Origin: a bacterium
GTDB lineage: Bacteria > Pseudomonadota > Gammaproteobacteria > Burkholderiales > Thiobacillaceae
Reading direction: 5' to 3'
DNA length: 34,904 bases
NCBI GenBank assembly: GCA_009772925.1
Contig: WOUQ01000022.1
Coordinates: forward strand, 1-34,904
Below the pieces are notes generated by a model that worked only from the letters and a program-made list of their open reading frames with translations, did not search any database and had not been told where the DNA came from. Position numbers and translations under genes: made by a program. This document shows positions 1 to 34,904 of the stretch, piece by piece. Each line of letters starts with the position of its first letter. Position 1 is the first letter of the stretch.

Positions 1-56
1 CGTTGCCTCATCTCGGTCTCCCGACCATTGCAATGAGGCCACTATCCACCCCCATA

Positions 57-73
57 GGCTCATAGCATGAGCC
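57..73. repeat. 7-bp hairpin in non-coding left edge
   Basis: GGCTCAT (57-63) and ATGAGCC (67-73) form a perfect 7-bp stem with a 3-base loop. A related weaker pair, GCCTCAT (5-11) and ATGAGGC (33-39), lies just upstream. Bases 1-86 hold no recognisable gene and lie directly before a truncated exbD. They may be the end of a mobile or repeat element, or a terminator for a gene to the left, and the window does not show which. Confidence 0.4.
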
Positions 74-86
74 CGTCACTACTTAA

Positions 87-338
87 CGCGAACTGAGCCA
101 AAAGAAACCGCCGGTGACCCTGACGGTGACCCCGGAGGGCCGGCTGTTCCTGGACAAGGCGCCGGTCACCCTGGATACCCTGGCCCCCACCCTGAAGACG
201 CTGCTCAACCCTTCCGACCCCAGCGTGATCATCGCCGCCGACAACTCAGCCACCAACGGCGTCATCGTCCAGGCCATGATCAAGGCCCGGGAGGCGGGCG
301 CGAAGCATTTTCTCATCGCCGTCCAGCATGGCCAGTAA
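87..338 (+). pseudogene. 5'-truncated exbD/tolR remnant
   Basis: The reading frame encodes only the periplasmic domain of an ExbD/TolR biopolymer-transport protein. The ITIAADNSATNG-like segment (IIAADNSATNG) followed by VIVQAMIKAREAGAKHF is typical of the ExbD C-terminal half. ExbD normally has about 135-140 residues with an N-terminal membrane anchor. Here the frame opens right after a TAA at 84-86, leaving about 83 codons and no transmembrane segment. A GTG at 114 could start a 74-residue peptide, but without the anchor it could not work in an ExbB-ExbD motor. It overlaps the following tonB-like gene by 11 bp, which is the usual exbD-tonB arrangement, so the pair was once an intact Ton operon cut at its left side. 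A contig artefact is also possible. Confidence 0.65.
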
Positions 339-1188
339 GGGCCATGCGGCCGGTTTCGACTGGCGCCTGGACAGCCCGTGGAGACGCCTGCCCATCACCC
401 TGCCCGGCGCGGTGCTCATCGGCTTGCTGGGCCTCTGGGCCGGTGCAGGGTTGATGCCCGGCGATCAATCCAGTCCGCCGCCCCGCCCGGAAAAACTCAT
501 CCTCGACGCCGAGCTGATCGAGCTGCCGCCCCCGCCACCGGAGGTGACCGAGAAACCCCGGCGCGAACCCCCGCCACCCCGGGACGAACCCCAGCTCGAG
601 CCACCGCCGGCCGATGTACCCAGGACGCCCGCGTCCCTGGCGGCCCCACCCGCCCCTTCCGCCGAGGAATGGCAACTGGCCGCCTCCTATACCCTCAAGA
701 ACAGCAAGCGATACCGCAACGCCTGGGGTCAGCAGGTGCGCAGCATGATGGGTACGGCAGTGGAAGGCCCGGACCAGGGCCAGGTCCGCTTCCGCATCAC
801 CATCCATCCGGACGGCAGACTGGCCCAGGCGGAGGAACTCTGGTCCACTTCGGAGAAGGCCTCGGAACTGGCGAGAAAGGCCATCCAGGCCATGCCCCCC
901 CTGCCGCCGACGCCCACCGGCAAGCCCCTGGTATTCGAGAAGACCATTTCGTTCCTGCCCTACGAGACGGGGTGGCCGCCGTCCTACCGCTACGATTGCC
1001 TACCCGATCTGCCCGTCTTCAAGAACCCGTTTACCTGGAATGGCAGCGGCCCGCAGCCGACGACGCCGCCCACCCCGCAACGCGAGGAGCGCGCCGAGGA
1101 CTGTCACCCCAGCGACGTGGAAGCCACATTCGAGGAAGAGGACAGCGAGTTGAAACGTCAGATGGAGCGCAACCGATGGGGCACATGA
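328..1188 (+). CDS. TonB-like energy-transducing protein
   Basis: The 286-residue protein has the TonB layout: a short cytoplasmic start, one membrane segment at about residues 22-42, a proline-rich spanner at about 48-115 (PPPPPEVTEKP, EPPPPRDEP), and a C-terminal domain at about 145-212 that resembles the TonB fold (QVRFRITIHPDGRLAQAEEL). TonB carries proton-motive force from ExbBD to outer-membrane receptors. The start ATG lies inside the end of the exbD remnant, which fits translational coupling. After the TonB domain there is an unusual acidic tail of about 70 residues with two cysteines (YDCLPDLP and EDCHPSD), which I do not recognise. With exbD truncated upstream, function depends on another ExbBD copy. 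Confidence 0.7.
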   Translation: MASKGHAAGFDWRLDSPWRRLPITLPGAVLIGLLGLWAGAGLMPGDQSSPPPRPEKLILDAELIELPPPPPEVTEKPRREPPPPRDEPQLEPPPADVPRTPASLAAPPAPSAEEWQLAASYTLKNSKRYRNAWGQQVRSMMGTAVEGPDQGQVRFRITIHPDGRLAQAEELWSTSEKASELARKAIQAMPPLPPTPTGKPLVFEKTISFLPYETGWPPSYRYDCLPDLPVFKNPFTWNGSGPQPTTPPTPQREERAEDCHPSDVEATFEEEDSELKRQMERNRWGT

Positions 1189-1289
1189 GGAAGGTCCGCA
1201 TCGACCGCCATTCCGGGCAGAGCGAAGCGGCGGCCCGTAATCCAGCGCTTCGCCTGTCCCTGGTCGTTATGTTGGAGCTTGCGGCCCGG

Positions 1290-2498
1290 CTACCGGGTCG
1301 CTGATTCCGGCGTGTCGCGGAAGGACGCCAGTAGGGCCAGGTCGTAGGCGATCTTCAGCACCCCGCCCGCCACCAGCGGCGCGGCCAGCCAGCCCGAAGC
1401 GAGCAGCGCGCCGCCCAGCGTGGGGCTCAATGCTGCGGCGAGGCTGCGGGGCACTGCGGTGAAGCTCGCCGCCGCGGCGCGTTCCGGCGGCGTCACCAGC
1501 GCCATGACCAGGGCCGAGCGCGTGGGCACGTCCATCTGCGAGAGCAGGGCGCGCAGCAGCAGGAAGGCCAGCGCCCAGGGCAGGCTCGGCGCCAGCGCCG
1601 CAAGGATCAGGAAGATGTTGGCCGGGACGTGGGTGAACACCATGGTGCGTACCAGGCCGATGCGCCGCGCCACCCACGGCGCCGCCAGCTGCGAGAAGGC
1701 GGCGAGCAGCCCGGCCCAGAAGAAGAAAAGCCCGGCGGCGGCGAGCGAGAGCTCGAAGCGCTGGAACAGCCATAGGGCCAGCAGCGCGTTCAGAACCAGC
1801 CCGCCGGCGAAGGCGTCAATGGAGAACAGCGCCGCGAGGCGGATGACGACGCCGCGCGAGGCCCCCAGCGGCGCGGGTGGTGCCGGCTGCTTATACGGCG
1901 GTGGCTCGGGCAGGCGCCGATACAGCAGCCACACCACCCCGCCCGTGATGGCGTAGATCAGGAACATGACGCGCAGGGCATCGAGCCTGGCCCAGCCCCG
2001 GTCCACCAGCACATCAGGCAGGCCCGTCGCCAGGGCGCCGAACGCCGCGAACAGCGCCCCTGCAAGGGTGTAGCGAGCGAACAGGCGGGTGCGGGCATCG
2101 CCCTTGGCCGCCTCCGCCAGGCGCGCGTGCTCCAGCGGCAGGAACACGCTGACGTCGCCGGAGCTGGGGTTCAGCGTGCCGACGAAGGCCACCAGCAGCA
2201 GCGGCCAGAACGAGGACAGCCCGGCGAACGCCAGGCCGGTGGCGGTCATGAGCAGGGCCGCTCCCAACAGCAGGGGGCGGTGATGGATGCGGTGGCCATG
2301 GGTGCCCAGCAATAGGGTGAGAAGGGCGGAACCCAGCAGGGTGGTGGCGCTGAGCACGCCCACCTCGAACGCGCCCAAACCCAGCGCCAGCAGGTAGGCG
2401 GGCAGCAGGACGCAGATGAAACCGTCGACGAAGGCCCGCAGGGCGCGGGCGATCAGCAGCGGGCGGGCCTCGGGGGCGACGCCATCCGGCAGGATCAT
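1290..2498 (-). CDS. MFS transporter (chr cluster)
   Basis: This is a 402-residue, strongly hydrophobic protein with about 12 predicted membrane segments and the layout of a major facilitator superfamily exporter. The start MILPDGVAPEARP was chosen because its ATG overlaps the stop of the upstream ChrB-domain gene by four bases (ATGA); a longer frame to 2678 would run deep into that gene. It is the last gene of the chromate cluster. MFS genes following ChrB-domain genes occur in other chr loci, so a role in export of chromate or a related oxyanion is likely but not shown. The substrate cannot be read from the sequence. Confidence 0.75.
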   Translation of the reverse strand: MILPDGVAPEARPLLIARALRAFVDGFICVLLPAYLLALGLGAFEVGVLSATTLLGSALLTLLLGTHGHRIHHRPLLLGAALLMTATGLAFAGLSSFWPLLLVAFVGTLNPSSGDVSVFLPLEHARLAEAAKGDARTRLFARYTLAGALFAAFGALATGLPDVLVDRGWARLDALRVMFLIYAITGGVVWLLYRRLPEPPPYKQPAPPAPLGASRGVVIRLAALFSIDAFAGGLVLNALLALWLFQRFELSLAAAGLFFFWAGLLAAFSQLAAPWVARRIGLVRTMVFTHVPANIFLILAALAPSLPWALAFLLLRALLSQMDVPTRSALVMALVTPPERAAAASFTAVPRSLAAALSPTLGGALLASGWLAAPLVAGGVLKIAYDLALLASFRDTPESATR

Positions 2499-2950
2499 TT
2501 CATGCCCAACAGCCGACCCAATTGCTTCAAGGGGGTGTCGGCGCACCAGGCGTAGAGCGCGTCGTAGAGGACCATGCCATGTCCGAGCATCTCGTGGTCG
2601 TCCTCGAAGTTGAGCGACAGTCCCCTGGAGATGGCCAGCAGGCCCGCCGCCTCTTTCGCCAAGTGGGGGGCGTCGCAATCCGCGCCGCGCACGATCAGGG
2701 CCAGCTTGTGCAGGGCGGGGTCGGTGAGCTTATGGCGCTCGATGAAGGCGTCGAAGCTGCACTGGTCGCCGTGGTGGCCGTAGTCCACGCCGGGGACGTC
2801 ATAGGGCGTGGCGCCGGTTTCCGCCGCCACCTTGAGCACATCGCCGCCCGGCACGTAGAGGAACTCCGGGGCCGGATCGATGAAGCGGGCGACCAGCCAG
2901 GGGCAGGCGATGCGGTCGATCTTGGGGCGTTCGCGGGTCACCCATTTCAT
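2495..2950 (-). CDS. Stand-alone ChrB C-terminal domain protein
   Basis: The 151-residue protein matches the C-terminal ChrB domain (chromate resistance family), starting with the conserved block RPKIDRIACPWLVARFIDP and followed by EFLYVP. It lacks the N-terminal regulatory half seen in the full ChrB at 5328-6263. An AAGGAG ribosome site precedes the ATG at 2950. It follows the methyltransferase by 35 bp and overlaps the MFS gene by ATGA. ChrB is known as a chromate-sensing regulator in chr operons. What the isolated C-terminal domain does is not established; it may bind metal or oxyanion. Confidence 0.75.
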   Translation of the reverse strand: MKWVTRERPKIDRIACPWLVARFIDPAPEFLYVPGGDVLKVAAETGATPYDVPGVDYGHHGDQCSFDAFIERHKLTDPALHKLALIVRGADCDAPHLAKEAAGLLAISRGLSLNFEDDHEMLGHGMVLYDALYAWCADTPLKQLGRLLGMK

Positions 2951-2985
2951 TGCACGTACTCCTTGGGGTGCCGGCGTCGCCCGGA

Positions 2986-3606
2986 TCAGGCCTTGCGCCG
3001 GCAAAAACAATAGACGAATTCCTGTTCCTTGCCCGCCGGGGTGGCATGCAGCTCGGTACGGTGCGAGACCAGCTCGTAACCGGTGCCGAACTCGCCGTGC
3101 AGGGCTTCCGGCGCATAGCGGCAGACGTCGAGGTTGGAGCATTGCGTGGGCCCGTTGGGGCCGAAGGTGGCGACGATGACGAATCCACCCGGACGCACCG
3201 CACGCCAGACCTGGGCCACATAGCGGCGGCGATCCTCTTCGCGGGTGAGGAAATGGAACACCGCGCGGTCGTGCCAGATGTCGAAGCCGGATGCCGGCAG
3301 ATCGACGGCGGTCACGTCGCCAACCTTCCAATCCACCAGGCCGGCCCGTTCGCCCAGCCGCGCCTTGCTTACCGCCAGGGCCGGCGCGGCGATGTCGAGG
3401 ACGGTGAGATGGCGGTAACCAGCCTCGATCAGGTTGTCGGCCAGCACCGAGGCGCCGGCTCCGACGTCGATGATGCGCGCCGCGCCCGGCGCCAGGCCGG
3501 TTTGGCGGATGAGGGCGAGTGACAGATCAGCCTGGGCCTGGTACCAGCTCACCCGGTCGATCGATTTGCTGCGATAGACGTTTTCCCAGTGCTCGGCATT
3601 ACTCAT
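2986..3606 (-). CDS. Class I SAM-dependent methyltransferase
   Basis: The 206-residue protein has the class I methyltransferase fold. Motif I is IIDVGAGAS at about residue 45, motif II is LTVLDIA, and a WHDRAVFHF segment is followed by a post-motif strand with VIVATFGPNGPTQC. The start MSNAEHWENVY has AGGAGA upstream. Relatives with the same WENVY...SWYQ opening are common next to chromate and arsenic genes and in sulfur oxidisers, usually annotated only as methyltransferase. It lies 53 bp after the rhodanese gene, in the same direction. The acceptor is unknown; a thiol or metalloid substrate is a guess from context. Confidence 0.75.
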   Translation of the reverse strand: MSNAEHWENVYRSKSIDRVSWYQAQADLSLALIRQTGLAPGAARIIDVGAGASVLADNLIEAGYRHLTVLDIAAPALAVSKARLGERAGLVDWKVGDVTAVDLPASGFDIWHDRAVFHFLTREEDRRRYVAQVWRAVRPGGFVIVATFGPNGPTQCSNLDVCRYAPEALHGEFGTGYELVSHRTELHATPAGKEQEFVYCFCRRKA

Positions 3607-3659
3607 CTCGGTCTCCTGGTGGTCGGGTGCAACATCGGCAAATGATACGAGCGATGGAC

Positions 3660-3974
3660 TTACTTCGCCGTCACCGCGCCGCCGGCCGCCTTCCAGCCTT
3701 CGATGCCACCCTCGATGAAGCGGGCCTGCAGCCCCTTGGCCTGGAGGGCGTCCACCACGCTGTTGGAGACGCCGCCGCCCCGCACGCAGTAGAGGACGAT
3801 GTCCTGATCCTTCGGCAGGCTGTCGGCCCACTCGCCGATCCGGGTGGGGTCTTTCCAGTTGGCGCCCGCCAGTTGCTCGCTGGAGCCCGCAAGGTCATCG
3901 ACGCGACGCACGTCGAGGATGTACTTGCCGGCGAACTCGGATTGCAGGGTGGCGGGAGAGATGGTGCGGTCCAT
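3660..3974 (-). CDS. Single-domain rhodanese
   Basis: This is a 104-residue rhodanese-like sulfurtransferase. It has the opening YILDVRRVDDLAGS and the active-site loop LYCVRGGGVSNSV, in which the cysteine would carry the persulfide. The C-terminal FIEGGIEGWKAAGG block is typical of the family. The start ATG lies 2 bp after the stop of chrA, so the two genes are almost certainly one transcript. In a chr operon it may supply reduced sulfur or act in thiol redox balance during chromate stress; that is inference. Confidence 0.85.
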   Translation of the reverse strand: MDRTISPATLQSEFAGKYILDVRRVDDLAGSSEQLAGANWKDPTRIGEWADSLPKDQDIVLYCVRGGGVSNSVVDALQAKGLQARFIEGGIEGWKAAGGAVTAK

Positions 3975-3976
3975 GC

Positions 3977-5326
3977 TCAGGCTCCAAGGGTGAAGGTATA
4001 AACGAGGCCGATGGCAGCGCAGGCGCCGATGACCTTCATGATGTCCTGCTTGTACTTCCACAGGGCGATGAAGGCGGCGACCGACATCAGGGCGTAGAAC
4101 CACTCGAAGCCGCCGGAGAAGGGAGCGGCCTCGGTGGCGCGCGGCCAGATCACGTGCCAGCCGAAGAACAGGGCCAGGTTGAGCACCACGCCGACCACGG
4201 CGGCGGTGATGCCGGTGAGCGGGGCGGTGAACTTCAGGTCGCCGTGCGTGGATTCGACCAGTGGCGCGCCGGCCAGGATGAAGATGAAGCTGGGCAGGAA
4301 GGTGAAGAAGGTGGCCACCGAGGCGCCGGCGAAACCGGCCAGCAACAGGGTGTCGGGACCGAAGATCTCCTTGGTCCAGGCGCCGACGAAGCCGACGAAG
4401 GCCACCACCATGATCAGTGGCCCCGGCGTGGTCTCGCCCAGGGCGAGTCCGTCGATCATCTGCGTGCCGGTGAGCCAGCCGTAGGTCTCGACGCCGCCCT
4501 GGTAGACATAGGGCAGCACGGCATAGGCGCCGCCGAAGGTGACCAGGGCGGCCTTGGTGAAGAACTCGCCCATGTCCTTCAGCACCGGATGGCTCAGGCT
4601 CAGCATGGCCGCGCCCCAGATCGCCAGCGCCACCAGCACCAGAATGGCCAGATACGGCCAGTGGAAGCGGGCATGGGACGGGGGCGGGGTGTCGTCGTCG
4701 ATCAGTGCAGGGCCGAAGTTCTTGTCGGAGGCGCCGTGGCCGCCGCCCACGCGGAACTTGTCCGGCCAGAGCTTGCCGCCGATGAAGCCCAGGATACCGG
4801 CGCCGATGACGATGTAGGGGAAGGGCACCTTCAGGGCGAAGATGGCGATGAAGGACAGCGCGGCCAGCGCCCACAGCAGGTTGTTTTTCAAGGCGCGGGA
4901 GCCGATGCGCCAGGCGGCGAAGACGACGATGGCCACCACCGCCGGCTTGATGCCGTTGAACACGCCCTGCACGAAGGTGACGTCGCCGAACGCCATATAT
5001 ACATAGGTCAGGGCCGAGAGGATGAACAGCGAGGGCAGCACGAACAGCGTTCCCGCGACGATACCGCCCCAGGTGCGGTGCAGCAGCCAGCCGATGTAGA
5101 TGGCGAGCTGCTGGGCCTCCGGACCCGGCAACACCATGCAGTAGTTGAGGGCGTGCAGGAAGCGGCGTTCGCTGATCCAGCGGCGCTTCTCCACCAACTC
5201 CTGGTGCATGATGGATATCTGCCCGGCGGGGCCGCCGAAGCTGATGAAACCCAGCTTCAGCCAGTACAGGAAAGCCTCGCCGAAGGAGGGGTGAGCGGGG
5301 CGTTGCGTGGGTGTGGTGTCGTTCAT
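3977..5326 (-). CDS. chrA: Chromate transporter ChrA, two-domain
   Basis: The 449-residue membrane protein has two homologous CHR domains. The first shows FGEAFLYWLKLGFISFGGPAG and NYCMVLPGPEAQQLA. The second shows FFTKAALVTFGGAYAVLPY and ALGETTPGPLIMV. This is the long-chain ChrA type that exports chromate across the inner membrane. The start at 5326 was chosen because GGAG lies six bases upstream and the ATG sits just beyond the chrB stop at 5328; an in-frame ATG at 5338 would overlap chrB. It is followed 2 bp later by the rhodanese gene. Confidence 0.93.
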   Translation of the reverse strand: MNDTTPTQRPAHPSFGEAFLYWLKLGFISFGGPAGQISIMHQELVEKRRWISERRFLHALNYCMVLPGPEAQQLAIYIGWLLHRTWGGIVAGTLFVLPSLFILSALTYVYMAFGDVTFVQGVFNGIKPAVVAIVVFAAWRIGSRALKNNLLWALAALSFIAIFALKVPFPYIVIGAGILGFIGGKLWPDKFRVGGGHGASDKNFGPALIDDDTPPPSHARFHWPYLAILVLVALAIWGAAMLSLSHPVLKDMGEFFTKAALVTFGGAYAVLPYVYQGGVETYGWLTGTQMIDGLALGETTPGPLIMVVAFVGFVGAWTKEIFGPDTLLLAGFAGASVATFFTFLPSFIFILAGAPLVESTHGDLKFTAPLTGITAAVVGVVLNLALFFGWHVIWPRATEAAPFSGGFEWFYALMSVAAFIALWKYKQDIMKVIGACAAIGLVYTFTLGA

Positions 5327-5327
5327 T

Positions 5328-6263
5328 TCATGCTCCATTGGTGTCCTTGAATGCCCGATGCAGGTCGTCCAGCAGGCGGCCACCCTCTTCCAGCAGTTGA
5401 TCGTCGTCGTCGATGCGCGCCTTGAGACCTTTCAGCAAGGCCTCAAAGCCCGCCGCCTCGGGCGCGGCGCCGCCCACGTCGAGGCTGTGCACGATGGCGG
5501 CGATGCGCGCGAGCGCCGCGTCGTGCTCCAGGCCGAAGCTGGCCAGCAGGGTCTCGAAGCTGACCCGCTCGCCAACGTGGGTGAATGCGGCGCCGTCGAA
5601 ATCGAAGCCGAGCGCCTCCGACGGGCAGTCGGCGGGATGCGCCAGCCAGAGAAAGCGCGCATCCGGGTCGATGAAACGGCGGATCAGCCAGGCCGAGGCC
5701 AGGCGGTCCACCCATAGATCGCGGCGGGTGGCCCAGAGACGCGCCCGGTAGGCCGCCGCTTCGAGACGGCGAATCACGCCGCGCGCCGCGCTCGGCTCGC
5801 CCGCCTGGCGTCGCCCCCGCACCAGGGCGGCGACCCGCTCAAGACGCGCCGCGCAGGCCGCCCGCGTGGGCCCCGGAAAGTAATCGACGGCGGACAACTG
5901 TTCGAATTGCCGGCGCAGGCCGCGCAGGCGCTTGTCCTGGGCGGCGGGCTCGGCGTCGGCATCCGCCAGCTCATCCAGGGCGTGGTCGATCCCGGCGTAC
6001 TCCGGGCCGCGGTCGAACAGGCCGGCCAGTTCCGCTTCCAGTTCGTCCTGACCGGCGAGACGCAACAGCCAGGCGCTGCCGCCGCCGGCGCGCGCCTCCT
6101 CCGCCTGCTGTCGCAGCTGCGTGTCCAGGCCCGGCCGATGCGGTAACAGCCAGGCGCCATCGCGCAGGGCGGCGCAGCCCAGGGCTTTCAGCGCGCGCCA
6201 GATGCGCGTGCGCGCCGTGGCGTTGTCGCTGGGCAGGGAGAGTATCAACAGGTTCCAATTCAT
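5328..6263 (-). CDS. chrB: ChrB, chromate-responsive regulator
   Basis: This is a full-length 311-residue ChrB. An N-terminal part (about 1-165, beginning MNWNLLILSLPSDNATARTR) carries the regulator-like region, and a C-terminal ChrB domain (about 180-300) has the block LWVDRLASAWLIRRFIDP. ChrB proteins are chromate-sensing regulators of chr operons. It is the first gene of the cluster and abuts chrA. A candidate promoter and inverted repeat lie between its ATG and the divergent GGDEF-EAL gene, consistent with autoregulation. The C-terminal half is duplicated as a separate gene at 2495-2950. Confidence 0.88.
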   Translation of the reverse strand: MNWNLLILSLPSDNATARTRIWRALKALGCAALRDGAWLLPHRPGLDTQLRQQAEEARAGGGSAWLLRLAGQDELEAELAGLFDRGPEYAGIDHALDELADADAEPAAQDKRLRGLRRQFEQLSAVDYFPGPTRAACAARLERVAALVRGRRQAGEPSAARGVIRRLEAAAYRARLWATRRDLWVDRLASAWLIRRFIDPDARFLWLAHPADCPSEALGFDFDGAAFTHVGERVSFETLLASFGLEHDAALARIAAIVHSLDVGGAAPEAAGFEALLKGLKARIDDDDQLLEEGGRLLDDLHRAFKDTNGA

Positions 6264-6264
6264 G

Positions 6265-6318
6265 ACTGTTATGACATTTACTTGTCTTGATAGTGACAGT
6301 ATTTTAGCCCGAGTTCAA
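6265..6318 (-). promoter_or_regulatory. Candidate chr promoter and operator
   Basis: On the minus strand TTGAAC (6313-6318) and CACTAT (6290-6295) are separated by 17 bp, giving a plausible sigma-70 -35/-10 pair 26 bases before the chrB ATG. Between the -10 and the ATG, GACA (6273-6276) and TGTC (6283-6286) form a short inverted repeat. An outer pair, ACTGT (6265-6269) and ACAGT (6296-6300), is also perfectly inverted. This is the only AT-richer stretch in the cluster. A repressor site is inferred, not shown. Confidence 0.4.
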
Positions 6319-6367
6319 GTTCTCCCAATAGGCGCCGTTAGCATTGGGCACTGAAAAATCCAACCCC

Positions 6368-8821
6368 ATGAACCGCTTCCCCTCCCCCGATGCCGACCTG
6401 CTCGATTCCCTGCGGGAAATGGTGCTGTGCTGGCGTCCGGACGGGGTGGTGCACTACGCCAACCGGCGCTGCCGCGAGCTCCTGGCGACCGCCGACACCG
6501 CCCTTGTCGGCGAACGTTTGCCGGATGCGTTGCCGATGGAGTTCCGCGAAGAGGCGGCGCGGCATTTCCTCGCGGTGCTCGGCCGCTTGCGCGGCGATCA
6601 CCGCAGCCATGCCGGGGAATGGCGGGTGGAAACCCCGACAGGCAAACGCCGCATCGTCTGGCACGACCTGGGCGTGTTCGACGCCACCGGGACGCTGGTG
6701 GAAATCCGCAGCTTCGGCCTGGAGTGGACAGCCTGGCCACCGGATCAGGACGCGGCGGCCGCCGCGCGCGAGGACGAGACACGCTGGCGCTTTGCCCTGG
6801 AAGGCCTGGATCAGGGCCTGTGGGACTGGGACATGGCCACCGACAAGGTGTATTTCTCGCCGGGCTGGAAGACGATGCTGGGCTACGCGGACGACGAGAT
6901 CGGCGAGCATTTCGATGAATGGCGCCGGCGCGTGCATCCGGAGGACCTGCCGCGCACGCTCGCCGCCCTGGAGGCGCATGTGAATGGCGGGCGCGCGATC
7001 TACGAGACGGAGATGCGCATGCTCGGCAAGGACGGCGGCTGGCGCTGGATCCTAGCGCGCGGCAAGGTCATGGCCCGGCACGCGGACGGCACGCCCACGC
7101 GCATGATCGGCACCCACGCCGACGTGACCGCGCATCGGGAACGCGAGGACAAGCTGCGTCTGGCGGCGGCGGTGTTCGAGAGCACGGTCGAGGGCGTGCT
7201 CACCACCGATGCGCTGGGGCGCATCATCGCCGTCAACCGGGCCTTTACCAGCATCACCGGCTACGACGAAGCGGAAGTGGTCGGACGCAGTCCCGGCATG
7301 CTGAGATCCGGCCGCCACGACGCCGAGTTCTACCGCGCCATGTGGGACGAACTGAACCAGCGCGGCAGCTGGAGCGGCGAAATCTGGAACAAGCGCAAGT
7401 CCGGGACGGTGTATCCCGAGTGGCTGACGATCAGCGCGGTGCTCGACGAACACAACCGTGTCAGCCACTACGTCGGAGTGTTCTCGGACATTTCCTCGAT
7501 CAAGCGTTCCGAAGAGGAACTCAAACGCCTGGCCTACCAGGATGGTCTGACCGGCCTGCCCAACCGGCTGTTGCTGCTCGACCGCATCAATCACGCCAGT
7601 CGCCGCGCGGTCCGTTCCGGCGGCCGTTTCGCCTTGTTGTTCATCGACCTGGACCGCTTCAAGAACGTCAACGACACGCTGGGACGCCAGACCGGCGACG
7701 AACTGCTGATGGCGGTGACCTGGCGCATCCAGCAGCGGCTGCGGGCGGAGGACACCCTGTCCCGCCTGGGCAGTGACGAATTCGTTCTGCTCATGGAGGA
7801 CATCAGCAGCGAACAGCAGGCAGCCCAACTGGCGCGCGATCTGCTGGGCCTGCTGAGCAAGCCCTATCAGGTTTCCGGCCACGACATCTTCCTCTCGGCC
7901 AGCATCGGCATCAGCCTGCATCCGGAGGACGGCGACGACGCCGAGACCCTCATCAAGCACGCCGACACCGCCATGTACCGGGCCAAGGAGGGCGGGCGCA
8001 ACGGCTACCAGTTCTACACCCGCGAGCAATCCGTCGCCGCCTTCCAGCGCTTCAGCCTGGAAGCCGCCCTGCACCGCGCGCTGGAGCGCGGCGAATTCGA
8101 GCTGCACTACCAGCCGCAGATGGATCTGGCGAGCGGCCGCGTGACCGCCATGGAGGCGCTGCTGCGCTGGCGCCACCCGGACATCGGCCTGATCCCGCCG
8201 GACCAGTTCATCCCGGTGGCTGAGGAAACCGGCCTGATCCTGCCGATTGGCGAGTGGGTGCTGCACACCGCCTGCACCGAAGCCCTGCAATGCCAGGCGC
8301 TGTGCGGCGAAGCCCTGACCGTGGCGGTCAACCTGTCACCGCTGGAATTGCAGCGCGGCGAGCCGGTCGAGCGGATCCACCGCGTGCTTGCCTCCACCGG
8401 CCTGGACCCCGGCCTGCTGGAGCTGGAAATCACCGAGAGTTCCGCCATGCGCCGCGGCGAGGAGAGCATCGCCATGCTCTACCAACTCACCGACCTGGGG
8501 GTGCGGCTGGCCATCGATGACTTCGGCAGCGGCTATTCCAACCTGGGTTATCTCAAGCGGCTGCCGGTCTCCACCCTGAAGATCGACCGGGTGTTCATCC
8601 GCGATCTGCCGGGTGACGCCGAGGACGCCGCCATCACCCGCGCCATCATCGCCCTGGGCCATTCCCTCAACCTGCGCGTCCTCGCGGAAGGCGTGGAAAC
8701 GCCGGAGCAGCGGGATTTCCTGAAGGCGCTCGGCTGCGACATGCAGCAGGGTTTCCTGCTGGCGCGGCCGCTGCCCTTCGCCCAGGCGGTGGAACGGGTG
8801 CGCGTCCTCAACCAGGGCTGA
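6368..8821 (+). CDS. PAS-PAS-PAS-GGDEF-EAL protein (c-di-GMP turnover)
   Basis: The 817-residue protein has three PAS-type sensor regions (about 10-120, 140-255 and 265-385; the second is PAS_3-like with YFSPGWKTMLGY), a GGDEF domain (about 385-545) and an EAL domain (about 560-810). The GGDEF signature reads GSDEF near residue 466, a departure from the consensus. The EAL domain has MEALLRW near 595, EITES, DDFGSGYSNLGYL near 716 and AEGVETPEQ, so the phosphodiesterase side looks intact. No membrane segment is seen, so it is probably cytoplasmic. The ATG at 6368 was preferred to a TTG at 6344; neither has a strong ribosome site. It is divergent from chrB. Confidence 0.93.
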   Translation: MNRFPSPDADLLDSLREMVLCWRPDGVVHYANRRCRELLATADTALVGERLPDALPMEFREEAARHFLAVLGRLRGDHRSHAGEWRVETPTGKRRIVWHDLGVFDATGTLVEIRSFGLEWTAWPPDQDAAAAAREDETRWRFALEGLDQGLWDWDMATDKVYFSPGWKTMLGYADDEIGEHFDEWRRRVHPEDLPRTLAALEAHVNGGRAIYETEMRMLGKDGGWRWILARGKVMARHADGTPTRMIGTHADVTAHREREDKLRLAAAVFESTVEGVLTTDALGRIIAVNRAFTSITGYDEAEVVGRSPGMLRSGRHDAEFYRAMWDELNQRGSWSGEIWNKRKSGTVYPEWLTISAVLDEHNRVSHYVGVFSDISSIKRSEEELKRLAYQDGLTGLPNRLLLLDRINHASRRAVRSGGRFALLFIDLDRFKNVNDTLGRQTGDELLMAVTWRIQQRLRAEDTLSRLGSDEFVLLMEDISSEQQAAQLARDLLGLLSKPYQVSGHDIFLSASIGISLHPEDGDDAETLIKHADTAMYRAKEGGRNGYQFYTREQSVAAFQRFSLEAALHRALERGEFELHYQPQMDLASGRVTAMEALLRWRHPDIGLIPPDQFIPVAEETGLILPIGEWVLHTACTEALQCQALCGEALTVAVNLSPLELQRGEPVERIHRVLASTGLDPGLLELEITESSAMRRGEESIAMLYQLTDLGVRLAIDDFGSGYSNLGYLKRLPVSTLKIDRVFIRDLPGDAEDAAITRAIIALGHSLNLRVLAEGVETPEQRDFLKALGCDMQQGFLLARPLPFAQAVERVRVLNQG

Positions 8822-8836
8822 GGACGGTTTCCGCGC

Positions 8837-9235
8837 TTATTCCTTGTCGCCGGAGGGCAGCTTCACGTGCCCGTAGCGCACCACCAGCACCGCCGCGGTG
8901 AGCAGCAGGATGGACGTGGCGACGCCGAGCATATCCCAGTGGTCCAGGTTCTTCAGGTCCAGCACCAGGTAGCGGGCCAGGGCGACGATGGCGATGAAGA
9001 TGGGAAACTGCACCGGCAGTTTGCCGGACTCGAAATACACCGCCACCATGGCCAGGATTTCCAGGTAGAGGAACATCAGCAGCAGGTCGGCCAGGGTCAC
9101 GTTGCGCGCGGTGATCATGACGTTCACCTCGATGGCGCCGGCCACGACCGTGGCGATGGTGATGATGATCAGGCCCAGGAACTCGATCAGTCCCAGGACC
9201 GAGATGGCTTGCTGGGTGTACTTGTTCTGGCGCAT
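8837..9235 (-). CDS. PsiE-like membrane protein
   Basis: The 132-residue protein has four predicted membrane segments (about 15-35, 50-68, 75-90 and 103-120), with the spacing and FLYLEILAMVAVYF motif of the phosphate-starvation-inducible PsiE family. The family's biochemical role is not known. It converges with the GGDEF-EAL gene (15 bp apart) and lies 64 bp after the antiporter gene, possibly in the same transcript. No Pho-box was recognised. Confidence 0.75.
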   Translation of the reverse strand: MRQNKYTQQAISVLGLIEFLGLIIITIATVVAGAIEVNVMITARNVTLADLLLMFLYLEILAMVAVYFESGKLPVQFPIFIAIVALARYLVLDLKNLDHWDMLGVATSILLLTAAVLVVRYGHVKLPSGDKE

Positions 9236-9299
9236 CGTCGTCTTTCGGTGGTCGCGGGCGGGAACGCGGCCGCAGCATGGCCGAGCCGGGCGTGGCGCG

Positions 9300-10397
9300 T
9301 CAAGCGTCCGGGGTCGCGCGCGTCTCCTGCCAGTGCCGCCAGGCCAGAATGGCGAGGGTCAGTCCCACCAGGGGTAGCGCCACGGACAGGGCGACGCCGT
9401 AGCCCGTCAGGGCGTCGTGGGCGCCCGCGCGCAGAATGAGATAGACCGTGTAGGCCGTATAGAGCAGCATGAACAGCGCGCCTTCCCAGCGCGCCACCAG
9501 GGCGCCGGTGAAAAACACCGGCAGGCAGGCCACGGCCACCGCCACCATGATCGGAATGTCGAAGGCGAGCATGGCCGGCGCCACCGACAGCCCCGCCGGC
9601 GCCACGCTGGCGGAAATGCCGAGCACAGCAAGGATGTTGAAGATGTTGCTGCCCACCACGTTGCCCACGGCGATGTCGCGCTCGCCGCGGATGGCGGCCA
9701 TGACCGAGGTGGCAACCTCAGGCAGGGAAGTGCCGGCGGCGACGATGGTAAGGCCGATGACCATCTCGCTCACCCCCAGGTAGCGTGCGAAAGTCACCGC
9801 CGCCTCCACCAGCCAGCCCGCCCCCAGCACCAGCAGCGCGAGGCCGGCGAGGATCAGCAGCGCCTGTACTCCCCAGTGGGACTGCCATGCCCCGCTGGCC
9901 GGGGTGAACGCCTCGGCATACTCCGCGTCCACCTCCGCCTGGGCCGCGGCGGTCTCGCGCCGGCTCTGGCGGATGAGCAGGACCGTGTAGCCCACTACCA
10001 GCGCGGCCAGCAAGACGCCCTCCCAGCGGGCGATTTCGCCGTCGGCGGCGAGCGCCCACAGCAGCAGGGAGACGCCGATCATCACCGGCACTTCCTGGCG
10101 GATCACCTGCTGGTGCACCACCAGGGGCGTGATGAGGGCCGACAGGCCGAGGATGACGAGGACGTTGAAGATGTTGCTGCCCACCACGTTGCCCAGGGCG
10201 ATGTCCACCTGGCCGGACCAGGCCGACTGCACCGATACCGCCATTTCCGGCGCGCTGGTGCCGAAGGCCACCACCGTGAGGCCCACCACCAGGGGCGAGA
10301 TGCCGAAGGAAAGGGCCAGGCGCGAGGCGCCCCGCACCAGCAATTCGGCGCCCGCCACCAGGGCGATCAGGCCGAGCACGAACCACAACACGCTCAT
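9300..10397 (-). CDS. YrbG-type Na+/Ca2+ antiporter
   Basis: This is a 365-residue member of the CaCA antiporter superfamily. It has the two inverted alpha repeats that line the ion site: GTSAPEMAVSVQSA with GNVVGSNIFN in the first half, and GTSLPEVATSVMAA with GNVVGSNIFN in the second. About 10-11 membrane segments are visible, with a short loop around residues 140-170. It probably exchanges Ca2+ for Na+ or H+ at the inner membrane. GGAG lies eight bases before the ATG, and the upstream bases belong to a broken dgkA-like fragment. Confidence 0.9.
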   Translation of the reverse strand: MSVLWFVLGLIALVAGAELLVRGASRLALSFGISPLVVGLTVVAFGTSAPEMAVSVQSAWSGQVDIALGNVVGSNIFNVLVILGLSALITPLVVHQQVIRQEVPVMIGVSLLLWALAADGEIARWEGVLLAALVVGYTVLLIRQSRRETAAAQAEVDAEYAEAFTPASGAWQSHWGVQALLILAGLALLVLGAGWLVEAAVTFARYLGVSEMVIGLTIVAAGTSLPEVATSVMAAIRGERDIAVGNVVGSNIFNILAVLGISASVAPAGLSVAPAMLAFDIPIMVAVAVACLPVFFTGALVARWEGALFMLLYTAYTVYLILRAGAHDALTGYGVALSVALPLVGLTLAILAWRHWQETRATPDA

Positions 10398-10401
10398 GAC
10401 G

Positions 10402-10579
10402 TCATCTCCAGTTGTGCCACATGGATCCCACCTCGAAGCCCAGCACCAGCGTCGAGAAGACCAGCTTCCAGGCCACGCTGCAGTCGTAGATGACTACGTA
10501 GCGCAGGCCCGCCGATGGTGCGCAGCTTGCGCAGGGGATGATAGCCGGGCTCGCCGGTGCCGAGAAACTTGTGCCTCAC
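10402..10579 (-). pseudogene. Broken DgkA-like fragment
   Basis: Starting at a GTG that overlaps the PAP2 stop (GTGA), the minus strand encodes RHKFLGTGEPGYHPLRKLRTIGG. After a one-base frame change near a GGG run it continues as GLRYVVIYDCSVAWKLVFS and TLVLGFEV, ending at TGA 10404-10402. The joined product of about 58 residues resembles the N-terminus and first membrane helix of a small integral diacylglycerol/undecaprenol kinase (DgkA family). The remaining two helices and catalytic residues are missing. The frame break plus truncation make it a pseudogene. Family assignment rests on the GLRY...W motif and the neighbouring lipid phosphatase and is moderately sure. Confidence 0.5.
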
Positions 10580-11268
10580 GTTGCCTCCCCGAAGCGGGGG
10601 CGAGCCGCTGTCCGCCCCAGCAGAAGCGCCCGCAGCCCCAGCACCCAGCCCGCCGCCACGAGGACCCCGGCAAACACGTCGCTGGGAAAATGCACCTGCA
10701 GATGAATGCGCGACGCCGCCACCAGCGCCACCGTCCCCGCCAGCATCACCGCCAGCGGCGCGCGTCCGCGGCCGGCGGGCGCGACCAGCAGCAGGGCCAG
10801 GGCGAGGGCCGCCGCCTGCATGCTGTGGGCGCTGGGGTAGGACAAGTCGGCGGGCATGGTGACCAAGGCGGGGAACAGGTCCGGACGCGGCCGCGCCACC
10901 CACAGCTTGGCCGCGTGGGCCAGGGCGCTGGCGCCCAGCAGGGCCGCGAGCAGGAAAACCGCCTGCCGGGAACGGCCCGTGTGCGCGAGGCGCCAGGCCG
11001 CCCAGGCCGCCAGGGGCAGCAGGACGAACAGGGAACCCAGCCAGGTGACGGCCGCCATGGCCGTGTCGAGGACGGGATCGCGCCAGCCCCCGGCGAGGAC
11101 CAGGCCGGCGCGGTCGAAGGCGGGGACGGCGCAGACCCCGTCCGGACAGACCCAGCGCGCCCCCGCCACCAGCACGAGCAAGGCCAGTGACCAGGGCAGC
11201 AGGATGGCGAGCGCCAACCAGCCACTCCAGGCAGCACGGGAGGTGGCGGGGGGCGCCATGAAGAGCAT
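10576..11268 (-). CDS. PAP2-family membrane phosphatase
   Basis: The 230-residue membrane protein has the three phosphatase signatures of the PAP2 superfamily: KLWVARPRP, PSAHSM, and SRIHLQVHFPSD with the catalytic histidine. Six membrane segments are predicted. Such enzymes remove phosphate from phosphatidic acid, undecaprenyl pyrophosphate or similar lipids. The substrate is not readable here. The next gene on the strand is a DgkA-like remnant, which fits a former lipid phosphorylation/dephosphorylation pair. Confidence 0.85.
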   Translation of the reverse strand: MLFMAPPATSRAAWSGWLALAILLPWSLALLVLVAGARWVCPDGVCAVPAFDRAGLVLAGGWRDPVLDTAMAAVTWLGSLFVLLPLAAWAAWRLAHTGRSRQAVFLLAALLGASALAHAAKLWVARPRPDLFPALVTMPADLSYPSAHSMQAAALALALLLVAPAGRGRAPLAVMLAGTVALVAASRIHLQVHFPSDVFAGVLVAAGWVLGLRALLLGRTAARPRFGEAT

Positions 11269-11271
11269 GCC

Positions 11272-11481
11272 TTATTCCCGTGTGGGCGCCGACTGAGCTT
11301 CCTCGCGCAGGGATTCCTGGCTTTCCAGCGCTTGCGTGGTGGCGGATTGCTTCATCGTCACGCTGCCCAACATGACGAACAGCGCGAGGAGGGCCAGTCC
11401 GACCGCACCCACGGCGATACGGAAGCCGAGGTGGGATTTGGAAGTGGCATTGGGGGTGGCATCGGATTCGGAATCGTTCAT
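11272..11481 (-). CDS. Small single-pass membrane protein
   Basis: This is a 69-residue protein with one hydrophobic segment (about residues 18-40, FRIAVGAVGLALLALFVML), an acidic and serine-rich N-terminus, and a polar C-terminus with TTQALESQESLREEAQ that may form a short helix. The ATG at 11481 follows AAAGGAAG and was preferred to a GTG at 11517 that overlaps the upstream stop. It lies between the TerB/DUF697-like gene and the PAP2 gene on the same strand. I do not recognise the family. Confidence 0.6.
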   Translation of the reverse strand: MNDSESDATPNATSKSHLGFRIAVGAVGLALLALFVMLGSVTMKQSATTQALESQESLREEAQSAPTRE

Positions 11482-11513
11482 TTCGGCTTCCTTTGGCTTT
11501 CCGGAGGACGCAC

Positions 11514-12473
11514 TCACGCACCGCGCACCATGGCCATTACCCGCCCCATGTCGAGGGTTTCGGCCTGTTGCCGGATTTGCGGCAGATAGTGGGTCTGCAT
11601 CTGCTTGGCGGGGCCGAGCAGGTTCTGGAAGGTGTCGCGCAGCATCGCCGTGTCCATGCGGCGTCCGCCGGCGTAATAACGTTTGGCGAGCTGGCCGAGG
11701 GCGTAGGTGGTGGCGAAGGAAAACGCCATGCCGGTAGCCGCGCTGCCGACCTTGCCGACGGTCTTGCCGGCGGCCTTGCCGAGCAGGCCGCCGAGCAGCT
11801 TGCGGCCGAACTGTTCCAGGTATTGCGAGGTCAGCCCGACGCCGGCCGCGGCGATGAATTCCTTGATGTGGCCCTGGTCGAGGCTGACGCCGTGGGCCTT
11901 GCCGACGCCGTACACCATCTTGATCTGCAAGGGGATGATGGCCATCGAGGCCCAGGATTGCGGCAGCAGTTCCAGGGCGCCGTTGAGCAGGCTGTAGTTG
12001 AGGATGGATTTGTCCAGCTCGGCTTCGCTGACATTCGGCTGCGCCGCGACCACCGGCCCCGGCGTGGCGGCGGCAACCGGCACGGCAGCCTGGGATAGCT
12101 CGACGATGGCGTCGGCCTCGCCCTCGATGACGTCGACGCGGGTGGCATCCAGCCCCAGGCGAACCTTGAGGTCATCCAGGAAGCTGCGCTCGGCCTCGCT
12201 GGTGTGGCCGTCGGCCTCGCACACGCAGACCGCCATTTCATAGGCGAGCTGACGATGCTCGGCCTCGCTGAGGGTGGCGGCGGCGCGTTCCAGGCTCGCG
12301 CGCTTGAGCAGCACGTCCTGGTAGAGCCGCATCAGGTCGGGCGCGCCCGCGTCCGCAGCCAGGGCGTCGGCGATGCGGCGGATTTCCTCGCGTTCGCGGG
12401 CGTGTTTCTCGCCGTCGGCAAAGGCGGCGAACAGCGCCAGGGTGAGAATGGCGCGTTGTTGTTCGGGATTCAT
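11514..12473 (-). CDS. TerB-like / DUF697-like protein
   Basis: The 319-residue protein has an N-terminal helical region (about 1-125) like the TerB/DjlA-type domain, with LFAAFADGEKHAREREEI and CEADGHTSEAERSFLDDL. A linker follows (about 128-148), then a C-terminal part (about 150-300) rich in small residues, GVGKAHGVSLDQ and YLEQFGRKLLGGLLGKAAGKTVGKVGS, that resembles DUF697. TerB-like domains occur in stress and tellurite-resistance systems, and DUF697 domains are often membrane-associated. A combined function is not known to me. AAGGAG lies upstream; the overlapping ATG at 12477 is out of frame. Confidence 0.65.
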   Translation of the reverse strand: MNPEQQRAILTLALFAAFADGEKHAREREEIRRIADALAADAGAPDLMRLYQDVLLKRASLERAAATLSEAEHRQLAYEMAVCVCEADGHTSEAERSFLDDLKVRLGLDATRVDVIEGEADAIVELSQAAVPVAAATPGPVVAAQPNVSEAELDKSILNYSLLNGALELLPQSWASMAIIPLQIKMVYGVGKAHGVSLDQGHIKEFIAAAGVGLTSQYLEQFGRKLLGGLLGKAAGKTVGKVGSAATGMAFSFATTYALGQLAKRYYAGGRRMDTAMLRDTFQNLLGPAKQMQTHYLPQIRQQAETLDMGRVMAMVRGA

Positions 12474-12567
12474 TCATGGCTCCTTGTTAACTAAACAGAC
12501 CCGTCGGACCGAGATGCCGTCGGTGGATTTGCAGACCTTGCCTCGGACATGCCGCGCCGGACTCCGT

Positions 12568-13449
12568 TCAGGGATTGCATACATCGCAGCGTCCGGGGTC
12601 GGCGTCGCCCGGAATCATCCGCTCTTCGCGGTACGCGCACTTTGGGCAGCCCCAGACCTCGGCATACGTCTCGCGCGTGGGCGCGCCGCAGTCGGCGCAG
12701 GGCAGACCCGGCAGGCGTTCGACCAGCCAGTAACCAGGCATGCCGCAGACCGGGCACAGAGACAAGAGCTTGTCGCGCAGGTTTTCCGCCGCCAGGCGGA
12801 TGGCCTCGCGGCGCGTGGGGTGAGCATGGGCGCGGGCGTCATGCTCCAGGAACACCAAGCCGTTGTCCGCCGCCGCTTGCGCGCGCGAAAAGGCTGCGGC
12901 CAGCGTCGCCCAGTCGGCGATGCCCTTTTCGATGCGGGCATCGTCCTGGTGCGCCGGGCGCACCACAAGATGGTGTTCGGGAAAGCCCGCCTCCGCCGCG
13001 AAGCGGCGCGTGGCCTGCCAATCTCCGGTTAACGTGTGAGCGAAGCGTGTGGCCTGTTGCGCCCAGCCGGTCACCTCGATACCGCGCAGGTCATCGACGA
13101 ACAAAAGCAGTTCGCTGTTCCAGGGCAGCGCGCCAAGGAAGGGGTCGGCGCCGAAGGCACCCTCGCTCGCCAGCCCCAGGGGCAGGCCGGAGATTTCCAT
13201 GCCGATGCGCGCCTTCCCGCGGGCCGCCTCGATCTGGCTGCCGGCACGCGGGATGTCGCGCGTGAAGGTGCCCAGGGTGTCGGTGTCGAAGCCCTCCACC
13301 CGCGTCACCCGGCAGCCCAGGGCGGCATCCAGCACGGGCGCCAGGATGGCTTCCTTGCCGTGCTGGGTGAGCAGGGCGATGCGCTGGCCGGCATAGGGGT
13401 GACGGTCACTCTCGCCGGCGCGGCAAGCGGAACGGTTGGCATCACTCAT
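12568..13449 (-). CDS. DUF6671-like protein with zinc ribbon
   Basis: This is a 293-residue soluble protein. The N-terminal part (IALLTQHGKEAILAPVL, GCRVTRVEGFDTDTLGTFTR, KARIGMEISGLPLGLASEG) matches proteins annotated DUF6671. The C-terminus has four Cys pairs, CPVC and CADC then CPKC and CDVC, typical of zinc ribbons. The ATG overlaps the stop of the CBS gene by four bases, and both follow terC, suggesting one operon. No function is established. Confidence 0.75.
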   Translation of the reverse strand: MSDANRSACRAGESDRHPYAGQRIALLTQHGKEAILAPVLDAALGCRVTRVEGFDTDTLGTFTRDIPRAGSQIEAARGKARIGMEISGLPLGLASEGAFGADPFLGALPWNSELLLFVDDLRGIEVTGWAQQATRFAHTLTGDWQATRRFAAEAGFPEHHLVVRPAHQDDARIEKGIADWATLAAAFSRAQAAADNGLVFLEHDARAHAHPTRREAIRLAAENLRDKLLSLCPVCGMPGYWLVERLPGLPCADCGAPTRETYAEVWGCPKCAYREERMIPGDADPGRCDVCNP

Positions 13450-14102
13450 ATCCACAGGCTCAGCGGCGGATCGGACAGAACGGCGCGCAGGATGTCGCCG
13501 CGCGAGACGATGCCCGCCAGCCTGCCCGCCTCGTCCACCACCGGCAGCGCGGTGAGCCCGGTTTCCAGGAGGACGCGGGCGATGCGGCGGATGTCGGTAA
13601 CCGGGTCGGCGCAAATCACCGGGCTGGCCATCACCTCGCGCACCTGTCGTTCGAGTCCGCCGGTGGGGGTTTTGCCCACCAGGTCGAGCACGGTCAGCAG
13701 TTCGCGTTCCGAGACCATCCCCACCACGCCCCGTGCGGGGTCCAATACCGGCGCCTGACGCACCCCGCGCGCCATAAGCCGGTGCCAGGCGGCTTCCACC
13801 GTGTCCTCGACACGCAGGGTCAGCACCGAGCGGCCCATGACCTGATAGGCGTGCCGCACCGACTCTCTGTGCGTTTCCGGATGCAGGGACTTGGCATAGG
13901 CCGCCGCCGCGCGGGCATAGCGCGGGTCGTGGTCCTGTTCGTCCGAAACGCGGCGCCGAACGAGTTCGAATTCCGCGCCCAGTTCGTCGCCTTCCCGGTG
14001 GATGCCGCGCGCATGCCGCGCGGCGAACGCGCCGGGCACCTGGATCAGGTGCTCCAGGCTGCCGCGAAAGGTCTGCCCGGTGACGCCGTGGATGGAAAAC
14101 AT
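13446..14102 (-). CDS. Tandem CBS-domain protein
   Basis: The 218-residue protein has an N-terminal region of about 85 residues without a recognised domain, followed by two CBS domains (about 88-150 and 158-215) with VMGRSVLTLRVEDTVEAAW, VLDPARGVVGMVSERELL, VMASPVICADPVTDIRRIA and VVDEAGRLAGIVSRGDIL. CBS pairs bind adenosine nucleotides or similar ligands and regulate partners. It lies 12 bp after terC and overlaps the DUF6671 gene, so it may sense energy state for one of them. The partner is unknown. Confidence 0.85.
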   Translation of the reverse strand: MFSIHGVTGQTFRGSLEHLIQVPGAFAARHARGIHREGDELGAEFELVRRRVSDEQDHDPRYARAAAAYAKSLHPETHRESVRHAYQVMGRSVLTLRVEDTVEAAWHRLMARGVRQAPVLDPARGVVGMVSERELLTVLDLVGKTPTGGLERQVREVMASPVICADPVTDIRRIARVLLETGLTALPVVDEAGRLAGIVSRGDILRAVLSDPPLSLWI

Positions 14103-14114
14103 GGCGGCACTGCC

Positions 14115-15089
14115 TCACGCGGTGGGTTTGCGCGTGGCGATCAGGCTGGCGATCACGCTGCCTCCGATCAGCACCGCGACAACGGACAGCGAAGCCTGCA
14201 CCGGCACGTGATACCAGGGCATGATGAGCATCTTGGTGCCGATGAAGGTGAGCACCATGGCCAGGCCGTATTTCAGCAGATGGAAGCGGTCCGCCACGTC
14301 GGCCAGCAGGAAGTACAGCGCGCGCAGGCCCATGATGGCGAAGATGTTGGAGGTGAAGACGATGAAGGGGTCGGTGGTGATGGCAAAGATGGCCGGGATC
14401 GAATCGACCGCGAACACCAGGTCGGTGACCTCGATCAGGATCAGCACAAGGAACAGCGGCGTGAAATAGCGCACGCCGTCCTTCATCACGGTGAATTTCT
14501 CCGCGTGATAGTCCTCGGTGATGCGCAGATGCCGACGCGCGAATTTCAGCACCGGGTTCTGTTCCAGATCGGGGGTCTTCTCCGCCATGACCAGCATGCG
14601 TATGCCGGTGACGACCAGGAAAGCGCCGAAGATGTAGAGCACCCAGGAATACTCGCGCACCACCCAGGCTCCGGCCAGGATCATGATGGTGCGCATGGCG
14701 ATGGCGCCCAGCACGCCATAGAGGAGCACCCGGCGCTGGTATTCGGCGGGGACGTGGAAGGCGGTGAAGATCAGCAGGAAGACGAACACGTTGTCGACCG
14801 ACAGCGACTTCTCGATCAGATAACCGGTAAAGAATTCCAGCGCCTTGCGGTCGGCGATCTCCGGCCCGACCGTGCCGTTGAGATGCCACCACAGGCCGAC
14901 GTTGAACAGGAGCGCCAGGCCGAACCAGGCCAGCGACCACAGCGCGGCTTCCTTGACGCTCACCTTGTGCGCTTTCCTGCCGCCTAGAACGAACAGGTCG
15001 AGCGCCAGCATGACCAACACGAAGGCGATGAAGGCGGCCCACATCCAGGGCTCGCCGATGGAGATGGCGTGATTCATGTCCGGTGCCAT
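14115..15089 (-). CDS. TerC/Alx-family membrane protein
   Basis: This is a 324-residue TerC-family protein with nine or so membrane segments. Signature blocks are FFTGYLIEKSLSVDNVFVFLLIF and LILIEVTDLVFAVDSIPAIFAIT, whose acidic residues are thought to bind a divalent metal. Members such as E. coli Alx are linked to manganese export; others sit in tellurite-resistance loci. GGAGGGG precedes the ATG at 15089. It follows the membrane-anchored protein at 15106-15708 by 16 bp. No yybP-ykoY-type riboswitch was recognised, and there is no room for one. Confidence 0.88.
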   Translation of the reverse strand: MAPDMNHAISIGEPWMWAAFIAFVLVMLALDLFVLGGRKAHKVSVKEAALWSLAWFGLALLFNVGLWWHLNGTVGPEIADRKALEFFTGYLIEKSLSVDNVFVFLLIFTAFHVPAEYQRRVLLYGVLGAIAMRTIMILAGAWVVREYSWVLYIFGAFLVVTGIRMLVMAEKTPDLEQNPVLKFARRHLRITEDYHAEKFTVMKDGVRYFTPLFLVLILIEVTDLVFAVDSIPAIFAITTDPFIVFTSNIFAIMGLRALYFLLADVADRFHLLKYGLAMVLTFIGTKMLIMPWYHVPVQASLSVVAVLIGGSVIASLIATRKPTA

Positions 15090-15105
15090 TCAGGGCCCCT
15101 CCCGC

Positions 15106-15708
15106 TCATTGCAAAGTGGTTTCGATATCGACGTAAACCATGCCCTTGGGTTCGCTGACGATCTTCGCCAGATAGCGCTGTTTACCCTTGACCCAGGCAT
15201 GGGTCTCGGCTTCGGGCGTGGCGGATTGCAGTTCCTGAGTGTAGCCCAGCGCGGCAAAGCCCTGGTCGTAATGGGCAAGCACCGCCGCGTAATCCGCCCG
15301 GCCCTCGTAGTGCACGCTGACCTGCCTGCCCTCGCGATGCCAGAACGTGCGGACGAGGCCCGGATAACGCGCCACGGGCGCGAAGTCGGTGCCGGAAACA
15401 TCGCGCTGGGGTCTATCCTCGGGCTTGAGGATGGGCACGTATTCGGCCACTTTCTCCCGCGCCCCCGGTATCACCTGTTCTACCTGCCGCTCCACCGTGG
15501 CCAGGGCGTCGCGCGCGGCCTCGGGGGCCGCCGCGCTCCAGCCTTGCGCCTGGCCGAAGAACCAGCCGATCAGGGCAACGGCGGCCCAGATCAGCAATCC
15601 GAACAGGGTCAGCATTGCTACACCGAGAAGAACCCACGTGCGACGCCGGACCTGAAACACCCTGTTCGCGGCCTGTGCGGCCAGGGCAAAAAAACCGAGC
15701 CTGTTCAT
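15106..15708 (-). CDS. Membrane-anchored protein of unknown function
   Basis: The 200-residue protein has one or two hydrophobic helices near the N-terminus (about residues 28-55, WVLLGVAMLTLFGLLIW) and a soluble remainder (about 60-200) with YPGLVRTFWHREGRQVSVHYEGRADY, presumably periplasmic. GGAAGGA precedes the ATG at 15708, and the start overlaps the stop of an 18-codon frame. It lies between the hibernation factor gene and terC. I do not recognise the family. Confidence 0.65.
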   Translation of the reverse strand: MNRLGFFALAAQAANRVFQVRRRTWVLLGVAMLTLFGLLIWAAVALIGWFFGQAQGWSAAAPEAARDALATVERQVEQVIPGAREKVAEYVPILKPEDRPQRDVSGTDFAPVARYPGLVRTFWHREGRQVSVHYEGRADYAAVLAHYDQGFAALGYTQELQSATPEAETHAWVKGKQRYLAKIVSEPKGMVYVDIETTLQ

Positions 15709-15761
15709 GACATCCTTCCCCGCGGCCGCGCCGCCTTCAATGCGCCCAGTAAGTTGATCAT
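15705..15761 (-). CDS. Possible 18-residue bridging ORF
   Basis: An ATG at 15761 overlaps the hpf stop (ATGA), and its frame, MINLLGALKAARPRGRMS, ends in a TGA that overlaps the next gene's ATG by the same four bases. The end of this frame also contains the GGAAGGA ribosome site of the following gene. It could serve to keep ribosomes moving between the two genes. It may also be chance, because short coupled frames arise easily in GC-rich DNA. Confidence 0.3.
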   Translation of the reverse strand: MINLLGALKAARPRGRMS

Positions 15762-16108
15762 GGCTGCAACGCGTCTTCCGGCGCCGCCGGCATGGCCGGC
15801 GCGAATGCCCGCTGTCGCGCCAGGCGGCGCCCCAGCGTGCGCCCGGCACGTTCGGCGGCGCGGTCGATGGCCACATAGAGGTCGGCCTCCACGTCCTCGC
15901 TCACCACGGCCGGGGCGTGCTTCAGGCGCGCTTCGATCAGGCAACGCTTGTCATCGCCGCCGCGCGGGCCGTTGACGTCGGACAGGCGCACGGTGATGCG
16001 CAGGATGCTGCCGTCGCCATTCGCCAAGGCATAGGCCAGGCGCTTCTCGACATGCGCGCGCAGGCCCGGCGTCAGACTGAAACCTTGGGTGTGGATGGTG
16101 ATCTGCAT
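15758..16108 (-). CDS. Ribosome hibernation factor (HPF/RaiA family)
   Basis: This is a 116-residue member of the HPF/RaiA family, starting MQITIHTQGFSLTPGLRAHV, with VRLSDVNGPRGGDDKRCLIEARL and DLYVAIDRAAERAGRTLGRRL. The family binds the 30S decoding region and stabilises idle ribosomes in stationary phase or stress. The length fits short HPF; there is no long-HPF C-terminal dimerisation domain. AGGAG lies before the ATG at 16108; the longer frame to 16171 has no better start. It leads a possible operon with the membrane-anchored protein and terC. Confidence 0.88.
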   Translation of the reverse strand: MQITIHTQGFSLTPGLRAHVEKRLAYALANGDGSILRITVRLSDVNGPRGGDDKRCLIEARLKHAPAVVSEDVEADLYVAIDRAAERAGRTLGRRLARQRAFAPAMPAAPEDALQP

Positions 16109-16156
16109 GGGTGCTCCTGTTGGGTGGGTGAAGGCGGGCTCAGTATGGACGCCCGC

Positions 16157-16209
16157 TTTAATTCGAGGCAAACAGTTAATTATTTGTGTTTAATTCGAAT
16201 AATTCGAAC
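16157..16209. promoter_or_regulatory. AATTCGA repeats in divergent promoter region
   Basis: Three copies of AATTCGA lie between the divergent hpf and LysR genes: in TTTAATTCGA at 16157-16166, TTTAATTCGA at 16189-16198, and AATTCGA at 16201-16207. The last two also form the palindrome TTCGAA-TAA-TTCGAA. This is the most AT-rich stretch nearby. LysR regulators usually bind such dyads next to their own gene, so a binding site for the NhaR-like protein is inferred. Confidence 0.45.
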
Positions 16210-16225
16210 ATGGAGATGAACCGTC

Positions 16226-17131
16226 ATGCTCAACTTCAAGCACCTGCATTACTTTCTCGCCGTCGCCAAATACGGTGGCGTCAACCGCGCGGCGGAGCGA
16301 CTGCACCTCACGCCGCAGACCCTCTCCGGCCAGCTCAGCCAGTTCGAGCAACGACTGGGAACATCCTTGTTTCACCGCGAAGGGCGTCGCATGGAACTGT
16401 CGGCAACCGGTAAGCTCGCCTTGTCCTATGCCGAGGAGATTTTCCAGGTCGGCGCGGAACTGGAAGCGCTGCTGCGCGGCGGTCCGGAAGAACTCGCCAT
16501 CCCATTCCGGGTCGGCATCGCCGATGTCGTGCCGAAATCCATCGCCCACCAATTGCTTGCGCCCGTACTGAGCCTGGCCGATCCGATCCGCCTGATCTGC
16601 CGCGAGGACCGGCTGGAACGGCTGCTGGCGGATCTCGCCATCCACCGCCTGGACATGGTGCTGGCCGACCGCCCCATGCCGCCGGGCCTGGACGTGAAGG
16701 GCCACAGCCACCTCCTGGGTGAATGCGGCGTGGCCTTCTTCGCCGCGCCCGAGCTCGCCGCGCGCCTGGGGACGGACTTTCCCGCCAGCCTCGACGGCGC
16801 GCCCATGCTGATCCCCGGCGAAGACAGCGCCCTGCGCGCCCCGCTCATGCGCTGGCTGGAGCGTCGTGGATTGCGGCCGCGCGTGGTCGCCGAATTCGAC
16901 GATTCGGCACTGATGAAGTCCTTCGGTCAGTCGGGCGCCGGTGTCTTTTCCGCGCCGGCGGCCATGGCGCTGGAAATCGAAGCGCGCCACGGAGTTGCCC
17001 TGCTGGGGCAGACGGAGGACATGCGCGAACGCTTTTTCGCCATTTCAGCGGAACGGCGCCTGACCCACCCCGCCGTGGTGGCAGTCAGTGAAACCGCGCG
17101 CAGCGGCGTGTTCAGGAAAGCGCGGGAATGA
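16226..17131 (+). CDS. NhaR-like LysR-type regulator
   Basis: The 301-residue LysR-family regulator has a winged helix at about 1-60 (MLNFKHLHYFLAVAKYGGVN, RAAERLHLTPQTLSGQLSQF) followed by the effector-binding region. The LTPQT...GQ recognition helix, the RLGTSLFHREGR wing and the overall length resemble NhaR, the Na+-responsive activator of nhaA, rather than CbbR. The gene is divergent from hpf across 117 bp. No nhaA lies in the window; a nearby YrbG-type antiporter is about 6 kb away. The regulon cannot be assigned. Confidence 0.85.
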   Translation: MLNFKHLHYFLAVAKYGGVNRAAERLHLTPQTLSGQLSQFEQRLGTSLFHREGRRMELSATGKLALSYAEEIFQVGAELEALLRGGPEELAIPFRVGIADVVPKSIAHQLLAPVLSLADPIRLICREDRLERLLADLAIHRLDMVLADRPMPPGLDVKGHSHLLGECGVAFFAAPELAARLGTDFPASLDGAPMLIPGEDSALRAPLMRWLERRGLRPRVVAEFDDSALMKSFGQSGAGVFSAPAAMALEIEARHGVALLGQTEDMRERFFAISAERRLTHPAVVAVSETARSGVFRKARE

Positions 17132-17195
17132 CCGCGCATGGGTTGCGCGCGAACGGCGGCATTCGCCAAACTTGAGCCCGGGGGGCAGCGAGCCG

Positions 17196-17237
17196 ATCCA
17201 ATCTCAGGCGCCTCGCGGGAAAGGGACAGGATTGGAT
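17196..17237. repeat. Inverted repeat between convergent genes
   Basis: ATCCAATC (17196-17203) and GATTGGAT (17230-17237) are perfectly inverted around a 26-base loop. A second pair, GCCTCG and CGAGGC, overlaps it. It sits between the convergent LysR gene and the lipoprotein gene. No T-run follows on either strand, so a standard terminator is not supported. Confidence 0.35.
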
Positions 17238-17245
17238 TCGAGGCA

Positions 17246-17461
17246 TCAATCCTTCTCTTTCGTGCCCTCCTCTTCCTTGCCAGCCTCGTCCTTGCTGCCC
17301 CCACCTTCCAGGCCAAGCGCTTCTTCCGCGGTTTTCTTGGCGCTATCGATCGCCTCCTGAGCGGATTTTTTCGCAAGTTCGCTGGCGTGCTGGGTGGCTT
17401 GTTCGCAACCAGCCAGCGGGAACGCGATGATCAGCGCAGTCAACAACATGGTCTTGTTCAC
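17246..17461 (-). CDS. Small lipoprotein
   Basis: The 71-residue protein starts at a GTG (17461) preceded by GGAG. It has a short signal peptide (NKTMLLTALIIAFPLAG) and a lipobox LAGC at residues 16-19, so it should be lipidated at that cysteine. The mature part is a charged helix with an ASELAKKSAQEAIDSAKKTAEEAL pattern and a Lys/Glu-rich tail. Such small helical lipoproteins are common and mostly uncharacterised. An ATG at 17476 would add five residues but lacks a ribosome site. Confidence 0.7.
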   Translation of the reverse strand: MNKTMLLTALIIAFPLAGCEQATQHASELAKKSAQEAIDSAKKTAEEALGLEGGGSKDEAGKEEEGTKEKD

Positions 17462-17752
17462 GGAATCAATCTCCATAGAGGGAATATAAAAGGGTTCATT
17501 GCCACGACTTCGACGAGACAGACAACGGCTTCGGCTCTGAAGTTCGCGGCATAGACAAGCCGCTGCTGCCGCTGATTCTTGCCCCAAATTCAGGCCACCC
17601 ATTTTTCATAATGAACCCGGCGCTAAAGGAACCCATCAAGGGAAGGCTTGCCAGATGCTGGGTTAGGGGAAACAGCCACAATCTAGGCTGCGGCTCGCGT
17701 CCTCTGCAATCCGCAGACTATCTGGAACTGCATCTTTCGGAGAACACAACCC
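17462..17752. other. Non-coding gap before DUF3616 gene
   Basis: About 290 bp separate the divergent lipoprotein and DUF3616 genes. No convincing gene was found. Frames open on both strands across about 17496-17700 (for example one containing LAPNSGHPFFIMNP on the + strand), but neither has a ribosome site or a recognised motif. The region may hold the two promoters or the decayed end of a gene. A weak GGAG lies 11 bases before the DUF3616 start. Confidence 0.4.
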
Positions 17753-18841
17753 ATGCCCAACACCCGAAGCCCAAACGCCGTTCGTCTGGAGTTCGCTCCC
17801 GGTTCCCTGGTCCAAAACAACTTGTCGGGCGCGGCCTTCACCGGTGACTGGCTCTGGGTGGCAGGTGACGAAGCCTGTGGCGTGGATCGCCTGCGCCGGC
17901 TCGACGTTGTAGGGCGAGAGGCCTTGCGTTTTGGTGACGTGCGCGACTTCCCGCTGGCCGACCTGCTGGACCTGCCCGGCGCAGCCGAGGAAGAGGCTGA
18001 CCTGGAAGGCATGGCGGTGGCCGATGGTTACCTCTGGGTGGTCGGCTCGCATGGCCTCAAGCGCAAGAACGCCAAGCCGGACCGGGACAATGCTTACAAC
18101 GCCAGGCGGCTGGCGAAGGTGGCGCTCGACGGCAACCGTCGCCTGCTGGCCTGTCTGCCGATCGAACCCGACGCCCAGGGCGAGCCCTGTCTGGTGCGCC
18201 AGGCGCAGGACGGCCGGCGGGCCTTGCGGCTGAAGGGCGATGCGCAGGCGAACCTGCTCACTCGCGCGCTCGCCGACGACCCCCACTTCGGGCCCTACAT
18301 GGCAATCCCGGGCAAGGACAACGGCTTCGACATCGAAGGCCTGGCGGTGGATGGACACCGGCTGCTGCTCGGCCTGCGCGGCCCGGTGCTGCGCGGCTGG
18401 TCGGCGCTGCTCGAGATCGCCATCGAGGCGCGCGGGGATCAGCTGCGCCTGGCACCACTGGACGACCGTGGCACGTTGCTGCGCAAGCACTTCCTGCAGC
18501 TTGACGGTCTGGGTGTCCGGGATCTGCACTTTTCCGGCGATGATCTCTACATCCTGGCCGGTCCGACGATGGTGCTCAACGGCGATATCCGTCTCTTCAA
18601 ATGGCCGCTCGCCCGACCCACGATTAGCGCCAACCGTGAACTGGTGCGTTTCGAAACGGCGCTGACCGAGTCGGTTTCGCTGCCGCATGGGCATGGCACC
18701 AACCGCGCCGAGGCGATCTGTGACCTGCCGCCCGCGATTGCCGGTGGCAAGCCACGCTGGCTGGTGCTTTACGACGCGCCGGGCGCGGATCGCCGGGACG
18801 GCGAGCACACAGTCTTTGGCGATCTGCTGCGGCATGACTGA
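17753..18841 (+). CDS. DUF3616-like protein
   Basis: This is a 362-residue protein matching the DUF3616 pattern, with repeated blade-like units: NLSGAAFTGDWLWVAGDE, DLEGMAVADGYLWVVGSHGLKRK, FDIEGLAVDGHRLLLGLRGPVL and GLGVRDLHFSGDDLYILAGP. These suggest a beta-propeller. No signal peptide is seen. It overlaps the downstream lipid kinase by eight bases, so the two are translated together. The enzymatic role of DUF3616 is unknown. Confidence 0.8.
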   Translation: MPNTRSPNAVRLEFAPGSLVQNNLSGAAFTGDWLWVAGDEACGVDRLRRLDVVGREALRFGDVRDFPLADLLDLPGAAEEEADLEGMAVADGYLWVVGSHGLKRKNAKPDRDNAYNARRLAKVALDGNRRLLACLPIEPDAQGEPCLVRQAQDGRRALRLKGDAQANLLTRALADDPHFGPYMAIPGKDNGFDIEGLAVDGHRLLLGLRGPVLRGWSALLEIAIEARGDQLRLAPLDDRGTLLRKHFLQLDGLGVRDLHFSGDDLYILAGPTMVLNGDIRLFKWPLARPTISANRELVRFETALTESVSLPHGHGTNRAEAICDLPPAIAGGKPRWLVLYDAPGADRRDGEHTVFGDLLRHD

Positions 18842-19874
18842 GGGTTTCCAGCCTGTGCCGATAGAAGGCGACAGCGCGCAGCATCCGGCGCGGGCGGCCC
18901 CGCATCTCGATCCCGCGGCAACCTTGCTGTTCGTGATCAACGCCGCTGCCGGGGCCCTCGACGTCGATGCCAAGCGTTCCGTGATCGAGTCTGCGCTCGC
19001 GGCGCATGGGCGAAAGGGCGAACTATTGACTTGCCAGCCTGCTGAATTGCTCGGGGTGGCCACCGAGGCCGCAGCGGCGGCGGTGGCGCGCAGTACAGCG
19101 GTGATCGCCGTTGGCGGCGATGGCAGCCTCAACACGGTGGCCCAAGCCGCGCACGCCGCCGGTTGCATCATGGGCGTCATCCCCTATGGCACCTTCAATT
19201 ACTTTGCCAGAACGCACGGCATCCCCTCCGAGCCGGCCGCTGCGGCGCGCCTGCTGCTGGATGCACGGCCGCTGCCGGTGCAGGTGGGGGCAATCAACGA
19301 CCGGGTTTTCCTGGTCAATGCCAGCCTCGGCGTCTACCCGGAACTGTTGCGGGACCGCGAGGCCTACAAAGCCCGCTTTGGCCGCAGCCGCTGGGTGGCG
19401 TTCGTAGCAGCCTGTGCCACGCTGCTTCGCGCGCAGCGCCGGCTACGCCTGCACATCGAGATGGGTTCCACGGTTCGCGACGTGCAGACCTTGACACTGT
19501 TCGTCGGCAACAACCGGTTGCAGTTGCAACAGTTCGGCGCCGACCCGGAAGACACCATCGCCGGCACACCCGGCGACGGCAGCATGGCCGCGCTGATGTT
19601 GCGGCCCATCGGCACGCTGTCGATGCTCGGGCTGATGCTGCACGGGGCGATGGGCCGGCTGGGGGAAGCCGCCGGCGTGGAAAGCTTCGAGTTCCACCAC
19701 ATGGTGGTGAAACCCACTCTGGCACCCGGACGCAAAAAGGTCGTGGTGGCGTTCGACGGCGAGGTGACGCAGATGCACGCGCCGATCGAGTTTCGTGTGC
19801 TGGATAAGCCCCTGTATCTGCTCCAGGCTACTGGTGCAGCGGCCACGGCAGATGCGCCACAGGCTGTGGCATGA
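18834..19874 (+). CDS. DAGK-catalytic-domain lipid kinase
   Basis: The 346-residue protein has the diacylglycerol kinase catalytic fold. It has the nucleotide-binding motif VIAVGGDGSLNTVAQ near residue 90 and the PYGTFNYFAR loop near 120, a variant of the more usual PLGTxNDFAR. The C-terminal half carries FDGEVTQMHAPIEFRVLDKPL, the family's second domain. It would phosphorylate a lipid such as diacylglycerol or sphingoid-like substrates. It starts within the end of the DUF3616 gene, and its stop overlaps the phosphoesterase start by ATGA, so the three genes form one coupled unit. Confidence 0.85.
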   Translation: MTEGFQPVPIEGDSAQHPARAAPHLDPAATLLFVINAAAGALDVDAKRSVIESALAAHGRKGELLTCQPAELLGVATEAAAAAVARSTAVIAVGGDGSLNTVAQAAHAAGCIMGVIPYGTFNYFARTHGIPSEPAAAARLLLDARPLPVQVGAINDRVFLVNASLGVYPELLRDREAYKARFGRSRWVAFVAACATLLRAQRRLRLHIEMGSTVRDVQTLTLFVGNNRLQLQQFGADPEDTIAGTPGDGSMAALMLRPIGTLSMLGLMLHGAMGRLGEAAGVESFEFHHMVVKPTLAPGRKKVVVAFDGEVTQMHAPIEFRVLDKPLYLLQATGAAATADAPQAVA

Positions 19875-20662
19875 GTGTCCTGCTGCATATCTCCGATACG
19901 CATTTCGGCACCGAACAGCCGCGCGTGGTCGAGGCTCTGGTCGCCCTGGCAGCTCAGCAGCGGCCGGATGTAGTGGTACTGTCGGGTGACATCACGCAGC
20001 GCGCCCGGCCCGCCCAGTTTCGCGCGGCGAAGGCCTTCGTCGACCGACTCGGGGCGCCGGTCCTGGCCGTGCCAGGCAACCACGACATCGCGCTGTTCGA
20101 CCTTTGGGCGCGGCTGACACGCCCCTACGCACGCTACGCCACGGCGTTCGGGGCGGATCTCGAGCCCGTGCACTCGTCGCAGGATCTTCTGGTCATCGGC
20201 GTCAACACCACGCGCGCATGGCGGCACAAGCATGGAGAGGTGTCCACGGTGCAGGTCGATCGCGTGGCCAACCTGCTGACCGCAGCCAGCCCGCAGCAGT
20301 TGCGCGTTGTGGTGGTGCACCAGCCAGCGGCCGTGCCCCGGGCCGAGGACCGCTCCAACCTGCTGCGCGGCCACTCTGCCGCCCTGCGGATCTGGGCGGC
20401 CGCCGGGGCCGATCTCGTCCTGGGCGGGCACATTCATCTGCCTTATACGCTGGCACAGCACGGTTTGGCGCGGCGCCTATGGGTGCTCCAGGCCGGAACC
20501 GCTGTCTCGTCGCGCACCCGCCCTGAAGCCCCCAACTCGGTGAACATCCTGCGCTGGGGCGAGGCGGGGGAAGATTGCCTCATCGAGCAGTGGGACTTTG
20601 CGCGCGACGATCAAGGCTTCGTCCGAGCGCTGGTCACAAGCGTACAGCCGGAGCGCGACTGA
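19871..20662 (+). CDS. Calcineurin-like metallophosphoesterase
   Basis: The 263-residue enzyme carries the metallophosphoesterase ligands in order: HISDTHFG (D9, H11), VVLSGDIT, VPGNHDIA, VVVHQPAA and GGHIHLPY. It should use two divalent metals to cleave a phosphomonoester or phosphodiester. Coupling with the lipid kinase suggests a phospholipid or phosphosugar substrate, but that is inference. No signal peptide, so it is cytoplasmic. Confidence 0.9.
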   Translation: MSVLLHISDTHFGTEQPRVVEALVALAAQQRPDVVVLSGDITQRARPAQFRAAKAFVDRLGAPVLAVPGNHDIALFDLWARLTRPYARYATAFGADLEPVHSSQDLLVIGVNTTRAWRHKHGEVSTVQVDRVANLLTAASPQQLRVVVVHQPAAVPRAEDRSNLLRGHSAALRIWAAAGADLVLGGHIHLPYTLAQHGLARRLWVLQAGTAVSSRTRPEAPNSVNILRWGEAGEDCLIEQWDFARDDQGFVRALVTSVQPERD

Positions 20663-20986
20663 TCACACGGCGGTGCCAGCCACTGGTCGGAACAGCGTGT
20701 GGTCCTGGCAGGACGCGGGCGAGGCTGCGGCATGAGCGGGTGGCGTGAATATCCTCCTCTACACCATCGCATTGCTTGCGCAACCGTTGGCCAAGCGCCT
20801 TGTCCAGTTTCCGCATCTGGGCGCTGATGCTCTGGATCGCCATGTCCAGCCGCTCAACCGCTCGGGCGAAGCCACTTTCCTTGGTAACAACCCGAAAGGA
20901 GTAAAAATGACGAAAGTTGAGCCTGTCGATCTCACATCGTAAAAACAGATGTTTCTGTCATTCTTAACCCGATTCCGGCACACCTT
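20663..20986. other. 324-bp convergent gap with small ORF candidates
   Basis: The gap lies between convergent genes. On the + strand an excellent ribosome site (AAAGGAG, five bases before the ATG at 20907) precedes only an 11-residue frame, MTKVEPVDLTS, ending at 20942. A short stem, ACAGA-TGTT-TCTGT, follows it. On the minus strand a frame from ATG 20843 (MAIQSISAQMRKLDKALG) runs to 20634 and is open further upstream without a clear start. It overlaps the phosphoesterase end. I cannot support a real gene here; a decayed gene or a leader peptide remains possible. Confidence 0.4.
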
Positions 20987-21670
20987 CTATTTACCGTGCA
21001 GGACATCGCCCAGCGTTAGACCGGTCAGGCGCTTGACGCCACCGGCCAGGTAATAGAGCACGGCCAGCATGATCAGCATGGCGGGCACGGCGATCATGGG
21101 GTAGCTCAACAGGGTAAGCCGCCCCAGTTCCTCGTTGAAGGCGGCGGTGCCGGTAGGGCTGGTGACGATCCAGGTGGCGAGCACGTAGTTCATCACCGCC
21201 GAGAAGGCGAAGGAACCGGCCAGCATCCAGGTGGCGGCGCGCAAACGGGCCTCGAACGCGGGCTGGTTGCCGCGCTCGGCGAGGGCCGCGTCGATCCTCG
21301 CGGTGTCCAGCAGCATGGGGGTGTAGAGCAGCACGCGCACCAGCGGGTAGCGGCTGAGCGCCGAGCCGGCGACGATCAGGCCCAGCACGCCGGGAACCGC
21401 CGCTTCCTTCACCGCCAGCCAGCGCGTGTCGAGTTCCAGCAGGCCGATGCCGCCGGTAAGCAGCAGGCTGACCACACCCAGGCCGGCGAACAGGCTGAAC
21501 CTGTGGCTCTTCGCCAGCTCGTGCAACCCCCAGCCGATGGGAAAGGCCAGCGCCACCATCAGCGCGCCCGCCGCGCCCAGGTACTCGGGCTTGGAGAGCT
21601 GCATGAGGATGAGCGAGGGGATGAGCAGGGTAACGGCAATTTCCAGCAAGGGAGAACGCGATTGAGTCAT
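20987..21670 (-). CDS. VC0807-like integral membrane protein
   Basis: The 227-residue protein has about six membrane segments, with LLEIAVTLLIPSLILMQLS, GWGLHELAKSHRF and an LLDTARIDAALAERG cytoplasmic loop followed by LRAATWMLAGSFAFSAVMNYVLA. This arrangement fits the VC0807 family of uncharacterised membrane proteins related in layout to intracellular septation protein A. It is separated by 121 bp from the sua5 gene, so it is probably at the end of, or outside, that operon. Function unknown. Confidence 0.65.
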   Translation of the reverse strand: MTQSRSPLLEIAVTLLIPSLILMQLSKPEYLGAAGALMVALAFPIGWGLHELAKSHRFSLFAGLGVVSLLLTGGIGLLELDTRWLAVKEAAVPGVLGLIVAGSALSRYPLVRVLLYTPMLLDTARIDAALAERGNQPAFEARLRAATWMLAGSFAFSAVMNYVLATWIVTSPTGTAAFNEELGRLTLLSYPMIAVPAMLIMLAVLYYLAGGVKRLTGLTLGDVLHGK

Positions 21671-21791
21671 GGTGGGGCCTTTTATCGAACTCTGGACAGA
21701 GAGACCGCGGTATGCCGCGCAGGTTCTCCGCTATCCGTCGGAGGGTCTTGCGGCGGCTGCGATGGACGGGCGACGCGGACAGGTCAAGGGC

Positions 21792-22802
21792 TCAGCCGGA
21801 CCGGTGGGCCGCCCGCGCCAGGCGATCGCGCACCGCCAGCCAGTCCGGACTTTCCGGCGGCGCTTCGACCAGGATGACGCCGTGGCCGGCATTGTCCAGC
21901 CGACGCAGGGTGGCGTAGAGGACACGGGCGTAGCCGGCGGCATCCGCCGGCATGGGCTCGACATGGGCACTCGGGGGCAGGGCAGCGGCCTCGCCCAGGG
22001 CAAGTACCGTCACCCGCAAGCCACACTGCGCCAGTTCGTCGGCACGCGCTGCCAGCGCCCCGGCGGGCCACACCTCGAGGGGCGTGGCGGGGGCGTAGTG
22101 GCTGGCCAGGGCGCCCGGCACGCGCGGGTTGTCGGCGCCGCCCACGCGATGGGGCAGCATGACCGGCTGTCCCAACTCCGCTTGCAGGCGGGCCGGGGAG
22201 ACGCCGCCGGGGCGCAGCAGCACGGGCGCCTCGCCGAGCAGGCCGACGATGCTGGATTCCACCCCCACCGCGCAGGGCCCGCCGTCCAGGATCAGGTCCA
22301 CCGCTGAGCCCAGTTCGTCGCGCACGTGCGCGGCGGTGGTGGGGGAGACACGGCCGAAGCGGTTGGCGGAGGGGGCCACCAGGGGACCGGCGGCCCGCAG
22401 CAGGGCCAGGGCCACGGGGTGCGAGGGCACGCGCAGGGCGACGCTGTCCTGGCCGCCGGTGATGACGTCCGCCACCTCCGGGCGGCGCGGCAGCACCAGG
22501 GTCAGGGGCCCCGGCCAGAAGGCGCGGGCCAGGCGCCGGGCCACCTCGGGCACGGTCCGCGCCCACTGCTCGAGGTCTTCGGCGGCGGCGAGATGGACGA
22601 TGAGGGGATGGTCGGCGGGCCGGCCCTTGGCGGCGAAGACGCGGGCGACGGCGGCCGGGTCGCGGGCGCTGGCGCCCAGGCCGTACACCGTCTCGGTGGG
22701 AAAGGCGACCAGGCCGCCGGCTGCGAGGAGGGCGGCGGCGCGGGCGATGTTTTGCGGCGTGGCGGCGACCAGGCCGCCGTCGGCCAAAGCGGTGGATGTC
22801 AT
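21792..22802 (-). CDS. Sua5/YrdC-type threonylcarbamoyl-AMP synthase
   Basis: This is a 336-residue Sua5-type enzyme. The N-terminal YrdC/TsaC domain (about 15-205) has GGLVAFPTETVYGLGASA, KGRPADHPLIVH and VAPSANRFGRVSPTTA. A C-terminal Sua5 domain (about 215-335) follows SHYAPATPLEV. It makes threonylcarbamoyl-AMP for the t6A37 tRNA modification. The ATG at 22802 was chosen because upstream codons lie in the gap after sbtB. It follows sbtB by 23 bp, so it may be co-transcribed with the bicarbonate-uptake genes, an unusual partner for a housekeeping gene. Confidence 0.92.
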   Translation of the reverse strand: MTSTALADGGLVAATPQNIARAAALLAAGGLVAFPTETVYGLGASARDPAAVARVFAAKGRPADHPLIVHLAAAEDLEQWARTVPEVARRLARAFWPGPLTLVLPRRPEVADVITGGQDSVALRVPSHPVALALLRAAGPLVAPSANRFGRVSPTTAAHVRDELGSAVDLILDGGPCAVGVESSIVGLLGEAPVLLRPGGVSPARLQAELGQPVMLPHRVGGADNPRVPGALASHYAPATPLEVWPAGALAARADELAQCGLRVTVLALGEAAALPPSAHVEPMPADAAGYARVLYATLRRLDNAGHGVILVEAPPESPDWLAVRDRLARAAHRSG

Positions 22803-22825
22803 GACGGCGGCTGCCCGCCTTCCGC

Positions 22826-23116
22826 TCAGTTCTGCAATTGCACCGGGCAGGTGAACATGAGCAGGCCGTAGTCCTTTTCGTACTGGGCCTGCAGCCGCTC
22901 GACGATGCGGCCGCACAGGTCGGGGTCACCGACGACGTCGATGCGAATGTTGCCGCCGGCGCTCCACTTGCCGGTGCGCAGACCATGGGTGCCGCGCCCG
23001 CGCGCCTCGGTGATGGTGTAGCCCTTGGCCCCCTGGGCCATGATCTCGTCGATGAGCATGTCCTCCAGAACCGCCTCGGACAGGATGGTCAGCAGCAGCA
23101 TGTCTTGCGCGGGCAT
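22826..23116 (-). CDS. sbtB: SbtB-like PII-family protein
   Basis: This is a 96-residue PII-like protein that follows sbtA by 3 bp and has GGAGG before its ATG. The T-loop region (about residues 33-56) reads YTITEARGRGTHGLRTGKW, as in SbtB proteins, and the KDYGLLMFTCPVQ strand is near the end. In cyanobacteria SbtB binds adenyl nucleotides and controls the SbtA bicarbonate transporter. The C-terminal Cys-containing extension (CGPEGC) of many cyanobacterial SbtB proteins is absent; the chain ends PVQLQN. Regulation of SbtA here is inferred from pairing. Confidence 0.88.
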   Translation of the reverse strand: MPAQDMLLLTILSEAVLEDMLIDEIMAQGAKGYTITEARGRGTHGLRTGKWSAGGNIRIDVVGDPDLCGRIVERLQAQYEKDYGLLMFTCPVQLQN

Positions 23117-23119
23117 GGA

Positions 23120-24061
23120 TCAGCCTCCTTGGTGGATGAAGCGGGCCATCCACAGGTAGATTGGGATGCCCAGGAAGATATTGAAGGGGAATGTCATGCC
23201 CAGCGAGGCGCCGATGGACAGGGCCGGATTCGCCTCGGGCACGGCGATACGCATGGCCGCCGGGGCGGCGATGTAGGAGGCGCTGGCGAACAGGGTGGCG
23301 AGCAGGAAGGTGCCGCCCACCGTGAAGCCGAGCATCCAGCCGGTGACCGTTCCCAGGGTGGCGGAGAAGATCGGCATCAACACGGCGAAGCCGGCGAGGA
23401 AGGCGCCGTACTCGCGCAGCGCGGCGATGCGGCTGGAGGCGACCAGGCCCATTTCCAGCAGGAACAGGGCCAGTACACCCTTGAACAGGTCGAAGAACAG
23501 CTTGTCCAGGGGCTTGATGCCTTCCGCGCCGGCGACGAAACCGATGACCAGGCCGCCGGCGAGCAGGTAGATGCTCTTGCCGAAGAACACCTCGTGCAAC
23601 AGCTTGCCCCAACGCACCGTGCCCTGGCCGTAGCGCGCCAAGATGACGCCGATCACCAGGGCGGGGATTTCCAGGAGGACCAGGAAGACGATGAGGTAGC
23701 CCTCGAAATCGAGCTTTTCCTGGCCCAGCAGGGTGATGCCGACGGAGAAGGTGACAACGCTCACCGAGCCGTAGTGGGCGGCGATGGAGGCCGAATCGGC
23801 GCGGTTCATGCGGCCGAGATAACGCAGCACGGGAAAGGCCACCAGGGGGATGAGGGCGCCCACCAGGACGATGACCAGGCCGGCGCCGAGCAGGTCGACC
23901 ACCGCATGCTTGGACATTTCCACCCCGCCCTTGAGGCCGATGGCCAGCAAGATGAAGATGGACAGCGCCTCGTAGATGCTGCCGGGAATCTTGAGGTCCG
24001 AGCGCAGCAGGCCCGCCGCCACCCCCAGCACGAAGAACAGCACCACCGGTTCGAAACTCAT
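23120..24061 (-). CDS. sbtA: SbtA, Na+-dependent bicarbonate transporter
   Basis: The 313-residue membrane protein belongs to the SbtA family. It has two inverted five-helix halves, with GSIYEALSIFILLAIGLKGGVEM and AHYGSVSVVTFSVGITLL in the first and FLLEMGLVASSRIAALREYG and ATLFASASYIAAPAAMRIA in the second. SbtA imports bicarbonate with Na+ across the inner membrane, and the adjacent SbtB is its regulator. GGAGGA precedes the ATG at 24061. It sits in the CO2-concentrating region next to the carboxysome operon, which supports the role. It is 52 bp after the 100-aa protein gene. Confidence 0.93.
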   Translation of the reverse strand: MSFEPVVLFFVLGVAAGLLRSDLKIPGSIYEALSIFILLAIGLKGGVEMSKHAVVDLLGAGLVIVLVGALIPLVAFPVLRYLGRMNRADSASIAAHYGSVSVVTFSVGITLLGQEKLDFEGYLIVFLVLLEIPALVIGVILARYGQGTVRWGKLLHEVFFGKSIYLLAGGLVIGFVAGAEGIKPLDKLFFDLFKGVLALFLLEMGLVASSRIAALREYGAFLAGFAVLMPIFSATLGTVTGWMLGFTVGGTFLLATLFASASYIAAPAAMRIAVPEANPALSIGASLGMTFPFNIFLGIPIYLWMARFIHQGG

Positions 24062-24113
24062 CGCGTCCTCCCGCCGGATACTGCCGGCAGCAGTTCATTC
24101 CCCGAGGGGATGC

Positions 24114-24416
24114 TCATTCGTCCTCGTCCAGCTCGGGGTCCCAGCCCCGCTCGCGGCCCCGGCGCGTGGCCCAGTCGTAGAGTTCGGCATGGCGCGCGCG
24201 CAGGTCGTCGGGCAGGCGGCTGGGCAGGTTGCCGTACTCGTCCCAGCGCCGGTTCACCTGTTCCATCAACTCCTGCATGCGTTGCAGGTCCCAGCCGGCG
24301 CAATCTTCCCCGCGCGGCAGAAGTTCGAACAGCCAGGCGTCCAGAACGATGCGGCCCAGGGTGGTGATGCCGTGGGTATCCTGATTGAAGCCGGCATAGG
24401 TCATCTTCTCGGCCAT
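24114..24416 (-). CDS. 100-residue protein in bicarbonate operon, unknown
   Basis: This is a small soluble acidic protein, probably helical, with conserved-looking tracts TYAGFNQDTHGITTLGRIVLDAW, MEQVNRRWDEYGNLPSRLPDDL and a C-terminal DPELDEDE. No cysteine pairs or membrane segments. GGAG lies about eight bases before the ATG. It is 4 bp after the protease gene and 52 bp before sbtA, so it belongs to the same transcript. I do not recognise its family. A regulator or accessory of a transporter is the obvious idea but is not shown. Confidence 0.6.
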   Translation of the reverse strand: MAEKMTYAGFNQDTHGITTLGRIVLDAWLFELLPRGEDCAGWDLQRMQELMEQVNRRWDEYGNLPSRLPDDLRARHAELYDWATRRGRERGWDPELDEDE

Positions 24417-24420
24417 ATGC

Positions 24421-25245
24421 TTACTCCGCCCATTTGCCCAGGTAGGCGTTGATCACGTCCAGCACCGCCTGGGCCTTGATGACCAGACCCAGGTCGATCA
24501 TCTCCGAGCCCATGACCATGGAAGTATTGTTGGCCGGCACCGGCACGGACACCAGATGGTTGGCCTCCTCGCGGAAGAACACCGCCGCCACCACGCCGGC
24601 GAACAGGAATTTGCGCCCGGCGCTCTGGCTGGGACGCAGGGGATCGGGCTGGTAGACGAACACCGGGCTGCCGCTGGAGCCGGGATACACCGCCGCATCG
24701 ATGAGGAATTCGGCGCGACCCTCGAAATCCAGGGCCATGGGGGTGGCGGTGGTGCCTCGGCGCAGGATGGGCATCAGGTTGACCTGGTCCCAGACGCCGC
24801 TGGGATAGCCGACAAATAGCACCTCCTCGAGGGCGTCCAGCGCGCGCAGGGTGGCGGCGTCCGGCGCCAGGCGGCTGTCGATGGGCTGGTAGTAGAGTTC
24901 GACACCCTGGTCACGCGCCGCCTGCTCGAGCGGCCGCATGGGGATGATGGCGAGGTCCACCTCCGGGTTCGGGTGCATGAACCAGGCCTGGGGGAAATCC
25001 TCGATGTTGAGCTGGAAACGCTGGCCGAAGGCCGGTTGCCCGTTCTGCTTCTGGGTGAACACCAGGCCGCCGCGGCGCACGCCATCGACCAGGTGGCGGT
25101 TGGTGACGATGAAGGTGTGGGTGCCGCGCGGATGCGCGTGGCTCACCACGAAGGCGGTGCCGGAACCCTCGCTGCCGTCCTCCAGGACGGTATCCACGCG
25201 GATGGTGTTGAACAGCAGCTTCTTGGTGAGGGAATTGATTTCCAC
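24421..25245 (-). CDS. Trypsin-like serine protease, cytoplasmic
   Basis: The 274-residue protein starts at a GTG with GAGG upstream. It shows the trypsin-fold catalytic triad in order: His in FIVTNRHLVDG, Asp in EVDLAIIPM and Ser in VYPGSSGSPVFVY. There is no signal peptide or membrane segment, so it acts in the cytoplasm, unlike most DegP-type proteases, and there is no PDZ domain. It lies 8 bp after the sulP stop and 4 bp before the 100-aa gene. Its place between two anion transporters is unusual. The target is unknown. Confidence 0.8.
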   Translation of the reverse strand: MEINSLTKKLLFNTIRVDTVLEDGSEGSGTAFVVSHAHPRGTHTFIVTNRHLVDGVRRGGLVFTQKQNGQPAFGQRFQLNIEDFPQAWFMHPNPEVDLAIIPMRPLEQAARDQGVELYYQPIDSRLAPDAATLRALDALEEVLFVGYPSGVWDQVNLMPILRRGTTATPMALDFEGRAEFLIDAAVYPGSSGSPVFVYQPDPLRPSQSAGRKFLFAGVVAAVFFREEANHLVSVPVPANNTSMVMGSEMIDLGLVIKAQAVLDVINAYLGKWAE

Positions 25246-25252
25246 GACGGCC

Positions 25253-27382
25253 TCAGGTCTGTGACGCGGGCTTCAGGGGGCAGAACAGGTCTTCCTCGGC
25301 GGCGCCGCCCAGGCGCTCGTAGATGGCGAAGATGGCCTGGTCCTCGGTGGCGAAGATGTTCTCCTGGCCCACCAGTTCGAACAAGCCGGTCTGGCGCATG
25401 ACGTCGATCACCTGCTTCTTCAGGCCGGAGAACACCAGGGTGACACCGGCGGCGCGCAGGCGTTCGATGAGGTGATGCACCACCTCCTCGCCCGAGGCGT
25501 CCATCTGGTTGATGGAATCACCGACGATGAGCACGTACCTCGCCTTGGGATGCTCCGCCAGAGCCTCCAGCACGGCATCCTCGAAGTAGGAAACGTTGGC
25601 GAAATACAGCGAGCCGTCATAGCGCATGGCCATGATGTGCTCGCTGGTGGGCAGGTCCGGGTTCACCTTGATGTCGCGCAGGGTGCCGTCCTTGAAGCGC
25701 CCCAGCAGGGCCACGCGGGGCTTCATGGTGCGCAGCAGGAAGAGGACGATGGCCAGGCCGGCGCCCACCAGGATGCCGTTGTCCAGGTGGGGAGCGAAGA
25801 ACAGGGTGGCGCAGAAAGTGACGATGGCCGCCACGCCGTCATGCTTGTGCGCCTTCCAGGCGTGCTTGATGGCCTCAACGTTGACCAGGCCACCCACCGC
25901 CATGACGATGATGGCCGCCAGCACGGCCTGCGGCAGGTGGTACAGCAAGGGGGTCAGGAACAGCAGGGTCAGCGCCACGACCAGCGCGGTGAATACCGCG
26001 GACAAGCCGGAGGTGGCACCCATGCTGGCGTTCACCGCGGTGCGCGAGAAGGAACCGGAGGAAGGGTAGGCCTGGGAAAAGCTGCCGACGATGTTGCCCA
26101 CCCCCTGGCCGATCAGTTCCTGGTTCGGATCCAGGCGCTGCCGGGTCTTGGCCGCCACCGCCTTGGCGATGGAAATGGCCTCCATGAAGCCCACCAGGGC
26201 AATCACCAGTGCCGCCGAAAGCATCGCGCCAAACTTGTCCATATCCAGGGTGGGCATGGAAATGGCCGGCAGCCCCTGGGGAATGGACCCCACCACTTCA
26301 CCGCCGCCCACCAGCTTGAAGTCCCCCTTGGAGATCTTGCGGATACGATAGACGGTATCCTCGACCTCGGTGTCTTGCGGCACCGCGCCCGCCAGATAGA
26401 CCGCCGTGGTATTGCCCTCGGCGTCGACCGCGCGCACCACCGACATCTTGCGCAGGGCCTTGCGCAGGGAGGCCGTCGACTCCTCGGTCTCCTGCACCAC
26501 CAGCCGCATCAGGTCGGCCTCGGCGTGCAGCGAGACGATCAGGGAATTGTCATGCTCGTCGGCCTTTTCCGCCTGCAGCAGGTTGGCGTTGATTTGCGCC
26601 AGCTCGCCGCGCAGGCGGGCCAGTTCGGCGTCGGCGGCCACCACCTTTTCCACCTGGGCGCGCAACATGGGATCGCGCAGATGTTCCAGGCTGCCGGCGG
26701 CATTCTTCTCGAAACCGATGGCCCAGGCCAGCACCGTGCTCAACACCACGGCGATGAGCACGCCGGGTAATTTTGGAGCGTATTTCTTCAGGGCCCACAT
26801 CAACAGCATGGCGCCCACGCCCATGGCCAGGGTGGGCAGGTGCGTATCGCCGACCTGCCTGAACACGCCGACGATGTCGTTCATGAACGACTCGCTGCGC
26901 GGCATCGACACGCCAAGCAGCTTCGACAACTGCGACAGGGCGATGATGATGGCGGCCGCGTTGGTGAAACCGACGATCACCGGGTGCGACAGGAAGTTGA
27001 CGATGACGCCCAGCTTGAACACCCCCAGCGCCAACTGGATGAGGCCCACCAGCAAGGTCAACATGATGGCCAGGGCGATGAACTGGTCGCTGCCGGGAGC
27101 CGCCAGGGTGGCCAGGGCGGAGGCGGTCAGCAGGGAAACCACCGCCACGGGGCCGGTGGCCAACTGGTTGGAGGAGCCCCACATGGAGGCCAGCATCACC
27201 GGCAGGAAGGCGGCATACAAACCATAGTAGGCGGGCATCCCCGCCAACTGGGCGTAGGCCATCGACTGGGGGATCAGCACCAGCGCGACGGTGAGGCCGG
27301 CCATGAAGTTGACTTTGACATCGCCGCTGGACATCGGAAACCAGCGCAGGAAGGGAAGGAAGCGGAGCAGTTTTTCGTTCAT
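25253..27382 (-). CDS. SulP-family anion transporter with STAS domain
   Basis: The 709-residue protein is a SulP transporter: MAGLTVALVLIPQSMAYAQLAG in TM1, then the SulP core up to about residue 560, and a C-terminal STAS domain (about 590-695). Between the core helices, residues about 226-360 form an insert not found in typical SulP proteins, with a coiled-coil-like part (EKVVAADAELARLRGELAQI) and DNSLIVSLHAEADL. Some SulP proteins carry bicarbonate, others sulfate; proximity to sbtA and a carbonic anhydrase favours bicarbonate, as inference. The ATG at 27382 was preferred; a GTG at 27403 is possible. Confidence 0.9.
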   Translation of the reverse strand: MNEKLLRFLPFLRWFPMSSGDVKVNFMAGLTVALVLIPQSMAYAQLAGMPAYYGLYAAFLPVMLASMWGSSNQLATGPVAVVSLLTASALATLAAPGSDQFIALAIMLTLLVGLIQLALGVFKLGVIVNFLSHPVIVGFTNAAAIIIALSQLSKLLGVSMPRSESFMNDIVGVFRQVGDTHLPTLAMGVGAMLLMWALKKYAPKLPGVLIAVVLSTVLAWAIGFEKNAAGSLEHLRDPMLRAQVEKVVAADAELARLRGELAQINANLLQAEKADEHDNSLIVSLHAEADLMRLVVQETEESTASLRKALRKMSVVRAVDAEGNTTAVYLAGAVPQDTEVEDTVYRIRKISKGDFKLVGGGEVVGSIPQGLPAISMPTLDMDKFGAMLSAALVIALVGFMEAISIAKAVAAKTRQRLDPNQELIGQGVGNIVGSFSQAYPSSGSFSRTAVNASMGATSGLSAVFTALVVALTLLFLTPLLYHLPQAVLAAIIVMAVGGLVNVEAIKHAWKAHKHDGVAAIVTFCATLFFAPHLDNGILVGAGLAIVLFLLRTMKPRVALLGRFKDGTLRDIKVNPDLPTSEHIMAMRYDGSLYFANVSYFEDAVLEALAEHPKARYVLIVGDSINQMDASGEEVVHHLIERLRAAGVTLVFSGLKKQVIDVMRQTGLFELVGQENIFATEDQAIFAIYERLGGAAEEDLFCPLKPASQT

Positions 27383-27415
27383 CGTCGATGCAGGCCGGTT
27401 CACATCCGGCCAACC

Positions 27416-27447
27416 TTATCGTCATATCAGGAAAGCCTGATATTATA
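27416..27447. promoter_or_regulatory. Palindrome and promoter between sulP and theta-CA genes
   Basis: ATATCAGG (27424-27431) and CCTGATAT (27436-27443) form a perfect 8-bp inverted repeat with a 4-base centre. A perfect TATAAT on the minus strand (27442-27447) can serve as the -10 of sulP, though no clear -35 was seen. TTA, TCA and TGA triplets occur at 27416, 27427 and 27438, each 11 bp apart, matching the TNA-N7/8-TNA pattern described for CbbR. A binding site for a CO2-responsive LysR regulator is inferred. Confidence 0.5.
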
Positions 27448-27479
27448 CACGGCGCCCTTCTGCCCCGGCCTATTCCAGC

Positions 27480-28631
27480 ATGTTCTCCAACCGCGCCAGC
27501 ATCGCCAGCATCCTGCAAGGATTTCACGTCGACGACCGCATGCTCGGCTACAACAGCTTCGTCGCCAGGCTCTACAACTGGTGTCTGTCGCTGGGTTTCA
27601 TGCCTGGAAAGATCATGCCCTCGCGCGCGTTCTGCTCCGACGAGAGCCAGGGTTTCCCCATCATCCTTCTGGCCAAGCACTTCGGCGCCTTCCCGTTCAA
27701 CCACGGCCGCGTCGGCGGCATCATCTCCCTGGACCGGCACGGCCCGCACGCCGACCATGGCCGGGATCTGCTGCTGATCCAGGCCAGCCACGTCGGCTAC
27801 GACCCGGAAACCGGCGAGTTCGGCGTCTATCGCCGCCTGCATACAGAACAGAACAGCAACTCCTGCAGCTGCGGCAAGATCGGCTCGATCCTGGAGTGGT
27901 ACCGGGCCGGTTTTCACTATGCGCGGGAAAACGTGCGGCTGATTCGCCATGGCGACACGCCCGCCCTGCTCATCGACAACCAGCTCCTGTCACGCGACCG
28001 CGGCGATGGCATCTTCCTGGTTGCCGACAACCTCATCGACGGGGTGGTCCGGCACAATCATCTGCCACCCCCCCTGGCCGCCCGCAGCACCGGCATGGTC
28101 TTCGCCGCCGCGCCCGGCCTGATCGCCCGACTGGGCGCGGCAACCTGGCCCGCGCAGGGCAGCATCGCCATCGGCCCGCGGCTGTCGGCGGACGATTTCT
28201 TTTTCGAGCGCGAATTCGTCAATCCGGATCTCAGCAAGGACCAGCTGGAACGCAACATCCTGCCGACCATGCCGTGGATCCTGACCTCCAAGCAGCCCTT
28301 GCTCACCGCCGCCCGCGCCAACACCATCGCCGAATTCGACCGCGCCTACCGCAGCCTGGCCCAGTTCCCCAGATTGCGCGGCAAGAACCTGCTGTTCCTG
28401 GCCGGCCTCAACATCGATATCTCACCCTATCCCGGCGAACACTTTCCCCTGACCAAATTCATGCCCTGGGCCGCCTACCTGCAGCGCGAGGATGGCAGCC
28501 GGGAAATGCTCGAACAGGACGATCTCATCGAGCGCCTGGCCGCGCAGCCCGACGACAACCCCTCGCAACTCGCCCTCGACCAGGCCATCGCCACCATGGT
28601 CCAGCATCGCGACGTGCGGGTGCGGCTGTAG
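27480..28631 (+). CDS. Theta-class (LCIB-like) carbonic anhydrase
   Basis: The 383-residue protein matches the LCIB/C domain, with the diagnostic run QASHVGYDPETGEFGVYRRL followed by TEQNSNSCSCGKIG. Candidate zinc ligands are Cys52 (in RAFCSDESQG), His104 and Cys131 (or Cys129), with Asp54 nearby. LCIB-type proteins, first known from algal CO2-concentrating systems, include active theta-carbonic anhydrases; bacterial homologues are less studied. No signal peptide is seen, so it should act in the cytoplasm. It is divergent from sulP across 97 bp. No strong ribosome site precedes the ATG. Confidence 0.85.
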   Translation: MFSNRASIASILQGFHVDDRMLGYNSFVARLYNWCLSLGFMPGKIMPSRAFCSDESQGFPIILLAKHFGAFPFNHGRVGGIISLDRHGPHADHGRDLLLIQASHVGYDPETGEFGVYRRLHTEQNSNSCSCGKIGSILEWYRAGFHYARENVRLIRHGDTPALLIDNQLLSRDRGDGIFLVADNLIDGVVRHNHLPPPLAARSTGMVFAAAPGLIARLGAATWPAQGSIAIGPRLSADDFFFEREFVNPDLSKDQLERNILPTMPWILTSKQPLLTAARANTIAEFDRAYRSLAQFPRLRGKNLLFLAGLNIDISPYPGEHFPLTKFMPWAAYLQREDGSREMLEQDDLIERLAAQPDDNPSQLALDQAIATMVQHRDVRVRL

Positions 28632-28646
28632 TCCTGACTTACCGAG

Positions 28647-28682
28647 AAAAAAGGCAATGGCACCGGCACGGCCTTAGCCGTG
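28647..28682 (-). terminator. Possible terminator after csoS1D
   Basis: On the minus strand CACGGC-TAAG-GCCGTG (28682-28667), overlapping the csoS1D stop, forms a perfect 6-bp stem. A run of six T follows at 28652-28647. The T-run is 14 bases past the stem, further than in a standard intrinsic terminator, so it may be weak. It would close the carboxysome operon in the gap to the convergent carbonic anhydrase gene. Confidence 0.35.
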
Positions 28683-29303
28683 GCGGGCCTGCCGGTTAAT
28701 CTGTGCGAGCGCCTGCTCGACGGCGCGCTGCGCCTCCTCGGCCTCGGCTTCGTTGCCCATCATGGTGAGGCGGCCGAAATTGCCGAACGGCTTCACGTCC
28801 ACCAGGGTGATGTGCGCGGCCTTCTCCGCCTCGTTGGCGGCATACACGGCATAGCCGGCCGGCTCCACTTCCAGGATGAACATGCTCTTGCCGGGCAGGA
28901 TCATGGAGCCCTTGCGCATCTGGCGGTTGATCAACGTGGTGTGGTCCGGGGTGATGCCGCGGATGATCTCGTTCCAGGCGATGCGGCAGGCGTGCCGGGT
29001 GTCCAGGGTGGTGTTGAGCTGGCGCAGGATGATGTCGCCCGCCTCCATCACCTCGCTCTGGTTGCGATAGTGGATTTCCATGGAGCCGAAGGAACGCTCC
29101 ACCACCTGCTCGCCCAGGTGCACGTTGGTTTCCTTGAGGGCGATGTCGGACAGGCGGTGCACGGCCATGCCCGGCGCCACCTCGATCCACAGGCAGGCGT
29201 CGCCGGGCACCGGCAGAAAGCCCTGCGAGGAGGTGGCCAGATAGGAGGCCAGCTGCGGTTGCAGCGAGTCCATGAAGACGAAGGTGCGCAGGGTGACCTT
29301 CAT
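28674..29303 (-). CDS. csoS1D: CsoS1D tandem-BMC shell protein
   Basis: This is a 209-residue tandem BMC-domain protein with strong similarity to carboxysomal CsoS1[52 protein letters not shown] and [15 protein letters not shown]. CsoS1D forms stacked pseudohexamer trimers with a large gated pore; in studied members the gate is set by an adjacent Glu-Arg, seen here as E69-R70 in VVERSFGS. It ends the cso-cbb operon, 4 bp after cbbO. Confidence 0.92.
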
Positions 29304-29307
29304 GGCT

Positions 29308-31665
29308 TCAGCGGGTCAGCCCCATGTACAGCATGGGCAGTTTCTCGGGCAAACGCTCGACGTGGTCGAGCACGGTGAAGTTCTTCGCACCGAAGATGCG
29401 CGAGACGTACTGGTCGGCGTGCGGGTCGAGCGACAGGGCGTAGGTGGTGATGCCGTCGCGCTGCAACTCCTCCACCGCGCGCTTGGTGTCGAAGCGCAGG
29501 TATTGCGGATCGCGCACGTCGTTGTCGGCCGGTTCGCCGTCGGTGATGATGAACAGGATCTTCTTGTTCTTAGGCTGCTGCTTGAGAAAGCTGCCGGCGT
29601 GGCGCAGGGCGGCGCCCATGCGCGTGGAATAGGAACCCTGCATCGCCGCCAGGCGGGCCTTGACCAGGTCGTTGTAAGGCTGGCCGAAGTCCTTGAAGCG
29701 GTAGTAGTGGACGTCGTGACGGCCGTCGGAACAGAAACCGTGCAGGGCGAAGGGGTCGCCGATCTTGTCGAGGGCGTCGGAGAGCATGACGGTGGCCGCG
29801 CGGGTGAGGTCCATCACCGAGTAGTCCTTGCCGCGCACCTTGTCGTTCGACGACTCGGACATGTCGAGCAGCACCATGACGGCGAGATCTCGCAGGTTGC
29901 GCTTGTAGCGCATCATGATGCGGGTGTCGGGCTGCTGGCCCATGCGGATGTCGATCATGGCGCGCACGGCGGCGTTGATGTCGAGCTCGTCGCCGTCCTC
30001 GACCCGGCGGATGCGCTGCATGCCCTGGGGAATCATGGACTCGATGAGGAACTTCAGGCGCGAGATGACCGGCTTGTTGTCCTCGATGATCTTTTCGATC
30101 ACTTCCAGTTCGCCGGTTTTGGGGCGGCGTTCCAGCACGGTCACCCAGCTCGGCCGTTCCAGTTGGATCTGGTAGTCCCACTCGTGGTAGTGCACCGGGT
30201 CGGCGACGGGCTCGCGGCCTTCCAGTTCGTTGATGGTCTTGCCTTCCTGGTCGAGCCAGAACGGTGTTTCCAGCACCCAGACTTCCTCGGCGTCGTCGCC
30301 GGCGAACTCGTTGTTCACCTCGTTGACCATCTCCATGACGGAGACCTTCTTGCGCACCTGCTGCTGGCGCTGCCAGGTGGCCTCCAGGGCCTCCTGCTCG
30401 TCGTATTCCTCGGATTCCCAGACCGTGCGGTTGTCGTCGCGGTAAAGGGCGCGCAAGGCATCGGTGCGCGGGTTGAATTCCGGCAGGGGGATCTGGCCGA
30501 GGTGATGGGCGAGTTCGACGCCGATGTTCCAGCTTGCCTGGTTGGTCGACAGGTCGGGCTCGGCGCGGAACAGCTCGACGCCCTTTTGCACCCACGGGTG
30601 CGGATCGAGGTCATCCTGGGCGAGCAGGGCACGCGCCAGGCGGTTGAGCAGGTCGCCGACGCTCTCCGGCGCGCGCGTGTTCAGCGGCGCATGCAGGGCC
30701 AGCCAGGCGGCGCGCATGCCGGGGAACTGGCGGCAGGCGAGCTCCTCGACGCGGGCGTCCTCGATGGCTTCGATGATCGCCATCTGCGTGGTGTTGAGCA
30801 TCTGCATGGACAGCGGCGCGCCGGTGAACACCAGGTGCGCGGCGCAATGGTTGGCGGCGGCGCGGTAGAGCTCGACGCCCGGGACGATGGCCTCGGCGGG
30901 CGTCTCCTCGCCCAAGGGGCGGTAATCGTCGTAGGCGTCGGCGATGTAGATCTGGTAATGCGCGATGTAGGGCTTCAGGCCCTCGCGGCTTTCGTAGTCG
31001 CCGGCGGTGGGACGCAGGAAGAAATCGCGTCCCCACATGGCCCGCAGGTAGATGTTGAGGCGCCGCTGCACGTCGACGAACAGTGTGCCCTTGCGCTCCG
31101 ATTGCAGCACCGAGAGGGCGTCGGGGCTTTGCAACGAGAAGTACTTCACCTGGCCTTCGAAGTCGGCACGGTAGGCCTGGGCGCCCCATTGCACCCAGCG
31201 GCGCAGGCCGCCCAGGGTAAGCTGGGTGAGCAGCCGGTCCAGGTTCTCCAGCATCGGCCGCAGGCCGCGCGAGGCTTGCGCCAGCATGATGGAGAGGACG
31301 GTGAGGTACTTGCGGAACAGATCCTCGTCGCCCAGGCGCTCGGCGGCGAGCGGCGCCGTGGCGGCGATCAGGGTGAGGACCTGGCCGGAAGTCTTGGAGG
31401 CCATGCCGAGCAGGAAGTTGACCAGGTCGGGCAGCACGTCCTCGCCGATGGCGCGCGATACCTCCGGCATCTCCTGGATGTAGGTGACCACCAGGTCGTC
31501 GCCACGGCCGAGGTTGTGCAGGGCGACCGCGCCCTTGATGTAGTTGTCCAGGCCGCGCGCCGAGAACACCCGGGCGGCCTCGTTCCAGGAAGCCTGCAAC
31601 ACCTCAAGGGCGCCGCCGGGGAGTTCCTCGAGGAGTTCCTGGTATTCGTCGAGATGGATGGCCAT
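29308..31665 (-). CDS. cbbO: CbbO, Rubisco activase adaptor
   Basis: The 785-residue protein is CbbO: an N-terminal helical region and a C-terminal von Willebrand factor A domain with a MIDAS motif, DMSES at about residue 598, and [19 protein letters not shown]. CbbO works with the hexameric AAA+ CbbQ and docks onto inhibited Rubisco to help release sugar phosphates. The gene follows cbbQ on the same strand. The 91-bp gap is filled by a 24-bp perfect inverted repeat, and no clear ribosome site is seen before its ATG. Confidence 0.93.
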
Positions 31666-31667
31666 CT

Positions 31668-31750
31668 GGGTTCAGATGTCAGGTTACAGGTGCCAGAGTT
31701 CAGGGTTCAGACTGGGTTTGTCTGCAACCTGTAACCTGACATCTGAACCC
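31668..31750. repeat. 24-bp perfect inverted repeat between cbbQ and cbbO
   Basis: Bases 31668-31691 and 31727-31750 are exact reverse complements (24 of 24), with a 35-base loop. The arm nearest cbbO ends two bases from its ATG, and the repeat fills nearly all of the cbbQ-cbbO gap (31666-31756). The loop repeats parts of the arm (GGTTCAGA). In mRNA the hairpin would place the cbbO start region in or beside a very stable stem. Confidence 0.9.
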
Positions 31751-31756
31751 GGACCC

Positions 31757-32680
31757 TCAGAAATAGGTGGTGACGGCGGAATCCAGGGCGTCGCGCATGT
31801 CCGGGTCGTCGGTGATCGGACGCACCAGGGCGACGCGGCAGGCGGCCAGCGGGGCCACCCCCTTGGCGATGAGGGAGCCGGCGTAGATCAGCATGCGGGT
31901 GGACAGACCCTCATCCAGGCCGTGGCCCTTGAGGTTGCGCGCGCGCTCGCCGATGTGCACCAAGTTCTTGGCCACCTCCAGGGTCACGCCGGATTCGTGG
32001 GCGACGATCTCGGCCTCGACGTCGTGCTCCGGATAGTTGAAGTCGAGGGCGCCGAAACGCTGCTTGGTGGACTGCTTCAGGTCCTTCATCAGCGACTGGT
32101 AGCCGGGGTTGTAGGAAATGACAATCTGGAAATCGGGGTGGGCCTCAATCAGCTCGCCCTTCTTTTCCAGGGGCAGCACGCGGCGGGCGTCGGTCAGCGG
32201 ATGGATGACCACGGTGGTGTCCTGGCGCGCCTCCACCACTTCGTCCAGATAACAGATGGCGCCATGACGGGCGGCGACGGCGAGCGGGCCGTCCTGCCAG
32301 CGGGTGCCGTTGGCGTCGAGCAGGAAGCGGCCGACCAGGTCCGAGGCGGTCATGTCCTCGTTGCAGGCCACAGTGATGAGGGGCTTGCCCAGCTTCCAGG
32401 CCATGTACTCGACGAAGCGCGTCTTGCCGCAACCGGTGGGGCCCTTGAGCATGATGGGCATGCGCACGGAATAGGCCGCCTCGTAGAGTTCCACTTCGTC
32501 GGCCACCGGACGGTAATAGGGCTCGCTTTTCACCCGGTAGGCGGCGAGAACATCGGCGACCGCGCCAGTGTTGGCGGCGGGACGGCTGGCGGCCGCCGCG
32601 CTCGCCGCCTGCTGGCTGGCGGCCCGCGCCAGGGCTTCCTGACGCGGCGAGTAGGTACGCATGAAGGGATCGTTACGCAT
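31757..32680 (-). CDS. cbbQ: CbbQ, Rubisco activase AAA+ ATPase
   Basis: The 307-residue MoxR-type AAA+ protein has Walker A GPTGCGKT (80-87), Walker B ICYLDEV (D146, E147), and the CbbQ-like blocks [16 protein letters not shown] and [14 protein letters not shown]. An N-terminal extension of about 45 residues, rich in Ala, Gln and Arg, precedes the core. CbbQ hexamers with CbbO remodel inhibited Rubisco. It follows mcdB by 39 bp. Confidence 0.93.
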
Positions 32681-32719
32681 GGCTTCAGACCTGTGAATGC
32701 TGGAGTTCGCGGATAGGGT

Positions 32720-33034
32720 TCAATCCGGCCAGACGCGGGAGGGGAACAGGGCGCTGCCGCTGTCCTGGACGATGTTGGCGCTGGCGGGGGCCGGCGCCTT
32801 CGGCTTCGCCGGCGTGGCGCGAACCGCGCGCTTGGGAGCGGGCTTGGCGGCGGGTTTGACCGGCGCCGCGGGCTTCGGCGCCGCGGGCTTCGGCACCACG
32901 GGTTTGGCGGGCGCGGATTTGGCCGCGGCGGGTTTGGCCGCCGCCGGCTTAGCCGCCGGTTTCGACGCGGCGGATTGCTGGGAGGCGCGCGCCAGGCGCA
33001 CGCTGGCGGACAGCTTGTCTTTCACATTGGTCAT
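32720..33034 (-). CDS. mcdB: McdB-like carboxysome positioning protein
   Basis: The 104-residue protein is mostly disordered: an N-terminal charged stretch (MTNVKDKLSASVRLARASQQ), a Lys/Ala/Pro-rich middle (about 24-80, with PAAAKPAAAK repeats), and an end of LFPSRVWPD with Trp102 third from the C-terminus. In proteobacterial alpha-McdAB systems a small disordered McdB with a conserved C-terminal tryptophan is encoded directly after mcdA. Here the ATG overlaps the mcdA stop by four bases. Identification rests on context, disorder and the Trp, not on alignment. Confidence 0.75.
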   Translation of the reverse strand: MTNVKDKLSASVRLARASQQSAASKPAAKPAAAKPAAAKSAPAKPVVPKPAAPKPAAPVKPAAKPAPKRAVRATPAKPKAPAPASANIVQDSGSALFPSRVWPD

Positions 33035-33666
33035 GATGTGATCACCTCATCAATGATGGCTTCGATTTCAGCCGCTGCTTGCGCGCCCCGGCTGCCCATT
33101 TGGTACACCGACACACCTTCCAGCGCCGCGCCGCGATAAGCGGCCCGGCGCCGCACCACCGCGGTCAGCACCGGCACCCCGAACTCGGCCAGTGCCTCGT
33201 GCATGGCCGCGGACAGCGCGCTCTTCGGCTCCAGCTGATTGAGCACCAGGAAGGCCCTGAGCCCCGGATTCACGCGCCGCGCCTCTTCGATTTCCTGGGG
33301 CAGGCGCAGGCTGGCCCAGAGATCCACGGGCGACGGCAATACCGGAATCAGCGCCACGTCGCAGGCGCGCAGGGCCTGCTGCGAGGCGTGGCTTTCCACC
33401 GATGGTGGACAGTCCAGCACCAGATGCTGGTAGGCGCGGTAGTTCTGATGCAGGGTACGCGCATCCCACTTGCCGCCGATCTGCTTCACGGTCGCGGGAA
33501 ACGGCGCGCTGCCCTGACTGGCCCACTGCACCGACGAGCCCTGCGGGTCCAGGTCGATGACCACGGTCTCACCCCGGCGCGCCAGGCCCGCGGCCAGGTT
33601 CATGGCCAGGGTGGTCTTGCCGGCCCCACCCTTCTGATTGATGACGGCGGTCACCCGCGTCGGCAT
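33031..33666 (-). CDS. mcdA: McdA, ParA-type carboxysome positioning ATPase
   Basis: This is a 211-residue ParA/MinD-type ATPase with the deviant Walker A KGGAGKTT at residues 12-19 and Walker B-like LVLDCPPSV. Members in carboxysome operons, called McdA, use nucleoid-bound ATPase gradients to space carboxysomes. The ATG at 33666 follows GGGGAG and lies one base after the acRAF stop. The longer frame upstream would enter acRAF. Next to mcdB, so the two form a pair. Confidence 0.88.
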   Translation of the reverse strand: MPTRVTAVINQKGGAGKTTLAMNLAAGLARRGETVVIDLDPQGSSVQWASQGSAPFPATVKQIGGKWDARTLHQNYRAYQHLVLDCPPSVESHASQQALRACDVALIPVLPSPVDLWASLRLPQEIEEARRVNPGLRAFLVLNQLEPKSALSAAMHEALAEFGVPVLTAVVRRRAAYRGAALEGVSVYQMGSRGAQAAAEIEAIIDEVITS

Positions 33667-33667
33667 G

Positions 33668-33937
33668 TCAACTCCCCGCCGCCGGTCGCAGCGCATTGAC
33701 GCGCGCGGCGAACCCGAATTCCCGCTCGCCCATCGCCGTACCCTCCGCCGCTTCCACGGTGATGTTGACGTAGGTGGTGCCGAAGTTGATGTTCTGCGGA
33801 TGCAAGCCCGTCTCCTCGGTCAGCGCGGCGAGGGCGTCGAGAAAGGCGCGGGTTTCCCCGTAGCGCGCGAACTCGAAGCGCCGGAACAGGTTCGGTGGCG
33901 TCCCCCGTGCTTCCCAACCCTCGGGCAGGTCAGCCAT
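33668..33937 (-). CDS. acRAF, PCD-like Rubisco assembly factor
   Basis: This is an 89-residue pterin-4a-carbinolamine dehydratase-like protein (GWEARGTPPNLFRRFEFARY, LTEETGLHPQNINFGTTYVN). In alpha-carboxysome operons this paralogue, acRAF, assists form I Rubisco assembly and lacks full dehydratase motifs; here only an HP remains of the catalytic histidine pair. The ATG overlaps the bacterioferritin-like stop by eight bases, with GGAGAGG ahead. Confidence 0.88.
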   Translation of the reverse strand: MADLPEGWEARGTPPNLFRRFEFARYGETRAFLDALAALTEETGLHPQNINFGTTYVNITVEAAEGTAMGEREFGFAARVNALRPAAGS

Positions 33938-34367
33938 GTCCGGCCTCTCCGGCCAGCATGCCATCCAGCTCGCGCACGTGGGCCATCTCTTCGCGCAGTA
34001 TGCCCTCCAGCAAGGCCGCGTCCTCGGCGTCACGCATGCGCGTGGCATGCGCCAGAGCCTCCTGGTAGAGACGCACCGCGTCCACTTCCAGGCGATGGTC
34101 CGCGTCCAGCATGGCCTGCACGTCGCGGCCCAGGCGGGCCGGTGGCAGGTTGCCGGCGGATGGCGCGACGCCCAGGCGGATCAAGCGTTCCATCAGGCGC
34201 TCGGCGTGCTCCAGTTCCTCCACCGCCTCGCGGCGCAGGTGGGCCGCCAGGTCCTCATTCCCCCACAGTCTGGCCAATACGCTTTGCGCCAGATACTGCT
34301 GCACGGCGCTCATCTCGTGGGTGAGCGCGCGCGATAGCCAGCCCAGGGTGCGAGGATCCACGCTCAT
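33930..34367 (-). CDS. Bacterioferritin-like protein of cso operon
   Basis: This is a 145-residue four-helix ferritin-like protein. Putative diiron ligands are E18 (THEMSAVQQY), E51 and H54 (EELEHAERLME), E94 and E127/H130 (EEMAHVRELD). Bacterioferritin-like genes in alpha-carboxysome operons are common, with no settled role. The ATG at 34367 lies 13 bp after the csoS1B-like stop; the longer frame to 34595 would lie inside that gene. Confidence 0.85.
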   Translation of the reverse strand: MSVDPRTLGWLSRALTHEMSAVQQYLAQSVLARLWGNEDLAAHLRREAVEELEHAERLMERLIRLGVAPSAGNLPPARLGRDVQAMLDADHRLEVDAVRLYQEALAHATRMRDAEDAALLEGILREEMAHVRELDGMLAGEAGHG

Positions 34368-34380
34368 CGGCGTCAGTCGG

Positions 34381-34719
34381 TCAGCTGCGGGTCGAGGTGA
34401 TCTCGGCATCGCGTCCACCACCGCCGGCATCCGGCGTGGCGGGCAGGATGCCTTCCACTTCGCCGTGCACGCGGGCGATGATGTGGGCGGCGACCAGGCC
34501 GTCACCGACACGCTCGCAGGCGTCGGCACCGGCACGCACGGCAGCGTTGACGGCGCCGGTTTCACCACGCACCAGCACGGTGACGTAGCCGCCACCGACG
34601 AATTGACGACCGATCAGGCGCACTTCGGCGGCCTTGGTCATGGCGTCGGCGGCTTCAATCGCCGGAACCAGTCCGCGGGTTTCGATCATGCCCAGGGCAA
34701 TGCCTGTCATGTTAGCCAT
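34381..34719 (-). CDS. CsoS1B-like BMC shell protein
   Basis: The 112-residue protein has one BMC domain (about 5-95; GIALGMIETRGLVPAIEAAD, GGGYVTVLVRGETGAVNAAV, ARVHGEVEGILP) and a C-terminal tail DAGGGGRDAEITSTRS. CsoS1 proteins form hexamers that tile the carboxysome shell; CsoS1B is the slightly longer paralogue, so this is the likely match. TGGAG precedes its ATG. Its C-terminal coding half is almost identical to the partial csoS1 to the right. Confidence 0.92.
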   Translation of the reverse strand: MANMTGIALGMIETRGLVPAIEAADAMTKAAEVRLIGRQFVGGGYVTVLVRGETGAVNAAVRAGADACERVGDGLVAAHIIARVHGEVEGILPATPDAGGGGRDAEITSTRS

Positions 34720-34764
34720 GAGATTTCTCCAGAAAGCGTTGTCGCGTAAGCGATGTCACGCCGG

Positions 34765-34904
34765 TCAGGCGGACGGCGCGGCGGGCAGGATGCCTTCCAC
34801 TTCGCTGTGCACGCGGGCGATGATGTGGGCGGCGACCAGACCGTCACCGACACGCTCGCAGGCGTCGGCACCGGCGCGCACGGCGGCGTTGACGGCGCCG
34901 GTTT
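34765..34904 (-). CDS. CsoS1 BMC shell protein, partial
   Basis: Only the last 46 codons are in the window; the gene runs off the right edge. The translation ends TGAVNAAVRAGADACERV, then GDGLVAAHIIARVHSEVEGI and LPAAPSA, a CsoS1 BMC domain without the long tail of its neighbour, as in CsoS1A or CsoS1C. It precedes the CsoS1B-like gene by 45 bp on the same strand. Over 122 bases it differs from that gene at four positions by my count. Confidence 0.92.
   Translation of the reverse strand, partial: TGAVNAAVRAGADACERVGDGLVAAHIIARVHSEVEGILPAAPSA

Follow-up and report, generated by a model that had tools for sequence, protein, structure and literature searches.

A bacterial LCIB-type gene back to back with SulP and sbtA-sbtB genes beside alpha-carboxysome genes in a member of the Thiobacillaceae

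The window analysed here is the whole stretch of 34,904 nucleotides of contig WOUQ01000022.1, and its genes are listed in Table 1. The sequence-only reading of this DNA had placed SbtA, SbtB, SulP and LCIB-type genes in an island beside the carboxysome genes. All four are present according to Pfam/NCBIfam profile matches, they span 5.8 kb from sbtB to the end of the LCIB-type gene, and csoS1D, cbbO, cbbQ, ParA and csoS1 adjoin them. The low end of the island, given as position 21,792, is wrong, the gene found there encoding a Sua5/TsaC-type synthase. The carboxysome-side genes, which also include a ferritin-like gene, run to the end of the contig; the label csoS1D is presumed from gene order, and we take the VWA-domain gene to be cbbO and the pterin-dehydratase-like gene to be acRAF. 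In the divergent promoter region, an inverted repeat (ATATCAGG-AAAG-CCTGATAT, positions 27424-27443), whose arms are kept in the related loci L009 and L012, is accompanied by an extended -10-like element (TG-A-TATTAT, + strand) ending at 27446.

Table 1. Genes and features of the region, with their positions in the window and profile matches.
Feature	Positions	Strand	Profile match
Sua5/TsaC-type threonylcarbamoyl-AMP synthase	21792-22916		
sbtB, PII-like regulator, 96 aa	22826-23116	-	PF00543, 58.5 bits
sbtA, Na+-dependent bicarbonate transporter family, 313 aa	23120-24061	-	PF05982, 377.9 bits
Conserved 100-aa protein	24114-24416	-	no Pfam/NCBIfam match
Trypsin-like protein, 274 aa	24421-25245	-	PF13365, 40.7 bits
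SulP/SLC26-type anion transporter with STAS domain, 716 aa	25253-27403	-	PF00916, PF01740
Divergent promoter region, between SulP and LCIB-type genes	27404-27479		
LCIB-type (theta/beta carbonic anhydrase fold) protein, 383 aa	27480-28631	+	PF18599, 25.2 bits
csoS1D-type shell protein	28674-29303	-	PF00936 (BMC domain), 30.4 bits; NCBIfam CcmP model, 227.4 bits, below the cut-off of 340
cbbO (presumed), VWA-domain protein adjoining cbbQ	29308-31665	-	PF00092, 34.9 bits
cbbQ, AAA+ protein	31757-32680	-	PF08406, 117 bits; PF07728
Carboxysome-locus ParA-family ATPase	33031-33696	-	PF13614; NF041546, 198.3 bits (cut-off 180)
Pterin-dehydratase-like gene	33668-34048	-	PF01329, 28 bits
csoS1 major shell protein	34381-34719	-	PF00936, 88.3 bits; NF053791 (NCBIfam CsoS1), 185.5 bits (cut-off 166)

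The genome harbors the genes of an alpha-carboxysome: CsoS1 is encoded in the window, CsoS2 and the RuBisCO large subunit on a separate contig (C31:42073 and C31:40016, respectively). In the related locus L009, whose carboxysome stretch is among the gene calls made with a rough script, csoS1, two small genes (presumably csoS4), csoSCA and csoS2 follow one another in unbroken succession. A profile search of the genome for DabA (PF10070) gave no match.

As for the transporter side, SbtA far exceeds the PF05982 cut-off of 27 bits, matches the Slr1512 SbtA structure (7cye, E 2.3e-26) and is the sole match to this family found in the genome; sbtB lies just 3 bp from it, and the nearest solved chains of its product are 2cz4 (TTHA0516) and cyanobacterial SbtB (6wue, E 7e-6). 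The 100-aa protein, which matches no Pfam or NCBIfam family, is 59-91% identical in nine relatives. In the trypsin-like protein, where no signal peptide is evident by eye, His51, Asp97 and Ser191, which we take to be the catalytic triad of this family, are invariant in 10/10 aligned sequences. The SulP protein, 709 residues long if translation starts at the ATG at 27382, reaches 450.5 bits with TIGR00815 (cut-off 380.45). Its predicted model is poor (pLDDT 49), so that the description is limited to an insert of about 130 residues (approximately 233-367), modelled as a helical hairpin plus strands. With the NCBIfam BicA model it reaches 134.3 bits, far below the cut-off of 880, and it is not classed as BicA; this low score counts against reading the region as an uptake locus.

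It might be supposed that this SulP moves sulfate, in or out, for a sulfur oxidiser, the island then being SbtAB plus LCIB with an inserted sulfate gene. The BicA result agrees with this, as does the best solved-structure match, plant SULTR4;1, and in five loci (L014, L018, L031, L032 and L029, the last retaining a SulP remnant of 46 residues) the trypsin-like/100-aa/sbtA/sbtB cassette occurs without a whole SulP between it and LCIB. Nevertheless, SulP forms one tight unit with sbtAB, and in L015, L016, L030, L074 and L075 an opposite-strand SulP takes the place of sbtAB adjoining the 100-aa gene. Moreover, in the consulted part of a report on Thiomicrospira pelophila (PMC12628692), sulP-CS and sbt-CS, both near the carboxysome locus, each give Escherichia coli inorganic carbon accumulation. 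On the whole, a sulfate transporter appears unlikely, although it deserves some weight.

The LCIB-type protein lies barely above the curated PF18599 cut-off of 25 bits (residues 22-171), and its relative in L127 slightly below it (24.9 bits); this weak assignment is backed by the predicted fold, which matches LCIB and PtLCIB4. Model residues 16-351 align as one LCIB domain, and a two-domain, DabA-like reading based on the order of strands and helices was dropped; the absence of DabA from the VIA-align list for this protein is uninformative either way. The putative zinc ligands C52, H104 and C131 and the putative catalytic D54, assigned solely from a sequence alignment with PtLCIB4, are invariant in 24/24 aligned sequences, one divergent paralogue included. 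H90, which is not invariant, and R118/R119 align near the second-shell residues His162 and Arg194 of Chlamydomonas LCIB. Where the two align (225/383 residues), the protein shares 17% identity with PtLCIB4, and it contains extra segments.

These residues are no proof of catalysis, since Chlamydomonas LCIB and LCIC lacked carbonic anhydrase activity in vitro in the part of PMC8825250 consulted. The bacterial protein might likewise be catalytically silent, with a scaffolding, barrier or regulatory function of the sort suggested for the algal LCIB/LCIC complex: recombinant and native LCIB/LCIC are without measured activity in the sources as consulted, where a non-catalytic barrier role is put forward, and the counterparts of His162 and Arg194 cannot be placed with certainty. 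The invariance of the zinc-site residues and Asp54, even in the divergent paralogue, argues against a silent protein, as does the CSDE motif shared with PtLCIB4, described as active in the consulted part of a review; we consider this explanation quite improbable. The same description led to the dropping of Ser at PtLCIB4 position 47 as a mark of an inactive enzyme.

The distribution of the LCIB gene is patchy, with 24 carriers among 117 genomes of the family. A transporter or antiporter-type gene lies within 5 kb of it in 23/23 family loci versus 0/40 control stretches, a linkage beyond chance; close relatives among these loci do not count as independent. The recurrence of the gene order, which the sequence-only reading had set as a check, is borne out: SulP is found within 5 kb of LCIB in 17/23 family loci and in 7/29 outside the family. 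LCIB is not specific to SulP, its partners at this distance in other loci being SbtA, Chr, DabA or complex-I-like genes, or none of these; it stands beside a DabA cluster in L012, L016, L025 and L119. Outside the family, no gene of the transporter or antiporter type is found within 5 kb of LCIB at 18/29 loci, and the scanning of ten neighbour proteins from ten partnerless or similar loci returned no known carbon transporter and several housekeeping types. Both observations would fit an ordinary cytosolic carbonic anhydrase for biosynthesis or pH, brought near transporters by the clustering of carbon genes only; however, the linkage in the family and a patchiness unlike that of a housekeeping enzyme leave this with a low probability.

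CsoS2 was found in 22/24 LCIB carriers within the family. In the class sample, it was found in only 3/24 carriers versus 62/297 non-carriers, and 5/24 carriers are without a RuBisCO match; a general tie to alpha-carboxysomes, holding in the family and failing in the class sample (p 0.43), was rejected. These CsoS2 counts, together with the partnerless loci outside the family, indicate that LCIB is no carboxysome-system gene in general. Carboxysome genes within 5 kb of LCIB (7/23 family loci, 1/29 others) and the frequency of CsoS2 in family carriers would agree with LCIB being packed in the shell as a further carboxysomal carbonic anhydrase alongside CsoSCA; given the class sample and the csoSCA already present in L009, this is very improbable.

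The LCIB tree, which has long branches and open forks, requires at least eight partner changes among seven states at 20 loci (minimum possible, six), L073 and L074 being scored as SulP2 from a neighbouring gene, the nearest gene being another SulP (32-33% identical); repeated partner exchange is thus modestly supported. A bolder and rather doubtful possibility is that LCIB is a swappable carbonic-anhydrase partner that different lineages dock on SulP, SbtA, Chr, DAB and Mrp-/complex-I-like modules, so that CO2 hydration proceeds in one direction and is coupled to uptake; if true, this would be a third kind of coupled CO2 capture, besides cyanobacterial NDH-1MS and DAB.

The interpretation that we consider fairly probable is that the locus serves inorganic-carbon uptake by a carboxysome bearer, with LCIB hydrating CO2 into the bicarbonate pool. 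The appearance of a composite CO2-concentrating locus, suggested from the outset, is supported by gene content and recurring order, which are directly observed, as are the predicted LCIB fold, the conserved zinc-site residues and the lack of a DabA match. SulP and SbtA, probably made as one unit, would both import bicarbonate, with SbtB as the putative switch of SbtA. The LCIB-type protein, presumably cytosolic, would most likely hydrate CO2 diffusing in or leaking from the carboxysome, working in the direction of bicarbonate, and its product would join the pool feeding the carboxysome, the role proposed for LCIB in Chlamydomonas. Against this stands the expectation that free carbonic anhydrase activity in the cytosol would damage a bicarbonate-accumulating system; some restraint may keep LCIB from short-circuiting the pool. 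Since the genome has no DabA match, the recognisable CO2-capturing component of the locus would be LCIB.

No report of an LCIB-type gene arranged with SulP and carboxysome genes was found in the consulted parts of the literature, mostly outside subscription journals, and "LCIB" is absent from the main text of a survey of bacterial carbon-uptake genes (PMC10880623); this suggests that surveys omitting it miss a recurrent transporter neighbour. According to the consulted parts of reviews, algal LCIB is required for growth in air, yet it is inactive in the test tube; the present locus is small, has a single LCIB-type gene and two candidate bicarbonate transporters, and lies in a genome with no DabA match, which makes the function of LCIB testable in E. 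coli. In related bacteria, the place of the protein beside varying carbon-uptake machines likewise makes its role testable in bacteria. Unlike algal LCIB/LCIC and diatom PtLCIB4, the bacterial gene adjoins transporter and carboxysome genes, and there is no pyrenoid. SbtA and SulP had been regarded as alternatives elsewhere; T. pelophila does not bear this out, encoding both near its alpha-carboxysome locus as the present genome does, whereas that work (PMC12628692) names no LCIB and, in the part consulted, reports DAC/DAB in the genome. DAB/DAC (DabA-DabB), described in the consulted part of PMC13144422 as a membrane-coupled carbonic anhydrase, likewise has a beta-carbonic-anhydrase-like protein encoded beside membrane carbon-uptake parts; LCIB, however, is not DabA.

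The Pfam and NCBIfam profiles confirmed the genes of the bicarbonate-uptake island, and SbtA/SbtB, SulP and LCIB-type genes do lie together, as the sequence-only reading had proposed; the low end of the interval that it assigned to them is instead occupied by a Sua5/TsaC gene, outside the island. According to their coordinates, the minus-strand genes follow one another in the order sulP, trypsin-like, 100-aa, sbtA and sbtB, separated by 7, 4, 52 and 3 bp, a spacing like that of a single transcription unit. The LCIB-type gene, on the plus strand, starts 76 bp from this unit and is convergent with csoS1D, with 42 bp between them. The genome (3.22 Mb in 76 contigs, of which the window, 34,904 bp, is one entire contig, C52) contains a single match for SbtA, one for LCIB, four SulP genes and no DabA match; CsoS2 and RuBisCO are encoded on another contig (C31). 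The named relatives of the LCIB protein (62-86% identity) belong to Thiobacillus, Thiobacillaceae, Hydrogenophilus, Burkholderiales and unplaced MAGs.

Features of the window and number of family loci with the same kind of gene within 5 kb of LCIB
Feature	Position	Strand	Family loci
LCIB-type gene	27480-28631	+	
Inverted repeat	27424-27443		
sulP	25253-27403	-	17/23
Trypsin-like gene	24421-25245	-	19/23
100-aa gene	24114-24416	-	14/23
sbtA	23120-24061	-	13/23
sbtB	22826-23116	-	
csoS1D	28674-29303	-	
Carboxysome genes			7/23
Chr-type transporter gene	3977-5383		4/23
Antiporter-type subunit			5/23
DabA			2/23
Na/Ca exchanger cluster	9300-15042		

One scan of genome contigs disclosed 24 LCIB loci; carriers amount to 24 of the 117 family genomes, and to 24 of the 321 genomes of the wider class sample, one of which (G367) harbors a broken fragment. 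A gene for SulP, SbtA, DabA, Chr or an antiporter-type subunit (hereafter, a partner) lies within 5 kb of LCIB in 23/23 family loci (all the family carriers except G682, whose locus is short; several others have short flanks) vs. 0/40 control stretches, each 11.15 kb long and located at fixed positions in eleven genomes (ten LCIB carriers and G560, not a listed carrier). The Fisher value of 4e-16 overstates this difference, because the reference proteins derive partly from the same loci and the relatives are not independent. Excluding the antiporter class, 22/23 loci retain a partner; a CbbO/CbbQ-type match occurs in one control stretch. The recurrence of the neighborhood, which the earlier reading had named as a check, is thus found, with SulP near LCIB in the 17 loci of the table.

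Outside the family, a partner is located within 5 kb in 11/29 loci (9/29 without the antiporter class; the 29 omit the broken or partial genes of G367, G476 and G561), and in 9 of the 20 loci flanked by 3 kb or more of sequence on each side. The partners there include SulP in L020, L024, L117, L122, L123, L130 and L132, and DabA in L025 and L119; Mrp-type genes are present in L124 (MNHE and MnhB by Pfam) and L130 (by similarity), and LCIB has housekeeping neighbors in some loci lacking a partner. L024 also contains, near the first, a second LCIB-type gene (7411-8457), 30% identical and retaining the zinc-site residues. CsoS2 accompanies LCIB in the family (22/24 carriers vs. 42/93 non-carriers, p = 2e-5); in the class sample, it is found in just 3/24 carriers vs. 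62/297 non-carriers (p = 0.43). RuBisCO, scored by PF00016, a profile that RuBisCO-like proteins may also match, is found there in 19/24 carriers vs. 146/297 non-carriers (p = 0.005), the five carriers without a match being the fragment G367, three genomes less than 80% complete (G476, G513 and G582) and G561 (97% complete).

The genes downstream of LCIB vary: csoS1D in the window and L009; a second SulP in L010, L013, L015, L030 and L075, and one of another kind in L073 and L074; DabA with four antiporter-type subunits in L012 and L016; a complex-I-like set, possibly serving carbon uptake, in L011, L014 and L017; Chr in L076-L079; and a GGDEF gene in L018. Moreover, the sbtAB position adjoining the 100-aa gene is taken by an opposite-strand SulP in L015, L016, L030, L074 and L075. 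On the LCIB tree, the downstream state changes at least eight times (the minimum being six for seven states), with DAB sets at two separate places and complex-I-like sets likewise, a modest sign of partner exchange around LCIB. By Pfam, the L014 set comprises Proton_antipo_M, NADHdh, a fused 30/49-kDa subunit and a 20-kDa subunit; a large DabA (~1,070 aa in L012) and four antiporter-type subunits adjoin LCIB in L012, L016 and L119. The Chr-type gene of the window shares 77% identity with that near LCIB in L010. The Na/Ca exchanger cluster also includes a gene of no known kind, a TerB/DUF533-like gene and a gene for an 824-aa DUF6671 protein; L009, L010, L011 and L074 have parts of this cluster close to LCIB.

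The trypsin-like gene is present in 24/24 family LCIB carriers vs. 3/93 non-carriers (G632, G638 and G679; two weak ~58-residue matches, in G651 and G658, are omitted from the count), although it lies ~16 kb from LCIB in G618 and on a separate contig in some draft genomes. In two class-sample genomes where LCIB was not found, it immediately follows carboxysome genes (csoS2...cbbQ-cbbO-trypsin-like-sbtA-sbtB in L081; cbbQ-cbbO-csoS1D-trypsin-like, with DabA near, in L082); among more distant class-sample matches (29-42% identity), the four loci inspected (L083-L086) have no carboxysome gene nearby. His51, Asp97 and Ser191 are invariant in 10/10 aligned proteins. One might guess that the trypsin-like protein cleaves a carboxysome or transporter protein.

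In the divergent promoter region, the arms of the inverted repeat are retained in L009 and L012, and an extended -10-like element, TGNTATTATA, precedes LCIB in 17/23 family loci (counted by eye); judging from these motifs, the arrangement would at most fit joint control. The SulP protein carries an inserted stretch of ~130 residues (~233-367), predicted to form two long helices (36 and 33 residues) plus strands (pLDDT ~70-89 for the block, the model being poor elsewhere), and presumably periplasmic, by analogy with the SLC26 topology.

On the algal model, LCIB would convert CO2 to bicarbonate. A free carbonic anhydrase in the cytosol should drain the bicarbonate pool; therefore, the activity of LCIB would need to be confined to a single direction or site. 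Its varied partners allow, but do not prove, that it works touching them at the membrane. The locus does look like the composite CO2-concentrating locus envisaged earlier, with the qualification that LCIB is not tied to SulP and has SbtA, DabA, Chr or complex-I-like neighbors elsewhere; the LCIB protein, together with the trypsin-like gene, is what makes the locus of interest. PMC12628692 describes Thiomicrospira pelophila as carrying both SulP and SbtA near its carboxysome locus, each accumulating inorganic carbon in E. coli, which speaks against the view that the two are alternatives; by analogy with that species, bicarbonate uptake by SulP plus SbtA/SbtB may be taken as the established part of the mechanism. 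The two-gene DAB, in turn, has fewer subunits than the DabA sets adjoining LCIB in L012, L016 and L119.
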